A stretch of 64,000 bases of DNA from Halobiforma nitratireducens JCM 10879. GTDB taxonomy: Archaea; Halobacteriota; Halobacteria; Halobacteriales; Natrialbaceae. Each line of letters opens with the position of its first letter. Within the stretch, counting starts at the first letter, position 1. Under the pieces are notes generated by a model. The model saw only the letters and a list, made by a program, of their open reading frames with translations, had not been told where the DNA came from and did no database searches. The stretch covers positions 1 to 64,000 of the forward strand of contig NZ_AOMA01000063.1 in the NCBI RefSeq assembly GCF_000337895.1, given 5' to 3'. The position numbers were made by a program, and so were the translations under genes. This document shows, in pieces, positions 1 to 64,000 of the stretch.

Positions 1-1112
1 CGGGGACACGAGCCGGCACGGACGCGCTAGCCACGGGACTCGGGGGTGACGGACCGGCGTTGGTCGTCGCGAGCGACGCGCCCCGTGGCGCGCCGGACGA
101 CGAGATCGAACACGCTGGCGGCGCGGGTGCGGCTGCCGTTTTGCTGACCGCCGACGGCGGGGGATCGGTCCGGGATCGAGCCGAACGAACGACGACGGCT
201 CCCGGGACGCGGTTTCGCCCCGCCGGCTCCGACGAGACGACCGGTCTCGGAATCACCGCGTACGACCGGTCGTCGTTTACCGAAGCCGTCACGACTGTCG
301 CCGACGCTCTCGAGTACGACCCCGCGTCCGCCGACGCCGTCGCGCTCCAGTCGCCGAACGGGACGCTCCCCTACCGTGTCGCCGGTCCGCTCGAGGTCGA
401 CACGGAGACGATCCGAGCCGGAACGACCGTCCACGACCTCGGCGATACCGGTGCGGCCAGCCCGTTGCTCGGCTTCGCGAGCGCGCTCGAGAGCGGCTGT
501 GACTCCGTCCTCCTGTTAGGTTACGGTGCCGACGGCGCGACGGGGCTCGCGTTCGGACTCGAGGCCGGCGGTGTCGCCGTTTCCACCCGACTCGAGGGCG
601 ACGAGACGCTCTCCTACGGGGAGTACCTCCGGAGACGTGGCGATATTACACCGGGCGAACCCGCCGGCGGCGGCGCGTACGTCAGCGTCCCAAACTGGAA
701 GCGAACCCTGCCCCAGCGCCACCGGCTCGTCGCCGGCCGCTGTCCGAAGTGTGGCGAACTGGCCTTCCCACCCGGGGGTGCCTGTCCAGACTGCGGTGCG
801 CTCGAGGCGTTTGACGAAGTCGCCCTTCCGGGGACTGGGACGGTCGAAGCGGCGACGGTCATCGGCCAGGGCGGCGCGCCGCCGGAGTTCGTCGAACAGC
901 AGGCCAGGGAGGGTGCGTACGTCAGTGCCGTCGTCGCACTCGACGGACCCGACAGCGATGGCGATCGTGCGACCGTCTCGACGCCCGCCCAGGTCCTGAC
1001 CGTCGGCGACGAGTCCGTCTCGCCGGGCGACCGCGTCGAAGCGACGATCCGTCGGATCTACACTCAGGAAGGGGTAACCCGGTACGGGTTCAAGATGCGG
1101 CGTCTCGAGTAA
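1..1112 (+). CDS. HMG-CoA synthase/thiolase-like protein with C-terminal Zn-ribbon/OB-fold (partial, 5' end missing)
   Basis: The reading frame (first full codon at base 3) is open to the left window edge, so the N-terminal part lies outside. The visible N-terminal section has a thiolase-fold, HMG-CoA-synthase-like look (a RAGTDALATG helix, a VVASDAPRG strand, an acidic haloarchaeal surface). The C-terminal 130 residues form a DUF35-type module: a Zn ribbon with two CxxC pairs (CPKC and CPDC, coded around 741-805) followed by an OB-fold. In archaea such modules act with thiolase-family acyl-CoA enzymes. The fusion suggests an acyl-CoA condensing or carrier function, and the neighbourhood (phenylacetate degradation) fits acyl-CoA metabolism. 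The substrate cannot be told from sequence. The stop is TAA at 1110-1112. Confidence 0.7.
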   Translation, partial: GTRAGTDALATGLGGDGPALVVASDAPRGAPDDEIEHAGGAGAAAVLLTADGGGSVRDRAERTTTAPGTRFRPAGSDETTGLGITAYDRSSFTEAVTTVADALEYDPASADAVALQSPNGTLPYRVAGPLEVDTETIRAGTTVHDLGDTGAASPLLGFASALESGCDSVLLLGYGADGATGLAFGLEAGGVAVSTRLEGDETLSYGEYLRRRGDITPGEPAGGGAYVSVPNWKRTLPQRHRLVAGRCPKCGELAFPPGGACPDCGALEAFDEVALPGTGTVEAATVIGQGGAPPEFVEQQAREGAYVSAVVALDGPDSDGDRATVSTPAQVLTVGDESVSPGDRVEATIRRIYTQEGVTRYGFKMRRLE

Positions 1113-1120
1113 CGCCCTCG

Positions 1121-1135
1121 TTCGAGTAACTCGAA
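1121..1135. repeat. 15-bp inverted repeat, copy 1 of 2
   Basis: TTCGAGTAACTCGAA is a perfect inverted repeat (7-base arms, 1-base centre) just after the stop codon of the preceding gene. The same 15 bases, both times followed by CG, recur at 1261-1275. It could be a terminator hairpin or a protein site. Confidence 0.5.
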
Positions 1136-1260
1136 CGACCACCCCCCCGTCGCCACTCGAGGGGAGGAATCGATGACGACTGTTTCACGCATCGAATTAC
1201 AGCGGTACGTTTGTATAGTGGGTGCGCGAGCGGGCCGTTCGTCGGCCGATGATCGCCCTG

Positions 1261-1275
1261 TTCGAGTAACTCGAA
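1261..1275. repeat. 15-bp inverted repeat, copy 2 of 2
   Basis: Exact second copy of the TTCGAGTAACTCGAA inverted repeat found at 1121-1135, again followed by CG. It lies in the same convergent intergenic space, 11 bases before the dispersed repeat at 1286-1358. Confidence 0.5.
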
Positions 1276-1285
1276 CGGAGTGCTA

Positions 1286-1358
1286 TAGTAGCAAGCAGTG
1301 TGCACCTGATCACCAGACGGATCGGCGATCGGTCTACAAATCGGTGCAGTTGTTACTG
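1286..1358 (-). repeat. Dispersed palindromic repeat, copy A (degenerate)
   Basis: Read on the minus strand this matches the 80-bp elements at 30205-30284 and 44715-44794: ACTGCA near one end, a central CGATCGCCGATCCGTCTGG, and a CTTG-CTACTA end. It lacks about 7 bases near the 3' end (the CAGTGG part of the terminal arm). It sits between two convergent genes. No protein is apparent; the remaining bases of 1113-1530 hold only the short inverted repeats. Confidence 0.7.
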
Positions 1359-1530
1359 TAGATAGCGATGGCCGGTCCGGTGACACGGCATTCCGGTCGT
1401 ATGGGGTTCTTCGAGACCGATCCGGTCGAGTCGGTTTCGATCGATTTCCATCGCTTCGAGGTGCGGCCGAACGAGTCCGTTCCCGTTGTTCGAACGGGGT
1501 TCCGGCCGCCCTGTCAGCGGCGATGCTCTT

Positions 1531-2121
1531 TCAGGCGGTCTGTGAATACTCGTGGACCCACTCCTGGAGGGTGATCCCCATGGCGGCCTGCGTGATCGCG
1601 TTCGACGAGGCGGAGTTGGCGCTCTTGACGAGTTCGGCCTCGAGCGTCCGATCGGGAACCTCGCCGAGGAAGTGCGGTATCGCCCGCTGGACGGCGAGCG
1701 GACAGCCGACCTCGTGAGCCAGTGCATACCCAGAGAGGGAGTGGGGAATCGTCTCGCCGCCGTACCGTGGGTTGGGATCGACGAGTTCCTCGTCGACGTG
1801 ATCGGTGTACTCGTAGCACTTGCCCACGTCGTGGAGCAGACAGGCGGCAACGATCGTGTCGACGTCGGGGTCCGCACCGTGGAACTCCCGCTGTTCGCGG
1901 GCGGACTCGAGGGCGATGCGAGTGACGCCCCGGACGTGTTCGACGTTCGTGACCTCGTGGATGTTCCAGGCGTAGGGGATATCGTCGACGTGACGCCAGC
2001 CGCCGCGCCGGAGGCCGAGCGTCCACGCCTCGACGACCCGCTCGGTGAGGTCGGGGTCGTCGATGCGCTCGAGTTCGGGAAACGCGTCGCGGACCTGGGT
2101 GTCGTAGTCTGGGTCGGGCAT
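1531..2121 (-). CDS. HD domain phosphohydrolase
   Basis: A 196-residue single-domain HD protein. The metal-binding histidines and the HD pair are visible: H62 (EHVRG), H97-D98 in LLHDVGK, and downstream helices ending in an IPHFLGE segment. HD proteins hydrolyse phosphate esters (nucleotides or related compounds) in the cytoplasm; the substrate of this one is unknown. The ATG at 2121 starts directly at a compact acidic N-terminus. It is convergent with the upstream acyl-CoA gene and divergent from the EthD/TPP/SDR genes, so it is probably a separate transcription unit. Confidence 0.75.
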   Translation of the reverse strand: MPDPDYDTQVRDAFPELERIDDPDLTERVVEAWTLGLRRGGWRHVDDIPYAWNIHEVTNVEHVRGVTRIALESAREQREFHGADPDVDTIVAACLLHDVGKCYEYTDHVDEELVDPNPRYGGETIPHSLSGYALAHEVGCPLAVQRAIPHFLGEVPDRTLEAELVKSANSASSNAITQAAMGITLQEWVHEYSQTA

Positions 2122-2361
2122 GGTTTGGTAGCGGTGGGTCGTCGGTGCGACCGACGCGTGGGTCGTTTTCCGTTCGGGGGCTACTCGGCGTCACAGCCGT
2201 TCACACTCGAGACGCGAGGCGTCGTCGATCGATTCGACTGCGAGACCGACGTGGTCGATCCGGGTCGCTGGCATCGCTGGCGACTCGGCCGTACCCGTGG
2301 TGTACGACGACCGGTACACATAGCGTTTGTGGGTCGGTTTCACTACTCGAGGGGAAAGGAA

Positions 2362-2373
2362 CCACACCACACC
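2362..2373. promoter_or_regulatory. Possible regulatory motif CCACACCACACC
   Basis: An overlapping pair of CCACACC heptamers about 40 bases before the start of the EthD-like gene. GGTGTGG (its reverse complement) lies between paaA and the bat-type regulator at 8328-8334, and GTACACACCACA lies upstream of paaK near 9701. A shared regulator of the aromatic genes is an inference from these matches only. Confidence 0.3.
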
Positions 2374-2411
2374 GGTAGAACGAAGTTGAGGGCCGTCGAT
2401 GGAGGGAGTGT

Positions 2412-2750
2412 ATGACCACGATGGTCGAGTTACTCGTCCGTACGGACGAGTATAGCCACGAGGCGTTCGTCGAACGGTGGCAGGACGACCACGCCGAGAT
2501 CGGTCGCGAACTCCCCGGCCTGCAGCGATACAGCACCGCCGTTCCGACGAACCCCGAGGCTGTCGACTCCGACGGCGCGCTGGAACTCACGTTCGAGCAC
2601 GAGACGGCATCGAACGCGGCGTTTAGCTCCAACGTGGGCCAGGACGTTCAGGGGGACCCTGCCGAGTGTCTCGAGGGTGGCGCTGGACCACGGCTGACCG
2701 TCGACGAGACCGTCCACGTCGAGGAGACCACCACCGGGACGGAACGATGA
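2412..2750 (+). CDS. EthD-family ferredoxin-like (alpha/beta barrel) small protein
   Basis: A 112-residue protein. The first 65 residues have the EthD pattern: a beta strand (MVELLVRT), then SHEAFVERWQDDHAEIGRELPG and L-x-RY. EthD-family dimeric alpha/beta-barrel proteins occur with catabolic oxygenases and often act as auxiliary or isomerase-like proteins. The C-terminal 40 residues are acidic and variable. The stop codon overlaps the ATG of the following TPP-dependent enzyme by 4 bases (ATGA at 2747-2750), so the two are very likely cotranscribed and translationally coupled. The exact reaction is unknown. Confidence 0.6.
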   Translation: MTTMVELLVRTDEYSHEAFVERWQDDHAEIGRELPGLQRYSTAVPTNPEAVDSDGALELTFEHETASNAAFSSNVGQDVQGDPAECLEGGAGPRLTVDETVHVEETTTGTER

Positions 2751-4441
2751 CGACGACGGCCCACGAACTCGTCGCGATGCTCGAGGAACTGGACGTCGAG
2801 TACGTCTTCGGCTACCCGGGCGGCCGTGCGATCGAACTGTTCGAGCACCTCCCCGACTCCGACGTGGAGGTGGTCCGACCCCGTGACGAGCGCGAGGCGA
2901 GCGTCATGGCCGAAGCGTACGGCCGGCTCACGGGCCAGCCCGCGGTGCTCACCGGCCAGGGGCCGTGGATCGGCAGTCTCGGTGCGATCGGACAGATGGA
3001 GGCGCTGCTCGGCTCCTCGCCGATGGTCGTGCTGACCGAGGCCTCCGAGCGCGGCGAGTATTCGACGCTTGCGCCCTACCAGCAGTCGAGCGGCGACTAC
3101 GGTGGACTCAGCCTGCCGGACATCTTAGACGGCGTCGCCAAGGAGTGGTGGTTTCCGCGTACCCCGGTCGAGACGCTGCGATCGACGCAGCTCGCGTTCA
3201 AACACGCCGTCGCCGGCCGTCCCGGCCCCACCGCGGTGATCCTGGACGGGGACGCGATCACCGACGAGGTACCTGACGAGCCGACCCCGCCGCTCTGGGA
3301 CGCCGGCGAACAGACGCGGACGTGGGACCCCGCACCGACGCCCGACGACGTCGACGCGGCCGTCGACGCCCTCGAGAACGCTGCACGTCCGGTTATCGTC
3401 GCGGGTAACGGCGTTCACGCCGCTGGAGCGTACGACGAGCTCGCAGCCGTCGCCGAAGCCTACGACTGTGCGGTCGTCACCTCGTATCTCGGCAAGTCGA
3501 CATACCCCGAGACCGACGAGCGGGCGGCCGGCGTCATCGGCTCGTTCGGCCACGAGGGGGCAAACCGGGTCGTCAGCGAGGCGGATACGCTGCTCGTGGT
3601 CGGTTGCCGGCTGAACCCGATGGACACCAACTGGCAGGCTCCGGCGTTCGTCCGGCCCGACGACCAGACGATCCTCCACGCCGACGTCGATCCGCGCAAC
3701 GCCGGCTGGGTCTACCCCGCCGACGTGGGACTGATCGGCGACGCGAAAGCGTCCCTTGCGGCGCTGGTGGACGCGGGCGGCGGCGAGAGCGGGTGGGCAC
3801 TCGAGCGCGCGGCCGAGGCCCGGGAGTGGTTCACCGCGCCCGAGTGTGCGTCCGACTCGAGCCCGATCAAGCCCCAGCGTGCGGCCACGGAGATACAGCG
3901 GGTCGTCGACGCGGAGACGATCGTCACCGCCGACTCCGGAAACAACCGGTTCTGGCTGCTGTACTACCTGCAGACGCCCGCAGTTTGCACGTACTTCGGC
4001 AGCGGCGGCGTCGGCGGGATGGGGTGGGCCCAGCCGGCTGCAGTCTCCGCGGCGCTGACGACCGGAAAAGACGTGATCTCGGTCGCCGGCGACGGTGGGT
4101 TCGCGATGACGATGAACAGCGTCGAGACCGCCGTCGAGTACGGCGTCGCGCCGACGTTCGTCGTTCTGAACGATACCAGCCTCGGGATGGTCCGGCAGAT
4201 GGACGCCGAGGCTGAGATCGCCGGGGTCGAGTTCCACGACACCGACTTCGTCAAAGTCGCCGAGGCGTTTGGTGCGGTCGGCCGGCGGGTAACGGAGCCC
4301 GACGACTTCGCCGACGCTCTCGCGGACGGGAAAGCGGCGGACGTTCCCGTCGTCGTCGACGCCCGAATCGACCGCGAAGAGGAGATGGCCGAGCAACTGG
4401 CCTCCTCGTTCTACGAGTCCGTCGGGGGGCTTCACGAGTGA
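2747..4441 (+). CDS. Thiamine-pyrophosphate-dependent enzyme, acetolactate synthase/benzoylformate decarboxylase-like
   Basis: A 564-residue three-domain TPP enzyme (PYR, central Rossmann-like, PP domain). E48 in RDEREA corresponds to the TPP-activating glutamate. The Mg/TPP motif begins at GDG 448-450 and ends at N475 (VVLNDTSLG). The start is ATG 2747, overlapping the EthD-like gene. Family members carry out decarboxylation or carboligation of 2-oxo acids. Position in an aromatic-degradation cluster suggests a 2-oxo acid from an aromatic or branched substrate, but this is inference. It differs from classic ilvB by its short N-terminus and by having no small-subunit gene next to it. An SDR gene follows 69 bases downstream. 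Confidence 0.75.
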   Translation: MTTTAHELVAMLEELDVEYVFGYPGGRAIELFEHLPDSDVEVVRPRDEREASVMAEAYGRLTGQPAVLTGQGPWIGSLGAIGQMEALLGSSPMVVLTEASERGEYSTLAPYQQSSGDYGGLSLPDILDGVAKEWWFPRTPVETLRSTQLAFKHAVAGRPGPTAVILDGDAITDEVPDEPTPPLWDAGEQTRTWDPAPTPDDVDAAVDALENAARPVIVAGNGVHAAGAYDELAAVAEAYDCAVVTSYLGKSTYPETDERAAGVIGSFGHEGANRVVSEADTLLVVGCRLNPMDTNWQAPAFVRPDDQTILHADVDPRNAGWVYPADVGLIGDAKASLAALVDAGGGESGWALERAAEAREWFTAPECASDSSPIKPQRAATEIQRVVDAETIVTADSGNNRFWLLYYLQTPAVCTYFGSGGVGGMGWAQPAAVSAALTTGKDVISVAGDGGFAMTMNSVETAVEYGVAPTFVVLNDTSLGMVRQMDAEAEIAGVEFHDTDFVKVAEAFGAVGRRVTEPDDFADALADGKAADVPVVVDARIDREEEMAEQLASSFYESVGGLHE

Positions 4442-4510
4442 CACCGACGCGGTACACGTCGTGCGAGTAAACACCAACCTATACGTGACCAGTTGGCACA
4501 AATTCGAACC

Positions 4511-5485
4511 ATGACGAACACGACAGCCGACGCGACCGTACTGGTAACCGGCGGCACTGGCTTCATCGGTTCCTACGTTGCACAGGACCTGCTCGAGCAC
4601 GGCCACGAGGTCGTGGCCTACGACCGCTCGACGGAGACGGACGTTCTCGAGAACCTCGGCGTCGCCGCCGAGGTCGAGGTACGGCAGGGTGATGTCTCCG
4701 ACGCGACGGACCTAATCCGTGCGGTACGGGAGACGGGTGCGACACACGTCGTCCACCTCGCCGCACTGTTGACGACGACGGCGCGGGAGAATCCCCGGAG
4801 CACGGCCGAGGTAAACGTCGTGGGGACGAACAACGTCTTCGAGACAGCCCGGATTCTGGACGATCAGGTCGAGCGGGTCGCGTGGGCGTCCTCCGCGGCA
4901 GCCTACGCGCCACCGGAGAAGTACGACACGGAGTGGGTCGACGAAGACGAACTGGTCTACCCCGATACGCTCTACGGCGCGACCAAGGAATACAACGAAC
5001 ACCAGGCCCGGGTCTACCACGAGGACTACGGCCTCGACCACGTGGCCCTCCGGCCGACGGTCGCCTACGGCCCCTACCGCGAAACCGGCGGCTCGGCGTT
5101 TCTTGCGAACATCGTCGAGAAGCCCGCCCTGGGAGAGCCCTACAGCGTCGAGTACGGCGACCAGTACGTCGACTGGCAACACGTCTCAGATATCGCCCAG
5201 GCGTTCCGCAAGGCGGCGTTTACACCCGAAGCGGACCTGTCCCAGCGGGTCTACAACGTCCGGGGCGTCCTCGCGACGATCCGCGAGGCCGCCGACACCG
5301 TCGAGTCGATCCTCCCCGAAGCCGAGATCGACGTCTCCGACGACGGCGAACTTCCCTGGACCCAGAACCTAGACATGACGAGAGCACAAGCGGAGCTTGG
5401 CTACGATCCCGAGTACGACCTCGAGTCGGGCTTTCGGCAGTACGTCAACGTTCTCCGGGAAGAAGCGGGACTCGAGCCGGTGTAG
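4511..5485 (+). CDS. NAD-dependent epimerase/dehydratase (extended SDR family)
   Basis: A 324-residue Rossmann-fold enzyme. The nucleotide-binding motif GGTGFIG is at residues 14-20, and the catalytic pair Y155-x3-K159 is in LYGATKEYN. The ATG at 4511 is preferred over an in-frame TTG at 4493, because the Rossmann strand then starts after a normal short N-terminus. It would act on a nucleotide sugar or a hydroxyacyl substrate. It follows the TPP enzyme on the same strand with a 69-base gap and may be part of that unit. The 3' end converges on paaE. Confidence 0.75.
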   Translation: MTNTTADATVLVTGGTGFIGSYVAQDLLEHGHEVVAYDRSTETDVLENLGVAAEVEVRQGDVSDATDLIRAVRETGATHVVHLAALLTTTARENPRSTAEVNVVGTNNVFETARILDDQVERVAWASSAAAYAPPEKYDTEWVDEDELVYPDTLYGATKEYNEHQARVYHEDYGLDHVALRPTVAYGPYRETGGSAFLANIVEKPALGEPYSVEYGDQYVDWQHVSDIAQAFRKAAFTPEADLSQRVYNVRGVLATIREAADTVESILPEAEIDVSDDGELPWTQNLDMTRAQAELGYDPEYDLESGFRQYVNVLREEAGLEPV

Positions 5486-5544
5486 CCCGTTCTCGGTACA
5501 CGGTGTGGGACTCGAGTCGGCCGCCCCAGCCTGCCTCGAAAAAC

Positions 5545-5715
5545 CTATTCGAATTTCTCGAAGGGCTGCTCGCAGCCGTGACAGTAGTGCATCGACCGAC
5601 AGAGCGACGGCCCCTTCGGATGCTCGCGAACGGTGTTCGTCGACTCGCAGTACGGACACGTCGCGCCCGCCTCGTCGCCGCTCGTCTCGACGCTGGGGTC
5701 ACGAGTCCGTCTCAT
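5545..5715 (-). CDS. paaE: PaaE-like zinc-ribbon protein of the phenylacetyl-CoA epoxidase operon
   Basis: A 56-residue protein with four zinc-ligand cysteines: CPYC, then a cysteine in SLCRS, and CHGC. It ends EQPFEKFE, as in the Zn-ribbon tail of bacterial PaaD (PaaJ). In haloarchaea this tail is a separate small gene at the end of the paa operon. The ATG at 5715 overlaps the paaD stop by 4 bases (ATGA), which argues for this start over longer frames. It is probably needed for Fe-S or metal loading of the epoxidase together with PaaD. It is not the flavin/ferredoxin reductase PaaE of E. coli; the symbol follows haloarchaeal usage. Confidence 0.65.
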   Translation of the reverse strand: MRRTRDPSVETSGDEAGATCPYCESTNTVREHPKGPSLCRSMHYCHGCEQPFEKFE

Positions 5716-6128
5716 ACGCTCAACCCGAACTCCTGGAGGGCTTGCTCGCCCCGTTCGGTCACCATCTCGACCGTCCACTCCGGACTCCAGACCAGCCGTA
5801 GGTCGGTGTCGTCGACGCCGTCGACGGCGGCGACCTCCGCTTTGACTTCCTCGGTGAGCATATCACGTGCCGGACAGCCGGAGTAGGTAAGCGTCATGTC
5901 GACGGTCACCGTGTCGTCCTCGAGGTAGACGCCGTAGATCAGTCCGAGATCGACGATGCTGATCGGCATCTCCGGGTCCTCGATCCCGTAGAGGGCGTCC
6001 CAGATGTCGGCTTCGAGTCCGGTCGCGTCCTCGCCGGTGGCGGGGAGGTCCTCGGCCGCCGCTCCCTCCCGGTAGTCGGTGTACGCACAGGGCGTCGCGT
6101 CGCGATCGCTTGACGTGTTTGCACTCAT
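5712..6128 (-). CDS. paaD: Phenylacetate-CoA epoxidase assembly protein PaaD (MIP18/DUF59 family)
   Basis: A 138-residue protein whose residues 48-130 are a DUF59/MIP18 domain: DALYGIEDPEMP, IVDLGLIYGV, then MTLTYSGCPA with the conserved cysteine. DUF59 proteins serve in Fe-S or metal-centre maturation, and PaaD is required for ring-1,2-epoxidase activity. The ATG at 6128 overlaps the paaC stop by 4 bases; upstream codons in frame are a shadow. Fourth gene of paaABCDE. Confidence 0.85.
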   Translation of the reverse strand: MSANTSSDRDATPCAYTDYREGAAAEDLPATGEDATGLEADIWDALYGIEDPEMPISIVDLGLIYGVYLEDDTVTVDMTLTYSGCPARDMLTEEVKAEVAAVDGVDDTDLRLVWSPEWTVEMVTERGEQALQEFGLSV

Positions 6129-6997
6129 TGCGGCGTGTCCATGAGCTTCGTCGGCTCGCTGCGCTCGAGTTCGCGATACGTGTGCGTAAACTCGTCGTAC
6201 AGGTCGTACCAGGCGTCGGTGTGGGTGCCGTCGCGGCCCCGTTCGTCGGGAAGCAGATCGTCGGTCACCGTGAACTCGGGGTCGTCTTCGTCGATGTCGA
6301 CCGGCACGACCAGACCCAGCGACTCGAGATACGGGAGGACGATCGACAGCCACTCCTCGCCCAGCTCCTCGAGAGTGGCGTCACGGAGTCCGAGTTCGAC
6401 GATGTCCGCTTCCCGTTCTGGATCGACCGGTTCGAAAAGCGTCAGCGCGTGCGGGAACAGCCGATCGAGTGCGTTCTGCAGGCGTTCGTGGCCGTCCTCG
6501 TCCCCGCCCTCGCTCTCGCCGTCCGCCAGCCGTTCCAGCCAGTTCTGGGCGTGCTCGAGGTGGTACTCCTCTTCACTGCGGATCTTGCCGACCCGATCCG
6601 CGATTTTGGGGTGTGCGGAGTCCTCGAGGGCCGCGAGCCGGACCGCTTCGGCGGCATCGTAGAAGTACGACCGGAGGACGACGTCGGCCCAGTCGCCCTC
6701 TTCGAAGGGACGTTCGACGAGCGTACTGTGCCGGAAGTCGTCCGGGTCCCGCTCGTAGACCAGGTCCTGTTCGTCGAGGCCGATGTCCTCGAGGACGTCG
6801 TACCAGAGGCGGGCGTGCCCGAGTTCGTCCTGAGCGTTGTTCGCCAGTGCGAGGTCCGACTCGAGTGTCGGTGCGCGAACCTGCCACTCCGTGTACCGCT
6901 CCGCGAGGACGAACTGGTCGTCTGCCAGCCGCGTCACGAGCGTCTCGAGTGCCCGTCGTTCGCGCCCCTCGAGAGTGTCGGGATCGTCGAACGCCAT
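6125..6997 (-). CDS. paaC: 1,2-phenylacetyl-CoA epoxidase subunit PaaC
   Basis: A 290-residue ferritin-like structural subunit. It keeps helices such as NNAQDELGHARLWYDVLE and a YHLEHAQNWLERL segment typical of PaaC, which pairs with the catalytic PaaA in the multicomponent monooxygenase that epoxidises the ring of phenylacetyl-CoA in the cytoplasm. Its ATG overlaps the paaB TGA by one base, which indicates coupled translation. Length and motifs are full; nothing seems damaged. Confidence 0.9.
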   Translation of the reverse strand: MAFDDPDTLEGRERRALETLVTRLADDQFVLAERYTEWQVRAPTLESDLALANNAQDELGHARLWYDVLEDIGLDEQDLVYERDPDDFRHSTLVERPFEEGDWADVVLRSYFYDAAEAVRLAALEDSAHPKIADRVGKIRSEEEYHLEHAQNWLERLADGESEGGDEDGHERLQNALDRLFPHALTLFEPVDPEREADIVELGLRDATLEELGEEWLSIVLPYLESLGLVVPVDIDEDDPEFTVTDDLLPDERGRDGTHTDAWYDLYDEFTHTYRELERSEPTKLMDTPQ

Positions 6998-7314
6998 CAG
7001 GCGTCACCTCGCTGTTGTTCGGCGGTAGCCTGTTCGTCCTCGGACTCGACGACCTCGCGGGCGTCCTCGCCGGTCGTCCGGTAGGTCGTCGCCCAGCGAT
7101 AGCTCTTGTCGGTCGTGCCGCCGAACGCGACATCGTCGGCGTCGATCTCGCCGACCTCCGCTTTGGGAACGACCCAGAGGCTGTTGGTCGGTTTGCGCCG
7201 GCCGTGTTGGATCGCGGCGAACTGCTTTGCCATCTCCCGGTCGGGCGCGTGAACGTTGCCACAGTGGGTGTGATACTCCCCGGACTCTTCCTGTCGGAAC
7301 ACTTCCCAGATCAT
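6997..7314 (-). CDS. paaB: 1,2-phenylacetyl-CoA epoxidase subunit PaaB
   Basis: A 105-residue small subunit. The N-terminus IWEVFRQEE...H-x-H-x-G-N-V-HAPD and the later SLWVVP strand are the PaaB family signature. PaaB stabilises the PaaA-PaaC oligomer and is essential for epoxidase activity. ATG 7314 lies 2 bases after the paaA stop, so residues further upstream in frame are ruled out. The C-terminal 25 residues are acidic and glutamine-rich, probably disordered. Confidence 0.9.
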   Translation of the reverse strand: MIWEVFRQEESGEYHTHCGNVHAPDREMAKQFAAIQHGRRKPTNSLWVVPKAEVGEIDADDVAFGGTTDKSYRWATTYRTTGEDAREVVESEDEQATAEQQRGDA

Positions 7315-7316
7315 GG

Positions 7317-8258
7317 TCAGTCGGCCGCCTGCGGCGCGTGGCCGTCGGCGGTCGTCGCGTCGTCGTCGATCGTTTCCCGGACCCATTCGACGGCCTCCTG
7401 TGCTGCTCTCCGGCCCTCGATCTGGCCGACGCCGGGTTCGTACTCGTTTTTCGCGATGGCGAAGAACTCGTCCCAGTCTAAGTCGTCCTCGACGACCTCG
7501 TATGTCCCGTCGTCGCGCTCCCGAATACGGGGCTCGTCTGGAATCTCGAGCCCGTACTTCCGGGCTTTCGGGATGTACTGATCGAGAAACGCATTGCGAA
7601 GTTCGTCGTTGGACTTCTGTTTGAGGCCCACGGCGGCCGCGAAGTCGTGGTGTGTGCTCTGGTCGTCAGTGGGTCCGAAAAACTGGATGATACGGGGCCA
7701 CCACGTCTCGAAGGCCGCCTGGGTTAGCTTCTGTTCCTTTCGCGAGCCGGTCATCAGCGTCCGGAGGATGTCTTCGCCGTGTTTCACGTGAAACCCCTCC
7801 TCGAAGCAAACCTTGTCCATGGCGTGGGCGTAGGGCTCCCAACTGGTCCGACGTAGCGTCGCCTGCCGACGCATCGCCGCCCCGTCAACGAAGAAAGCGA
7901 TCATCGGCGTCTCGACCCAGCTATCCATCGGGTAATGAAAACAGTTGAGGAACTTCCCGTCGCCGTTTGCCAGGTCGTCTAACATCTCCTCTCGAGTTTT
8001 GATCCCCAGCGACTCTGCGGCGCGATAGAGCAACTGCCCGTGGCCGATCTCGTCCTGGACCTTCGCGGAGAAGGCCAGTTTTCGGTCGATACTCGGCGCG
8101 TGCCGGATGAACGGCCGCTCGAGATACGCCCCCATGATCTCGCTGTTGGCGTGGAACTCGATCATCCGGGTCGCCGCTTCCCGGTACTCCTCGGGAAGGT
8201 CGTCCGCGGGGCTGAACTCCCGCGGACCCGCTCGTTCTTTCACCGTGTCCAGGTCCAT
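7317..8258 (-). CDS. paaA: 1,2-phenylacetyl-CoA epoxidase catalytic subunit PaaA
   Basis: A 313-residue ferritin-fold diiron oxygenase subunit. The carboxylate/histidine metal motif is visible in KVQDEIGHGQLLYRAAES, and a second one in CFEEGFHVKHGED. PaaA inserts oxygen into the ring of phenylacetyl-CoA, the committing step of aerobic phenylacetate catabolism. It is the first gene of paaABCDE and is divergent from the bat-type regulator. The 99-base intergenic space holds a TATA box that can serve either direction. Confidence 0.93.
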   Translation of the reverse strand: MDLDTVKERAGPREFSPADDLPEEYREAATRMIEFHANSEIMGAYLERPFIRHAPSIDRKLAFSAKVQDEIGHGQLLYRAAESLGIKTREEMLDDLANGDGKFLNCFHYPMDSWVETPMIAFFVDGAAMRRQATLRRTSWEPYAHAMDKVCFEEGFHVKHGEDILRTLMTGSRKEQKLTQAAFETWWPRIIQFFGPTDDQSTHHDFAAAVGLKQKSNDELRNAFLDQYIPKARKYGLEIPDEPRIRERDDGTYEVVEDDLDWDEFFAIAKNEYEPGVGQIEGRRAAQEAVEWVRETIDDDATTADGHAPQAAD

Positions 8259-8316
8259 GGTTTCACTGGAATGAACGACCGTGATGGTCTTAGGGGTTGA
8301 CCGCTATATGAGGTGG

Positions 8317-8327
8317 TTTTATATATT
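8317..8327. promoter_or_regulatory. TATA element between paaA and the bat-type regulator
   Basis: TTTTATATATT is AT-rich on both strands and is the only strong TATA-like sequence in the 99-base divergent intergenic region. On the minus strand it would place the paaA start site about 25 bases downstream with a short leader; on the plus strand it would place a start just before the regulator ATG at 8358. Confidence 0.5.
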
Positions 8328-8352
8328 GGTGTGGTCTAACATACGACACACC
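8328..8352. promoter_or_regulatory. Inverted repeat GGTGTG-N13-CACACC, possible operator
   Basis: Perfect 6-base arms (8328-8333 and 8347-8352) directly next to the TATA element, ending 5 bases before the regulator start codon. The GGTGTGG/CCACACC motif recurs upstream of paaK and of the EthD/TPP genes, so it may be the site of the adjacent regulator; that link is inference. Confidence 0.35.
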
Positions 8353-8357
8353 GCTCG

Positions 8358-8996
8358 ATGATCGACGAATGCCTCGTGGTCGAATTTCGGGTGCAAAACG
8401 ACGACTGTCCGCTCGCGGAGGCGACCGCGGCGGTCGATGTCGGGGTCGACGCTCAGCCGCCCCAGCGGCGGTCGGACGGTTACGACCTCCTGCAGTTCAG
8501 TGCTCCGAAGAACGATCGGCTCACCGAGGTACTCGATACGGACGACCGTATCTCCTATCTGCACGTCTCGAAAAGCGACGGTCGCCACCGGTATCGGTGT
8601 CTGTCGAAACACCCCTGTATCGTCCACGAACTGATCGACAACGGGCTCATCGTCGAGACGCTGCGCTACCGCGAGGGTGCGACGATGATCTTCGGTGCCG
8701 TCGTCGGTCGCGACGTGCTCAAGGGAGTGATGGAGGCCGCAGGCGAAACCGTCGGCGTCACACTCGAGCGTATCTGCCCGCTAGAGTCCGAGGCCGAGGA
8801 GGTGCCCAGCCAGCGGTGGAACCTCACGCCGGCCCAGGAGGAGTGTCTCCGCACGGCCCTGGAGCAGGGGTACTTCGAAATCCCGCGGGGCGTATCGACC
8901 GAGGCGGTCGCCGCCGAACTCGGGGTCAGCAAGTCCGCGTTTCTCGAACGACTGCGACGTGGCGAGCGGGCGCTGTTCCAGCAAATTTTCGACTGA
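8358..8996 (+). CDS. Bacterio-opsin-activator (bat)-type helix-turn-helix regulator
   Basis: A 212-residue cytoplasmic regulator. The N-terminal 150 residues are the bat-associated sensor-like region. Residues 155-212 are the HTH_10 domain: LTPAQEECLRTALEQGYFEIPRGVSTEAVAAELGVSKSAFLERLRRGE in form, ending in a short FQQIFD tail. There is no PAS or GAF domain. Haloarchaeal proteins of this build control neighbouring catabolic genes. Its divergent position to paaA strongly suggests it controls the phenylacetate genes, but the effector is not visible. Confidence 0.85.
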   Translation: MIDECLVVEFRVQNDDCPLAEATAAVDVGVDAQPPQRRSDGYDLLQFSAPKNDRLTEVLDTDDRISYLHVSKSDGRHRYRCLSKHPCIVHELIDNGLIVETLRYREGATMIFGAVVGRDVLKGVMEAAGETVGVTLERICPLESEAEEVPSQRWNLTPAQEECLRTALEQGYFEIPRGVSTEAVAAELGVSKSAFLERLRRGERALFQQIFD

Positions 8997-9048
8997 CCTC
9001 GCCGGAGCCGAGACGTTCTTCTCTCCCGACGTTGGCCCGAGACAGCAT

Positions 9049-9205
9049 GACAGATAGCGGGACCGTCAGGGAACGGATCGAGAGCGACGCCTACTGCGAG
9101 ACCCTCGAAATCGACTTCTAGACCTCGTCGGCCTCGAGTGCGGGTCTGTGACGACGCGTCTCGAGGTGATCGACGACCTGACGAACCACGGCGGAGCGTC
9201 TAGGT
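9049..9205 (+). pseudogene. paaI: Remnant of a PaaI-type hotdog thioesterase gene
   Basis: The ATG at 9049 opens MTDSGTVRERIESD-AYCETLEIDF and hits TAG at 9118-9120 region. Shifting the frame at about 9118 restores LDLVGLECGSVTTRLEVIDDLTN-HGGA, which is the N-terminal third of PaaI thioesterases (the YCETLGI and VTDDLTNxHG pattern). The match ends near 9205, where thiolase sequence begins. So there is one frameshift and a lost C-terminal two thirds, including most of the hotdog catalytic core. PaaI normally hydrolyses stalled aromatic-CoA esters in the same pathway. Confidence 0.65.
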
Positions 9206-9212
9206 CTACTCC

Positions 9213-9633
9213 GGGGTGTCGGGTCGATTCGACGACGAGGTCGTCCCGGTCGAAACCGACGATGGTCGCCTCGCGCGCCACGAGGGTCCTCGCCCCGATA
9301 CCGACCTCGAGAGCCCGAGCGAGTTACCGACCGTCTTTGCCGGCGGCGAGGACGCGACCGTCACGCCCGGCAACGCCTCGCCGCTGACCGACGGGGCCGC
9401 GGGGTTGCTCGTGACCAGCGCGATACGCCGCCGAGTACGGGCTCGAGCCGCTGGCTCGAGTGCGTTCACGCGCCGTCGCTGGCGTCGACCCGCTGGGCTG
9501 TTCCGGCACGCGAATCACGACGACGCTGCTGTACGAACTCGAGCGCTGGGACGGCCGGTACGGGCTCGCGACGATGTGTGTCGGCTTCGGCCAGGGGATC
9601 GCGGCAGTGTTCGAACGGACCGGCACAGTCTAG
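9213..9633 (+). pseudogene. Remnant of an acetyl-CoA acetyltransferase (thiolase) gene
   Basis: In one frame the thiolase middle region is readable (SGRFDDEVVPVET, then LPTVFAGG, then [19 protein letters not shown]). After about 9418 the match continues in another frame ([23 protein letters not shown]). That runs directly into the C-terminal motif [45 protein letters not shown] and TAG at 9631. The roughly 100 residues that normally lie between GVDP and HPLGCSG, including the NEAFA active-site region, are missing, as is the N-terminal half with the nucleophilic cysteine. This is a non-functional relic, presumably of the beta-ketoadipyl-CoA-type thiolase of the pathway. Confidence 0.8.
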
Positions 9634-9694
9634 TCTCCCGTCCCCTGTGGCCGGCTCGAGCCGCCGTCGAACCGACCGACTCCGCGTTCACAGG

Positions 9695-9709
9695 GGTTGT
9701 GTACACACC
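9695..9709. promoter_or_regulatory. Near-palindrome GGTTGTGTACACACC upstream of paaK
   Basis: Contains the perfect 10-base palindrome TGTGTACACA (9698-9707), about 40 bases before the paaK start, followed by an AT run (GATTTTTT). It shares the CACACC/GGTGTG half-site with the paaA-bat intergenic inverted repeat. Confidence 0.35.
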
Positions 9710-9749
9710 ACATGATTTTTTGCGGGGGACAAAGGAGTGTGGTGCGAGG

Positions 9750-11036
9750 ATGAGCTATACGCAGATCGAAACGGCACCACGGGAAGAGATACGAGAGCTA
9801 CAGGCTGAACGGCTCCGTGAGACGGTCCGGCGGGCCTACGAGAACGTCGAGTTCTACCGGAAGGCGTTCGACGAGGCCGGAATCGTTCCCGAAGATATCC
9901 AGACTCTCGAGGACGTCCATCAGCTCCCGTTTACGACGAAAGAGGACTTCCGCGACGAGTACCCGGACGGCCTCTTCGCCGTCGACGACGACGAAATCTA
10001 CCGTCTCCACGCGTCCTCGGGGACGACGGGGAAGCCGAAGATCGTCTCCTACACGGAAGCGGACCTGTCGGTCTGGAGCGAGGTCGTCGCCCGTTGTCTC
10101 GACGCGTCGGGCGTCGAGCCGGGCGATACGGTCCAGAACGGCTACGGTTATGGCCTCTTTACGGGTGGGCTCGGGCTCCACTACGGGATCGAGGAGCTTG
10201 GGGCGACGGTCGTTCCGATCGGCGGCGGGCAAACACGGCGACAGGTCGAACTCCTCGAGGACCTCGAGAGCGACGTGCTCGCTTGCACGCCGTCGTACTC
10301 GCTGCACCTGGCCGAGACGGCCGAAGAGATGGATGTCGACCTCTCGGAGCTTCCGGTGTCGACGGTGCTTTTCGGCGCGGAACCCTGCACCGACCCGATG
10401 CGTGAGGCGATCGAGGAGCGACTCGACGTCACGGGGATCGACATCTACGGTCTCTCGGAGATCATCGGCCCCGGGGTTTCCAACGAGTGCCACGAGGCAC
10501 AGGACGGGCTGCACGTCTGGGAAGATCACTTCTACCCCGAGGTGATCGACCCACGAACTGGCGAGGTCCTGCCGGAAGGTGAGGAGGGGGAACTCGTGTT
10601 GACTACGCTGACGAAGGAAGCCCTCCCGGCGATCCGGTACCGGACCGGCGATCTGACGACGCTGACTTACGAGGAGTGTGACTGTGGCCGGACGATGGTC
10701 CGCATGGACAACGTCACCGGCCGAACCGACGACCTGCTGATCGTCCGCGGAGTCAACCTCTACCCCAGCGAGATCGAGGCTGTCGTCCTCGAGTTCGACG
10801 ACATCGCGCCACACTACCGGATCGACCTTTACCGCGAGGACACCCTGGATCGCCTCGAGTTGACTCTCGAACTCGCGGCCGGAGTCGACGGCGATCGGCC
10901 GGAACTGCGGGACCGCGTGCTGACGCGACTCGAGACCGTCCTCTCGTTCACGCCGGACGAGTTGGAACTGACGGACCCGGGAACCATCGAGCGAACGGAA
11001 GTGGGGAAGGTAAAGCGGGTCTACGACCACCGGTAA
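9750..11036 (+). CDS. paaK: Phenylacetate-CoA ligase PaaK
   Basis: A 428-residue AMP-forming ligase with the PaaK-length N domain. The phosphate-binding motif SSGTTGKPK is at residues 89-97, an FGAEPC motif and a YGLSEIIGPG segment follow, and the C-terminal subdomain begins with RTDDLLIVRGVNLYPSEIE. It activates phenylacetate to phenylacetyl-CoA, the substrate of PaaABC. ATG 9750 is chosen because upstream in-frame codons belong to the thiolase relic. It is followed by the MaoC and enoyl-CoA hydratase genes on the same strand and together they complete a partial phenylacetate route. Confidence 0.9.
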   Translation: MSYTQIETAPREEIRELQAERLRETVRRAYENVEFYRKAFDEAGIVPEDIQTLEDVHQLPFTTKEDFRDEYPDGLFAVDDDEIYRLHASSGTTGKPKIVSYTEADLSVWSEVVARCLDASGVEPGDTVQNGYGYGLFTGGLGLHYGIEELGATVVPIGGGQTRRQVELLEDLESDVLACTPSYSLHLAETAEEMDVDLSELPVSTVLFGAEPCTDPMREAIEERLDVTGIDIYGLSEIIGPGVSNECHEAQDGLHVWEDHFYPEVIDPRTGEVLPEGEEGELVLTTLTKEALPAIRYRTGDLTTLTYEECDCGRTMVRMDNVTGRTDDLLIVRGVNLYPSEIEAVVLEFDDIAPHYRIDLYREDTLDRLELTLELAAGVDGDRPELRDRVLTRLETVLSFTPDELELTDPGTIERTEVGKVKRVYDHR

Positions 11037-11185
11037 CCGTCGTCGATCGGGAGCCGTCGAGAGCCGTGTCCCGAGTCGCCGCGAGCCCACGGCGAGCGAC
11101 GGCTCTCTCCACATCAATCCTCGGTCCCGTCGCCGATTCCCGTAAGCGAGGTAACTTATTTGTATCGCGATTGGAATGTTCTCGT

Positions 11186-11644
11186 ATGGCATACAGCTAC
11201 GAGCCACATCACTTCGAGGAGTTCGACGTGGGACAGGAGTTCCAGAGCGTCGGTCGAACGGTCACGGAGGCCGATTTCGTCGCACACTCCGCGCTGTCGG
11301 GCGACTGGACGGAGCTGCACACGAACGCGGAGTACGCCGAGGACGGCCCGTTCGACGGTCGGATCGCCCACGGGCCGATGACGTTCGTCCACGCGACTGG
11401 CTTCGTCTACCGTACCGGAATCGTCGAGCGCACGGCCTACGCCTTCCTCGGGATGAACTACATGGATCTCCCGAACCCCGTCTACATCGGCGACACGCTC
11501 TCGCTCGAGATGGAAGTGGCCGACAAAAAAGACGTCGAACACGAGGACGCGGGCATCGTCGTTCTCGACACCGAGATGACCAACCAGGAGGACACGGTCG
11601 TCTTCCAGGGAGACATGAAGTTCCTGATCAAGCGCAAGGAGTAA
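11186..11644 (+). CDS. MaoC-family (R)-specific enoyl-CoA hydratase
   Basis: A 152-residue hotdog hydratase. The hydratase-2 motif with catalytic Asp40 and His45 is in ALSGDWTELHTNAEYA, followed by GRIAHGPMT. Such proteins hydrate enoyl-CoA or oxepin-CoA-type intermediates; in this cluster it may fill the ring-opening or hydratase role of the PaaZ hydratase domain (inference). The ATG at 11186 has a TAACTTATTTGTAT AT-rich promoter 30-40 bases upstream, so it may be transcribed leaderless. The enoyl-CoA hydratase follows 15 bases after its stop. Confidence 0.8.
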   Translation: MAYSYEPHHFEEFDVGQEFQSVGRTVTEADFVAHSALSGDWTELHTNAEYAEDGPFDGRIAHGPMTFVHATGFVYRTGIVERTAYAFLGMNYMDLPNPVYIGDTLSLEMEVADKKDVEHEDAGIVVLDTEMTNQEDTVVFQGDMKFLIKRKE

Positions 11645-11659
11645 TCCGCCCTGCGAGTC

Positions 11660-12424
11660 ATGCACGTCCACGACGAGAACTCGGTCCGCTACGTCACGTT
11701 CGACCGACCGGAGGTCCGGAACGCGTTCACCGCCGGGACCGCCCGCGAACTCGCGACGGCACTCGAGGGGCTCGATCCCGCGTCCCTGGACGCAGTGGTC
11801 ATCGCCGGCGAGGGCGAGGCGTTTAGCGCCGGCGGCGATATCGAGGCGATGGCCGACCGCGAGGAGACGACGGCAGCAGCCTACGAACGCGTTCGCGAGA
11901 CGCTCGGTCGCGTAGCCGAGCGGGTGTTGGCGAGCCCCGTGCCCGTCGTCGCGGCCGTCGACGGCGACGCCGTCGGGGCAGGACTCTCGCTGGTCGCGGC
12001 CGCCGACTTCGCGTACGCGGCCGAGTCGGCCCGGTTCGGTGCCTCGTTCATCAACGTCGGGCTCGTCCCCGACATGGGCGGGACCGTGACCCTGCCCCGC
12101 CTCGTCGGGCTCCGAACGGCGAAGGAACTCGCGTTCACGGGACGGCTCGTCGATGCCGCGGCGGCCGACGACCTCGACCTCGTCAACGAGACTGTCCCCG
12201 ACGACGAACTCGAGGCCCGGATCGACGATTTGCTTGAGACGCTCGCCGACCGGCCAACCGAGAACCTCGGGTTAGCGAAACGGGCCATCCACGATAATCT
12301 CGGTCGGTCCTGGCGTGACGGCCTCGAGCGTGAAGCATCCATCCAGTCGCTGGCGTACGACACCTCGGCACACCACGAGGGGGTCGATGCGTTCCTGACC
12401 GATCGACCCCCGGAGTTCGAGTGA
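11660..12424 (+). CDS. Enoyl-CoA hydratase/isomerase (PaaF/PaaG-like)
   Basis: A 254-residue crotonase-fold enzyme. The first oxyanion-hole loop is AFSAGGDIEAM (residues 54-64), and the second region FINVGLVPDMGGTVTLPRLVG carries Asp rather than Glu before MGG, as in PaaG-type isomerases. It probably acts on ring-opened or 2,3-dehydroadipyl-CoA intermediates. It is tightly linked to the MaoC gene (15 bases) and therefore likely in the paaK operon. The ATG at 11660 is preceded by short purine-rich sequence. Whether it is hydratase or isomerase is open. Confidence 0.85.
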   Translation: MHVHDENSVRYVTFDRPEVRNAFTAGTARELATALEGLDPASLDAVVIAGEGEAFSAGGDIEAMADREETTAAAYERVRETLGRVAERVLASPVPVVAAVDGDAVGAGLSLVAAADFAYAAESARFGASFINVGLVPDMGGTVTLPRLVGLRTAKELAFTGRLVDAAAADDLDLVNETVPDDELEARIDDLLETLADRPTENLGLAKRAIHDNLGRSWRDGLEREASIQSLAYDTSAHHEGVDAFLTDRPPEFE

Positions 12425-12834
12425 GTCGCTGATCGGCCACCCCTCTCTTCCGAAGAACGATCACTTTCGTTACTTACTAACATAATTTATGTTTGCCGGA
12501 CTACCTGTTTTTCATCTACTCGATTAGAGCCGGTCAAACCCGTGTACGGCGTGTGTATGTGTAGAATCCAATAAACGCCGTGTACTGGATTTCTGTGTCT
12601 TTCCATCGCCTCTCTTGGATGGAGAAGCTCTATTCTGTGCTATCAATAGACATATCAGTGCTCTTCTGCGGAAATGATGCCTTTATTATGGTATCAGTAA
12701 ATGAAAATCATACAAACACTTTTACATCGGTAAGCCCCGTTTCCGGACCCACGGTTCGCCTCTCGAGGAACCGTCCTCGACTCAGTCCCGGACCGGCTTT
12801 GCTCCCCGTGGCTCCGGCGTCGGAGACGCGTCGA
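12425..12834. other. AT-rich intergenic region between convergent units
   Basis: No convincing gene. Bases 12470-12740 are clearly AT-richer than the surroundings, with runs such as TTTATTATGG, and have no codon-position bias in either direction. It may be a relic of inserted DNA or simply a long 3' region. Confidence 0.5.
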
Positions 12835-13635
12835 TCACTCGAGTGCCCCAGGCGGATCGGGCAGTTTCCGCTGTTCCTCGGGATCGTGGTGGACGATCAC
12901 GGTTCCGTCCGTCGTCCGCGAGCGGTCTCGTACCCGCTGGATCGACTCGAGCGAGTCCTCGAGCGACCAGACGAAGGAGGGGACACGCTCGCGTTCGTAT
13001 CCTTCGCGGCTGTTGGCGACGTCGGCCGCGAGAACGACGCTACTGGACTCGAGTTCGACTGCGAGCGACTGGTGGCCCGGCGTGTGTCCTGGCGTCGGAA
13101 ACGCGACGACGCTGCCGTCGCCGAAGAGGTCGTATTCGCCCGTCACTGCCGTCACGTCGACCGACTGGTCTCGCAGCGGGGAGAAGTCCCCCTCGAGGTA
13201 GAACACCCGCTGTACCCCGTCGGGCCAGAACGCGTACCGCAACTCCGACTTCTGGACGATGACCTCGGCGTCGGGAAACGAATCGACGTTGCCCGCGTGA
13301 TCGACGTGCAGATGCGAGAGCACGACGTAGTCGATGTCTTCGGGTTCGTACCCCAGCGCGGCGAGGTGGTCGGTCGGCGACTGGCCAACCGAGAGGTCGA
13401 GCGTCTCGAGAAACGCGGTCATGTGGGCCGCGCCGTTCGGGCCGTAGCCCTCTGGATCGGCCGCCATCTCGCGGCTGATGCCGGTATCGAACAGGACCAG
13501 TCCCTCGGGGTGCTCGAGCAGGTAACACGGACACCAGCCGGCGTACGGTTCCCCCGGGTTCTCGAGTTGGACCGCGACGCTGTGATCGAAGGTCCACTCG
13601 GCGGTGTTGAGTCGGTAGAGACGGCGGACTGACAT
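12835..13635 (-). CDS. Metallo-beta-lactamase fold hydrolase, AHL-lactonase-like
   Basis: A 266-residue MBL-fold protein. The zinc motif H108-x-H110-x-D112-H113 is in VVLSHLHVDHAGN, with a downstream PTPGHTPGHQS histidine and an AADVANS aspartate. The layout (YLLEHPEGLVLFDTG at the start, HMTAFLETLDLS) resembles N-acyl-homoserine-lactonase-type enzymes, but many members hydrolyse other lactones or thioesters. Start at ATG 13635; the frame upstream is a shadow. The next gene on the strand is the acyl-CoA ligase 160 bases upstream. Confidence 0.75.
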   Translation of the reverse strand: MSVRRLYRLNTAEWTFDHSVAVQLENPGEPYAGWCPCYLLEHPEGLVLFDTGISREMAADPEGYGPNGAAHMTAFLETLDLSVGQSPTDHLAALGYEPEDIDYVVLSHLHVDHAGNVDSFPDAEVIVQKSELRYAFWPDGVQRVFYLEGDFSPLRDQSVDVTAVTGEYDLFGDGSVVAFPTPGHTPGHQSLAVELESSSVVLAADVANSREGYERERVPSFVWSLEDSLESIQRVRDRSRTTDGTVIVHHDPEEQRKLPDPPGALE

Positions 13636-13795
13636 ACTGGGACTCGGGGCCGATGGGTCAAAGAAGGAACGCCTAACTGGGTGTCGGGCTCTCGTCGCTC
13701 GCCGTCGCCGCCCACCAGATGGGTTGCTGTCCCGATCTCCCGGTGTAACCGCGATCCGAAACGGGTACACCGGAACTGACGGACAGTAGAACGTC

Positions 13796-15766
13796 TCAGG
13801 CAGTCTGTCGCTGTTCGGTTTCGTCCTCGGCGTAGATCGACTCGATCTCTGCTTCGAACTCGTCGAGGATCGCCCGGCGCTTTTTCTTCATCGTCGGCGT
13901 CAACAGGTCGTTGTCCTCGGTAAACTCGATCGGAACGAGCCGGTACTCCTTGATCGTCTCGTGGGCTTCGAAGTTCTCGTTGACCGCTTGGACCTCTCGG
14001 TCGATTCGTTCTTCGACCCACTCGTGATCACAGATCGCCGCGGCGCTGTCGGGGAGGTCGATCCCCTCGTCCTCGGCCAGCCGTCGGAGCGCGTCCACGT
14101 TGGGGACGATGAGCGCGCCGACGAACTTCTCGCCGTCGCCGACGACCATACACTGCTCGACGGGTTCGCGGGCCGCAAACGAGTCCTCGATCGGGGCCGG
14201 CGCGACGTTCTTCCCGGTCGAGAGCACGAGCAGTTGTTTCCGGCGCTCGTGGAAGACGATGTAGTCGTCGGGCCGGATCGTGACGATGTCGCCGGTCCGG
14301 AACCATCCGTCCGCCGTGAACGCTCGATCCGTCGCCCCGGGCTTTTCCCAGTATCCTTCGGCTACGTTCGGTCCCCTGACCAGTAGTTCGCCGGTTTCGC
14401 CGGCCGTGTCGGCGGCTTCGCCGTCGGGGACCACCGAGTCGTCGACCCTGACCTCGCAGCCGACGACCGGCGGACCGACCGTGCCGATCTGGGGTCTTTC
14501 GGGCGGGTTCGTGGTGACGACGGGAGCAGTCTCGGTCAGCCCGTACCCCTCGAATATCGGTAGCCCCATCCCGTGATAGAGCGTACAGAGATCGGGCGAG
14601 AGGGTGCCGCCGCCGCTGACGAGCATCTCGATGTTACCGCCCAGCGCGTCTTTCACCTGGCCGAAAACGAGCTTGTCCGCGATCGAGAGCTTCGCCTCGA
14701 GGATCGGCCCCGGATCGTCGGCTCGCTGGTACGCCCGCCCGACGTCGGTCGCCCAGTTGAAGATCCGTTCTTTGATCGGTGATTCGGTGGCCTGCTCGCG
14801 GATGGCGTCGTAGATCTTCTCGTAGACGCGCGGGACGCTCGTCGCGCCGGTCGGCTGCACGGCGCTGAAGTCTTCTTTGAGCGTATCGGAGCTCTCGGCG
14901 TAGGCGACGGTCGCCCCGGCTGCAAACGGCAGGAAGTGCCCGGCCGTCCGTTCGAAGACGTGTGCCAGCGGCAGGTACGAGACCATCCGGCTGTCGCCGT
15001 CGATCGTCGGTGTGTCCGTGTCCTTGTCCGGCCGGGGGCCGACGCGGCGATAGACCTGGTTGACGTTCGCACGGAAGTTCCGGTGGGTGAGTTTTACCCC
15101 CTTCGGCTGCCCCGTCGTCCCGCTGGTGTAGATCAGGCTCGCCAGATCGTCCACGTCGGGCTCGTCGACCCACTCCTGGTAGGCCTCCTCGTCGAATGCC
15201 TCGTCGCCGAGGGTGTACACGTCCGCGAGGGTGTAGACGTCGTCGCGGTCGTCGTACCCGCTTCCCTCGTCGATCGAGACGATAAACTCGAGATCGAGGT
15301 CGTCCTCGACCTCGAGGATGCGCTCGAGTAGGTCCGCGTTCTCGACGACGACCCCATCCGCGTCGGGATCGTCGAGCAGGTACCGTGCCTTGTCCGGGGA
15401 CGAACTCTTGTAGACGGTCGTGACGACCGCACCGGCCGACAGCAGAGCGAAGTCGGTCTGGGCCCACTCCAGGCGTGTCTGTGCGAAGATACCGACGCGA
15501 TCCCCGGTTTCGACCCCGAGCTCCCGGAACCCGGCCGCCAGCGCGCGGACGACCTCGCGCATTTCCGCGTACGTCAGGCTGGCGTACTCCCCGTCCGGTG
15601 CGGGGTCGAACGCCGTTCCGGCCAGGCTCCGATCGTAGATGCCGCCCTGGTACTGCTGGGCGACTGTGTCGGCGTTTCGCTCGACGCTGTTCTCGAACAT
15701 CCGCCCGAGCGTCTCCGTTCCCAGCACCTCGCTCTCGAACTCCCGTTCCGCGGTTTGCCAGTCCAT
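13796..15766 (-). CDS. Long-chain fatty acid-CoA ligase (AMP-forming), paralogue 1
   Basis: A 656-residue FadD15/ACSL-type ligase. It has the P-loop YTSGTTGQPKGVKLTH, the YGLTETAPVV motif, GWFRTGDI, and the C-terminal KNVAPAPIED region. It activates long-chain fatty acids to acyl-CoA at the membrane or cytoplasm. It is a tandem paralogue of the next gene (15882-17864); long stretches including the P-loop region and the SYLPLAHVFERTAGHF segment are nearly identical, pointing to a local duplication with later divergence. It has its own AT-rich upstream region (15767-15881), so separate expression is likely. Confidence 0.9.
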   Translation of the reverse strand: MDWQTAEREFESEVLGTETLGRMFENSVERNADTVAQQYQGGIYDRSLAGTAFDPAPDGEYASLTYAEMREVVRALAAGFRELGVETGDRVGIFAQTRLEWAQTDFALLSAGAVVTTVYKSSSPDKARYLLDDPDADGVVVENADLLERILEVEDDLDLEFIVSIDEGSGYDDRDDVYTLADVYTLGDEAFDEEAYQEWVDEPDVDDLASLIYTSGTTGQPKGVKLTHRNFRANVNQVYRRVGPRPDKDTDTPTIDGDSRMVSYLPLAHVFERTAGHFLPFAAGATVAYAESSDTLKEDFSAVQPTGATSVPRVYEKIYDAIREQATESPIKERIFNWATDVGRAYQRADDPGPILEAKLSIADKLVFGQVKDALGGNIEMLVSGGGTLSPDLCTLYHGMGLPIFEGYGLTETAPVVTTNPPERPQIGTVGPPVVGCEVRVDDSVVPDGEAADTAGETGELLVRGPNVAEGYWEKPGATDRAFTADGWFRTGDIVTIRPDDYIVFHERRKQLLVLSTGKNVAPAPIEDSFAAREPVEQCMVVGDGEKFVGALIVPNVDALRRLAEDEGIDLPDSAAAICDHEWVEERIDREVQAVNENFEAHETIKEYRLVPIEFTEDNDLLTPTMKKKRRAILDEFEAEIESIYAEDETEQRQTA

Positions 15767-15881
15767 GGTTTACCGTACCATGAACCCGGTCCTACATGAA
15801 AGATGGGTATAGTGCACCGTTACTTGACCAAAATAAAATTATCTCAGCGGAACGGAACCGGTGGTTTTCTATACGACTTCT

Positions 15882-17864
15882 TTAGTTTTCGTCGTAAATC
15901 CGGTCCACGCGACCCTCGAACCGCTCGAGGATGACTCGTCGCTTCTTTTTCATCGTCGGGGTCACCATGTCGTTTTCTTCCGTGAACTCCTGTGGGACGA
16001 GTTCGAACTGTTTGATCTGTTCGTACGATTCGAACCCCTCGTTTACCTGGTCTACCTCCTCCTGAATGTAGTCGTGGACGCGTTCGTGGTCACAGAGTGT
16101 CTCGAGGTCGTCGGGGAGGTCGATCCCTTCCTCGTCGGCCCACTCACGGAGGTGATCGAAGTTCGGAACGAGCAACGCGCCGACGAACTTCTCGTTGTCG
16201 CCGACGACCATCGCTTGTTCGACGATTTCGCTGGCGGCGAAGGCGTCTTCGATCGGTCCGGGGGCGACGTTTTTCCCCGTCGAGAGGACGAGAATCTGTT
16301 TGACCCGATCGCGGAACTCGACGTAGCCGTCGGGGCGCATGTGGACGATGTCGCCGGTCCGGAACCACTTTCCGGACGTCGAGCCGTCCGTTTCGCTCGC
16401 GGGAGCACTCTCCGTAAAGGACCGATCCGTCGCGCTCGGTTTCTCCCAGTAGCCGTCGGTGACGTTCGGCCCCCTCACGAGGAGTTCGCCGACATCGCCG
16501 GGATCATCGAAGGCGCTCTGGTCGGCGACCGACTCGTCGACTTGCAACTCGACGTCGGGCAGCGCCGGGCCGATCGTCCCGATCTTGGGCTCTTCGGGCG
16601 GGTTGACGGTCAGTACGGGCGCGGTTTCGGTCAACCCGTACCCCTCGAAGATCGGTAGCCCCATCGCGTGATACAGCGTACACAACTCCGGCGAGAGGCT
16701 TCCGCCGCCGCTGATCAGAATCTCGATCTCGCCACCGAGCGCGTCGCGGACGGTCGAGAAGACGAGTTTGTCGGCGAGTGCCTGCTTGGCCGAGAGCACT
16801 GCTCCAGGATCGTCGGTCTCCTGGTACTCTTTTCCGACGTCCGTCGCCCACTCGAAAATCCGTTTCTTGACCGGCGACTCGCTTGCCTGTTCGCGGATGG
16901 CATCGTAGATCTTCTCGTAGACGCGAGGAACGCTCGTGGCCGTGTTCGGCTGGACCGTACTGAAGTCTTCCTGAAGCGTGTCGGGGTCTTCGGCGTAGGC
17001 CACGCAGCCGCCGCTGGCGAACATCAGGAAGTGGCCTGCGGTGCGCTCGAAGACGTGTGCCAACGGCAGGTACGAGACCGTCTGTGCGTCCTCGTCGATC
17101 GACGGGAGGTCGTCGTCCCTGTCCGGTCGCGGAGCCATCCGCTTTCGGATCTGATTGACGTTCGCCCGGAAGTTCCAGTGGGTGAGTTTTACGCCTTTGG
17201 GCTGGCCCGTCGTTCCGCTGGTGTAGATCAGGCTCGCCAGATCGTCCAGATCGGGCTCGTCGACCCACTCCTCGTAGGCCTCCTCGTCGAACGTTTCCTC
17301 GCCACGGTGGTAGATGTCGGCCAGCGTATAGACATCGTCTCGATCGGCCCCATCGTGCTCGAGTTCGTCGATCGAGACGATAAACTCGAGGTCGAGGTCG
17401 TCTTCGACCTCGAGAACGCGTTCGAAGGCTTCGTCGTTCTCGACGACGACGCCGTCGGCGTCCGGGTCGTCGAGCAGGTATCGTACCTGGTCGGGCGAGG
17501 AACTCTTGTAGACGGTCGTGATGACCGCACCTGCGGACAGCAGGGCGAAGTCGGTCTGGGCCCACTCCATGCGCGTGTTCGAAAAGAGACCGACGCGGTC
17601 CCCACCCTCGACGCCGAGGTCGCGGAAGCCGGCGGCGAGGTTGCGAACGATGTCCCGCATCTCGGCGTACGAGAGGGTCCGGAACTCGCCTGGTTTGGCG
17701 GCGCTCACCACGGAGTCGGTCAGCGACCGCTCGTAGACCCCTCCCTTGTACTTCTGGGCCGGTTGGTTGACGTTTCGCTCGGCCGTCTCCTCGAACATCC
17801 GACCGAGCGTCGTCTCCCCGATCACCTCGTCGTCGTATTCGCGTTCGGCGTCCCGCCAGTCCAT
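15882..17864 (-). CDS. Long-chain fatty acid-CoA ligase (AMP-forming), paralogue 2
   Basis: A 660-residue tandem paralogue of the preceding ligase with the same motifs (SGTTGQPKGVKLTH, YGLTETAPVL, KWFRTGDIV, KNVAPGPIEDAFA). It differs by a short insertion (ASETDGSTSGK) before the RTGD motif. It has a clear promoter region: GTTTTAT on the minus strand about 30 bases before the ATG, with a 14-base palindrome immediately upstream of it (17902-17915). That palindrome is absent from the paralogue's upstream region, so the copies may be regulated differently. Confidence 0.9.
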   Translation of the reverse strand: MDWRDAEREYDDEVIGETTLGRMFEETAERNVNQPAQKYKGGVYERSLTDSVVSAAKPGEFRTLSYAEMRDIVRNLAAGFRDLGVEGGDRVGLFSNTRMEWAQTDFALLSAGAVITTVYKSSSPDQVRYLLDDPDADGVVVENDEAFERVLEVEDDLDLEFIVSIDELEHDGADRDDVYTLADIYHRGEETFDEEAYEEWVDEPDLDDLASLIYTSGTTGQPKGVKLTHWNFRANVNQIRKRMAPRPDRDDDLPSIDEDAQTVSYLPLAHVFERTAGHFLMFASGGCVAYAEDPDTLQEDFSTVQPNTATSVPRVYEKIYDAIREQASESPVKKRIFEWATDVGKEYQETDDPGAVLSAKQALADKLVFSTVRDALGGEIEILISGGGSLSPELCTLYHAMGLPIFEGYGLTETAPVLTVNPPEEPKIGTIGPALPDVELQVDESVADQSAFDDPGDVGELLVRGPNVTDGYWEKPSATDRSFTESAPASETDGSTSGKWFRTGDIVHMRPDGYVEFRDRVKQILVLSTGKNVAPGPIEDAFAASEIVEQAMVVGDNEKFVGALLVPNFDHLREWADEEGIDLPDDLETLCDHERVHDYIQEEVDQVNEGFESYEQIKQFELVPQEFTEENDMVTPTMKKKRRVILERFEGRVDRIYDEN

Positions 17865-17889
17865 ACGTGTGTGAGGAAACCTCCCGTGC

Positions 17890-17915
17890 GATAAAACGTG
17901 ATGAAACTTGTTTCA
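17890..17915 (-). promoter_or_regulatory. Promoter with palindromic operator of acyl-CoA ligase paralogue 2
   Basis: On the minus strand a TATA-like GTTTTAT lies about 30 bases before the ATG. Adjacent to it, at 17902-17915, is the perfect palindrome TGAAACTTGTTTCA. A palindrome at the BRE/TATA position suits a transcription factor, possibly a fatty-acid-responsive one (inference). Confidence 0.45.
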
Positions 17916-18023
17916 CCTGTCGCTACGTTTATTCGACGATCTACCATGACATCGTTCCCGCTGGGAGGTAGCTTTTCCCGGGACTGCCGCCCTCTCGCGT
18001 TCGAAATCGACCGAACGCGAGGA

Positions 18024-18947
18024 CTACTCCGCGTCGAGAGCGCCTAGTACGCCGCGAACGTTCATCGCCGCTTCCGCACTGGCCTTGCGCTTTCCCCACG
18101 TACCGGCTCGCTCGCTGCCGATCGTCTCCGCGAAGTGATCGATCAGCGCGTCGTCGTCCTCGAGTTCGTGGCGCTTCTCTTCGACGGATTCGACCCACGA
18201 CGAGAGCACGTCGCCGTAGGTTTCGAGCACGGTCTCGAGGTCGTCGCCGACGTACCGTGGCCCGAAGTGGGTGTAGAGCAACACGTCCGGGTCGATCGCG
18301 GCGATCGTTTCCAGATCGTCGAGACACTGCTGGAGGTCGAAGTCGGAGGGTGGTGAGGTCTCGACGATTTCCTCCCGGTCGGGGAGCCAGATGCCTGCCG
18401 CGTCGCCGGTGAAGACCGCGTCGTTTTCGGGGTTCTCGAAGACGACCTGGTGGAAAGCGTGCCCCGGAGCTTCGTGGACGCGCAGTTCGTAGTCGCCGAG
18501 ATCGATCACGTCGCCGTCCTCGAGTTCGCGGATGCGTTTTTCGGGAATCGGCTTCGGCTCGGTGTAAAACTCCCACTGGTCGCCGACTGCGGCTTTCGTG
18601 CCGTCGACGAGACGGCCCGGATCGGCAAGCAGGCTCGCACCTGCGGCCGGAATGCAGACATCGGCGTTCGGACACTCCTCGGCGAGAAAGCCCGCGCCAC
18701 CGGCGTGATCGAGGTGGATGTGGGTGACGGCGATCGCCGCGAGTTCCTCGCGGGCGATCCCGATCTCCTCGAGCGCTTCGAGAATCCGCTCGTGGTTGGT
18801 CCCGATTCCGGTCTCGACGACGGCAGGGCGCTCGGCATCGAGGACGTACGCGGCACCGTAGCCGTCGGTGTCGTACATGCCGGTGTCGACGTAGTAGCAG
18901 TCGTTACAGCCGTCGATGGTAACCTCCGTGACTGTTCCCGGGGTCAT
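18024..18947 (-). CDS. Metallo-beta-lactamase fold hydrolase
   Basis: A 307-residue MBL-fold protein with the zinc motif H76-x-H78-x-D80-H81 (THIHLDHAGG), HEAPGHAFHQ, and an FTGDAAG aspartate. The C-terminal 80 residues are a helical extension (LETYGDVLSSWVESVEEK). The N-terminus (GCNDCYYVDTGMYDTDGYGAAYVLD) is typical of a haloarchaeal hydrolase subfamily, perhaps thioesterase- or glyoxalase-II-like. The substrate is unknown; placement beside acyl-CoA ligases makes an acyl-thioester role possible. Confidence 0.75.
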   Translation of the reverse strand: MTPGTVTEVTIDGCNDCYYVDTGMYDTDGYGAAYVLDAERPAVVETGIGTNHERILEALEEIGIAREELAAIAVTHIHLDHAGGAGFLAEECPNADVCIPAAGASLLADPGRLVDGTKAAVGDQWEFYTEPKPIPEKRIRELEDGDVIDLGDYELRVHEAPGHAFHQVVFENPENDAVFTGDAAGIWLPDREEIVETSPPSDFDLQQCLDDLETIAAIDPDVLLYTHFGPRYVGDDLETVLETYGDVLSSWVESVEEKRHELEDDDALIDHFAETIGSERAGTWGKRKASAEAAMNVRGVLGALDAE

Positions 18948-19152
18948 CGTCCGGAAATAGTGTCGGCCACACCTATAGTAACCACTGAACCGGCGGAGTC
19001 CAGACGGATCGTCTCGAACCCAACCGTGTGCGACGACAGCCCGGGGCCGTTACGTCCTTTTGGGAGGATTCCGTCGGGACGATTATGGGCTCGAGTAGCC
19101 CCGGCGTAGGTGAGAGCGCAGGAGGAAGTGGGTCCCCATCGGTGAGACAGGC

Positions 19153-20328
19153 ATGACTGCCGACGACGCCCGGCCTCGCTCTCGCTGGACGGTCGTCCCG
19201 CGACTCGTCATCGCCACTGGGATCGGGCTGTTCCTGTGCGTACTCGCGTGGGCCGCCGTCTTCCGGGAGTCGCTCGCGCCAATCGATACCGCCGTCGTGA
19301 TCGTACTCACCGGCGTCCCGGCGCTCGGGATAGCCTGGGCCGGTCGCCGTCTCGCGCGCAGCGACGTGTCCGACGATCGGTATCGCCGGATCGCCGGCTG
19401 GACGGCCGGGGTCTGTCTGGTCTTTCTGCTGGTGAACCTGGCGTCGATGGTGATCTACCCGATAACGCTCGCTGGAAACGTCATCTGGATGCTCTGGTCG
19501 ATCGTGTTCGGCACGCTGGGCGGTTTCGCCGTCGGCTACGTCGAGGCACGCGCCATCCAGCGGGAGGTCGAGGCGGCGGCCGCGCGGGCTCGGGCCGAGC
19601 AACTCGAGGAGGAACGCGAGATGCTCGGCTACCTGAACGACCTCTTGCGTCACGAGGTGTTCAACAGCACCCAGATCATCGGCGGTCACGCCTCGCTGTT
19701 GCTCGAGGACGATCACGACGACCGTTCACGCGACCGCCTCGAAACGATCCGTCGCGAGAGCGAGTCGCTCGGGGACGTCATCGACGACGTGCGGGCGATG
19801 CTCGGGGCCAACCTGAACGCCACCGACTCGCACGTCGATCTCTCGGCACTGATCGACGAGGTCGCCGCCGACCTGCGGTCGACCTATCCCGAAGCGACGA
19901 TCGATGTCCAGGGACCCGAGTCGGTCCTGGTCGTGGGCAACGATGGCCTCAAATGGGTCGTCTCGAACGTCGTCGAGAACGGGATCGAACACGACGACGA
20001 CGACCCACACGTCACGGTCACCCTCGAGCGGCGCGACGGCGAGGTAGTCGTCACCGTCTCGGACGACGGGCCAGGGATACCGCCCGAGACCCGCGAGCGG
20101 CTGTTCGAACGTAAATCACGCAACCACGGGCTCGGTCTCTACCTGACGCGCATCCTCGGCGAACGATACGGCGGAACCGTCGAACTCGCCGAGACCGGAC
20201 CCGAGGGCTCTATCTTCACCGTTCGGTTGCCACTGGCCGCGACCGACGACCGCGGCGACGGCACCCACGACGCCGGCGAGCGCTCGAGCGACCGTGACGG
20301 GATGTCGAACAGACCTCCCGCATCGTGA
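19153..20328 (+). CDS. Membrane sensor histidine kinase
   Basis: A 391-residue kinase. The N-terminal 130 residues have about four membrane segments without a large external loop. A short coiled coil (residues 135-160) leads to the phospho-acceptor box LRHEVFNSTQIIGGH. The ATPase domain shows the N-box (NVVENGIEHDDDD), G1 (DDGPGIP) and G2 (HGLGLYLTRIL). No PAS, HAMP or receiver domain and no adjacent response regulator gene, so it is an orphan kinase. The last 30 residues are charged and low-complexity. Confidence 0.85.
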   Translation: MTADDARPRSRWTVVPRLVIATGIGLFLCVLAWAAVFRESLAPIDTAVVIVLTGVPALGIAWAGRRLARSDVSDDRYRRIAGWTAGVCLVFLLVNLASMVIYPITLAGNVIWMLWSIVFGTLGGFAVGYVEARAIQREVEAAAARARAEQLEEEREMLGYLNDLLRHEVFNSTQIIGGHASLLLEDDHDDRSRDRLETIRRESESLGDVIDDVRAMLGANLNATDSHVDLSALIDEVAADLRSTYPEATIDVQGPESVLVVGNDGLKWVVSNVVENGIEHDDDDPHVTVTLERRDGEVVVTVSDDGPGIPPETRERLFERKSRNHGLGLYLTRILGERYGGTVELAETGPEGSIFTVRLPLAATDDRGDGTHDAGERSSDRDGMSNRPPAS

Positions 20329-20395
20329 ACGGGACGTTCGGCACCGAATGCGTTTCCGTATCGATCTACAGGCTGAGCAGGCCGAGGCAGTGCAC

Positions 20396-20424
20396 GTGTA
20401 ACCGCCTTCGGGTCGCGGTTGCAC
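20396..20424. terminator. Hairpin between convergent genes
   Basis: GTGTAACCGC at 20396-20405 pairs with GCGGTTGCAC at 20415-20424 with one mismatch and a 9-base loop. It lies between the convergent kinase and CDF genes; no clear T-run follows, so a role as bidirectional terminator is tentative. Confidence 0.4.
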
Positions 20425-20522
20425 CGAGCACCGAAACTGATAGACAGGAAACCGTATGAGACGACAGTCTGTATCGAACCGCCAACTCGAGTGATTCCAT
20501 CGCGTCTCGATCGGCGGTGCGG

Positions 20523-21425
20523 TCACCCCTCCCCGGATCGGGCCTTCCACTCGCCGATGCCCGACGGGTCGAGGTGGACGTGTGCGTCGCCGACGTCCTC
20601 TATCCGCCGCAGCCGGTCGACGAGCTCCGACTCGATGTCGTGGGCCCGTCGGAACGGCATGTCGCCGTCGACCTCGACGTGGACCTCGACCTCGAGGACG
20701 GTGCCGTCGTAGAAGACCGTCAGGTCGTGGACCCCCTCGACGTCCGGATGGGCCCGTAGGGTCCGCGTAATCGCCGTCCGCTTTTCGGGACCGGGCGCGG
20801 CACCGACGAGGTAGTCGACGTTCTCGCGGCCGATCTCGACGCCCTGGTAGACGACCAGCAAGCTCACCAGGCCGCCGGCGATGGGGTCGAGAAGCGGCTG
20901 GCCGAACAACACTCCGACGACCCCGACGACCGCCGCGATCGTGGTGTAGATATCGTTCAGACAGTCGACGGCCAGGGCCTCGAGGGCGGGCGATCCGAGA
21001 TCGGCGTTGACGTACTCGGTGTAGCGGTAGACGAGGTACATGTCGACGATCGCGAAGGCAAGCGCAGCGAGCAAGAGGGGGTTCGCCGCGGGCGGATCGA
21101 GGACGAGGAGACCCTGCAGCGATTCGTACAGCAACGAGAGCCCGAGCACGGCGAGGACGGCCCCGACGAAAAGCGCCGTCAGCGGCTCGATCCTGTCGTG
21201 TCCGTGCGGGTGGGTGTCGTCGGGCTCCTGGAACGAACTCCCGCCCCAGGCGAGGACGACGATACTCGAGATCAGGTCCGCGACGGAGTGGGCCGCGTCG
21301 GCGATCAGGGCGACGCTGCCGAACGCCAGCCCTGCGGCACCCTCCACGACGATCTTCGCCGCGTTCCCGAGGACGTTCACCCACGACGCCCGCGCGAACT
21401 TGCGTCTGTCGTCCCCGTCTGTCAT
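20523..21425 (-). CDS. Cation diffusion facilitator (CDF) metal efflux transporter
   Basis: A 300-residue CDF protein. Membrane helix 2 carries the metal motif (ALIADAAHSVADLISS, the H/D-x3-D pair), another histidine/aspartate segment (PDDTHPHGHDRIEP) follows, and the DxxNDxxT-like element is in AVDCLNDIYTT. A cytoplasmic C-terminal domain follows with VHDLTVFYDG and VEVHVEVDG. It would export Zn, Mn or Fe in exchange for protons. ATG 21425 is preceded by an inverted repeat 7 bases upstream, suggesting metal-dependent repression. Confidence 0.88.
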   Translation of the reverse strand: MTDGDDRRKFARASWVNVLGNAAKIVVEGAAGLAFGSVALIADAAHSVADLISSIVVLAWGGSSFQEPDDTHPHGHDRIEPLTALFVGAVLAVLGLSLLYESLQGLLVLDPPAANPLLLAALAFAIVDMYLVYRYTEYVNADLGSPALEALAVDCLNDIYTTIAAVVGVVGVLFGQPLLDPIAGGLVSLLVVYQGVEIGRENVDYLVGAAPGPEKRTAITRTLRAHPDVEGVHDLTVFYDGTVLEVEVHVEVDGDMPFRRAHDIESELVDRLRRIEDVGDAHVHLDPSGIGEWKARSGEG

Positions 21426-21431
21426 GTCTTG

Positions 21432-21450
21432 GTTTAGAGCGAGTCTAAAC
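21432..21450 (-). promoter_or_regulatory. Inverted repeat operator of the CDF gene
   Basis: GTTTAGAGCGAGTCTAAAC has perfect 7-base arms with a 5-base centre and lies 7 bases before the CDF start codon. A similar TTTAG..CTAAA repeat lies upstream of the MgtE transporter (25510-25527). This type of sequence resembles sites of DtxR/SirR-family metal regulators; assignment is inference. Confidence 0.5.
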
Positions 21451-21653
21451 TTGAGCCTTTTCCTTCCGCGTGGTCTCGAGCGAGGTCGTCGCGGATAGCT
21501 GCGTCCGGCACTGTCGCTCCAACCGCCCTTTCGCAACCCTGATACGGGTTCTGTGTCAATCCAGCCGTAGCCAGAGGTGGGTTCTGCCCGCCCGACCGTC
21601 GATTCCCGCACCCGAGTTGCGGCCGACTGGCGGTCTTTCGGTTTCGGTCAGCC

Positions 21654-22067
21654 ATGACATCCGATCACCCCCTCGTTCGACTCGAGACACTCGCGTTGAT
21701 CGCTATCGGCGGATTCGCCGGTTCGAACCTCCGGTTTTTCGCAGTGGAACTGTTTGCGGAGGTGCCGGCGGTCCTGTTGGTCAACGTCCTCGGGAGCTTC
21801 GCGCTCGGCTTTCTGGTCTACGAGGCCGAGTACGCCGGACTCGTCGGAAGGCAGTCCCGAATCGTCTTCACCACGGGATTTCTCTCGTCGCTGACGACGT
21901 ACAGCACGTTCGCGGTCCAGACCGCCGTCGCCGGCGACCCACTGCTCCTGTTTGGTATCGTCGCCGCAAACTACGGACTCGGGTTCGCGGGGGTACTCGC
22001 CAGCCGATCGCTCGCCCGATGGGTCGGTGACGGCTCGCAACCGACGCCGGGGGGTGAGACGGCGTGA
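21654..22067 (+). CDS. crcB: Fluoride channel subunit CrcB/Fluc 1
   Basis: A 137-residue protein with four membrane segments. The Fluc signature is LIAIGGFAGSNLRFF, VNVLGSFALGFLV (Asn of the channel), and TGFLSSLTTYSTFAVQT (the Phe-box region). It would act as a fluoride export channel. The next gene starts within its stop codon (GTGA at 22064-22067), so the two form a translationally coupled pair, likely a heterodimer as in other organisms with paired crcB genes. I looked for a fluoride riboswitch upstream (21451-21653) and saw no match. Confidence 0.85.
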   Translation: MTSDHPLVRLETLALIAIGGFAGSNLRFFAVELFAEVPAVLLVNVLGSFALGFLVYEAEYAGLVGRQSRIVFTTGFLSSLTTYSTFAVQTAVAGDPLLLFGIVAANYGLGFAGVLASRSLARWVGDGSQPTPGGETA

Positions 22068-22501
22068 GACACGCCACCCTCGAGTCGATCGTCGTCCTCG
22101 CACCGCTTTTCGTCGACGCACTCGTAGTCTCGTTCGACCCCCGGCCCGCACACCTCGTCGGTACCGGCGGCGCGATCGGTGCCGTGTTCCGACACTGGGT
22201 GTACCTGCGGTTCTCGAGCGAGGGATTCCCCTGGCCGACGCTCCTGGTGAACGTCCTCGGAAGCTTCGTCTTCGGGCTCGCGGTCTTTGCCGGTGCTGGC
22301 GAGTCGACGATCCAGTTGCTCGGGATCGGTGCCTGTGGTTCCGTTACGACGTTCTCGTCGTTCTCGGTCGAGACCGTCCAGTTGTACGAGCGCGGCGACC
22401 GACTGCGTGCGGTCGCCAACGCGGCCGGAAACCTCGTGCTCTCGCTTGCCGGCATCGCGCTTGCGTGGGGTATCGTCGCCTGGATGGGACTCCCAGCTTA
22501 G
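22064..22501 (+). CDS. crcB: Fluoride channel subunit CrcB/Fluc 2
   Basis: A 145-residue paired partner of the preceding gene with four membrane segments and the family motifs VGTGGAIGAVFRHWV, VNVLGSFVFGLAV and GSVTTFSSFSVETV. It starts with GTG at 22064, inside the stop codon of the first subunit. The N-terminus has an extra segment (ESIVVLAPLFVDALVVSF) that the first subunit lacks. Its stop overlaps the end of the convergent HemAT gene by 4 bases. Confidence 0.85.
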   Translation: MRHATLESIVVLAPLFVDALVVSFDPRPAHLVGTGGAIGAVFRHWVYLRFSSEGFPWPTLLVNVLGSFVFGLAVFAGAGESTIQLLGIGACGSVTTFSSFSVETVQLYERGDRLRAVANAAGNLVLSLAGIALAWGIVAWMGLPA

Positions 22502-24135
22502 TCGTCGAACCGGTCCCCCGTCACCGTTCGCTGCTCGTGTTCTCCGTCGGCGAACCTCTCGACTTCCGCAGCGATGTCTTCGACCAGGTCGGACTGGCGA
22601 TCCGTCGCCGAGCCGATCGCGTCGGAGCGATCGGATACGTCCCGCGTGTCCTCGAGTGCACCGTCGATCGCCGTCGCGACCTCCTCGGTACTCGCCGCCT
22701 GGTCGTCGGTGGCGTCGGCGACCTCGTCGGTGCCGGCGTTGGCCTCCTCGATCGTGGCTTCGATCCGTCGCAGCCCGTCGACGGTCTCCGCGACGTCGTC
22801 GACGGCCGACGAAACCGCTTCGTTGGCCGTCCGGAGCGTCGAAACTGTTTCCTCCGTGTCGGTCTGAATCCGCTCGACCAGCGATTCGATCGTCGAGGCC
22901 TCTTCCTGTGACTCTTCGGCCAAGGATTTGACTTCGTTGGCGACGACCGCGAACCCGTCGCCGTCACCGCCGGCGTGTGCGGCCTCGATCGACGCGTTCA
23001 ACGCGAGCAGGTTCGTCTGATCGGCGATCTGGTTGATAACATCGACGATCTCGTCGATCCGCTCGACGCTCTCCCGGAGCTTCTCGATGTCGTCGGTCGC
23101 GTCGCCGGTCACCGACTCGACGCGCTCCATCTCCTCGATGGCGTTTTCGGCCGTTTCCGTCGCCCGTGTGGCAGTCCGCTCTGCCTCTTCGGTCGTCGCA
23201 CTGACTTCCTCTGCCGTGGAGGCGATCTCTTCGATGGTCGCCGAGAGATCCGACACCTCACCGGCCGTCTCCTCCATCGTCTCCGTCTGGTCGTCCGTCA
23301 GCTCCCTGATCTCCGCGGCCTGTGTGTCGACGTCGTCCGTGATCTCCTCGAGTTCGTCGACGGCCTCGGCGACGCGCTCCGCGGCCGCTTGCTGTTCTTC
23401 GGCGGATTCGATTCGCTCGCTGTAAGAGTGCAGGTAGGTGTCGTTGATCACCTGCATGTCGAGATTGGTCCCCCTGATCGTCGCCGTCGCGTCCGCGAAC
23501 CCGTCGTCGATCGCGTCCGCGACCGCATCGCGGGCTTCCTCGAGACCGTCGACGCCGGCCCGGGTTCCGTCCGTCGCCGTGTCGTCGGCGTCCTCGTCCA
23601 CGTTCGCGTCCGCATTGGCGTCCGTGTCCGTCACTGCCACCTCGTCGAGCGCCGCCATCGCCTCTCGTTTCGTCGCCTCCCGGATCTCTTCGAGGAAGAT
23701 CGCGTTGAGGTTCGCGAACATCCCGCCGAAGTAATGGAGCGGCATTTCGAGGCGATCGTGTAGCCGACCGATCCGCGTCCGGTGGGTGAAGTACCGTCTG
23801 TCGTAACTGCCGCCGGTCAACGTCTCGAGATACCCCACGACGATCCGTCGCAGTTCCCGATCGGTCCGTGGGGATCGCTCGAGGACGGCTCGCGTTCGAC
23901 GATGCGATTGGATGGGCTCGAGAAACGCGGTGACGAGGTCTTCCCGTCGCTGTTCGACGACATCGTGTAGTGCGGCCAGGCGACGCTCGTCGTTCTCGTC
24001 GAACCCGACGAACTCCTTTCGCCACTCGATGTTCGACTCCGTAAGACCGATCTCGTCCGCGAGGTCGTCGGCGTCTCGTTCCATTCCGATCGAATCCCCG
24101 GCTGCGACTGATTCTCCCGGCGCTGGCGTCTCCAT
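22498..24135 (-). CDS. HemAT-type globin-coupled aerotaxis transducer
   Basis: A 545-residue soluble methyl-accepting protein without membrane segments. Residues 30-165 form a protoglobin domain. H126 in RIGRLHDRLEMP, followed by a Y/F-rich helix (HYFGGMFANL), aligns with the proximal heme histidine of HemAT. The C-terminal half is the chemotaxis signalling hairpin with tip IADQTNLLALNASIEAAHAG and FAVVANEVKSLAEE. It would sense oxygen (or CO/NO) and signal to CheA/CheW. Start ATG 24135 is preferred over a TTG five codons upstream. An Asp/Ala-rich insert (DTDANADANVDEDAD) separates the globin domain from the signalling domain. Confidence 0.85.
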   Translation of the reverse strand: METPAPGESVAAGDSIGMERDADDLADEIGLTESNIEWRKEFVGFDENDERRLAALHDVVEQRREDLVTAFLEPIQSHRRTRAVLERSPRTDRELRRIVVGYLETLTGGSYDRRYFTHRTRIGRLHDRLEMPLHYFGGMFANLNAIFLEEIREATKREAMAALDEVAVTDTDANADANVDEDADDTATDGTRAGVDGLEEARDAVADAIDDGFADATATIRGTNLDMQVINDTYLHSYSERIESAEEQQAAAERVAEAVDELEEITDDVDTQAAEIRELTDDQTETMEETAGEVSDLSATIEEIASTAEEVSATTEEAERTATRATETAENAIEEMERVESVTGDATDDIEKLRESVERIDEIVDVINQIADQTNLLALNASIEAAHAGGDGDGFAVVANEVKSLAEESQEEASTIESLVERIQTDTEETVSTLRTANEAVSSAVDDVAETVDGLRRIEATIEEANAGTDEVADATDDQAASTEEVATAIDGALEDTRDVSDRSDAIGSATDRQSDLVEDIAAEVERFADGEHEQRTVTGDRFDD

Positions 24136-24299
24136 GTGAACATGTGCCAACGAAACCGGAATAAGCGTAGTGGCCTCCTGAGAGAAATCTGTCGCGTACA
24201 GCCGGAGAGTTCCCGCCGTCGAACGAGGTGATCCAGGCTCCCAGCGGATCGAAAAACTGAATCGGCCGTCGTCGCCGAACTCTGTCGGCCGACCGGTCG

Positions 24300-25349
24300 C
24301 TACAGGAGTTCGGCCAGCAGCACCGCCGCGAGGCCGAAGTAGATCAGCAGCGCCGTTACGTCCTTGACGGTCGTGATCAGCGGGTCGGAGGCCGCGGCCG
24401 GGTCGAACCCGAGCTTGTTCATGATCCAGGGGATCACGTAGCCGACGACCGACGCGACCACACAGACTGCGACGAGACCGGCGAAGACGACGATCGCTAA
24501 CTCGGCCGCGTACGGTTCGTCTATCTGCCAGACGTACGCCGCCGCAGCACCGATGGCACCGATGATCAGGCCGATCAGAAGCCCGATAAGCCCTTCACGA
24601 GCGAAGTAACGCATCGCGTTACGGTCGTCGATCTGGCCGAGCGCCAGCCCCCGGACGAAGATCGTCGACGCCTGGGTGCCGACGTTCCCACCCATGTCCA
24701 TGATGACCGGGACGAAGAAAGCCAGCGCGACGACGCCCTCGAGGGTCTCCTCGTGGTAGTCGATGACGCCGCCGGCGAGCAGGCCGCCAGCGAGCGCGAC
24801 GATCAACCACGGGAGCCGAAGCCGAAGGATACGCGGGATCGACGACTCGAGGATCGCCGAACTTCGGGACTCCTCGATGTCGGCAAAGGAGAAGCCGGCC
24901 GATTTGAGGATGTCTTCGGTAGCTTCCTCCTCGACAACCTCGATCATATCGTCGGTCCGGAGGACCCCGACCAGCACACCGTCGTCGTCGACAACTGGCA
25001 TCGCGGGGAAGTCCCGCTCGACGATCTCGTCGGCGGCGAACTCGGGGTCTGCACCGGCGTTGATCGTCACCAGGTCGGTGACCATGTGCTCCTCGACGAC
25101 ATCGTCCTCGGGCGCGTTGAGCAACTCCCGCAGGGACATCACGCCGACGAGGCGGTTCGAGTTGTCCGTGATGTACAGGTAATAAACGGTCGTCTCTTCC
25201 TCTTCTGGATCGAACTTGCGGAACTTCTCGATGGCGGGTCCGACGAACGTATCCTGGGTTACGGCGACGTACTCGTCGTCGGTGATCTCGCCGGCCCGGT
25301 CGGCATGCAGTTCGAGGTCGCGGCCGCTAGCAGCCCCCATAGACCTCAC
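24300..25349 (-). CDS. MgtE-family Mg2+ transporter with CBS domains, lacking the usual N-terminal domain
   Basis: A 349-residue protein: two CBS domains (residues about 20-150, including YYLYITDNSNRLVGVMSLRELL and PAMPVVDDDGVLVGVLR), then five membrane helices with the MgtE selectivity segment PVIMDMGGNVGTQAST. The superhelical MgtE_N domain is missing. Start could be GTG 25349 or ATG 25340. A 56-codon ORF (25327-25497) overlaps this start in another frame, and a palindrome lies before that ORF. Mg2+ is the family substrate, but another divalent metal is possible given the operator. Confidence 0.8.
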   Translation of the reverse strand: MRSMGAASGRDLELHADRAGEITDDEYVAVTQDTFVGPAIEKFRKFDPEEEETTVYYLYITDNSNRLVGVMSLRELLNAPEDDVVEEHMVTDLVTINAGADPEFAADEIVERDFPAMPVVDDDGVLVGVLRTDDMIEVVEEEATEDILKSAGFSFADIEESRSSAILESSIPRILRLRLPWLIVALAGGLLAGGVIDYHEETLEGVVALAFFVPVIMDMGGNVGTQASTIFVRGLALGQIDDRNAMRYFAREGLIGLLIGLIIGAIGAAAAYVWQIDEPYAAELAIVVFAGLVAVCVVASVVGYVIPWIMNKLGFDPAAASDPLITTVKDVTALLIYFGLAAVLLAELL

Positions 25350-25497
25350 CCCGTACGTGTGATCGAATGACCCCTGCGAACTCGCCCTCGAGCAGGTCGA
25401 GAATCAACTCCTCGAGCGTCGGTAGCCGCTCGGTGTCGGTCCCGATGGCGATCGCCTCGTCGATTCGAACTCCACTGCTGTGGTTGGTGCGCAGCAT
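25327..25497 (-). CDS. Small ORF overlapping the MgtE start (leader peptide, or displaced N-terminus)
   Basis: A 56-codon frame, ATG at 25497 to TAG at 25327, with strongly GC-rich third positions (for example RIDEAIAIGTDTERLPTLEE). It begins 13 bases after a metal-type palindrome, and its 3' end overlaps the annotated MgtE start by about 20 bases in another frame. It does not resemble MgtE_N. It could be a real small gene coupled to the transporter, or the transporter's true N-terminus split by a frameshift. The position directly behind the operator suggests it is the first translated ORF of the transcript. Confidence 0.45.
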   Translation of the reverse strand: MLRTNHSSGVRIDEAIAIGTDTERLPTLEELILDLLEGEFAGVIRSHVRGEVYGGC

Positions 25498-25509
25498 ACG
25501 CGAGAGAGA

Positions 25510-25527
25510 CTTTAGAGAAGACTAAAG
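25510..25527 (-). promoter_or_regulatory. Inverted repeat CTTTAG-N6-CTAAAG
   Basis: Perfect 6-base arms with a 6-base centre, 13 bases before the ATG of the small ORF that precedes MgtE. It shares the TTTAG..CTAAA form with the CDF operator at 21432-21450, though the spacing differs by one base. A common metal-responsive regulator is plausible. Confidence 0.45.
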
Positions 25528-25639
25528 AAGGTTCTCCTTTGGGACTAATAATGAGGCCAATTCACATGCTGTGGTCACTCTTCACGCCGACGGCTGCCTC
25601 TCGGGACCGTCCGGAGTGTTCGACCCCGCTTTAGTCTCA

Positions 25640-25652
25640 ATACTGACAGTAT
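25640..25652. promoter_or_regulatory. Perfect 13-base inverted repeat ATACTGACAGTAT
   Basis: 6-base arms around one central base, in the intergenic region between the divergent MgtE and split MgtE-like genes, about 75 bases before the start at 25726. A possible operator; no partner site found. Confidence 0.3.
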
Positions 25653-25725
25653 GACTGTGGAACCGCCCCGCGAAAACCCGCCGGATCCCCGATACGTTTA
25701 ACAGGCGACTGAGTGATGCACTGAT

Positions 25726-26295
25726 ATGAGCGTTCGGCGCGACTTCTGGTCGATCTATCGCGAGGCACTCCCCATCCTGTTGATCGCGCTCGGCGGCGGG
25801 CTCTTCGCCGGACTGGTGCTCGAAGGTATCCTCGAGAGCGTCGAACGGTTCCCCGGGTTGCTGGTGATGGTCCCCGTCTTCCTCGCCACACGGGGGAACG
25901 TCTACGGCGCGCTGGGAGGACGTATCTCGAGTGGCCTCCACCAGGGGCTGCTCGAGCCACGTTTCGAGTGGAACGAACGGCTGGTCAACGCTGTCCTCGC
26001 CTCGTTTATCAACGGTATCGGTATTTCGATCGTCATCGGCGTCATCACCTGGATCGCACTGCTGGTGATCGGTTGGGAGGTCGCCGCGCTGTACGAACTG
26101 GTCGGAATCATGCTGATCGCCGGCGTGTTGACGTCTGTCGTCCTGATTTTCGGCCTGCTCGCGTTGATCTTCGCGGGTTACAAGTACGGCTACGATCCCG
26201 ACAACCTGGTCGGTCCGATCGTCACCACGCTCGGCGACATCTTCGGGATGCTCTTTATGCTGCTCTCGATCAGCCTCGTGGAGGTGCTCGTCTGA
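25726..26295 (+). CDS. MgtE-like divalent cation transporter membrane half, subunit 1
   Basis: A 189-residue protein of five membrane helices matching only the integral membrane domain of MgtE/SLC41. It has the conserved VMVPVFLATRGNVYGALGGRISSGLH segment at the second helix and a C-terminal PDNLVGPIVTTLGDIFGM. No CBS or N-terminal domain. The stop is followed at once by the ATG of the second half (zero-base gap), so the two are an operon and very likely a heterodimer equivalent to a tandem SLC41 protein. TATA-like sequence is ACGTTTAAC near 25697. Confidence 0.8.
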   Translation: MSVRRDFWSIYREALPILLIALGGGLFAGLVLEGILESVERFPGLLVMVPVFLATRGNVYGALGGRISSGLHQGLLEPRFEWNERLVNAVLASFINGIGISIVIGVITWIALLVIGWEVAALYELVGIMLIAGVLTSVVLIFGLLALIFAGYKYGYDPDNLVGPIVTTLGDIFGMLFMLLSISLVEVLV

Positions 26296-26874
26296 ATGGT
26301 CGTTCCGCAGGGCTCGCTCGGGACGTGGGACTGGAAGTCGATCGTCAGCAACATGTTTCCGTTGCTCGTCGTCCTCTCGGTCATCGTCCTCTGGGCCGGG
26401 ATCACTCTCGAGGACGCCGAGGAAATGTTAACCGAGTACGCCATCCTCGCAGTGATGGTGCCGACGATGGTCGACATGGGAGGGAACCTCGGTGCGATCC
26501 TCTCCTCGCGACTGACGACTCGGTTCCACCTGGGGACGACCGAACTCGACCCGACCGACCGCGTGCTGTGGGCGAACGTGGCGGCGATCCTCGCGCTCGC
26601 GGCGACGATCTTCACGGCGTTGGCGATCGGTGCCTACGCGCTGGGGATCGTCATCGGGTCGCCGCTGCCGCTGTCGACACTACTTCTCATCTCGCTGGTC
26701 AGCGGGATGTCCGTCGCCGTCATCGCGATCGTCTTCAGCTTCCTCGCGACGTACGGCTCCTACCGACTGGGGATCGATCCCGACGACACGACGATCCCGA
26801 TCGTCACCAACGTCGTCGACGTCTTCGGGATGGTCATCTTCATCGGCGTCTCGGCGCTCGTGCTCGGGTTCTGA
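26296..26874 (+). CDS. MgtE-like divalent cation transporter membrane half, subunit 2
   Basis: A 192-residue partner of subunit 1 with five membrane helices. It carries LAVMVPTMVDMGGNLGAILSSRLTT, the same pore segment with the DMGGN motif that subunit 1 lacks (LATRGN there), and DDTTIPIVTNVVDVFGMVIF. The asymmetric pore motifs suggest a heterodimeric channel with two distinct halves. The PhoU/TrkA-C gene downstream is convergent and may gate or regulate it (inference). Confidence 0.8.
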   Translation: MVVPQGSLGTWDWKSIVSNMFPLLVVLSVIVLWAGITLEDAEEMLTEYAILAVMVPTMVDMGGNLGAILSSRLTTRFHLGTTELDPTDRVLWANVAAILALAATIFTALAIGAYALGIVIGSPLPLSTLLLISLVSGMSVAVIAIVFSFLATYGSYRLGIDPDDTTIPIVTNVVDVFGMVIFIGVSALVLGF

Positions 26875-27120
26875 GACGGAGCGGGGCCGGTGTTTCGGTA
26901 ACCGACAGGCGATAGCCGACGGCAAGACAAAATCACCAGCAGAGAACTCCGTCATTCGTCCGTCTTCCCTCCGTATGACGCCATCTCAGCGATCGATTGT
27001 CTGACTGAGATTCAAGTGGGATGCTGTTGGCTCCGTGGGTATGCCAACAGTCACACCAGTTCGCGAACGTGGACGACGATTCCGCCGGCCATCCGCGACG
27101 CTCGAGCGGGGTGATCGACG

Positions 27121-27327
27121 GTGACGACCACGATGACGATCGCTGCGACGGTGGCACTGACCCTGTTCGACCTCATCCGGGCGCTCCCGGTTCGATCCCG
27201 CGTCCAGCGTCGAGACCGGGACCGGCTCCGGAGGATCGTGCCGTTCCTCCTCGCAATCGCGATCGTGGGGGCGGGAACACTGCTGTACCTCGAGCTCGTC
27301 GGCGTCATGGTGACGGCACTCGAGTGA
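27121..27327 (+). CDS. Small hypothetical membrane protein
   Basis: A 68-residue frame starting with GTG 27121 with two hydrophobic segments (MTIAATVALTLFDLI and VPFLLAIAIVGAGTLLYLELVGVMV) around a basic middle (RSRVQRRDRDRLRR). Third codon positions are strongly G/C, as expected for a real gene here. No family recognised. It lies downstream of the split MgtE pair, on the same strand, but 246 bases away. Alternative start ATG at codon 5. Confidence 0.45.
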   Translation: MTTTMTIAATVALTLFDLIRALPVRSRVQRRDRDRLRRIVPFLLAIAIVGAGTLLYLELVGVMVTALE

Positions 27328-27363
27328 GTCGAGAAGACGTCCCGCCGGTCTCCGTGGCAACCC

Positions 27364-28572
27364 CTAGACTGTCGCTAGCTCCTCGAACGCGGCGGCTGCC
27401 GTTCGCGTGCCCTTCGAGATGAGCACGTCGCCGCCGTGGATTTCGGCGTCGTCGTCGCCGACGAGGAGCCACCCCTCGTCCGGCCGACGGATCGCGATCA
27501 CCGACATCGTGGTGTCGGTGTCGGGAACGCCCCCGACGATCGACGTTCCGTCGAGTTCGCTGTCGGAGTCGATCCCGACGCGGATGATGATCTCGTCGCT
27601 CTCCTCGACTGCCAGCTGAACGACCGGGTGGACGTCGATATCCCGGAGTACGCCCTCGCTGATGTCGATCGCGGCGTCGCTGATGACCTCCGTGGCGCTG
27701 CCCAGATGGATCAACCCACGCAGGGCGACCGGATCGGGAGCGTCTTCTGCTGCCCGGAGCGTCCAGGCTTCGAAGCGCGACTCGAGGGCGTCGACTTCGA
27801 TCTCCAAGTTACGGACCTCCTCGGCAAGCGGTTCGCTGTCGAAGAGGACGGCGCTGTAAGCCAGGTCGACGGCCAGCTCCGAGAGGTTCTTCATGTGGAC
27901 GATGGTGTCGACCGCCCGCTCGAGATCTTCGACGTCCGGTGTGTCCGCGGTCGGTGGCTCGTAGCCAGTACCAGTCAGCGTCTCGCAAACGTCGCCGATA
28001 GCCACGTCCGGCCCGCGGAGCAAGGCGACGTCGTCGGCCGTGATGGTCGTCGTCGGTCCGGGATTGAGCAGCCACTCCTCGCCGCGTCGCAGCGCGATCA
28101 CGCGAACGCCCGTCTCGGACTCGAGGTCGATCTCCGCGAGCGTCCGGTCGACGTAGGACGAATCGGCATCGACGACGCCGCGGACGAGCGTCTCGACGGC
28201 GTCGGGCAGCGCCGTCCGCATCGCCTCCGGAAGCCCGATGTCCTCGAGTACGACTTTCGCGATGTCGCCGGCCGCGTCGCTGATGTCGTCCGCGGCGGTG
28301 ACGATCCCCAGCACTGGCGCGAGCTGCTCGGCGTCCGTCGGGTTGCGGACGGCCATCATCAGTCCCATTCGGGCTCGCATCTCGAGGACGTCCATTCGCT
28401 CCTCGAGTCGCAACACCTCGCGGGCGATCTCCTCGCTCGAGTGAAGTACCGCGGAATACGAGAGGTCGATCAACAGCTCTGCGGTGTCTTTCATCTCGAC
28501 GAGCACGTCCTTGACGTTGACCGGCTCGTACTCGATCGGTGCCGACGACGCCTCTCCCTCGAGCGGATCCAT
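27364..28572 (-). CDS. Duplicated PhoU-like/TrkA-C regulatory protein
   Basis: A 402-residue soluble protein made of two similar halves, each with a PhoU-like helical domain (VKDVLVEMKDTAELLIDLSYSAVLHSSEEIAREVLRLE and IVHMKNLSELAVDLAYSAVLFDSEPLAEEVRNLE in form) followed by a TrkA-C/RCK_C domain (VIALRRGEEWLLNPGPTT and VIAIRRPDEGWLLVGDD). Such proteins regulate potassium or divalent cation channels by ligand binding. The neighbouring MgtE-like genes are plausible partners. Start ATG 28572; the region upstream is divergent to serS. Confidence 0.8.
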   Translation of the reverse strand: MDPLEGEASSAPIEYEPVNVKDVLVEMKDTAELLIDLSYSAVLHSSEEIAREVLRLEERMDVLEMRARMGLMMAVRNPTDAEQLAPVLGIVTAADDISDAAGDIAKVVLEDIGLPEAMRTALPDAVETLVRGVVDADSSYVDRTLAEIDLESETGVRVIALRRGEEWLLNPGPTTTITADDVALLRGPDVAIGDVCETLTGTGYEPPTADTPDVEDLERAVDTIVHMKNLSELAVDLAYSAVLFDSEPLAEEVRNLEIEVDALESRFEAWTLRAAEDAPDPVALRGLIHLGSATEVISDAAIDISEGVLRDIDVHPVVQLAVEESDEIIIRVGIDSDSELDGTSIVGGVPDTDTTMSVIAIRRPDEGWLLVGDDDAEIHGGDVLISKGTRTAAAAFEELATV

Positions 28573-28724
28573 ACCTATGCCAACACAGCGGGCGCAAAAA
28601 ACGTTTTCCGCTCGTTTCCCCCTCTCGCCGTTCGTGGCGCTTGCCGTCGGTCGGCGGGCTCGTCGATCACAGACGAAGAACACTTCCGATACGGTTTTGG
28701 ACGGCCGTACTGAACCCTTCGGTA

Positions 28725-30104
28725 ATGCTCGACCGGACGTACGTACGCGAGAATCCCGACGAGGTACGCGAGGCTCTCGACGATCGAGGGGCCGACGTCA
28801 ACCTCGACGAGATTCTCGACCTCGACGAGCGGTGGCGGGAGCTGAAAGCACGCGGCGACGAACTGCGCCACGAGCGCAACGAGATCACCGAGCGGATCGG
28901 CACACTCGTCGCCAACGGCAAACAGGACGAGAAAGACGAGGCCATCGAGGAGTCACGGGAGCTCAAGTCCCAGATCGAAGAGGTCGAAGCCGAAGCCGCG
29001 GACCTCCAGGCGGAGCTTCAGGACCGCATGCTCGAGGTCCCTCAAATACCCCACGAGAGCGTTCCGCTGGGGGTCGACGAACGTCACAACGTCGAGGACC
29101 GCCGCTGGGGCTTCGACGATCTGCGTGTCGACGCCGACGAGATCACACCCCACTACGAGCTCGGCGAGGAACTCGACGTTATCGACGAGCAACGCGGTGC
29201 CAAGACCACTGGCTCCGGCTTCTACTTCCTCAAGGGCGACGGTGCACGCCTCGAGCACGCGCTGATCCAGTTTATGATGGACGTCCACCGCGAACAGGGG
29301 TACGTCGACCTCGTCCCGCCGGTGCCGGTCAAGAGTGCGTCGATGCGTGGCACCGGCCAGTTCCCGAAGTTCACCGACGACGCCTACCGGCTCGGCGGCA
29401 GCAACGACGAGGAGTACGAGGACGACGACCTCTGGCTCTGTCCCACCGCGGAGGTGCCGGTCACCAACATGTACGCCGGTGACATCCTCCTGCAAGACGA
29501 CCTCCCGCTGAAACATCAGGCCTACTCGCCGAACTTCCGGCGCGAAGCCGGCGAACACGGCACCGAAACCCGCGGGATCGTCCGTGTTCACCAGTTCAAC
29601 AAGGTCGAACTGGTCAACTTCGTCGAACCCGAAGACAGCTACGACCGACTCGAGGAACTTCTCGAGGAGGCCGAGGAAGTGTTGCGCCGACTCGATCTCC
29701 CCTATCGCATCCTCGAGCTCTGTACCGGCGATCTCACCTTCGCGAGCGCGAAGACCTACGACATCGAAGTCTGGGCTCCGGGGGACGACATGGACGACGG
29801 CCCCGAGGAGGGGGGCCGCTGGCTCGAGGTCTCGTCGGCCTCGAACTTCGAGGACTACCAGGCTCGACGCGCCGGCCTGCGTTACCGGCCCGAGCGCCAC
29901 GAGTCGGCCGAGTACCTCCACACCCTGAACGCCTCGGGGCTGGCCCTGCCCCGCGTGATGGTCGCCATCCTCGAGTACTACCAGAACGAGGACGGCACCG
30001 TCACGGTACCGGAGCCGCTGCGACCGTACATGGGCGGCCAGGAGGTCATCGAGGGCCACGAGAAAGTCGGCGAAGCGGCGCTCGGTGCCGGCGAACGGGA
30101 GTGA
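28725..30104 (+). CDS. serS: Seryl-tRNA synthetase
   Basis: A 459-residue class II synthetase of the common bacterial/archaeal type. The N-terminal coiled-coil tRNA arm spans about residues 30-105 (an Arg/Glu-rich pair of helices). Motif 2 (FRREAGEHGTETRGIVRVHQF, with the FRxE arginine) and motif 3 (GLALPRVMVAILE) are intact. It charges tRNA-Ser. ATG 28725 gives the standard MLDRTYVRENP start; the in-frame extension upstream is a shadow. The 3' side holds a dispersed repeat element. Confidence 0.95.
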   Translation: MLDRTYVRENPDEVREALDDRGADVNLDEILDLDERWRELKARGDELRHERNEITERIGTLVANGKQDEKDEAIEESRELKSQIEEVEAEAADLQAELQDRMLEVPQIPHESVPLGVDERHNVEDRRWGFDDLRVDADEITPHYELGEELDVIDEQRGAKTTGSGFYFLKGDGARLEHALIQFMMDVHREQGYVDLVPPVPVKSASMRGTGQFPKFTDDAYRLGGSNDEEYEDDDLWLCPTAEVPVTNMYAGDILLQDDLPLKHQAYSPNFRREAGEHGTETRGIVRVHQFNKVELVNFVEPEDSYDRLEELLEEAEEVLRRLDLPYRILELCTGDLTFASAKTYDIEVWAPGDDMDDGPEEGGRWLEVSSASNFEDYQARRAGLRYRPERHESAEYLHTLNASGLALPRVMVAILEYYQNEDGTVTVPEPLRPYMGGQEVIEGHEKVGEAALGAGERE

Positions 30105-30204
30105 GAACTGTCTCCGTCTCCGTCGGCCGAGCGTCTCGAACGTTGTCTGACTCCTTCGAGTCCGCGAGTCCGGTTTGCACCGGTTTCGTCGAACGAACCT
30201 CCGA

Positions 30205-30284
30205 TAGTGCCAACTGCAACGATCTGTACACTGATCGCCGATCCATCTGTCGATCGGGTGCGCACTGACTTGCAGTGGCCACGA
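30205..30284 (+). repeat. Dispersed palindromic repeat, copy B
   Basis: 80 bases, 70 of which match copy C at 44715-44794. Terminal arms are TAGTGCCAACTGCAA and TTGCAGTGGCCACGA (imperfect inverted repeat), with TGATCG/CGATCG inside. It lies between the convergent serS and subtilase genes. The rest of 30105-30581 shows no gene. Confidence 0.75.
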
Positions 30285-30581
30285 TAGTTCTGTTCGTAGC
30301 GATACCGAACCAGCGACCGAAGAGAAAAACGAGAAGATCGATCGCCCTTCAGTCCTCGAGAACGCGGGCGACACCGTCGAACACGCCGTGATCGATTCGA
30401 AGCGTTGGGTGGGAGGTGATGGGATTTTGGGATCGGTGGGTGACTCCGTCTCGAGTGACAGCACTTCTCCCCAGTTTCACTGACCGGAGTTCGTAGCGTG
30501 CGAACGGAGCCGGTGAAGCCGGCGCTGGTGTCACCCGATACAGCGACGGTGGGAGCTACCGTCGACGTTGCGGTTGCTCCG

Positions 30582-32285
30582 TTACTTACCGAGTTCTTCG
30601 ACCGAGATCGTGTAGGAGCCGCTTCCTCTGAATCGATCGACCAGGATACCGATCTCCTCGTCGCCGTCGAGGTCGATCTCGATCTCTTCGTCAGCGCCCC
30701 AGTCGGCGGACGCCTCGTCGTAATCGAAGGTCGACGGCTGGCGTCCGTCGAAGGTTACGTACAGATCGAACGTCGCGTTCGATGGGCCTTCGAGCGTCAC
30801 GGTGGCGCTACAGGGGTCGCTCGTCGAGAGCTCGTAGATGTAGCTGTCGCTCGGGTTGCCCCACCAGCCGCCGCTGAGCGATCCGTCGGCGCTCGCGGTG
30901 TTTTCTTCGTCACCGCACTCGCCCGGATCGGGGTCCGGATCGGGGTCCGGGTCCGGGTCCGGGTCGGGGTCCGGATCGGTTCCTGGAGCGGATTTTACCG
31001 CGTTCTCAGCGTCGACACGACCGTACCCTTGCTCGTTTTCCGAAAGGCCGATGTCGACGGCAGTCTCGTGGAGGTGGGTCCGTAGCTCCTCGTTCGAGAG
31101 CGAGGGGGACGCCGACAACACGAGACCCGCGACGCCGGCGACGACCGGCGACGCCATCGACGTGCCCGAGTAGGAGTCGTAGTCGTCCCAGTTGACTGCC
31201 GAGAGGACGTCGCCGCCTGGCGCAGCCAGTTCGATCTCCGGGCCGACGTTCGAGAACGACGACAGGGTCTCGCCTTCATCGAGCGAGGAGACGGCCATCA
31301 CGGTGTCGTACGCCGCCGGATAGGAGACGCTGCTGCCGAAGTCGTTGCCAGCCGCAGCGACTAGCAGCGAACCCTGCTCCTGTGCGTAGGCACACGCGTC
31401 CGCGAGCAGTTGCGTGTATCCACCGCCACCCAGCGACATGTTGATGACGTCGGCTCCCTGGTCGGCCGACCACTGGATCGCGTCGGCGATGTCAGTCAGT
31501 GACCCGCCGCCGCTGTCGCCCAACGCTCGGGCCGACAGCATCGAACAGTCCGAGATGCCGGCGTGGCCCGTGCCGTTGTTGGTCCCGCCGGCCGCGATGC
31601 CGCCGACGTGAGTCCCGTGGTCCTCGCTAGCACTGACGGGGTACGGATCGCCGTCTCCGCCGACGAAGTCGTAGCCGGAGTTCGAAACGCTCCCGTCCAT
31701 GTTCTCCGCGAGGTTCTCGTGATCGTACTGGATGCCCTGGTCGACGATCGCGATCGTCACGTCCGAATCGCCTTCGGTTACCTCCCAGGCACCGGGACAG
31801 TTGACCTGCTGGGGTGCGTACTGGTTACCGAAAAACGGATCGTCGACGACGCTCGCGCTGACGTCTTCCGTACCGACGGTAGCTTCGTCTGCGTCTTCGT
31901 CGTCGTCGCTCTCGAGAGCCTCCATCTCGAGGGCCTCGTAGGTGACGTTCTCCTCTGCGTAAGCGATCCCGTCACTGTCGAGAATACCTGCCTTGAAACT
32001 CTCTACCTCCGCCTCAGCCGTTTTCTCCGGCATCTCGACGGTGGCGTATCCCAGCGTCTCGTTCGTGTGGACGACCTCCGCGTCCGCCGGGAGTTGTGAC
32101 TTCACCGTATGCTCGGCGCTCGAGACCGACGGCTCGACCCCGACGACGAGTTCGTCCTTTTTTGGACCCGGTTCCCGTCCGGGTGTCGCAGCCGTGACCC
32201 CGCTGAACCCGAACAACGCACCGAGTCCACCAGCCGCCTGGAGTACTGATCGTCGATCGACCGTATTGTTATTATCTTTCGGCAT
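30582..32285 (-). CDS. Secreted subtilisin-like serine protease (S8 family, halolysin type)
   Basis: A 567-residue Tat-exported protease. The twin-arginine signal is R11-R12 followed by a hydrophobic stretch to AATPG. A propeptide (I9-like) runs to about residue 150. The catalytic triad is D182 (VDQGI), H223 (HGTHVGG), S376 (GTSMASP), with oxyanion Asn314. A Pro-Asp repeat linker (437-454) leads to a C-terminal PPC-like beta domain. Start ATG 32285 rather than an upstream TTG. An AT-rich promoter (GTTAAATTC, near 32313) is about 30 bases upstream. Likely an extracellular protease stable in high salt. Confidence 0.9.
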
Positions 32286-32661
32286 CTGCAAATAAGTGGA
32301 ATCAGCCCAGAAGTTAAATTCTTTCTAAACACCATAGAATTTAGAACTTAATTGAACGTATACCATGCGTTGCAGAATATTCGTCGATAGAGACTGCGAC
32401 TGGAACAGCTTCCACCGGTGAATCACATCGGAAAAGTAAACTCTAACAACGTTTCTTCTTCACTCCGGCTATTGCGACGTTTGTTTGTCGACCCAGTTCG
32501 GCGTCCGTCTCCAGTTGTCGGCTGGATTCCTTGGTCCCGAGCAGGAACCACTCTCGTTTCAGTCGCCGACTGAACGGTTCGGTCGCCGGTCGACACTAAC
32601 TCGAGACGGCGTAACCACATCTGTTCGCAATATTTACATTACCGAACTATAATTTTCCACT

Positions 32662-32808
32662 GTGTATCTTAGCATCCGACAAAAAGGGACCGCTGCAGTC
32701 GTCGGTGTTCTATTTGTGGTCGGGACCGCAGCTCTCTTCCCGTGGACGCTCGTGCTCGTCGCCCTTGCAGTGATGTTTCCCTTTTTCTATGCAGTTCTTA
32801 CGGCTTGA
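32662..32808 (+). CDS. Small two-helix membrane protein (hypothetical)
   Basis: A 48-residue frame from GTG 32662 to TGA 32808: a short polar start, then a hydrophobic segment (AAVVGVLFVVGTAALFPW) and a second one (LVLVALAVMFPFFYAVLTA). An AT-rich stretch (ACTATAATTTTCC) precedes it by about 10-15 bases, where a promoter could lie. No family recognised. It is followed by about 245 bases without a recognisable gene before the EF-2 stop. Confidence 0.5.
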   Translation: MYLSIRQKGTAAVVGVLFVVGTAALFPWTLVLVALAVMFPFFYAVLTA

Positions 32809-33054
32809 AGTGGCTGATTTACGTCGACTGGTCAGACCCACTCAGGAGACGCTCTCGTCGTCGTCAACGAGGATACCGGAGCGTGGGGCTGTCGGAACGA
32901 CCTCGTAATTACCTGGAAAGCGCTCCGGTTGGGACTGCAACTCGGATGGCTCTCCGGCAGGGCTCCTGCCGAACACAGTTCGCGGCCCCGAGATGGTTCT
33001 CGACAGCCCGAAGCCTCCTGTCCCACGAAGAAAAACGACCGCAGTGAGCTAGAT

Positions 33055-35241
33055 TTAGATGTAGTCGATGTGCTCGGGCAGCTCGAGCTTCATGCCCTTG
33101 CGCTCACGGATCTCCATGATCTTCTCACGCTGGAGCGAGTCGGACATGACCTCGAAGCCGGCGTTCTCGGTGTTCCAGGAGGCACGACCCTCGGTCGCCG
33201 AGCGGATGTCGGAAGCGAATCCGATCATCTCGCCGACCGGGGCGATCCCTTCGACGACCATCAGATCGCCTTCCTGGTACATGTCGTCGACGCGGCCACG
33301 GCGGCCCTGAATCTCACCCGAAGCAGCGCCCATGTGGTCGTTGGGCACGTCGATGCGGACGTCCTGCATCGGCTCGAGCATCTTGATCTTGCCGTCGATC
33401 AGGGCGTTGTGGACCGCTTCACGGACTGCAGGGATGACCTGCGCGGGACCACGGTGGATGGTGTCCTCGTGGAGTCGTGCGTCGTGCAGTCGCATGAGCG
33501 TCCCTTCGACTGGCTCGTTGGCGAGCGGACCGTTGTCCAGTGCCTCCTCGAGCCCTTCGACGACCAGTTCCATCGTCTCGTTTAGGTGCTGGATACCCTT
33601 CGTGTCGTCGATGAGGACGTTGGTCCCGTGGATGTTCTCGACGTTCTGGGACGTCTCCTTTTCCATGCCGGCCTCCTGCAGGGCCTCACGCCGTTCCTGC
33701 TCGGGCATGTCCATCGACGCCTCGCCGAGCTTGATCGTCTCGACGAGTTCGTCGCTCATCGGTTCGATGGAGATGTAGAAGCGGTTGTGGCGGTTCGGCG
33801 AAATCCCCTCGACCTCGTCGCTTGGCTGCTGGGGCTGCTCGCGGAAGACGACGATCGGCTCACCGGTGTTGACCGGAATGCCCTGGTTCTTCTCGATACG
33901 CTGGGTGATGACTTCCAGGTGGAGTTCACCCTGTCCGGAGATCAGGTGTTCGCCGGTGTCCTCGTTGATGTCGATCTGGATCGTCGGGTCTTCCTTGGAG
34001 ACCTGGCGCAGCGTCTCGATCAGCTTCGGCAGGTCGTCCATGTTCTGTGCCTCGACGGACTTCGTAATGACCGGCTCGGAGATGTGCTCGATCGACTCGA
34101 ACGGCGTCATCTCGACGCTCGAGACGGTCGAACCGGCGATGGCGTCTTTCAGACCCGTCACCGCAGCGATGTTCCCCGCAGGGACCTCGTCGACTTCCTC
34201 GCGTTCGCCACCCATGAAGACACCGACGGACTGAATGCGGTTCTTGCCCGCCGTGCCGGAGACGTACAGCTCCTGGCCCTTCTCGAGGCTCCCCGAGAAG
34301 ACACGGCCGGAAGCAATCTCGCCGGCGTGAGGGTCCATCGAGATGTCGGTGACCATGAAGACGACCTCGCCGTCCTCGTTGACCAGGCGCATGCCCTCCG
34401 CGAGGTCGGTGTCGTCGTCGCCCCGCCAGATACGCGGGATACGTCGGGGCTGGGCGTCGACGGGGTTGGGGAAGTGCTCACAGACCATGTCGAGCACGAC
34501 GTCAGACAGCGGCGTCTTCTCGTGAAGCTCCTGGCGCTTGTCCGACCGCTCGAGTTCCATGATCTCGGCGAAGTCCATCCCGGTACGCTGCATCGAGGGC
34601 ATCGAGACGCCCCACTTGTACAGTGCGGACCCGAAACCGACGGTGCCGTCTTCGACGGAGACGGTCCAGTCCTCGACGTCGTCCATGTCTTCGGTCATGC
34701 CGCGAATGAGTTCGTTGACGTCGCGGATGACCGAGAGGAGACGTTCCTGCATCTCTTCGGGACCTTCCTGCAGTTCGGAGATCAGGCGGTCGACCTTGTT
34801 GATGAACAGGGTCGGCTTGACGCCTTCGCGCAGCGCCTGGCGCAGGACGGTCTCGGTCTGGGGCATCGCGCCCTCGACGGCGTCGACGACGACCAGCGCG
34901 CCGTCGACGGCACGCATCGCACGAGTCACGTCACCGCCGAAGTCGACGTGGCCCGGCGTGTCGATGAGGTTGATGAGGTGGTTGGTGCCCTCGTACTCGT
35001 GGGTCATCGAGACGTTCGCCGCGTCGATGGTGATCCCACGTTCCTGCTCGTCCTCTTCCGTGTCCATCGCGAGCTGCTCGCCGGCAGTCTCGTCGGAGAT
35101 CATGCCGGCACCGGCCAGCAGGTTGTCAGAAAGGGTCGTTTTCCCGTGGTCGACGTGAGCGGCGATGGCGATGTTCCGGATGTTCTCCGGTTCGTCCATC
35201 AGCCGTTCACACTCTTGGACGATCTTCTTGCGTCGGCCCAT
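33055..35241 (-). CDS. fusA: Translation elongation factor EF-2
   Basis: A 728-residue archaeal EF-2 GTPase. G1 is AHVDHGKTT, the switch regions include [13 protein letters not shown]3 is [10 protein letters not shown] and G4 is NKVD. H596 in DTIHRGPAQ is in the diphthamide loop. It translocates tRNA/mRNA on the ribosome. ATG 35241 gives the [15 protein letters not shown] start; the long upstream frame is a shadow. In many haloarchaea EF-2 follows rps7 closely; here about 9.6 kb intervenes. Confidence 0.97.
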
Positions 35242-35463
35242 ATACCCCCCATTACCGCTAGCGGGGTCAAAAGGGTAGTGTTTCGTCGGCGTCGGAATTT
35301 GACCGCTTCTCCCGCTTACGGTCCGGAATATATAGTTTACGTGAGTTAATACCACGCAACGGCTGGCGGCGAGCCGAGCACCCTCCCACGCTACAACTCG
35401 TCCTCGCGGCTCGCGAAAGTGGGCGTAAGAGACATACCGTCTCCTCCCTTGGTAGATATCAGC

Positions 35464-36219
35464 ATGGATATACGCGTCCAGGGTCCCGGCCCCACGTCTC
35501 CGTTTCTCGGCGCTCGCGACCTTTTCGAGACCGAGCACGATCTCTCGTTGCCGGTGTACGTCCAGCTACAGGACGACCCGGACGAGCGTACCTGGGCCGG
35601 CCACTACGGCGACCGCCACGTTCTCAACATCTCCAGACAGGCCGCCTCGAGCGCGATGGCTCGAGAACTCGCTCTCCACGAGTTCGCCCACATGGCCAGG
35701 TACGAACAGGAACACCCGTCCCACACGCAGTCGACCGACGAAGTCCTCTTCCTGGCGCTGGCCGGCAAGAGCGTCGAACAGCGCAAACTCGCCCACTGCC
35801 ACCAGATCGCCAACCACATGAAAGACATCTACGCCGACGACATCACCCTCTCGGTCGGCCCCGGCGAGAAGTTGCTCGCCTATCTCGAGTCCAGTCTCGC
35901 AGCGGCAGTCGCGGACCGTCCGGACCCCTCCTCGCGGCCGGAGCACCAACGCCTCTCGCCGACCGCCGATCCCGAAATCACGGCCGTCAATGCGGCCTTC
36001 GCGCTCGCGCTCGCGGAGCGACACGACCTCGTCGACGACGACCACCGGCTGTACGATCTCGCTCGCGTGGCCGCGATGGACGCACCCACCGTCGACTTCG
36101 AGGGGTTCAAACGTCGATTCCGTGAGCTAACGCAGGACCCCGACTCGAGCAGTTACCGGCAGGTACTCGTCGACGCGACTCGGGACTACGTCGGTGGAAA
36201 AAGTCCTGCGGCGGACTGA
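35464..36219 (+). CDS. DUF5781-type protein with HExxH motif (putative metallopeptidase)
   Basis: A 251-residue haloarchaeal protein. H72-E-F-A-H76 in [19 protein letters not shown] is a classic HExxH zinc-peptidase motif; E82 or H87 could be a third ligand. Residues 100-190 are helical with more histidines ([12 protein letters not shown]). It is divergent from EF-2, as in several haloarchaea. The last 27 codons plus stop (36136-36219) are repeated at 41414-41496, the far end of the inserted cassette. Function unknown. Confidence 0.7.
36136..36219 (+). repeat. Direct repeat L (3' end of the DUF5781 gene)
   Basis: The 84-base 3' end of the DUF5781 gene matches 41414-41496 with 78 identical positions, five substitutions and one missing base. 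The identity stops exactly at the TGA on one side and mid-gene on the other. It behaves like a left attachment-type repeat of the cassette between the two copies. Confidence 0.75.
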
Positions 36220-36270
36220 CTCGAGAACCCAATAGCCCCAGGACGACTCTGTTTTCATCGATCCGTAGGG

Positions 36271-36289
36271 ACTGGCTTGGGGAGCCAGT
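36271..36289. repeat. Hairpin ACTGGCT-TGGGG-AGCCAGT
   Basis: Perfect 7-base arms with a 5-base loop, 51 bases inside the left repeat of the cassette, followed by further ACTGG/CCAGT copies to about 36330. It may terminate DUF5781 transcription or be an arm-type site of the element. Confidence 0.4.
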
Positions 36290-36406
36290 AGACTTTCCGT
36301 TACTGGGAGAGCATCAGAAGTCCGGCCAGTCCTAAAAAAGTGACAGTCCCTGTCTCTGTATTATCTGCTGTCGTGCGTCGACTATCGACATTCGCCACGA
36401 ATTATC

Positions 36407-36415
36407 TTTATTATA
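36407..36415 (+). promoter_or_regulatory. TATA box of the Tat-exported protein gene
   Basis: TTTATTATA is centred about 29 bases before ATG 36440, which would give a nearly leaderless transcript and supports that start over the in-frame GTG 36416 and ATG 36428. Confidence 0.5.
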
Positions 36416-36439
36416 GTGATGACTTTTATGGAAAATGTA

Positions 36440-37399
36440 ATGTCCGATGATAATCACGAACGGTTCAGTATGGACCGACGAACACTGCTTAAACGAACGA
36501 GCGCCGCATCTGCCGTTGCACTTCTCGGGGCGACTGGAGGTGCTGTCGCAACGGACGACTTGCAGAAGGGCGTAGTAAACAAAATCACACTCGATACGGC
36601 GGAGTACGACGATCTAAAAGAAGCGTCAGTGGTCTTTCTGAGGCGTAACAAGCGCGAGATCGTCCGAACTAAGATACACTCGGCACACGAAGTAAACCCC
36701 GAAAGAGCTGCCGGAGATGCCAATCCGACGAAAGTTAGTTACAGTCTCTCCTACGACGAATCGGGCGGAGTTGAAGTCACTGAATCGCAAGACGTAGCTC
36801 GGTTAACAAACGGTGATTTCACGCTCGACCGAACCGAGACCACGGCGACTCTGGCGAACCACTTCCGTGATAACTCGCTACACCAGAACAATGACGCCGA
36901 GATAAACATCCCTGACGAGCCGGAACTCGGCAACCTCGGTGACGCTGCGACGTGGGTTCAAACCGAATCGAGCGAGTGCGGTCCTCTTGCTCGAACGAAC
37001 CTCGCGGTCGAGTATACGCCGACTAGCGGTGATTTCGATATCGACGACTCTATTGGCATCTTTGAAACAGCCGATGGGGAGACCTGTGACGGCGAAGAGT
37101 TCGGTGACCGGTTCCCTTGTAGTGACCTTCCACCAGGAATCGACTGTGATATTCCAGACGCGTTCAACACGACGTGGCACGTCGATAGTTCCGACTACTC
37201 TCTTACGTCCGCGGAAGGCGATTACTACAACAATGACTTCCCCATCATTCCAGAATCGACCGCGGACCACAGTCAAGATACGTGGTTCGATGAGAACGAA
37301 CTGAACGTAGAAGGAACAGTTGATCACTCAGGCACCTTCGGGTTCCGTACGATCATTGACTTCCTCTTGGGGAGTGATGCTGGCGTGATCTTTTACTGA
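36440..37399 (+). CDS. Tat-exported protein of unknown function (cassette cargo)
   Basis: A 319-residue protein. The N-terminus has a clear Tat signal (MDRRTLLKRT, then SAASAVALLGATGGAVA, cleavage likely near residue 37). The mature part is acidic, has an N-terminal alpha/beta-like region (ASVVFLRRNKREIVRTKIHS), and four cysteines in the C-terminal half (ECG, TCD, PCS, DCD). The C-terminus ends in a hydrophobic stretch (TIIDFLLGSDAGVIFY). No domain recognised. It is the only non-transport, non-regulatory cargo gene of the cassette. Its 3' end overlaps the convergent small ORF by 7 bases. Confidence 0.7.
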   Translation: MSDDNHERFSMDRRTLLKRTSAASAVALLGATGGAVATDDLQKGVVNKITLDTAEYDDLKEASVVFLRRNKREIVRTKIHSAHEVNPERAAGDANPTKVSYSLSYDESGGVEVTESQDVARLTNGDFTLDRTETTATLANHFRDNSLHQNNDAEINIPDEPELGNLGDAATWVQTESSECGPLARTNLAVEYTPTSGDFDIDDSIGIFETADGETCDGEEFGDRFPCSDLPPGIDCDIPDAFNTTWHVDSSDYSLTSAEGDYYNNDFPIIPESTADHSQDTWFDENELNVEGTVDHSGTFGFRTIIDFLLGSDAGVIFY

Positions 37400-37599
37400 T
37401 CCAACTCCCTCCTTTCGAGAAGCCACCAGATCACGCCAGACGTGCTGTGTCCCGTTGCTGATGGATCAGACGTCGTTTCTGATTGAAAGTACAGGCGAAG
37501 ACCGCGGGTTTGCAGTAGTTGCTGAGGCGGCCAACTGACGATGTCGCGGTCCTGTTTCGATGTAATCGAGGCAACCAAGACAACGCAGGCAAGCAGCAT
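37393..37599 (-). CDS. Small hypothetical protein with N-terminal membrane segment
   Basis: A 68-residue frame, ATG 37599, 27 bases after the ABC ATPase stop and in the same frame. One hydrophobic segment (MLLACVVLVASI) is followed by a polar tail with tryptophans. It could be the last gene of the ABC operon (for example an accessory or immunity-type peptide) or a chance ORF; codon bias in the AT-richer cassette is not decisive. It overlaps the 3' end of the Tat protein gene. Confidence 0.35.
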   Translation of the reverse strand: MLLACVVLVASITSKQDRDIVSWPPQQLLQTRGLRLYFQSETTSDPSATGHSTSGVIWWLLERRELDQ

Positions 37600-37626
37600 C
37601 GTCGCTACTATCCGGAGCTCGGCTCG

Positions 37627-38553
37627 TTACGTGCTTTCCGTATCCGCGTACGCAGCGAACACATCTTCAAGCGATGCACGTTCGGTTTCGAAATCGATGA
37701 CTTCGATTCCGGCTTCTTCGAAAGCCACGAGTACGTCGGTTCGGACGCTCGCGGATTCGCAGTTTACCATCATTCGATTTTCATCGATCCACGCATCTTC
37801 GACGCCCTTGATTGCCATTACGGCGTCGGGTACTGATGTCGGCTCATCTTCTAACGTGATCGCAAGACGTGGTCCGCCATCGATACGGGCCTGGAGCTCC
37901 GAGACGGATGCTTCGGCGACCATTGTTCCTTCAGAGATGATGCCGGCTCGATCACAAATGGTCTCGACTTGGGCAAGCTGATGCGACGAAACGAAGACAG
38001 TAGCTCCGCGTTCGTTCTGCTCGTGGATCAGTTCTCGGATACGGCCTGCACCGCCCGGATCAAGTCCAGCGATGGGTTCGTCCAGAATTAGTAGGTCGGG
38101 CTCGCCGACGAGCGCCATCGCAAATCCGAGCCGACGGGTCATGCCCTGTGAGTACTCGCCTGCCTTTTGTTCTGCAGCATCTGATAATCCGACACGTTCA
38201 AGGAAGTTGTCAGGGTCAGTATCAACTTCACGAACAGAACACGCGAATTCGAGATGCTCACGACCCGTGAGATTCGGATATGGCGTAAAACCCTGTGGGA
38301 GTGCCCCCGTTCGAGACTTCACACCGAGTTCGTTTGACTGTACGTTTTGACCGAATACGCGAACTGTTCCATCAGTTGGACGGAGGAAGTTCAATAACAA
38401 GCCGATGGCTGTCGTTTTCCCGGCCCCGTTTGGTCCAAGAAAGCCGTACTTTTCTCCGGACCGAACCTCGAGCGAGAGGTTTGAGAGGGCAGTGATGCGA
38501 CCGAACGTTTGAGTCACCGAGTCGAATTCGATTGCGGGTGTATCGTCTGTCAT
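37627..38553 (-). CDS. ABC-2 type transporter ATP-binding protein
   Basis: A 308-residue ATPase. Walker A GPNGAGKTT at residues 40-48, the family signature YSQGM at 134-138, and Walker B LLILDEP with SSHQL for the switch histidine. The C-terminal 90 residues are the extension common to multidrug/antibiotic-type ABC-2 ATPases. It is the third gene of an operon (permease, permease, ATPase; 4 bases between the last permease stop and this start). It probably powers export of a small molecule, peptide or lipid. Confidence 0.88.
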   Translation of the reverse strand: MTDDTPAIEFDSVTQTFGRITALSNLSLEVRSGEKYGFLGPNGAGKTTAIGLLLNFLRPTDGTVRVFGQNVQSNELGVKSRTGALPQGFTPYPNLTGREHLEFACSVREVDTDPDNFLERVGLSDAAEQKAGEYSQGMTRRLGFAMALVGEPDLLILDEPIAGLDPGGAGRIRELIHEQNERGATVFVSSHQLAQVETICDRAGIISEGTMVAEASVSELQARIDGGPRLAITLEDEPTSVPDAVMAIKGVEDAWIDENRMMVNCESASVRTDVLVAFEEAGIEVIDFETERASLEDVFAAYADTEST

Positions 38554-38557
38554 TGAA

Positions 38558-39535
38558 TTACGTGAGTGATAGGCGTCGGAGTCTGTTGTACGTGATTATC
38601 AGCGGGAGGAGAATCCACAGCCCGAGGACGAAGACGGCGATCGGCCAAGAAAGATGTAGCGGTACCGCGGCCATGTCCGCAATCTGTGTCCCGACAACGG
38701 TGATGCCGAAGCTATCGATATCCTCGTGCGGTGCGAGGTGAACTTTCGGGATTATTTCTTCGTAGGGGGCCGAAGCGAGTACCAGGTACGCCTGTCGTGG
38801 GTCGACGCTGTACGCGTCGGGGAATAGCCCAAGAGCGTCAACGGCGGCTTCGTGCCAATTGAACGTAAATCCGATAAACACCGTGAACACTGCAGCTGCC
38901 ACTTGTCGTGGCGTCGCCAACAGAGACGACAGAGCAAACCCAATACTCAACCAGACGAATCCGTATCCGACGGTCGCTGCGGAGAACACGACGAAAGATA
39001 CCGTCTGTGCTGTCTCGAACTGAACGAGAACTGTTATCCAGCCAACGAGGAGACCGACGCCAATCACCGCTGTGAGAACGATTCCTCTGCCGAGAAGTTT
39101 GCCCAGTAGTATGGCCCCGCGCGAACACGGAAGCGCGAGTAGTGTTTTGAGTTGTCCAGTTGCCCGAGGGGTGACGATCGCTCCGTATCCGAGTATCAAG
39201 CCGAGTAGCGGAACGAGGAATACGAAAGAATTCACATGGAACGTATAACTTATGAAGCCGTTCACGGCGTAGACAGCATCGAACGTCTCCGGATATTCGA
39301 GGAAGGTATACCGACTGCCCCTTCCACCTTCGGCTTCCACGGGTTGGACACTGCTTGCGATTCGCCACGCGGAGAACCCGAAGAAAGCAGTGAACAGAAT
39401 CACTAACCGCGACCATCGAAAGTTGCGGAGTTCTGATTTGGCGATTGCTGCCGTTATTCGTGCTTGTGTGGCTGTGTCTGTCTGTGCTGTTTTACCAGAG
39501 CCGTCGGATAGTTCGACTGAGCGTATTGATCTCAC
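38558..39535 (-). CDS. ABC-2 type transporter permease 1
   Basis: A 325-residue protein with a basic N-terminal tail and six membrane segments in the ABC-2 layout (LVILFTAFFGFSAWRI, a long first external loop with EAEGGRGSRYTF, then VFLVPLLGLILGYGAIVTPRATG). It starts with GTG 39535 inside the stop of permease 2 (GTGA overlap). It pairs with permease 2 as a heterodimer. Confidence 0.8.
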   Translation of the reverse strand: MRSIRSVELSDGSGKTAQTDTATQARITAAIAKSELRNFRWSRLVILFTAFFGFSAWRIASSVQPVEAEGGRGSRYTFLEYPETFDAVYAVNGFISYTFHVNSFVFLVPLLGLILGYGAIVTPRATGQLKTLLALPCSRGAILLGKLLGRGIVLTAVIGVGLLVGWITVLVQFETAQTVSFVVFSAATVGYGFVWLSIGFALSSLLATPRQVAAAVFTVFIGFTFNWHEAAVDALGLFPDAYSVDPRQAYLVLASAPYEEIIPKVHLAPHEDIDSFGITVVGTQIADMAAVPLHLSWPIAVFVLGLWILLPLIITYNRLRRLSLT

Positions 39536-40443
39536 GAGAGAAACACCTCATTCCGAAACCCAAGGTATCCCACTGCGAGCGGACAGCAGACCCATACGAA
39601 GAGAACGAGGACGGCAACCGGAGCCGTTACGACCCACAACAGTGTCTCGGCTGATTGACTCCCACTCGAAAGAGTAATCTCGAGTGACGGATACATGGTA
39701 TCGAAGACTCCTGCAATCAGCACCGAATACCCGTGAAACGGATGCCCGACGATTGCTATCGGTGCGATACCGAGCGTCCATACTGCACCAAATACCAGTC
39801 CGAAATAGCCTGCGATTGCGCCGCTCAATGCGTGCAGCCGACTCGAAAGAAGTGCAGACAGAGTGACAGCGATGGAGACAAGCGCGGCGCTGAAAAGCGC
39901 ACTCCAAACAGCCCCTAGCAGGTGAGAAAACGATACTGCCGCCACCGAAGTCGTTATGACTAGTCCGAACGACCCGGCGAGAACGCCCACGAAACTGACT
40001 CCCATAAAGACGAGTACTCGTGCCAACGCCTTTCCGATGTAGATGTCAAACCGAGTTACCGGCAGTGATCCGAGTATCGAGAGTGTCCCTTCATCTCGTT
40101 CCGTGGCAATTGTCCCGTAACCGAAAAGAAACGCCAAAAGCGGGAGAAACACGACGTAAATATCGATACCGAGAAACCAGTAGGCGGCTGAAACCGTGTG
40201 TCCCTCCTCGAGGGTGACGAAGGTGGCAACTTCGGAAGACCCGGTCATACCGCTTGCTGTCCATAAGGAGGGTGCAACGAAAACAACGAATACGGCGGCG
40301 GCAATAGCGCGATTTGTCGTCGACCGACCGATCAAACGGCACTCGAGTAGAAACACTTGATATGGACGACGGGGATCGTAGGTCCTCGACCAAAACTGCC
40401 GGCAACTCCCTCTCAAACTGTTTTGCCTTTTCCGGTCTGTCAT
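39532..40443 (-). CDS. ABC-2 type transporter permease 2
   Basis: A 303-residue protein with six membrane segments and the same architecture as permease 1 (VFLPLLAFLFGYGTIATERDEGT and the cytoplasmic coupling element LPVTRFDIYIGK). Start chosen at ATG 40443; a TATAAATT box lies 18-25 bases upstream on the minus strand. First gene of the transporter operon, with the regulator gene ending 87 bases upstream. Confidence 0.75.
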   Translation of the reverse strand: MTDRKRQNSLRGSCRQFWSRTYDPRRPYQVFLLECRLIGRSTTNRAIAAAVFVVFVAPSLWTASGMTGSSEVATFVTLEEGHTVSAAYWFLGIDIYVVFLPLLAFLFGYGTIATERDEGTLSILGSLPVTRFDIYIGKALARVLVFMGVSFVGVLAGSFGLVITTSVAAVSFSHLLGAVWSALFSAALVSIAVTLSALLSSRLHALSGAIAGYFGLVFGAVWTLGIAPIAIVGHPFHGYSVLIAGVFDTMYPSLEITLSSGSQSAETLLWVVTAPVAVLVLFVWVCCPLAVGYLGFRNEVFLS

Positions 40444-40460
40444 TAGGTGTCGTTCGTTTG

Positions 40461-40468
40461 AATTTATA
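40461..40468 (-). promoter_or_regulatory. TATA box of the ABC transporter operon
   Basis: TATAAATT on the minus strand, centred about 22 bases before ATG 40443, in the gap between regulator and permease. The gap also has AT-rich stretches around 40475-40490 where a regulator could bind. Confidence 0.4.
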
Positions 40469-40529
40469 GAGATAAAGTTATTAGGGATACAATTTCGTCT
40501 CGAGACGAGACACTGAACGAGTGGTATCG

Positions 40530-41300
40530 TCAACGATCAGTCTGTGAAACGACAGATGCGTTTTTGCGATACTTTTCATAGAGCGATGTGCCCCACGCCA
40601 GGAATTGTTCGTGATTCCCAAAGACAATTCCGTGAACTGTGCTGTGTTCGTCATAAACTATCACAACTACGTGATCGTCCGTACGGACGAGACCGATCGG
40701 CTCCGTGAACTCGTCGTATGCGTATATCACATCGCCAAACGTAGTCGAAAGATCGACCAAGTTGCTGGATCGAATGCCTTCTAGTCCGGCTGAGCCGATA
40801 ATTAACTCGACTTGCTGGTCTCGTTCCAAGACTGTTCGATGTGCATCGAGGAATTGCTGTGTAACGGCCGGTACGAACGTGTGTACCTCGGTTGCGGATC
40901 GAATAATCTCGATAACTTTCTCGAGTGGTCCGTTCGGATAGCTTGGCTCGCGAAGATTTACGTCACATTCGATGAGAATATCTGTAGAGACATCTTCGAA
41001 GTAGCCTGGCGCATATCTAGCGATAGTAGTTAACTCTTGAAGCTTTTCTGCACGCTCGATCTCTCCTACAAAATCAGTGACCGCCGTTTCTACGAGAGGC
41101 GCAAGGTACATTCGATCATTTGACTGTCGAATCCACCCTTCTTTTTCGAGTTGGTTCAGATTCCGCAGAACTGTCCGTCGTGTCGCACTGACTGTCTCCT
41201 CGAGTTCTGAAACAGTCTTTGGAGACTGTGTGAGCTCGCGCAGAATCTCGTATCGCGCTGATGAAGCAAATAGTTCTGCAAGTACGACACCATCGGCCAT
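40530..41300 (-). CDS. Winged-helix regulator with FilR1-like ligand domain
   Basis: A 256-residue cytoplasmic protein. Residues 10-70 are a winged-helix domain (ASSARYEILRELTQSPKTVSELEE and TRRTVLRNLNQLEKEGWI in form). The C-terminal 150 residues match the haloarchaeal FilR1-type ligand domain (FVPAVTQQFLDAHRTVLERDQQVELIIG, then a GNHEQFLAWG end). Start ATG 41300; a TATATATG element is about 30 bases upstream. It directly precedes the ABC operon in the same orientation and is the likely controller of the cassette. Confidence 0.75.
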   Translation of the reverse strand: MADGVVLAELFASSARYEILRELTQSPKTVSELEETVSATRRTVLRNLNQLEKEGWIRQSNDRMYLAPLVETAVTDFVGEIERAEKLQELTTIARYAPGYFEDVSTDILIECDVNLREPSYPNGPLEKVIEIIRSATEVHTFVPAVTQQFLDAHRTVLERDQQVELIIGSAGLEGIRSSNLVDLSTTFGDVIYAYDEFTEPIGLVRTDDHVVVIVYDEHSTVHGIVFGNHEQFLAWGTSLYEKYRKNASVVSQTDR

Positions 41301-41326
41301 GTCTACAAACAATATTGAAACGTGTG

Positions 41327-41334
41327 TATATATG
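41327..41334 (-). promoter_or_regulatory. TATA box of the FilR1-like regulator
   Basis: CATATATA on the minus strand, centred about 30 bases before ATG 41300, suggesting leaderless transcription. Confidence 0.45.
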
Positions 41335-41413
41335 TTAACCCTAATTGAATACCCATCGTACGTTTCCCGTCACTGTACAAATTATCAGCACTGATCTCCG
41401 CGTCTATAGGCTG

Positions 41414-41496
41414 GACCTCGACTCGGGCAGTTACCAGCAGGTACTCGTCGACGCGACGCGGGACTACGTGGGTGGAAAAATCCTGCGGCGGACTGA
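41414..41496 (+). repeat. Direct repeat R (copy of the DUF5781 3' end)
   Basis: 83 bases matching 36136-36219 (78 identical positions, one base deleted in the GGAAAAA run). It ends with the TGA-equivalent, here read through as GCGGACTGAAAAC. It is not part of a complete gene. It closes the cassette on the right, 18 bases before the stop of the FIST transducer. Confidence 0.75.
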
Positions 41497-41513
41497 AAAC
41501 GAACGAGAGCCGG

Positions 41514-44456
41514 TCACTCGGGAAGCAACATCACGACCGACGTCGTGTTGTGGTATCCGCTCAACTGCCCTCGCTCCATGCAAAGTTCGCCGTAGGTTTC
41601 GAACCCAGTAAACGGGACCTCGAGTTCGTCGGCCATCGCATCGACCGCCTCGCCGAACTCGTCTTCGAGGATGATCGACCGACAGGCACAGTCGTAGACG
41701 AAGCCACCGGCGATCTCACTCGAGCCGGCGTTCTCGACGGCGTCACGTGCGGTGTCGCGTGCCGACTCGATCTGATCGGACTTCGGACTGTGCATTACGC
41801 GCAGTTCGGTTCCCTCCGGGACGCCGACCGGGAAGTCGAGATACCCCTCGGTCGTCAGGGACAGTCCCGGCCAGCGGATCTTGTACCCGTCGTCGCTTGC
41901 ACCCCGTCCTTCTTCGATACCGAACTCGAACTCGGTCAACAGGCCGAACAGCTCGAGGCTCCCGTCCTCGAGTGCGTCGAAGTCGACGGTTCGACCACGC
42001 TCCTCGAGGTAGGGCTCGACGACCTCTCGCCAGGCTTCGAAGGCGGGCTTGCCGTCGAGTTCGAGGATCCGTCCGCCCTCCGATTTCGTCACCGTCATCG
42101 GCTCGGAGATCGGCGAGTGGCCGTGATCGACGCTGATCGTGATCGGTTCCTTCGACGCCAGCAGGCCAACGACGACTGCGTCGGATTCGACCGTCTCGTT
42201 GTGGAACACGTGGGTCGCTTCCATCGACAGATCGTCGGCCGCGGACCCGCCGACGAAGCTCGTCTCGTGACCGAGGTTGCGCTGGGTCGCCACCGCGACC
42301 TGGTCGCCGACGCCCGCCAGTCCATCGTGGAGCACGATCGCCGACAGGTGTGGATACCCGGCAACCGAGCCGGGTAGCGATTCGACGGCCTCGTTGACCG
42401 CGGCCGCGACGCCGTCCGAGAGGTCCGTCCCGAGCCCGCTGAAGAACTGGACCGTATCACTCGCAGCGAGTGCGACCGCAACGCTTCCCTCGGTACTGGT
42501 CTCTTCCGTGAACTCGCCCGACGACGAGGCACCGATCAACTCGGCCTCGTCGCCGACGACCGACCGGATTCCGTCGAGCACCGCTTCGTAATCGTACTCC
42601 GCCGCACAGAACACCTGTCCGAAGTCGACGCGGCCGTCCGTCTCGAGACCGTCGGCCGCCTGGGTCGCTGCCGCTTTCCCGACCTCGAACCCGTCGTCGC
42701 CGACGGCGACGCCGCTCCCAAACTGTGTCGGCAACCCGTCGGTTGCGGGTTCCTCGCTTGCCTCCGACTCGAGATCACTGAACTCGAACGTCGTGTCGTC
42801 GGCGTCCTCTTCCGTCCGATCCGCAGGACCCGTCACAGACGCAGCGACCTCATCCGTGCTGCCTTCCGTGATCGTGTTCGGCTCTGATCCCCCGCTGGTC
42901 GCGTCCTCGCGTCCGCTCGTTTCCGTGCTCGCTGTTACACGCGAGTCGTTCGCGGCGGCCACCGCAGGTGCGCGTTCCTGTCCCGGTACCTCCTGGCGTG
43001 CTTTGTACATATCGAGCGTATCGCGGAGCCACGCCGCGTTCTCCGCAAGCTCGGCCGCGCTGTCGGAGACGCTCGTGAGTGCGGTCGTCTGCTCCTCGGC
43101 CGAGGCCGCCACGTTCTCCGCGAGCGCGGACGTTCGGTCGCTGATCGTCGCAGTCTCGTCGACCAACGCGACCGCCTGCTGGGTCGATTCGGCCTGCTGG
43201 TCGGCCGCCATCGAAATCTCCTGGACGCCGTCGTTGGTCTCCTCGGCGTACTCGGCGATCTCTTCGAGCGCCGACAGTGCGTTCTCGACGGAGTCGGTGT
43301 GAGCCGCGATCTTCTCCTCGGTCTCGGTGACCGTCTCGGTTGCCGTCTCGGTTCGTTCCTGAATCCGCTCGAGTCGCGTTTCGATCTCCTCGGCGGCCGA
43401 CTGGACCTCGTTGGCGAGCTCTTTGACCTCCGAGGCGACGACGGCGAACCCCTCGCCGTCGTCCCCGTCCTCGGTCGTCCCTCGCGAGGCCTCGATGTTC
43501 GCGTTCAGTGCGAGCATGTTCGTCTGCCGGGCGATGTCGGAGATCATCTCGACCAGTTCGTCGATCGCCTCCACGTCCTCGTGGAGCGTTTCGATCGCTT
43601 CGACTGCCTCCGTCGATCCGGATTCGATCTCCTCGATGCCGTCGACCGCGGTTCGTGCCGCTTCCCGCCCTTCCCGTCCGGTTTCGGCGGTCTCAGCGGC
43701 AATCGTCGCGACTTTTTCCGAACGACTCGCGATCTCCTCGATGTTCGCGGAGAGGTGGTCCATCTCGGCGTTGACTGACTCGAGACGCTCGGACTGGACC
43801 GACGCGCCGTCGGCGATCTCCTGGATATCCTCGCTGATCTCCGTGCTCGCCGTCGTCACCTCGTCGGTGCCGGCCATGAGTTCGTCGCTCGAGGTGACCA
43901 CGAGCCGCACGAAGTCCTTGAGATGACGGATCGTCCCCTCGAGTTCGTCCATCATCGCGTTGAACTCCTCGGCGACGGACAGCGGCGCGTTCTCGTCGGG
44001 CTCGATTCGGTGTGCGAGCCGTCCGGCCGCACACAGCCCCATCGCTTCCTCGAGTTCGGCTGCCTGGGCTTCGATCCGCTCGTTGCGGGTTTCGAGGGAC
44101 TCGAGTTCGTCCTCGAGTGTCCCGGCCCGGTCACGGAGGCGACGGTTCTCGCGCAGCGTCGCCTCGACGGCATCACCGATGTCCTCTACGTCGGTCATCG
44201 ACTCGAAGTCGAAATCGACCGCGTCGGCGTCGCCCATCGTCGTCTCGGTTTGCACTCGTTCGATCGTCCCGTCGATTCGTCCGCCGGCCCAGTGGCCCAC
44301 GACGATCCCGGCGACAACGATCAACGCCCCACCACCGAGCAGTCCCGGTAGCCCGGCGACTACCCCAGCACCGACGACGGCAGCCGCGACGACGGCCGAG
44401 AGGACGCCGAACCGGAGCGCGGATGCGGTCGCCGATGATCCGAATACTACACTCAT
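41514..44456 (-). CDS. Chemotaxis transducer with C-terminal FIST sensory domain
   Basis: A 980-residue protein with a rare order of parts. Two membrane helices at the start (15-55), a coiled-coil/HAMP-like region (95-185), and the methyl-accepting signalling hairpin (200-480) with its tip IARQTNMLALNANIEAS and FAVVASEVKELANE (about 309-349). A Ser/Glu-rich linker (490-575) leads to a FIST_N domain (580-780, GASSSGEFT) and FIST_C domain (800-960, GFETYGEL). FIST domains are predicted small-ligand sensors, here placed downstream of the signalling unit. Start ATG 44456 preferred over ATG 44483. Confidence 0.85.
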   Translation of the reverse strand: MSVVFGSSATASALRFGVLSAVVAAAVVGAGVVAGLPGLLGGGALIVVAGIVVGHWAGGRIDGTIERVQTETTMGDADAVDFDFESMTDVEDIGDAVEATLRENRRLRDRAGTLEDELESLETRNERIEAQAAELEEAMGLCAAGRLAHRIEPDENAPLSVAEEFNAMMDELEGTIRHLKDFVRLVVTSSDELMAGTDEVTTASTEISEDIQEIADGASVQSERLESVNAEMDHLSANIEEIASRSEKVATIAAETAETGREGREAARTAVDGIEEIESGSTEAVEAIETLHEDVEAIDELVEMISDIARQTNMLALNANIEASRGTTEDGDDGEGFAVVASEVKELANEVQSAAEEIETRLERIQERTETATETVTETEEKIAAHTDSVENALSALEEIAEYAEETNDGVQEISMAADQQAESTQQAVALVDETATISDRTSALAENVAASAEEQTTALTSVSDSAAELAENAAWLRDTLDMYKARQEVPGQERAPAVAAANDSRVTASTETSGREDATSGGSEPNTITEGSTDEVAASVTGPADRTEEDADDTTFEFSDLESEASEEPATDGLPTQFGSGVAVGDDGFEVGKAAATQAADGLETDGRVDFGQVFCAAEYDYEAVLDGIRSVVGDEAELIGASSSGEFTEETSTEGSVAVALAASDTVQFFSGLGTDLSDGVAAAVNEAVESLPGSVAGYPHLSAIVLHDGLAGVGDQVAVATQRNLGHETSFVGGSAADDLSMEATHVFHNETVESDAVVVGLLASKEPITISVDHGHSPISEPMTVTKSEGGRILELDGKPAFEAWREVVEPYLEERGRTVDFDALEDGSLELFGLLTEFEFGIEEGRGASDDGYKIRWPGLSLTTEGYLDFPVGVPEGTELRVMHSPKSDQIESARDTARDAVENAGSSEIAGGFVYDCACRSIILEDEFGEAVDAMADELEVPFTGFETYGELCMERGQLSGYHNTTSVVMLLPE

Positions 44457-44714
44457 ACTCCGACTATGATACCGATCGTACAAGAATGGCGGTGGTACCC
44501 CTCCTGACGCTTACGTCTCCACACCGTACTCCCGGCTGTAACGGGAGAACTGTTGGAGACGCGTTTCGCCTCGAGTCGTTTGCCGGGGGCCACCGAATCG
44601 ACCCGGTTCGTGAGGGCAAAGCAACCGAACGCGAAACCGGGGAAACGACAGTACGCTGGGACTGATCGCAGACTGCCCGCACAGCTGTCGGGTGGTCAGA
44701 TGCTACTGGAGCGA

Positions 44715-44794
44715 TAGTACCAACTGCAACGATTTGCACACTGATCGCCGATCCGTTTGGCGATCAGGTCCGCACTGACTTGCAGTGGCTACTA
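44715..44794 (+). repeat. Dispersed palindromic repeat, copy C (best preserved)
   Basis: 80 bases with terminal arms TAGTACCAACTGCAA and TTGCAGTGGCTACTA (13 of 15 pair) and a perfect inner pair TGATCGCC/GGCGATCA. It lies upstream of the transducer and downstream of rps7. The rest of 44457-44894 shows no gene. An ORF carrying QIVAVGTI on its minus strand is a by-product of the repeat. Confidence 0.75.
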
Positions 44795-44894
44795 GAGAGA
44801 GCGACTGTGGCCGTCGCTGTCCGATCGTTCGTCGAGCGCGATCGTCGAAAAGCGAGAGACAGCGATCGACCGCGCAGGTAAAGAGCGACCGTCG

Positions 44895-45503
44895 TTAGCG
44901 GGCAGCCGCCGCGACGCGCTCTTTCTCTTCTTTCTGACTGACTGCGTAGGTGCCGACGTCGTTGTTGGCCGCGCCGACGAGCTGGTTGGCGATGGCCTCT
45001 TCGACGGACGTCGTGGTCTTGAACGAGTCGTTGTGGACGCCCTCGGCGAGGAACTTCAGGGCCTGATCGACGCGACGCTGGGGAGCGACGTCGACGGCCT
45101 TCGGGACCGAGATCCCTCCGTATTTCAGGCGGACCGTCTCCTCCCGCGGGGCCGCGTTCTCGACTGCGGTCACGAGCACTTGCACCGGGTTCTCCTCGGT
45201 GCGCTCGTGGATGAGATCGAACGCGTCACGGACGTAGTTGAGGGTTTTCTGCTTTTTGCCCGTGTTGTCCTCGGTCTGCATCAGGCGGTTGATAAACCGC
45301 TCGACGATGGAGATCTGGGACTTCTTGAACTGCTTGCTTGCGTGACGGCCAGCCGTGTGAGCGACCGGCGTCACCGTGATGTAGCGTTCGGTCGACGGAT
45401 CGGCGTACTCGATTTCGCCGATCTCCCACTCGCCGAACAGCTTCGCCGAAACGTCAGCGCCGCCCGCGGGGGCGTCCGGATCGGGTTGGTCTTCTGCAGA
45501 CAT
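44895..45503 (-). CDS. rps7: 30S ribosomal protein S7
   Basis: A 202-residue S7 of archaeal length with an acidic N-terminal extension. The core has KSQISIVERFINRLMQ and the conserved ending SYAVSQKEE-type tail (GTYAVSQKEEKERVAAAAR). It binds 16S rRNA at the head of the small subunit. It follows rps12 by 2 bases. EF-2 is not directly next to it but about 9.6 kb away behind the inserted genes. Confidence 0.95.
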   Translation of the reverse strand: MSAEDQPDPDAPAGGADVSAKLFGEWEIGEIEYADPSTERYITVTPVAHTAGRHASKQFKKSQISIVERFINRLMQTEDNTGKKQKTLNYVRDAFDLIHERTEENPVQVLVTAVENAAPREETVRLKYGGISVPKAVDVAPQRRVDQALKFLAEGVHNDSFKTTTSVEEAIANQLVGAANNDVGTYAVSQKEEKERVAAAAR

Positions 45504-45505
45504 GG

Positions 45506-45934
45506 TTATCGAACCGGCTTCTCAGCGTTTCCGCGAACGAGTTCCTTCAGCGCGACGCCGTTTACCTTGTCGACCTTGTAGTTGACGCCGGAGAGGTCAC
45601 CCATCGCACGACCCTTCGCCCCACCGATACCGGCGATGGTGACTTCGTCGTGTTCGTCGATGAACGAGATGGCACCGTCACCGGGACAGAACGCGGTGAC
45701 CTGCTTTCCGTTCTTGATCAGCTGAACTCGGACACACTTTCGGATCGCCGAGTTGGGCTGTTTGGCTTCGATGCCGACCTTTTCGAGTACGATACCTCGA
45801 CCCTGCGGAGCGCCCTCGAGGGGATCGGACTTCTCGCGAAGCCCACGGGCGCGGCGCGCGTAGTCAGAGTCGGACCACCGCTGCTCCTGGCGGTCCTTCT
45901 TGAGCTTGCGCGCGGCGTACTTGCCGTTTGCCAT
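45506..45934 (-). CDS. rps12: 30S ribosomal protein S12
   Basis: A 142-residue S12 ([16 protein letters not shown]). It includes the conserved [25 protein letters not shown] block and the [15 protein letters not shown] segments near the decoding centre. It starts at ATG 45934; the in-frame upstream extension is a shadow. First gene of an rps12-rps7 unit. Confidence 0.95.
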
Positions 45935-46324
45935 GCGCGTCGATATCCGACGGAGGCACTTAAGCAACCCGTTTCGAATCGGCGTTACGGCCCGAGAGCG
46001 CCCGATTGGGGTCGACGAGGCAATCTGAGACCGTTTCGGCACCGAACGATCGTTCTCGGGGCGTCCACACGAGCCGATGTCGGTGCGGGACGATCATGCT
46101 CCTCGGACGAACCCGGGTGCGATCATCTCTAGAAGTGTCCGACCGAAATAATCGCCCGAGACCTATATTTCTACCATGCCTACATAATAGAGACAATTTT
46201 GAAGAAGAAATAATATTTCTCGCCCATATCTACGGGCAACAAACCGATATTACCCTCGTAGATTGCCGCTTTCGACATCAATCACTAGAAGTTATCAGTC
46301 AGCTCTACTAAGAGCCAACTCGAG
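45935..46324. other. Intergenic region between rps12 and the V4R gene
   Basis: No gene seen. The part nearest rps12 (45935-46130) is GC-rich and should contain its promoter (ACTTAAG near 45957). The part from 46140 to 46320 is AT-rich (AATAATATTTC and similar) and probably holds the promoter of the V4R gene. Confidence 0.5.
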
Positions 46325-46981
46325 ATGACGACGTTCGCTACGATACTCGTTAATACGTCCTGGTTCAAGCGGCTGGTCGGCCGCTCCGACGGTGATGTCC
46401 AGTCCGACGAGGACCAGTTACCGACGGTCGAGGACCGAATCGGATACGACGGCTCCCTCGACGACGCGGCAGTGATCGGACGCAGCCCGCTCTCGTACGT
46501 CGCCGCGGGTGAGTCGGTTTCCCCCTTCGTCGGTAAACAGATCGAGAACAAACTCGCTGAGTACGGCCTCGAGGAGATCGAGCCCGAGGAGTGGTACTCG
46601 CTCAAAATCCCGCTGGCGATGCTCTACGACATGCGCGACGAATACGGTGACGTCAGGATGCGAAACATGGGCCAAAACGTACCGGAACACGTCGAGTTCC
46701 CACCCGAACTGTCGGCAGTCGACGCAGCGTTACACGGGATCGCCGAGGCGTACCAACAGAACCACGACGGTAGCGAGATCGGCTTCTACGAGTTCGAGCA
46801 GGAGGGGCCGAACGAGGGTGTGATGACCTGCGAAAACCCCTACCCCTGCGAGTTCGACAAGGGACTCATCAGAGGCGTCGCGAAAAAGTTCGCCGACAAT
46901 CCGATCACGGTCGAGGAAGTCGGCGATCAGTGTCGTGCCGAGGGCGGCCAGCGATGTGAGTATCGTATCGATTGGATCTGA
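46325..46981 (+). CDS. V4R (4-vinyl reductase-like) domain protein
   Basis: A 218-residue cytoplasmic protein. The C-terminal 90 residues fit V4R: a conserved cysteine (NPYPCEFDKGLIRGVAKKF) and the ending DQCRAEGGQRCEYRI with paired cysteines. V4R domains bind small hydrophobic ligands or metals. The N-terminal 100 residues are helical without a recognised fold (ligand-sensor-like). A free-standing V4R protein suggests a sensor or ligand-binding accessory. It is convergent with the aldehyde dehydrogenase. Confidence 0.65.
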   Translation: MTTFATILVNTSWFKRLVGRSDGDVQSDEDQLPTVEDRIGYDGSLDDAAVIGRSPLSYVAAGESVSPFVGKQIENKLAEYGLEEIEPEEWYSLKIPLAMLYDMRDEYGDVRMRNMGQNVPEHVEFPPELSAVDAALHGIAEAYQQNHDGSEIGFYEFEQEGPNEGVMTCENPYPCEFDKGLIRGVAKKFADNPITVEEVGDQCRAEGGQRCEYRIDWI

Positions 46982-47044
46982 CTGCTCTCGCTTCGAACCG
47001 AGACAGCGGGACAATCGAATCCATCCTCGCTGTGGGCTCTGCCG

Positions 47045-48556
47045 TCAGTACGGGTACTCGCGTGGTTCGCGCTGGATCGATATCCACTTCGTCGTCGTCA
47101 GCGTCTCCAGAATCCAGTCGTCGTTGTACCGACCCATTCCCGACGCGCCGACGCCGCCGAACGGGACGTGTGGCTCCTCGTTCAGCGGCTGATCGTTGAT
47201 GTGGACCATCCCCGTCTCCATCGCGTCGGCAACGTCGCGCGCTCGCTGGAGATCCGTCGAGTGAACCGATCCGGAGAGCCCGTACTCGGTGTCGTTGGCG
47301 ATCCGAACCGCCTCCTCGTCGGTCTCGAACGGGATAACCGGGGCAACCGGTCCGAAGTGTTCGTTACAGGCGACCGGCATGTCACTGTCGACGCCGGACA
47401 GCACCGTCGGTTCGACGAACAGCCCGTCGTGATTCCCGCCGGCTTCGACCGTCGCACCGCGTTCGGTCGACTCCTCGATGAAGCCGACGATCTTGTCGCG
47501 CTGGCTCTCGTTGATCACCGGCCCCACGAGAGTCCCCTCCTCGAGTGGGTTGCCGATCGGGAGCGACGCGGCACGATCCGCGAGCTTCGCCACGTACTCG
47601 TCGTACAGCGACTCGTGAACCAAGTGCCGGTTGATCGAGATACACTCCTGTCCCTGGTGTGTGAACGAGCCGAACGCGCCGGCGTCGACCGCACGCTCGA
47701 GGTCGGCGTCCTCGAGGACGATGTGAGCATTGTTGCCGCCCAGCTCGAGTGCGGGCTCCGCGTACGAGCCGACGGCGCGCTGTCCGACCCGGCGGCCGAT
47801 CTCCGAGGAGCCGGTAAAGGACATCACCGACGGGACCGGGTGCCCGGAGAAGTGGTCGCCGATCTCGTCCCCGTAGCCCGGGACGACGTTCAGGACGCCG
47901 TCCGGGAGGCCGGCCTCCTCGAAGGCTTTTGCGAGTACGAGCCCACCGGTCATCGGCGTGTGCTCGTCGGGCTTGACGACGACGCTGTTGCCCAGCGCGA
48001 TCGCGGGTGCGATCACTCGGTTAGTGAGATGGAGCGGGAAGTTCCAGGGGGTGATGACGCCGACGACGCCAGCCGGTTCGCGTACGACGAGGTTCTCTTT
48101 CCCCGGCGTAACCGACTCTTTGTGACGACCGTTCGCTCGCGTCGCCAGTCCGGCACTGACCTCGCTCATTCGTTGTGCGAGCTGAACCTCGAAATCAGCC
48201 TTCAGCTGGACGCCGCCACATTCGACCGCGAACAGCGTCGCGAGATCGTCGGCGTATTCGCCCAGTAGCTCGCCCGCCTTGGAGACGATCGCGGCCCGCT
48301 CCTGTGGCGGTCGCTGTGCCCACTCCTCCTGGGCCGCCGCTGCGGTAGCGAACGCGTCGTCGACGTCGTCTTCTGTTCCCGAGGGCACCGTCGTCACGGT
48401 CGATCGTGTCGCCGGATTCTCGACCGGGATCGCGTCCCGATCGCCACGCGGGACCCACTCCCCGTCGAGATACAGGGCGTCCCATCCGGTCTCGGGCGCG
48501 ACCTCGAGTTCGTCGACGGGTTTAGGTTCTGTCGATGACATGCTGTCGTCCGTCAT
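47045..48556 (-). CDS. NAD(P)-dependent aldehyde dehydrogenase
   Basis: A 503-residue ALDH-superfamily enzyme. The glutamate motif LELGGNNAHI and catalytic cysteine motif GQECIS are present, as is the FTGSSEIGRRV coenzyme loop and the C-terminal PFGGVGASGMGRY. It resembles aromatic (benzaldehyde/vanillin-type) or medium-chain dehydrogenases. The N-terminus (MTDDSMSSTEP) is disordered. It sits between nusA and the rps12 group, where no metabolic gene is expected. A perfect 16-base palindrome and TATA box lie upstream. Confidence 0.9.
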   Translation of the reverse strand: MTDDSMSSTEPKPVDELEVAPETGWDALYLDGEWVPRGDRDAIPVENPATRSTVTTVPSGTEDDVDDAFATAAAAQEEWAQRPPQERAAIVSKAGELLGEYADDLATLFAVECGGVQLKADFEVQLAQRMSEVSAGLATRANGRHKESVTPGKENLVVREPAGVVGVITPWNFPLHLTNRVIAPAIALGNSVVVKPDEHTPMTGGLVLAKAFEEAGLPDGVLNVVPGYGDEIGDHFSGHPVPSVMSFTGSSEIGRRVGQRAVGSYAEPALELGGNNAHIVLEDADLERAVDAGAFGSFTHQGQECISINRHLVHESLYDEYVAKLADRAASLPIGNPLEEGTLVGPVINESQRDKIVGFIEESTERGATVEAGGNHDGLFVEPTVLSGVDSDMPVACNEHFGPVAPVIPFETDEEAVRIANDTEYGLSGSVHSTDLQRARDVADAMETGMVHINDQPLNEEPHVPFGGVGASGMGRYNDDWILETLTTTKWISIQREPREYPY

Positions 48557-48580
48557 ATTCGATTCCTATCACGGAATCCG

Positions 48581-48587
48581 TATATCC
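48581..48587 (-). promoter_or_regulatory. TATA box of the aldehyde dehydrogenase gene
   Basis: GGATATA on the minus strand, about 28 bases before ATG 48556 (leaderless-type spacing). Confidence 0.45.
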
Positions 48588-48602
48588 ATTTTGTTGTGAC
48601 TA

Positions 48603-48618
48603 TTGGTTTCGAAACCAA
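48603..48618. promoter_or_regulatory. Perfect 16-base palindrome TTGGTTTCGAAACCAA
   Basis: A fully symmetric site 16 bases upstream of the TATA box of the aldehyde dehydrogenase gene (about -47 to -62 from its ATG), the position expected for an activator or repressor site. No second copy noticed in the window. Confidence 0.5.
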
Positions 48619-48694
48619 CATTCGTCCCGATGGCTCGAGCGGACATCGAGGATCGATCGACCCCGTCTCGGTCCGTGCCACTCGAGTGAGGCAT

Positions 48695-48710
48695 TTCCCA
48701 TGCGTGGGAA
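48695..48710. terminator. Hairpin TTCCCA-TGCG-TGGGAA downstream of nusA
   Basis: Perfect 6-base arms and a 4-base loop about 70-85 bases after the nusA stop, on the transcribed side. It may be a terminator of the polymerase operon or a protein site. Confidence 0.35.
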
Positions 48711-48781
48711 CCCTCGCCGTTTACGCCGAGGAGGATGTCACAGAAGAACGAGACTCGTCCGGTACCGGGTGCCGGAAGGGG

Positions 48782-49342
48782 CTATATCAACTGCACGTCG
48801 TCGACGTCGAAGTGCCGCTCGGCGAGTCGCCGAGCGGCCTCGATCGTTCGCCCGTTCGAGCCGATAGCGACGCCGCGGTCCTCGTCGGCGACCTCGACGT
48901 AGGCGACGGTGTCTTCGTTTTCGCTGATGGTCACGTTGTAGACGGCGGCCGGCGCGAGCGCGTTCGCGACGAACGTCGCCGGATCGTCGGCGTCCTCGAC
49001 GAGCCGAACGGGCATCCCGACCCGGTCCTCGAACCGTTTGACCGTCCGGCCGTCGGGACCGATCGCTTCGCCCATCCGTCCGTTCGCCACGACGATTAGC
49101 AGACGCTTCTCGGACGCGGCCGACGCCGCTCCGTTCCGGCGGTCGCGTTCGCCCGAGCCCGAATTCGAATTCGAGTTCGAGTTCGAGCGCGACTGTGACC
49201 GCGAGACGGCTACGTTCGAGCGTGCGTGACGATCGTCGTCACCGTCTCCGCCGGTGACGAGACAGTCCCGGCCGTCGACTCCCGTCACGTCCTCGAACGC
49301 CGCGAGGTACTGCCGGGCATCGTCGTCGAGGGTGACGCCCAT
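48782..49342 (-). CDS. nusA: Archaeal NusA-like transcription factor with a low-complexity insert
   Basis: A 186-residue protein with two KH domains (GxxG loops IGPDGR near residue 95 and IGSNGR near 165). A Ser/Asn/Gly/acidic stretch (about residues 30-78, SNSNSNSNSGSG) is inserted in the first KH region, coded by tandem hexamers at 49161-49184. NusA proteins bind RNA polymerase and RNA. It starts 3 bases after the rpoA2 stop and is the last gene of the polymerase operon. Closest relatives in haloarchaea are usually 140-150 residues, so the insert explains the extra length. Confidence 0.85.
   Translation of the reverse strand: MGVTLDDDARQYLAAFEDVTGVDGRDCLVTGGDGDDDRHARSNVAVSRSQSRSNSNSNSNSGSGERDRRNGAASAASEKRLLIVVANGRMGEAIGPDGRTVKRFEDRVGMPVRLVEDADDPATFVANALAPAAVYNVTISENEDTVAYVEVADEDRGVAIGSNGRTIEAARRLAERHFDVDDVQLI
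49161..49184. repeat. Tandem hexamers (GAATTC/GAGTTC) within nusA
   Basis: Four consecutive hexamers, two GAATTC and two GAGTTC, encode the Ser-Asn repeat of NusA on the minus strand. A short in-frame repeat prone to length change. Confidence 0.6.
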
Positions 49343-49345
49343 CGA

Positions 49346-50545
49346 TTAGTCTGCCTGACTCTCGCTGCTGGAATCGATCGATCCCATCCGGAGGTCGACG
49401 TCGCCGGTCCCGAGCTTGATCGGCTTGCCGACGATGACGTTCTCCGTGACGCCCTGGAGCGTGTCGACCTCGCCGTGGATCGCGGCGTTGAGCAGGTGGT
49501 TGACGGTCACCTCGAACGCTGCGCGGGCGAGCACCGAGTCCTTCGAGCCGGAGATACCGTGGCGGCCGATCGACTCGATCTCGCCGTTGTTGGTCATGAT
49601 GTCCGCCACCAGCATGAGGTGTCGGACGTTGACGTCGTCCAGCCCCTGCTCGGCCAGCGTGTTGTTCGTCTCCTCGATGATGGCCTCACGAGCGGCCTCG
49701 ATGCCGAGGTTGCGGTGGATCTCGTGGATGTTGTTACACGTGGTCCGAGAGGCGTCGACGCCCTCGATCTCGAGGACGTCGCCGAACGCCGACCCCTCGG
49801 TGTAGAGGACGAACTCCTCGCTGCCGTCGTCCATCTCTTCGCGACGAATGACGACCCGGGAGATGTCCTCGATCCCTTTGAACGTGATGTCACGCAGCTC
49901 TTCGACCAGTTGCAGCAGGTCCCGGTAGGACGGTTCCTCGGGGCCGAACTGGATCTCGGTCCCCTGCTGGACCGTGCTCACGCCGAGTTCGTCTTCGATG
50001 ATCTCGGCGACCTCTTCGGGCGTGATCATCCGCTCCTCTAGGGTGTCGCGGTTCAACGATATCTGGACGCGCATGTCCGCGACGTTCGTCGAAACGTCAC
50101 CCAGCGCGAGTATCTTGGTCGCCTCGATGTTCCAGACCACTTCGTGGGCTCGCTCGCGCTCGGTGGCGTACTCGTCCTCGAGGTGGACGGTCATCATCGG
50201 CGTGTCTGGGGTCTTCCGGGCGTCGACCAGTTCGATCAGCCGCGGCAGCCCCTGGGTCACGTCGATCTCTGCGACCCCCGCGTAGTGGAACGTGTTCATC
50301 GTCAGCTGCGTCCCCGGTTCCCCGATCGACTGCGCCGAGACGGTCCCGACGGGGTCGAGCGGATCGACGCGGGTGTCGACGTAGCGGGTCTCGACGGCTT
50401 TCGCCAGTTCGTCGGCGTCCTCGACGGTCGCGTCCGGGCGGGTCTCGAGTTCCTCGTAGACCTCGTTTTTCAGCCGTCGCGGGAGATCGGTATCCTCGAC
50501 GACCGCGATCGTGTCGTCGTCGACGTCGTACTCGACTTCAGTCAT
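49346..50545 (-). CDS. rpoA2: DNA-directed RNA polymerase subunit A''
   Basis: A 399-residue C-terminal half of the largest subunit. It has the clamp and jaw region and the conserved [17 protein letters not shown] and [17 protein letters not shown] segments (bridge/trigger-loop neighbourhood). It overlaps the rpoA1 end by 8 bases (50538-50545). Third polymerase gene in the order H, B'', B', A', A''. Confidence 0.96.
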
Positions 50546-53465
50546 CGGAGCTCACCTCCGTGCTCTCGATGGAGAGGCGATCGTCTGCGTGTTCAGAGAG
50601 GTTCGTCGGCCGGGGCCGTCGTCCGAGGAACTCCTGTTTGTCCTGCTCGGAGTCGAACTCGGAGTCGAGCACGCGGTCGGCGATATGTTCGACGTCGATC
50701 TCGTTGTCCTCGCCCGAGGACACCTTCACTGGCGAGGTACCGTCCTCGCCGAACTCGAACTGGACGATCGTGTCCGAGGTGTCCCGGACGGTCCCGTCGT
50801 ACTGAGTCTCGAGTTCCGACAGCGCGTTGATCAGCCGGCGCTGCAGGTAGCCGGACTTGGAGGTACGGACTGCAGTGTCGACAAGCCCCTCGCGGCCACC
50901 CATCGCGTGGAAGAAGAACTCCCGTGGGGTCAGCCCGCTGGTGTAGGAGTTCTCGACGAAGCCATGGGCTTCCGCGGAGAGGTCGTTCTCCTTGTAGTGG
51001 GAAAGGGTACGGTTCTCGTACCCGCGGTTGATGCGTTCCCCTCGAACCGCCTGCTGGCCGACACAGCCGGCCATCTGGGTCAGGTTCAGCATCGAACCAC
51101 GCGCCCCGGATTCGGCCATGACGACCGCCGGGTTCTCCTCGGTGAAGTGCTCGTCCGCGATGTTCCCGGCGTTGTCACGCGCACGGGAGAGCGTCTGCAT
51201 AATCTTCATTTCGAGGGTCTCGTCGACCGTTCGACCCGGCAGCGACTCGAGTTCGCCCCGCTCGTAGGCCTCGATGAGTTCTTCGACGCGGTCGTAGGCG
51301 TCGTCGATCGTCTCGTCGATGCGGGCCTGGGCCTCTTCGGGAATGGTCTCGTCGTCGATACCGATCGAGAACCCGAAGTGCATGATCGATCGCATCGCAA
51401 GCGACGCGACCTCGTTGATGAAGACCCGGGCGCGGGTCTTGCCGTGGATTTTCGTGATGGTGTCGACGATCTCACCGCCGAACTCGCCGACTTCGTCCTC
51501 GGCGATCGTCCCCTCGATCAGCTGGCCGTCCTCGATGGCGACTTTCTCGCCGACGGTACCCGTAAACTCGAGGTTCAGATCGTCGGGCAGCAGTTCGGAG
51601 AAGACGTCGTAGCCGGTCCAGAACGGCTCGCCCTGGTCGTCGACCCCGCTGGGCTCGGGTAGCTCGTCGATCCGGGTCGCCCGCAGGAGGTCGAGTGCCT
51701 GGGTCTCGTTGAACCGCGGGTTGTTGTGGGTAAGCAGGAACGTACCGGAGATGTGGTCCTGGATGGCCCCGATAATGTTCTCACCGAACCGCGGCGAGAG
51801 AATCTGTTCCTGCACGCGCATGAGGACGCGCGCCTCGGCGCGGGCCTCCTCGTTCTGGAGCGCGTGCATGTTCATCTCGTCGCCGTCGAAGTCGGCGTTG
51901 TACGGCGGACAGACGACGGTGTTGAGTCGGAACGTCTTGTACGGCATGACCACGACTTCGTGGGCCATGATCGACATCCGGTGCAGCGACGGCTGTCGGT
52001 TGAAGATGACGATGTCGCCGTCGATGAGGTGTCGGTTGACCTCCCAGCCGGGTTTGACTTTCTCAGCGAGCTGTTCGCAGTTTTTCTCGGTCACCTTCAG
52101 TCGGCGACCGTCGGGTCGGCGGACGTAGTTCGCACCGGGGTGGCCCTCGGGCCCGTTGGAGACGAACCGACGGGCCTTCTCTACGTTCCGCTCGGTGACG
52201 TTCATGGTCTGGGTCATCTCCTTTGCCACGCGGTCGGGAACGCCGACCTCGTTCAGCGAGAGAGTGGGGTCCGGCGAGATGACGGTACGTGCCGAGAAGT
52301 TCACGCGCTTCCCGGACAGCGAGCCACGGAAACGGCCCTCCTTCCCCTTGAGACGCTGGGAGAGAGTCTTCAGCGGCCGGCCCGACCGGTGTCGTGCCGG
52401 CGGTGTGCCCGAAATCTCGTTGTCCATGAAGGTGGTGACGTGGTACTGTAGCAGCTCCCAGAGGTCCTCGATGATCAGCTGGGGTGCGCCGGCCTCGCGG
52501 TTCTCCATGAACCGCTGGTTGATCCGGATGATGTCGACAAGCTTGTGAGTGAGGTCGTCCTCGCTGCGCTGGCCGTTGTCGAGCGTAATCGACGGACGTG
52601 CCGTCACCGGCGGGACCGGGAGCACAGTCAGGATCATCCACTCCGGCCGCGAGCGATCGGGGTCGATCCCGAGCACTTCGATGTCCTCGTCCGGAATCGC
52701 CTCGAACCAGTCCCGGATGTCCGAGGGCATCAACTTGTTCGTGTCTTCCTCGGTGAGATCGATATCCAGGGCTTTCTCGATCGCCTTGCGCTGGCTCTCG
52801 CGTGGACGGAACGACCCCGAGAGGATCTCGTTGATCCGCGAGAGATCGATCTCGGTCTCCGCGGCGAGTTCGTCGGGTGACATCCGCTCGGCGTCTTCGT
52901 CCTGTCCCTGCATCGCACCCGCGATTCGCTGGGAGTACTCGCTGGTGAGTACCTGCTGGACCTCGTAGTAGGTCGTCGGCTTCTCGTGGTCGATGTCGTA
53001 CTGGACCTCGCCACAGTGGGGACAGCGATCCTTCTTGCGGGCCTGGCGGATCGCGGCCTTCGTGACGTCGTTCAAGTCCCGCCCGAGTTTCTGGGCCTCG
53101 TCGATCTGCCCGTGGAACTCCTCTTTCTCGTCCTCGGTCAACAGCAGTCGGGAGCACTCACGGCACGTGCCACGGAGGAGCCGCCGGATAAGCTTCGTAA
53201 AGCCGACGTGGATCACCGGCGCGGCCAGTTCGATGTGGCCGAAGTGACCGTTACACGACCCCGAGTGCTTCCCGCAGGTCTTGCACTCGAGGCCGGGGTC
53301 GATGACGCCGAGCCGCGGGTCCATCAGCCCCATGTCGATGGGGAAGCCGTCGTCGTCGTAGGTGTCCGCGGTGATGATCTTCGTCGCGCTCATCTCCCGG
53401 TACTCTTCGGGCTCCATCAGCCCGAAGTTGATCGATCCGATGTCTTTGGGTGTACTGTTTCGCAT
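50538..53465 (-). CDS. rpoA1: DNA-directed RNA polymerase subunit A'
   Basis: A 975-residue N-terminal part of the largest subunit. Zinc ligands in [22 protein letters not shown] and CPHCGE; the catalytic Mg motif [12 protein letters not shown]. It starts 8 bases after rpoB1. Full length for haloarchaeal A'. Confidence 0.97.
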
Positions 53466-53473
53466 TGTTGACG

Positions 53474-55303
53474 TTAGACGGCGTCTTCCAGTTCCAGTCG
53501 CGGTGCGATGCCAAGCGCCTTCATCTCGTCGAGCAGGAGCTTGAACGCGTAGCTCATCTCGATCTCGTGGATGTCGGTCTCCTCGTCACAGTTCGGACAG
53601 TAGACCCGGCGCTGCTCGACGTTCTCGACTGCGCTCATCCCACACTGCCCACAGATTGGGATGTACTCGCGGTCGGACTCGTCGAGCAGGCGCTCCTTCA
53701 GGGTCATCGCCGCACCGTGACCGATGAACACGTCCCGCTCCATCTCCCCGATACGGAGGCCACCCTCGCGGGCACGACCCTCCGTGGGCTGGCGGGTAAG
53801 CACCTGCACGGGACCGCGAGAGCGAGCGTGCAGTTTGTTCGAGACCATGTGGTAGAGCTTCTGGTAGAAGATCACGCCCGAGAAGATTTCGGCCTCGATC
53901 TTCTCCCCGGTGATGCCGGAGTACATCGTCTCCTTGCCCGAGGGTTCGAAGCCGGCCTCCTCGAGGCCCTTGCGGAGGTCCTCCTCGTCCTCGCCGAGGA
54001 ACGGCGTCCCGTCGACGCGTCGGCCCTCGAGCGAGCCGAGTTTGCCGCCGATCATCTCGAGGATGTGCCCGACGGTCATCCGCGATGGCAGGGCGTGGGG
54101 GTTCAAGACGAGGTCGGGCACGACGCCCTCCTCGGTAAAGGGCATGTCTTCCTGGGGTGCGAGGTGGCCGATGACCCCCTTCTGGCCGTGTCGCGACGCG
54201 AACTTGTCCCCGAGTTCGGGGATGCGCTCGTCGCGCACGGAGACTTTCGAGAGCTTCGAGCCGTCCTCGCCTTCCATGAGGGTGACGGTGTCGACGACCC
54301 CGCTCTCACCCGATCGCATCGTGACGGAGGTCTCGCGGCGCTTCTGTGGCGAGAGACCACCCATGTCGTCGGGCTCCTCGAGGAACCGAGGTGGACTCGT
54401 CTTCCCGAGCAGGACGGAGTTCTCGTCGACCGTCGTCTCGGGGTTGACGAGGCCGTCCTCGTCGAGGTGGGCGTACGCCTCCTCGCCGCGGGCTCCACGG
54501 ACGTCCTGGGAGGGAATCTCGAAGCGATCCTCCTGGCCGCCGGGGTAGCGACGTTCCTCGCCCTCGTAGGTCCGGAAGAAGTGCGACCGGGCGAGGGCTC
54601 GTTCGACGCTTGCTTTGTTCATAACCAGCGCGTCCTCGATGTTGAACCCCTCGTAGCTCATCACGGCGACGACGAAGTTCTGGGCTGCGGGACGGTCGTC
54701 GAAGCCGATCTGCTCGGTCGTTTGGGTCTTGACCATCGACAGCTGCGGGTAGTGCAGCAGGTGCTGGCGCGTGTCCGGCCGGATGCGGTAGTTCGCACTC
54801 GGGAGCCCCAGCGACTGCTTGATCATCCCTGCCCCCATCGTAATGCGCGGGCTGGCGTTGTGCTCGGGGTAGGGGATCATCCCCGCACCGATCCCGAAGA
54901 TCAGCTGCGGATCGATCTCGAGGTGGGTGTGATCGTCGGTGACGTCGTCTTCGTCGACGGCGACGAGGATGTCCTCTTCCTCCTCGGCGTCGATGAACTC
55001 GACGTAGCCGTGCTCGACGAGGTCCTCGAACTCGAGGTCACCGTTTCGGAGCGCCTCGATCTCCTCGTCGGAGATGCGCGGTTCGCCGTCCTCGACGACC
55101 AACAGGGGTCGCCGGGCGCGGCCGGCGTCGGCGTTGATGATCACTTCTCGCGTGCGCTCCTTGACGGAGACGTTGACCATCTCGCTGACGTCACCGATGC
55201 GTCGCGCTTCGCGGATCTGTTCGGCTAGCTCGTGCGGATCGGGGTGTGTTCCCACCAGCGACCCGTTCACGTAGACTTTGGCTTCGCGTTGTTGACTGCT
55301 CAT
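53474..55303 (-). CDS. rpoB1: DNA-directed RNA polymerase subunit B'
   Basis: A 609-residue C-terminal half of the second-largest subunit. It contains the [11 protein letters not shown] motif, the [12 protein letters not shown] segment and a C-terminal zinc site (CGQCGM and CPNCDEE). It starts 3 bases after rpoB2. Confidence 0.96.
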
Positions 55304-55306
55304 TGT

Positions 55307-56878
55307 TTAGTCGTCTGCCGGCGTCGATCGTTCGATCCCTTCGATACCCGGAATGCCCTCGACACCCATCGAGGCGAGTTCTCGCTTGAGCGCCTGTTCG
55401 TCTTCGATGTTCTGGGACAGCTCCATCGCCTGTGCGAAGTTCTTCACCAGGCCACAGTTCGGCCCTTCGGGGGTCTCGGAGGGACAGATGCGGCCCCACT
55501 GGGTCGCGTGCAGGTCCCGTGCCTCGAAGTGAGGCTGGCTGCGCGACAGCGGGCTGCGCAGTCGGCGCAGGTGCGAGAGCACGCCCATGAAGTCGGTGCG
55601 GTCGACCAGCTGGCTCACGCCGGAACGGCCACCGACCCAGTTACCCGTCGCGATCGGGTGCTCGAGCCGTTCCGTGAGCACGTCGGATCGAACGACCGTC
55701 GAGACCGACAGGCTCCGGTTTCGCATGTTCGCACGCTCGAGCTGATACTTGACGTCCCGGGCGAGCTTGTTCAGTGCCGTCCGGAACAGGTCTTTCATCA
55801 GGTCGCCGCTGACTTTCAGCCGCTTGTTCGCGTAGTGGTCCTTGTCGTCGGCTTCGCGTCGGCCCAGGGCGAGTTCGAAACAGGCCTCGGCCATCCGACA
55901 GAGGTAGTGGGCTTTGTTGATCCGAACGTCCTCCTCGTCGACACCGTCCTCGTGGAGGTGTGGCAGGAGGTACCGATCGATGACGTAGTTCGCTCGTTTG
56001 AGCTGGTAGTTCTTGCCCTGGCCGGAGGCGACCCGCTGACCGAGCTTCTCGATGGCCTCCTGTTCGGTCTGGACGTCCGCTTCCTCCAGGTTCTCGAGCA
56101 TGTACTTGACGACCTCCGGATCGTTGGAGACCTTGTGGACGATCTCCTCGTCGCTCTCGAGGCCCAGCGCACGCACGAGGGTGACGAAGTTGATCGAGCC
56201 GGAGACCGAGGGGAACGACACCTCGAGCAGGCCGTCGCGGGTCCGCTCACAGAGTACGAGCGCGCGGTAGCCACGGCGCTGCGAGAAGGTCTTGGCGACC
56301 TGAATCTCGTCGCCGTACTTGGTGTCGTACTCCGCGAGAATCTTGTTCGGCGCGAGGTCCTCGCTCGTCATCAGGACTCGCTCGGAGCCGTTGACGATGA
56401 AGTAGCCGCCCGGATCGGCGGGGTCCTCGCCGATCTCGATCAGTTCCTCGTCGGAGAAGCCGGCGATGTTACACTTGTCCGAGCCGACCATGATCGGCAT
56501 CCGACCGATCTTGGTCTCCGTCGAGTCGACGACCCGTTCGTCGCCCTCTTCGCCCTTGACGATCGACATCTCCATGAAAACGGGCGCGGAGTAGGTGATG
56601 TTCCGGAGACGAGCTTCCTGTGGATAGAGGAGTTCTTCGGACCCGTCGGCCTCTCGAACTCGAGGCGTGACGACACGGACGTCGCCGAGTTCGACGTGGA
56701 CCGGCTCTTCGCCTTCCTTGTCGCCGATGTCCGTATCGATCGTCTCTTTCTCGTCGACGACCTCCTGCATCCCCCGGTTGAGGAAGGCGTTGAACGAGCG
56801 GAAGTGGTGTTCTGCGAGTCGTTCCCTCGAGAAATATTCGCGTGAAATGTCCCGTCGTTTGTCGCGGTTCAGTTCCAT
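55307..56878 (-). CDS. rpoB2: DNA-directed RNA polymerase subunit B''
   Basis: A 523-residue N-terminal half of the second-largest subunit (MELNRDKRRDISREYFSRE, SFNAFLNRGMQEVVDE). The fork and protrusion regions are present (CNIAGFSDEELIEIGEDPADPGGYFIVNGSERVL), with ASGQGKNYQLKRANYVIDRYLLPHL and WGRICPSETPEGPNCGLVKN near the C-terminus. It starts 2 bases after rpoH. Confidence 0.96.
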   Translation of the reverse strand: MELNRDKRRDISREYFSRERLAEHHFRSFNAFLNRGMQEVVDEKETIDTDIGDKEGEEPVHVELGDVRVVTPRVREADGSEELLYPQEARLRNITYSAPVFMEMSIVKGEEGDERVVDSTETKIGRMPIMVGSDKCNIAGFSDEELIEIGEDPADPGGYFIVNGSERVLMTSEDLAPNKILAEYDTKYGDEIQVAKTFSQRRGYRALVLCERTRDGLLEVSFPSVSGSINFVTLVRALGLESDEEIVHKVSNDPEVVKYMLENLEEADVQTEQEAIEKLGQRVASGQGKNYQLKRANYVIDRYLLPHLHEDGVDEEDVRINKAHYLCRMAEACFELALGRREADDKDHYANKRLKVSGDLMKDLFRTALNKLARDVKYQLERANMRNRSLSVSTVVRSDVLTERLEHPIATGNWVGGRSGVSQLVDRTDFMGVLSHLRRLRSPLSRSQPHFEARDLHATQWGRICPSETPEGPNCGLVKNFAQAMELSQNIEDEQALKRELASMGVEGIPGIEGIERSTPADD

Positions 56879-56880
56879 CG

Positions 56881-57108
56881 TTATTCCACCACGAGTCGAT
56901 ATACGACTGCCTGATCGGTTGTTCGTGAGTCCCGGACGATCTTGATGACGTTTCCGACCGCCGCGTCATCCGGGAGTGCGGGGTCGTTGCGTTTGATTTT
57001 CGGCAGGTCTGTACGATCGATATCGTACTCGGTGAGCACCTCCTCGAGTGTCTCCTCCTCGAGGACGGTGTGCTCCGGCACGAGTTCGTGTTGGCTTACG
57101 TCTACCAT
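56881..57108 (-). CDS. rpoH: DNA-directed RNA polymerase subunit H
   Basis: A 75-residue subunit (Rpo5). [22 protein letters not shown] and [12 protein letters not shown] are the archaeal H core, and the C-terminal [22 protein letters not shown] strand follows. It is the first gene of the polymerase operon. A TATA-like GGTTAAAT element lies on the minus strand about 85 bases upstream. Confidence 0.95.
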
Positions 57109-57192
57109 GTTGAGTGAGTGTGGGTGTGCGTGTGGGCTATCCGGAGAGAAGCGGCTGTCACGAGATACTACAGCCAGGTAGCGCCGGCAGGC

Positions 57193-57198
57193 ATTTAA
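57193..57198 (-). promoter_or_regulatory. Possible TATA box of the RNA polymerase operon
   Basis: TTAAAT (in GGTTAAATGCC, minus strand) is about 87 bases before the rpoH ATG, which would give a leader of about 60 bases. A second AT-rich spot with GGTTAAATTCC-like sequence is at 57287-57299 on the plus strand. Confidence 0.3.
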
Positions 57199-57367
57199 CC
57201 GTTACTAACTCGTCTCAAAAGCGCAGCTAACCGGTCGGGCGAACCTGACCGGAGCGGACGATCACACGCGACAGTTGCCGGTTATCGGTTAAATTCCTTG
57301 GGGTGGTCCCCGCTGTTCGAAGGACGGCGATACCGATCGAGGGTCCCGCGTGCCGGCCGCTCACCCC

Positions 57368-58849
57368 TCACAGATAGCCAAACAGCGTTCCGAGCAGGAC
57401 CACCGCCCACAGGCCGACCCCGACCAGCAACAGGTCGTTGAGACGCGATTCCCGAGTCGCGCGCTGGGCCGCGCCAGCGGCGACGAGTCCGAGCGCGACG
57501 ACCACGAGCACTCGTTGAACGACGACGTCGAGAGGCAACACGTCGACGCCGAGCAGCGAGTAGTCGAGCCAGATCGCCGCCGCCAGCGAAACCGACGCCG
57601 CGACGGCCGCGTCGAGCCGCCGCTCGAGTCCGCTCGCGATACCGTAGGTCGCGACCGGCAGTCCGACCGCGATAAACGGGTACAGGAGGCCGGCGATCAT
57701 GTGCACGGTGAGCCCGTCGACGGTTCTGTCGAGCGCGATGCCGGCGATTCGGACGCCGAGAACGATCGCGAGAACCGTCATCGCGAGGCAGAGGTGTCGT
57801 GCCTCGAGGCGATCGGCGGCCGCAGCGAGTCGCCGGCGGTCCGCGTCGGAGAGTTGCTCGTCGAGCCGCCGGAAGAGCGGAGCGAGCGACCTGTTCTCGT
57901 CTGCGTCTGTGTCGCCGTCGCTGGCGTCGTCCCCGCGTCCCCGCGAGCGCCCCGCGGCAAGCGCCACCGCGATCGAGGCCGTCGCTGCGGCCCCGGTGAG
58001 GTCTACTTTCGTCGCCCAGCCGTCGGCGTCCGAAGGACCGCTATTCCCGAGGTAGAGCCGCCGAACGTCCTCCTGGATGTCGACCCCAGGAATCGCCATC
58101 AGGTCGTTCTCGAGCCGGTACTGTGCCGCTTCGACTCCATCGACGCGGTGCCGGAGTGTTAGCCAGTCGAAGTGTTCGGAGTGGGTCTGCATCACGACCC
58201 ACTCGTCGTCCGGGTTCGGGCTCTCGTAGGCCCTGATGTGATAGCGGTAGCCGTAGTACTCGCCGTCCTCGAGCTGGAGGGTTTCGGTGGTCCAGAACCC
58301 GTCCTCTCCGGGGCCGGGATCGAGGTATGCATAGCGGGTCGCGCCGTCGGCCTGGGACCATGGGATGTCGGTCGGCGAGATCGGACGGATGGGATCGTCG
58401 ATCTCGGTACCGACGCCGTCGCCGTCAGCGGTGGCGTTGGTTTCGTTCATGCCGTCGGCCGTCCTGTCGTCGTCTTCGTCCGCCACCTCGGCCTCGTCCT
58501 CGTCCTCGGCCTCGGCCTCGAGACCCACGAGTTCGTCGGCGTCGAAGTGATCGTGGTCCGCTTCTTCCCACTCGCCATCGCCGTGTTCGGCCAGCAACTG
58601 GAGGGTTCGCTCGGCATCGCAACGGACGACGACGTTTAGCGGACTGCGTTTCTCGTGGCTCTGGCGCTGGTTGAGATACGGCCAGAACCCGCTGTCGCTG
58701 TCCTCGAAGGTGACGAGTTCGGGTTCGGGTCGATCCGCTTCGTCGGGGGTGACACGGTCCGCCGAGGGCGAGAACAACAGTGACGACCCGCCGACGAAGA
58801 GAAACGCGATAGCCAGAACGACGAGTCCAATACTCACCGAACGACGCAT
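57368..58849 (-). CDS. Hypothetical membrane protein with large extracellular domain
   Basis: A 493-residue protein. An N-terminal signal/anchor helix (SIGLVVLAIAFLFVGGSSLLF) precedes an external domain of about 300 residues with an acidic low-complexity stretch (DELVGLEAEAEDEDEAE) and well-ordered parts (SQADGATRYAYLDPGPGEDGFWTTETLQLEDGEYYGYRYHIRAY, and DIQEDVRRLYLG). Four to five hydrophobic segments close the protein after residue 340. No family function recognised. It is conserved-looking rather than chance sequence, judged by codon bias over the full length. Confidence 0.7.
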   Translation of the reverse strand: MRRSVSIGLVVLAIAFLFVGGSSLLFSPSADRVTPDEADRPEPELVTFEDSDSGFWPYLNQRQSHEKRSPLNVVVRCDAERTLQLLAEHGDGEWEEADHDHFDADELVGLEAEAEDEDEAEVADEDDDRTADGMNETNATADGDGVGTEIDDPIRPISPTDIPWSQADGATRYAYLDPGPGEDGFWTTETLQLEDGEYYGYRYHIRAYESPNPDDEWVVMQTHSEHFDWLTLRHRVDGVEAAQYRLENDLMAIPGVDIQEDVRRLYLGNSGPSDADGWATKVDLTGAAATASIAVALAAGRSRGRGDDASDGDTDADENRSLAPLFRRLDEQLSDADRRRLAAAADRLEARHLCLAMTVLAIVLGVRIAGIALDRTVDGLTVHMIAGLLYPFIAVGLPVATYGIASGLERRLDAAVAASVSLAAAIWLDYSLLGVDVLPLDVVVQRVLVVVALGLVAAGAAQRATRESRLNDLLLVGVGLWAVVLLGTLFGYL

Positions 58850-59051
58850 TTCCGCTGTACTAGCGGTCCATCGGATATAGTACTGGTGATAGGTTCGCTG
58901 TCACGACGGTCGTGTTCCGGCAGCAGCGAGAGACTCTCGCGGTCAGCCCCGAATCTCGGTCGCGAAACCGGATCGTGAAAGCAGAGAGCAACGGTGTGTC
59001 CCGATGTCCGGGGATCGACGAGCGGTCGACTCGAGTCGACACGTAGTCCCG

Positions 59052-59486
59052 TCAGTCGTCGACGTCCGGCCCGACCGTCAGTACGGGGACGGGAGCCTGC
59101 CGAACGACTCGCTGGGAGACGCTTCCGACGACGTTGTTCTCGTAATCGTCGCCGCTGGTGCCCATCACGATCAGGTCGACGTCGTTCTCGTCGGCGTACG
59201 TGACGATACACTCGGCCGGATGGCCGGTATCGACTGCGGTCTCGACCGTGAGGCCGCTGTCGGCTGCTTTCGTCGCCGCTTCGTCGGTCGCTTCGTGGGC
59301 GTTCTCCTCGAGGTCGGCCCGAACCTGTTCGACACGCTCCTCGTCTAAGACGAGAAACGAGCGGTCGTCGACGACCGACAGGACGTGGACCGTCGCGTCC
59401 CGCGTCGCCGCGACGTCGAGCGCGTGCTCGGACACGGTCTCGGCGTGGTCGCTCCCGTCGGTTGGAAAGAGGATCGTCTCGTACAT
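59052..59486 (-). CDS. Universal stress protein (UspA family)
   Basis: A 144-residue alpha/beta protein (MYETILFPTDGSDHAE). The ATP-binding loop is GTSGDDYENNVVGSVSQRVV (G-x2-G-x8-G-S form), and APVPVLTVGP closes the fold. The full nucleotide motif suggests an ATP-binding type. A cytoplasmic stress-adaptation role is inferred from the family. It has its own short upstream space. Confidence 0.88.
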   Translation of the reverse strand: MYETILFPTDGSDHAETVSEHALDVAATRDATVHVLSVVDDRSFLVLDEERVEQVRADLEENAHEATDEAATKAADSGLTVETAVDTGHPAECIVTYADENDVDLIVMGTSGDDYENNVVGSVSQRVVRQAPVPVLTVGPDVDD

Positions 59487-59585
59487 CTAGTCGAACCACT
59501 GGTGCGGGGGGAAAAAGGCCTTCTCAATTTCCGGCCGCGATCCGCCGGGAGATCACTGTCGTTCCGGCTTCGTCCTTTCTCTCGG

Positions 59586-59855
59586 TCACTGTCCCTCCGA
59601 GCGCGCCGTTTTCCAGGTAACCTCGATCTGGATCGTCTCGCGGGGCCCCCGAAACATCGGGGAGCGTTCGACGACATCGACCGACAGGTCGATGGCGTCC
59701 GGCGGATCGAGCTGCACCGTCTTGTTCCCGACCTGCACCTGTACGCCGCGCTCGTGTGCGTCGGCATCGTCGGCGAACTCCGTGCCCAGATGGTCGAAGT
59801 ACGCCGCGAGCTCGTCCCGCGTGAGCGTCTCCTCGGCCGAGGTCCGGTCCGCCAT
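59586..59855 (-). CDS. Amphi-Trp domain protein
   Basis: An 89-residue protein: an N-terminal helical part (LTRDELAAYFDHLGTEFADDADAHERG) and a strand-rich C-terminal part (VQVQVGNKTVQLDPPDAIDLSVDVVERSPMFRG, then IQIEVTWK). This order and the final TWK strand fit the amphi-Trp family, whose function is not known. Start ATG 59855; the in-frame upstream region overlaps the KaiC gene terminus region and is a shadow. Confidence 0.65.
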   Translation of the reverse strand: MADRTSAEETLTRDELAAYFDHLGTEFADDADAHERGVQVQVGNKTVQLDPPDAIDLSVDVVERSPMFRGPRETIQIEVTWKTARSEGQ

Positions 59856-59974
59856 GGTGACCGGTCGCGACTGCGTCGGTAAAAGTATGGACGGGAAACA
59901 GCGTCCTAATTCCGGTTTACTGTCCTGAAACCGTCCGCCGCGAGGACGAAGGGGCTGCCTATCCACGCGGCCGA

Positions 59975-61492
59975 CTAAAACAGGTTCGCCTGCTGGTACA
60001 CCGAAATCCCTTCGTCGGTGATCTCGTACGGTTTCTTGTCCCGGGAGTGGTTCGCGTCCCGGATCTTCTGAATCTCGACTGCCAGCCGCGTCTCTCGGAA
60101 ATCTTCCGGGCGAACGTACTGCATGACGAACACCGCATCGGTGAGGTACTCTACGATCCCGTGGCGTGACGCGTACGGGTTGTTCTCCGCGGCCTCGCTG
60201 GTCAACAGCGCGGTCACGCCGGCTTCCTTCAGCCCTTTCGTGAAGTCGTAGACCTCGTTGCGTCGCTTGGCCCGATCGTCGTACATCATCTCGAGCAGCG
60301 ACACGGAGTCGAGCACGAGCCGCGAGGCACCGAAGTCCTCGACCAACTGCGGAAGCTCGTTACGGATCGACGCCAGGCTGTTGGCCATCTCTACGGGGTC
60401 GAGATCGACGACTGCCAGCCGGCCGTCTTCGGCGTACTCGTCGAAGCGGAACCCCTTCTCGGTGGCGCTGTTTATCACTCGCTGGCGGCTCTCCTCGAGG
60501 GTGATGTAGACTGCACGCTCTCCCTGTTGGAGGCCGTGATGGAGAAACTGCAGTCCCAGGGTGGTCTTGCCCGTGCCGGCACTGCCGATGGCGACCATCA
60601 GCGACCGTTCCGGAACCCCGCCCTGAATCATCCGGTCCAGTCCCTCGACGCCCAGTTCGATCCGTGGGAGGTCCGTCTCGAGTTCGTCGTCGTCCTCGAA
60701 CGTCTCCTCTCCGGGGCCGCCGAAGCCGAAGTCGACATCGGTTCTGGGATCGCCGTCTACGGCTGTGGCACTCGTCCCCGCGTCCGTTTCCGAGAACGAG
60801 CCCGACTCCTCGTATCCGCCGAGATCGCCGGCCCCGGCTCCTGCTCCCGCTCCGGTTTCGGTCCCACTACTGGCTCCGGGCTCGAGCCCCCCAAATTCGG
60901 AACTCGACCCCGAAGCCGGATCGTCGCTGCCTACCGCAGGCATCGCCGCGCCCTCGAGGGCGTCACCGAAACTCTCGTCGAATAACGATCCATCGTCCGA
61001 GTCAGTGTCGTCACTCGAGTCAGTGTCGTCGGACAAACCGGGCGCGTCGTCCGGGACGATGCCCTGACCCGAGTCGCTGTCAGTATCGAAACCGAGGTCG
61101 GTCTCCGGCTCCGAACCTGGCGAGGGTTCGGTTTCCCCGTCGCTCATCGGTTCGTGAGGGGTGGCCATCTCTTCCGTCTCACTCCCGGCTTTCCCGCTCG
61201 CCCCGTCGTCGGCCCCGTCCTCGCCGGCCGTCTCCTGTGTGACGTGTGGCTCCGGTTCGAACGGACCCATGGACGCACCCGTCGTCTCATCGTCGCTCCC
61301 CTCCCCTCTTTCTCTCTCCTCGTCGTCGACTGTCGCCCCGCTCGTGCTCGTGTCGGTCCCCTCGTCCCGATTCGACTCGTCCCGACTCGAGCCGATGCGG
61401 TCGACGCTGTGTGCGCTGTCGTCTCCGGGCTCCTCATCGTCTTCCGCCAGCGCGCGCTCGAACCAGTCGCCGGAGTCGTCACTCACGACCAT
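59975..61492 (-). CDS. KaiC-domain ATPase with long disordered acidic N-terminus
   Basis: A 505-residue protein. The N-terminal 275 residues are an Asp/Ser/Gly/Glu low-complexity region. Residues 276-505 are a single RecA/KaiC domain: Walker A GSAGTGKT at 303-310, Walker B RLVLD at 391-395, and the KaiC-type EIQKIRDANHSRDKKPYEITDEGI end. Single-KaiC haloarchaeal proteins may act in signalling; the partner here is not visible. Start ATG 61492 (MVVSDDSGDWFERAL) chosen as the first Met after non-coding-like upstream codons. Confidence 0.8.
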   Translation of the reverse strand: MVVSDDSGDWFERALAEDDEEPGDDSAHSVDRIGSSRDESNRDEGTDTSTSGATVDDEERERGEGSDDETTGASMGPFEPEPHVTQETAGEDGADDGASGKAGSETEEMATPHEPMSDGETEPSPGSEPETDLGFDTDSDSGQGIVPDDAPGLSDDTDSSDDTDSDDGSLFDESFGDALEGAAMPAVGSDDPASGSSSEFGGLEPGASSGTETGAGAGAGAGDLGGYEESGSFSETDAGTSATAVDGDPRTDVDFGFGGPGEETFEDDDELETDLPRIELGVEGLDRMIQGGVPERSLMVAIGSAGTGKTTLGLQFLHHGLQQGERAVYITLEESRQRVINSATEKGFRFDEYAEDGRLAVVDLDPVEMANSLASIRNELPQLVEDFGASRLVLDSVSLLEMMYDDRAKRRNEVYDFTKGLKEAGVTALLTSEAAENNPYASRHGIVEYLTDAVFVMQYVRPEDFRETRLAVEIQKIRDANHSRDKKPYEITDEGISVYQQANLF

Positions 61493-61757
61493 CACCGCCG
61501 ACCGGCAACGGCTCATACTGCCGGACAAACCACTCCACACATCGACCGCACTCGAGACGCGATCGGGTGTGTCCTGACTGTTGTCCAGGAGTATCACTCG
61601 CTCGCTGCTGGAGTGACGGCTCACGGAGCGGCGACCGACGAGCCGGTCGGTCGCGGGTCGTCGGCCTCGAGCACTGCGCAAGGCGAGAGGGAGAGTGCGT
61701 CATTGTCTGCGACGGATCGCCGCGGCGTCCCGTACTATCCGCGCCGCTCACCTACTC

Positions 61758-61773
61758 CGAGTGGGTCCACTCG
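61758..61773. promoter_or_regulatory. Inverted repeat CGAGTGG-GT-CCACTCG
   Basis: Perfect 7-base arms, about 80 bases before the NAD kinase start, followed by a CATTAATGTTG AT-rich stretch that could be its promoter. The rest of 61493-61851 shows no gene. Confidence 0.35.
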
Positions 61774-61851
61774 CATTAATGTTGTTGCCCGGAGAACTGT
61801 CCGAACGCGACGGAGGTGGCTTTTTGCCGACGGGTGCGGTAGCCGCTGGGG

Positions 61852-62697
61852 ATGAGCGGTGATGTCGCGGTCGGGATCGTCGCCCAGCGTGACAACGATC
61901 GTGCACACGAACTCGCCGCACTGCTGGTCGCGGAACTGGAACGGGCCTTCGACGCGGCGGTCGCGGTCGACGAACTCACGGGCGAGACGATCGACGCCAA
62001 CGGGGTCCCGGTCGCCGAGATAGCCGACCGCGACCTCGCGGTGAGCATCGGCGGCGACGGCACGCTGCTGTTCGTCGCCCGCGAGATCGGGTCCACGCCG
62101 CTCGTCGGCGTCAACCTCGGCGAAGTCGGCTTCCTCAACGCCGTTTCGCCCGCCGACGCCGACGGCGTCGTCACCGACCTCGTTCGGGAACTCCGGGACG
62201 CCGGCTCCCTCGAGGCCCGCGTGCTCGATCGACTGACGGCGACCGGCCGCGACGCCGACTGGACGCTCGAACCCGCACTCAACGAGGTACTGGTCCACGG
62301 TCCGCGTCGCGGCCCGGGTGGCGGGGCGACGATCGAGATCAGCATCGACGGGGAGCCGTACGCCGAGAGCCACACCGACGGCGTTCTCGTCGCGACGCCG
62401 ACGGGATCGACCGCCTACAACCTCAGCGAGGGCGGGCCGCTCGTTCGACCGGCAGCCGACTCGCTGGTCGTCACACAGATGGCCGCCGCGGACGGCCTCC
62501 CCTCCCTGGTCGTCGATGCCGACACCGAGATCGAACTGTCGGTTTCGGACGCCGATGGGGCCTACGCGATCGGCGACGGGCGCAACCGGCAGCCACTCGA
62601 GCCGCCCGCGACGGTCACGGTCTCGCTCGCGGACGAACCAGTTCGACTCGTCGGACCCGACCCGGACTTCTTCGACGGGCTCGAGAACCTCGACTGA
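61852..62697 (+). CDS. nadK: NAD kinase
   Basis: A 281-residue ATP/polyphosphate-dependent kinase. The GGDG motif is at residues 67-70 (SIGGDGTLL), the NE pair in ALNEVLVHG, and the GSTAYNLSEGGPLV segment completes the active site. It phosphorylates NAD to NADP. ATG 61852 gives the normal MSGDVAVGIVAQRD start. The DsbA-like gene is convergent (16 bases between stops). Confidence 0.93.
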   Translation: MSGDVAVGIVAQRDNDRAHELAALLVAELERAFDAAVAVDELTGETIDANGVPVAEIADRDLAVSIGGDGTLLFVAREIGSTPLVGVNLGEVGFLNAVSPADADGVVTDLVRELRDAGSLEARVLDRLTATGRDADWTLEPALNEVLVHGPRRGPGGGATIEISIDGEPYAESHTDGVLVATPTGSTAYNLSEGGPLVRPAADSLVVTQMAAADGLPSLVVDADTEIELSVSDADGAYAIGDGRNRQPLEPPATVTVSLADEPVRLVGPDPDFFDGLENLD

Positions 62698-62712
62698 CGG
62701 GGCCGATCGCCC

Positions 62713-63360
62713 TCACTGCCCGACCAGTTGCTCGAGTTGCTCCGGCGGCACCGCGCCGCGGGCCGCGTGCCCCTGGGAGACGAACGTCGGAACGCCAGTC
62801 ACGCCCTGCCTTCTGGCGTCGTCGAACCGTTCCTCGAGCGTCGCCCGAAGCCCGTCGTCCTCGAGAGCGTCGGTCACGACATCGCCGGGGAGGCCAGCGT
62901 CGGTCGCGAGGTCGGCCAACACGTCGGTATCGTCGATCTCCCGACCGTCCTCCCACAGCGCGGCGTAGATCGCCTCGTCGAAGGACGCCCACCGATCGGA
63001 GTACTCCCGCTTGACGTGCAGCGAGACCTGCTGTGCCGGAAGCGAGTCGACCTCGATCGCGAGCTCCTGGGCCATCTCCACGTCGTAGCGCTCCTGCAAC
63101 CGGCGGACGTTCTCTCTGGCCTGGGCGAAGTAGTCGTCGTCTTTCCCGTCGTCCGCGTCGTGATCGATCGTCCCGTCGGGGTTTCGCTTCCCGCGTCGCA
63201 AGTCGTAGGGCTGCCAGTCGACCTCCAGGGGCTGGTCCCGGCGCTCGCGATACCGCTCGAGCGATCGCTTTCCGAGGAAACAGAACGGACAGACGTAGTC
63301 GGCGTACAGCTCGAGTCGGTCGATCGTGTCGCCGGCACCGTCGGACGCGGGTTCGGACAT
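62713..63360 (-). CDS. DsbA-family oxidoreductase (FrnE-like)
   Basis: A 215-residue thioredoxin-fold protein. The active site CPFC is in YADYVCPFCFLGKRSLE, a helical insertion follows (YFAQARENVRRLQERYD), and the cis-Pro loop is GVTGVPTFV. It has no signal sequence, so a cytoplasmic thiol/disulfide role is likely. Start ATG 63360. Confidence 0.88.
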   Translation of the reverse strand: MSEPASDGAGDTIDRLELYADYVCPFCFLGKRSLERYRERRDQPLEVDWQPYDLRRGKRNPDGTIDHDADDGKDDDYFAQARENVRRLQERYDVEMAQELAIEVDSLPAQQVSLHVKREYSDRWASFDEAIYAALWEDGREIDDTDVLADLATDAGLPGDVVTDALEDDGLRATLEERFDDARRQGVTGVPTFVSQGHAARGAVPPEQLEQLVGQ

Positions 63361-63425
63361 GGACGGTCGGTAGCATCCGGGGACGGAAAAGCCGTCGGCC
63401 CTGCCGCCGGGACGGCCGGTTTCGG

Positions 63426-64000
63426 TTACCGACCGCTGGCGTCGAGGTTGTCGGTTCCGTCATCCGTCTCGCCGTTACCGTCGCTGTCGCCCTCGCTGGA
63501 TGGGGCGGACTCGGTTTCGTCGGCCTCCGAGTCGACCGCGCCCGGCAGGTTCGGGTCCCGGTAAGGGTTCCGACCGTAGGCCGGAAGCTCCTCGTCGAGT
63601 TGGGACTTCAGGACGCGGCGAAGTCGGTTCAGGCTCGTCGTGTCGAGCCCGTACTCGGCCGCTAGCCGTTCGAACGTCGCCTCGTCGGTGATGTCGTGGG
63701 CGCGGTACTGTCCGAACAGTTCTTCCATCCGGTCGGCCGACAGCTCCTGGGCGTCGACGTCGTCCAGCCCGAAGTACGTCCGGCGGTCGACGTCGACGAC
63801 GTGTCGAATCACCACGAGTGCGACCTTCGGGATCGCCCGCTGGCTCCCGAACTCCGTCAGGTCGATCTCGTCCATGACGCCCAGGGCCAGGTCCCGCTGC
63901 CACGGGGTCAGATCGAGGGCGTTACACAGCGCCTGCGTGGTCCGGAGGCGATCGAGTCGATGGGCGCGCTCGCTGTACCCCGGCGTCGCGGCGTGCTGTT
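63426..64000 (-). CDS. Haloarchaeal RNA polymerase epsilon subunit-like protein (partial, N-terminus beyond window)
   Basis: The frame is open to the right window edge (ATPGYSERAHRLDRLRTTQALCNALDL upstream of MDEIDLTEFG) and stops with TAA at 63426. The sequence TEFGSQRAIPKVALVVIRHVVD and SLNRLRRVLKSQL, with an acidic Ser/Asp tail, agrees with what I recall of the haloarchaeal protein named RNA polymerase subunit epsilon. That match is from memory, not a search. If right, it lies about 6.3 kb from the main polymerase operon. A TFB/cyclin-like protein is the main alternative. Confidence 0.6.
   Translation of the reverse strand, partial: QHAATPGYSERAHRLDRLRTTQALCNALDLTPWQRDLALGVMDEIDLTEFGSQRAIPKVALVVIRHVVDVDRRTYFGLDDVDAQELSADRMEELFGQYRAHDITDEATFERLAAEYGLDTTSLNRLRRVLKSQLDEELPAYGRNPYRDPNLPGAVDSEADETESAPSSEGDSDGNGETDDGTDNLDASGR

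Follow-up and report, generated by a model that had tools for sequence, protein, structure and literature searches.

A five-gene haloarchaeal cassette between an intact and a putatively decayed copy of DUF5781, and its likely arrival by homologous recombination

Halocin gene clusters, such as that of halocin C8, encode a secreted protein of Tat type close to genes for an ABC transporter and a regulator. Many of the homeocassettes of Halorubrum ezzemoulense contain transporters, and it has been argued that these cassettes are exchanged by ordinary replacement through their conserved flanks (PMC11078007). At the C-terminal tips of Rhs proteins, part of the resident gene is shunted 3′ by incoming DNA, for which a circle and homologous recombination have been proposed (PMC2935791). 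Displacement by homology-facilitated illegitimate recombination, a process that has been shown in bacteria (PMC3240628), has been proposed for Vibrio type VI effector-immunity modules (PMC5361080). Here, we describe a cassette in Halobiforma nitratireducens JCM 10879 that shares features with each of these systems, using a window of 64,000 nucleotides (contig NZ_AOMA01000063.1, positions 1 to 64,000) as the reference for all coordinates (Table 1).

The cassette and its borders

Table 1. Coordinates of the DUF5781 locus in the window, with strand and supporting evidence
Feature	Position	Strand	Evidence or remark
EF-2 gene	33055..35241	-	Conserved left neighbour of the hotspot; 88-98% protein identity (tblastn) adjoining DUF5781 in almost all family loci
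DUF5781 gene, intact, left copy	35464..36219	+	Pfam PF19093, 440.7 bits
Inserted cassette, 52.6% G+C	36220..41382		Absent from G001, G002 and G003; present in G004 and G080
Tat-signal protein, 319 aa	36440..37399	+	Twin-arginine start DRRTLLKR, read by eye
ABC transporter ATPase, DrrA-like	37627..38553	-	PF00005, 99.8 bits; PF13732
ABC-2 permease 1	38558..39535	-	PF12679, 94.0 bits
ABC-2 permease 2	39532..40443	-	PF12679, 66.5 bits
HTH regulator with FilR1 middle domain, intact	40530..41300	-	PF08350, 75.9 bits; PF25213, 46.5 bits
DUF5781 start remnant (gene positions -6..15)	41383..41404	+	82% over 22 bp
DUF5781 end remnant (gene positions 669-756), the right repeat of the initial annotation	41410..41496	+	92%, 88 columns
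Native flank resumed	41497..41513		Same as the sequence 3′ of the single DUF5781 in G003, running on into the last part of MCP-FIST
rpsG (uS7) and rpsL (uS12)	44895..45943	-	Conserved right neighbours; 84-100% protein identity (tblastn) in most family loci

The final part of the intact DUF5781 gene (36132-36219, with the TGA at its end) matches 41410-41496 at 92.0% identity over 88 alignment columns with one missing base (E 2e-31), and the repeat pair first described in the initial annotation was thereby recovered with its coordinates correct to within four bases. As the runner-up match of 36132-36219 inside the window is only 31 bp long with an E value of 0.05, chance is excluded as the source of the repeat. 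DUF5781 homology at the right border is also found outside the 3′ end, in the form of a 22-bp remnant of the gene start that precedes the repeat. The stretch between the two copies is the 5-kb stretch of lowest G+C in the window, against 61.8% and 63.3% in the flanks, and its Pfam content is distinct from that of the neighbouring genes, in keeping with the earlier description of an AT-richer interior unrelated to the flanking informational genes.

DUF5781 itself was found in 125 of 125 family genomes searched, and a literature search found no mention of it by name. The protein has an HEFAH stretch that resembles a zinc metallopeptidase. Beyond the right border, the gene at 41514-44483 encodes a methyl-accepting chemotaxis signalling domain fused to FIST N and C sensor domains (MCP-FIST), which is found at the same place in some relatives and is missing from others. 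Across the 103 loci that reach rpsG, the median distance between DUF5781 and rpsG is 3.5 kb, the extremes are 90 bp and 9.8 kb, and in 78 loci the distance is above 1 kb. Judged by these distances, the interval before rpsG is a hotspot between conserved translation genes.

Empty sites and related cassettes

The region from EF-2 to rpsG was compared in 107 genomes of the family, including the window. In three genomes of the window's own genus (G001, G002, and G003), there is a single copy of DUF5781 with no cassette and no repeat, and the MCP-FIST gene follows 22-114 bp after DUF5781. The sequence past the DUF5781 stop codon in G003 is the same as the sequence past the right copy in the window, so that a native DUF5781 end forms the right border of the cassette, and what was added is the stretch from 36220 to about 41382. 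A congener (G004) and a genome of another genus (G080) have the cassette at the same site, with 71-88% protein identity and a right copy of their own. A divergent cassette, also with its own right copies, is present in G015 and G066, where the ATPase and regulator are 44-50% identical to those of the window and the Tat-signal protein is about 25-27% identical. The initial annotation had proposed an inserted cassette and had looked to related genomes for either an empty site with one repeat copy or the same cassette elsewhere with its own copy of the repeat; both were found, and on the evidence of these aligned loci the cassette is confirmed as an insertion beside DUF5781.

A second copy of DUF5781 was present in all five of the genomes with this type of cassette and was absent from the remaining 102 of the 107 family loci, an association with a Fisher p of 9e-9 when relatedness is ignored. 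The last 72 amino acids of DUF5781 were also used as a query against 392 genomes of the order, a search that the G015 relic, at 44 bp, escapes by its length; among the matches listed, a double match was seen in the window, G004, G080, G066, and G318, the best match of the last being weak (1.6e-9).

Several details of the related cassettes were observed along the way. The regulator gene, intact in the window, is frameshifted at different places in G004 (L035, 13078-13850) and G080 (L064, reverse strand). G015 (L051, ~4700-11100) seemingly contains two cassettes in tandem, the one beside DUF5781 being intact and of the G066 type and the one beside the 44-bp DUF5781 relic being decayed and of the window type, with pieces of the regulator and permease genes; a DUF5781 remnant between these two stacked cassettes was looked for and none was found. 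In G066, the gap between the regulator and the relic (L157, ~10250-10740) resembles by eye the end of a cytochrome oxidase subunit III gene.

The right copy and the route of insertion

The structure of the right copy is clearest in G080, in which DUF5781 positions -5 to 66 are joined to positions ~633 to 752. The start piece covers 62-72 bp of the DUF5781 start at 86-87% identity, and the two pieces overlap in the bases CTTCGAG, as in a microhomology deletion. The intergenic stretch that precedes the repeat in the window aligns with that of G080, and the 22-bp start remnant lies at the matching place, followed by five bases and then by positions 669-756; the score of this remnant was reached by 1 of 2000 shuffles. 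In G066, the right copy is 433 bp long at 94% identity (positions 290-722) and reads open to its stop. Based on these alignments, the right copy is the decayed remainder of a whole DUF5781 gene or of a large part of one. A remnant of the anchor gene 3′ of the insert and of variable length, taken as the mark of displacement, was thus found in five genomes, with left edges at gene positions -6 in the window, -5 in G080, 290 in G066, 632 in G004, and 711 in G015. Right copies this long and this variable are expected from a displaced resident gene and are not expected from a short attachment site.

These edges bear directly on the route first suggested for this locus, which was insertion at the 3′ end of a gene with restoration of that gene. 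Under such a route, an integrase since lost or acting in trans would have placed the element at the DUF5781 3′ end, and the repeats would be attL and attR. In favor of this route, four of the five cases show homology stopping at the stop codon or within three bases of it, native flank begins where the right copy ends, and the empty sites are clean. However, the fixed short 3′-end repeat of an integrase element was not what we observed, as the right copy extends to the gene start in the window and G080 and covers hundreds of bases in G066, where in addition the two copies differ across the last 34 bp. Profile searches found no integrase among the cassette proteins, the seven PF00589 matches in the assembly include none on the window's contig (at 85% completeness in 205 contigs, the assembly leaves room for an integrase in trans), and none was seen in the open reading frame lists of G015 and G066 read by eye. 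The absence of an integrase noted at the outset is therefore upheld, and the proposed 3′-end integration, confronted with a decayed whole gene of varying left edge, is quite improbable. A transposon was also considered and rejected, with no transposase match among the cassette proteins and no inverted repeat that pairs the two ends.

The other option raised in the initial annotation, a relic of a second DUF5781 gene, holds for the repeat itself and fails as a separate explanation, as the relic is tied to the cassette. Insertion of a cassette and the relic of a second gene, originally offered as alternatives, describe one event. We also weighed an old tandem duplication of DUF5781 that had nothing to do with the cassette now lying between the copies, since the relic holds both gene ends and a common junction precedes it in the window and G080. 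Against this stand the family loci, in which no second copy occurs free of a cassette, and the right copy of G015, which agrees in its TAG stop codon and in what follows it with the lone DUF5781 of its sister G068, the left copy of G015 having TGA as its stop. An unrelated duplication is accordingly the reading to which we give least credence, being very improbable.

The G015 sequence also speaks to which of the two copies is resident, as it is the right copy that joins native flank both there (compared with G068) and in the window (compared with G003). In G080, the EF-2, S7, and S12 genes are 96-99% identical to those of the nearest species of its own genus and the intact DUF5781 is nearest to those of other genera; by this affinity the intact DUF5781 of G080 is foreign. 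Blocks of DUF5781 plus cassette therefore seem to be exchanged as units.

Comparison of G004 with G080 yielded 32% third-position mismatch in DUF5781 (positions 1-660), compared with 10% mismatch in intergenic bases and 11% at third positions of the Tat-protein gene. As the cassettes have diverged less than the DUF5781 genes beside them, the cassette moved after the DUF5781 genes of these two genomes had separated, and transfer of the cassette between genera is shown by these divergence values. The jump in identity near the end of DUF5781 was counted solely as evidence of this transfer; it was rejected as proof of a crossover, as its support interval (673-1028) is wide and both genomes already bore the cassette. 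The regulator genes are about 80% alike between G004 and G080 and about 86-92% alike between G080 and the window, and this closeness, differing from that of the rest, marks the cassettes as mosaics.

We favor, with moderate confidence, delivery of an integrase-less cassette by homologous recombination with displacement of the resident DUF5781, which then decayed. The individual recombination steps, and which copy came from outside, we infer as follows. A laterally transferred five-gene cassette would have arrived on DNA with its own DUF5781, complete or in large part, to its left. A homologous exchange within DUF5781 or upstream of it would have joined the incoming DNA to the chromosome, and closure of the right end may have come from end joining or, if the DNA was a circle, from one crossover. 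The resident DUF5781, shifted to the right of the cassette and redundant there, would then have decayed by internal deletion, with 41383-41496 being what survives of it in the window. Later exchange of cassettes could have proceeded by ordinary homologous replacement through the conserved flanks. Several observations weigh on the other side of this displacement reading: a foreign origin is not clear for the left DUF5781 copy in the window, the 5′ remnant there is just 22 bp, and no intermediate with two full DUF5781 genes was found in the family genomes searched.

The left and right copies are mutually nearest in four of the five genomes, which the displacement reading can explain only if gene conversion took place, insertion was repeated, or the donors were close. 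The same similarity, found despite the age of the cassettes, together with the patchy presence of the cassette and its transfer between genera, would fit a cassette that is still live, leaving as a circle through recombination between its two DUF5781 copies and entering again at DUF5781 genes elsewhere, with each host regenerating its own pair. Gene conversion, however, accounts for that similarity as well, recombination would have little length to work with in repeats of 44-126 bp, and plasmid and viral collections held no relative of DUF5781 or of the Tat-signal protein, which leaves a live cassette rather unlikely. Broader still, and also unlikely, is a whole class of integrase-free haloarchaeal cassettes in which a carried piece of a housekeeping gene is the sole mobility device, with host recombination excising and re-inserting them across genera and the host gene always left whole.

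Cassette function and comparison with known systems

The Tat-signal protein has no family match in Pfam, NCBIfam, PADLOC, or PHROGs and no structural relative in a profile search of the PDB, and an AlphaFold model built from three sequences was discarded at a pLDDT of 31. A twin-arginine motif was seen by eye in its aligned relatives. The nearest NCBIfam models for the ATPase were DrrA and a lantibiotic-protection ATPase, both under cut-off, and matches of the cassette proteins in PADLOC and PHROGs were confined to generic ATPase and HTH entries. On plasmids, matches to the permeases and regulator were less than 40% identical.

Within the family, all relatives of the Tat-signal protein with at least 38% identity lie in the interval between DUF5781 and rpsG, in two orientations. 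In G099, G092, G047, G110, and G046 (L065-L069), the gene adjoins rpsG and points the other way, the ABC genes and a DUF5781 relic are mostly missing there, and the G092 gene has an in-frame TGA. In a genome of another family (G167), genes for the Tat-signal protein, two permeases, the ATPase, and the regulator follow one another in one orientation, in a stretch that lacks EF-2, DUF5781, and S7. This arrangement suggests that the five genes belong together independently of the DUF5781 site. Judging from gene content, the cassette probably exports its Tat-secreted protein, or protects against it, under the control of its own regulator. A halocin-like antagonism system is the likeliest guess at its function, although a tentative one.

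This locus appears to be a clear natural case in which recombination-prone haloarchaea could acquire a gene cassette without an integrase, the putatively displaced copy of a core gene marking the event. The hotspot interval also lets gene exchange between genera be read, and the cassette, in which a secreted protein, an exporter, and a regulator form an uncharacterised module, is a candidate for a new halocin-like system. The likeness to halocin clusters lies in the genes, namely a putative Tat-type protein with ABC transporter and regulator genes; in contrast to those clusters, the secreted protein here is without a known family.

With regard to mode of insertion, the locus resembles elements that tyrosine integrases place at gene 3′ ends in its clean empty sites, direct repeats, and intact gene, and differs from them in having no integrase, long variable repeats, and what reads as a whole-gene relic. 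The window and G066 types correspond to homeocassettes, being alternative islands at the same core genes with at least half of their genes homologous (the Tat-signal protein, ATPase, permeases, and regulator, between DUF5781 and rpsG); unlike homeocassettes, the versions here occur in several genera and have, at their right border, what is left of a decayed second copy of the adjoining core gene. As in the Vibrio modules, one homologous and one non-homologous end would be involved and older genes are retained 3′, although that proposal is a bacterial one. Finally, remnants of a conserved gene, varying in length, lie behind an intact copy as they do in Rhs tips, whereas the anchor here is a housekeeping gene with an unchanged product and in Rhs it is the variable toxin gene itself.
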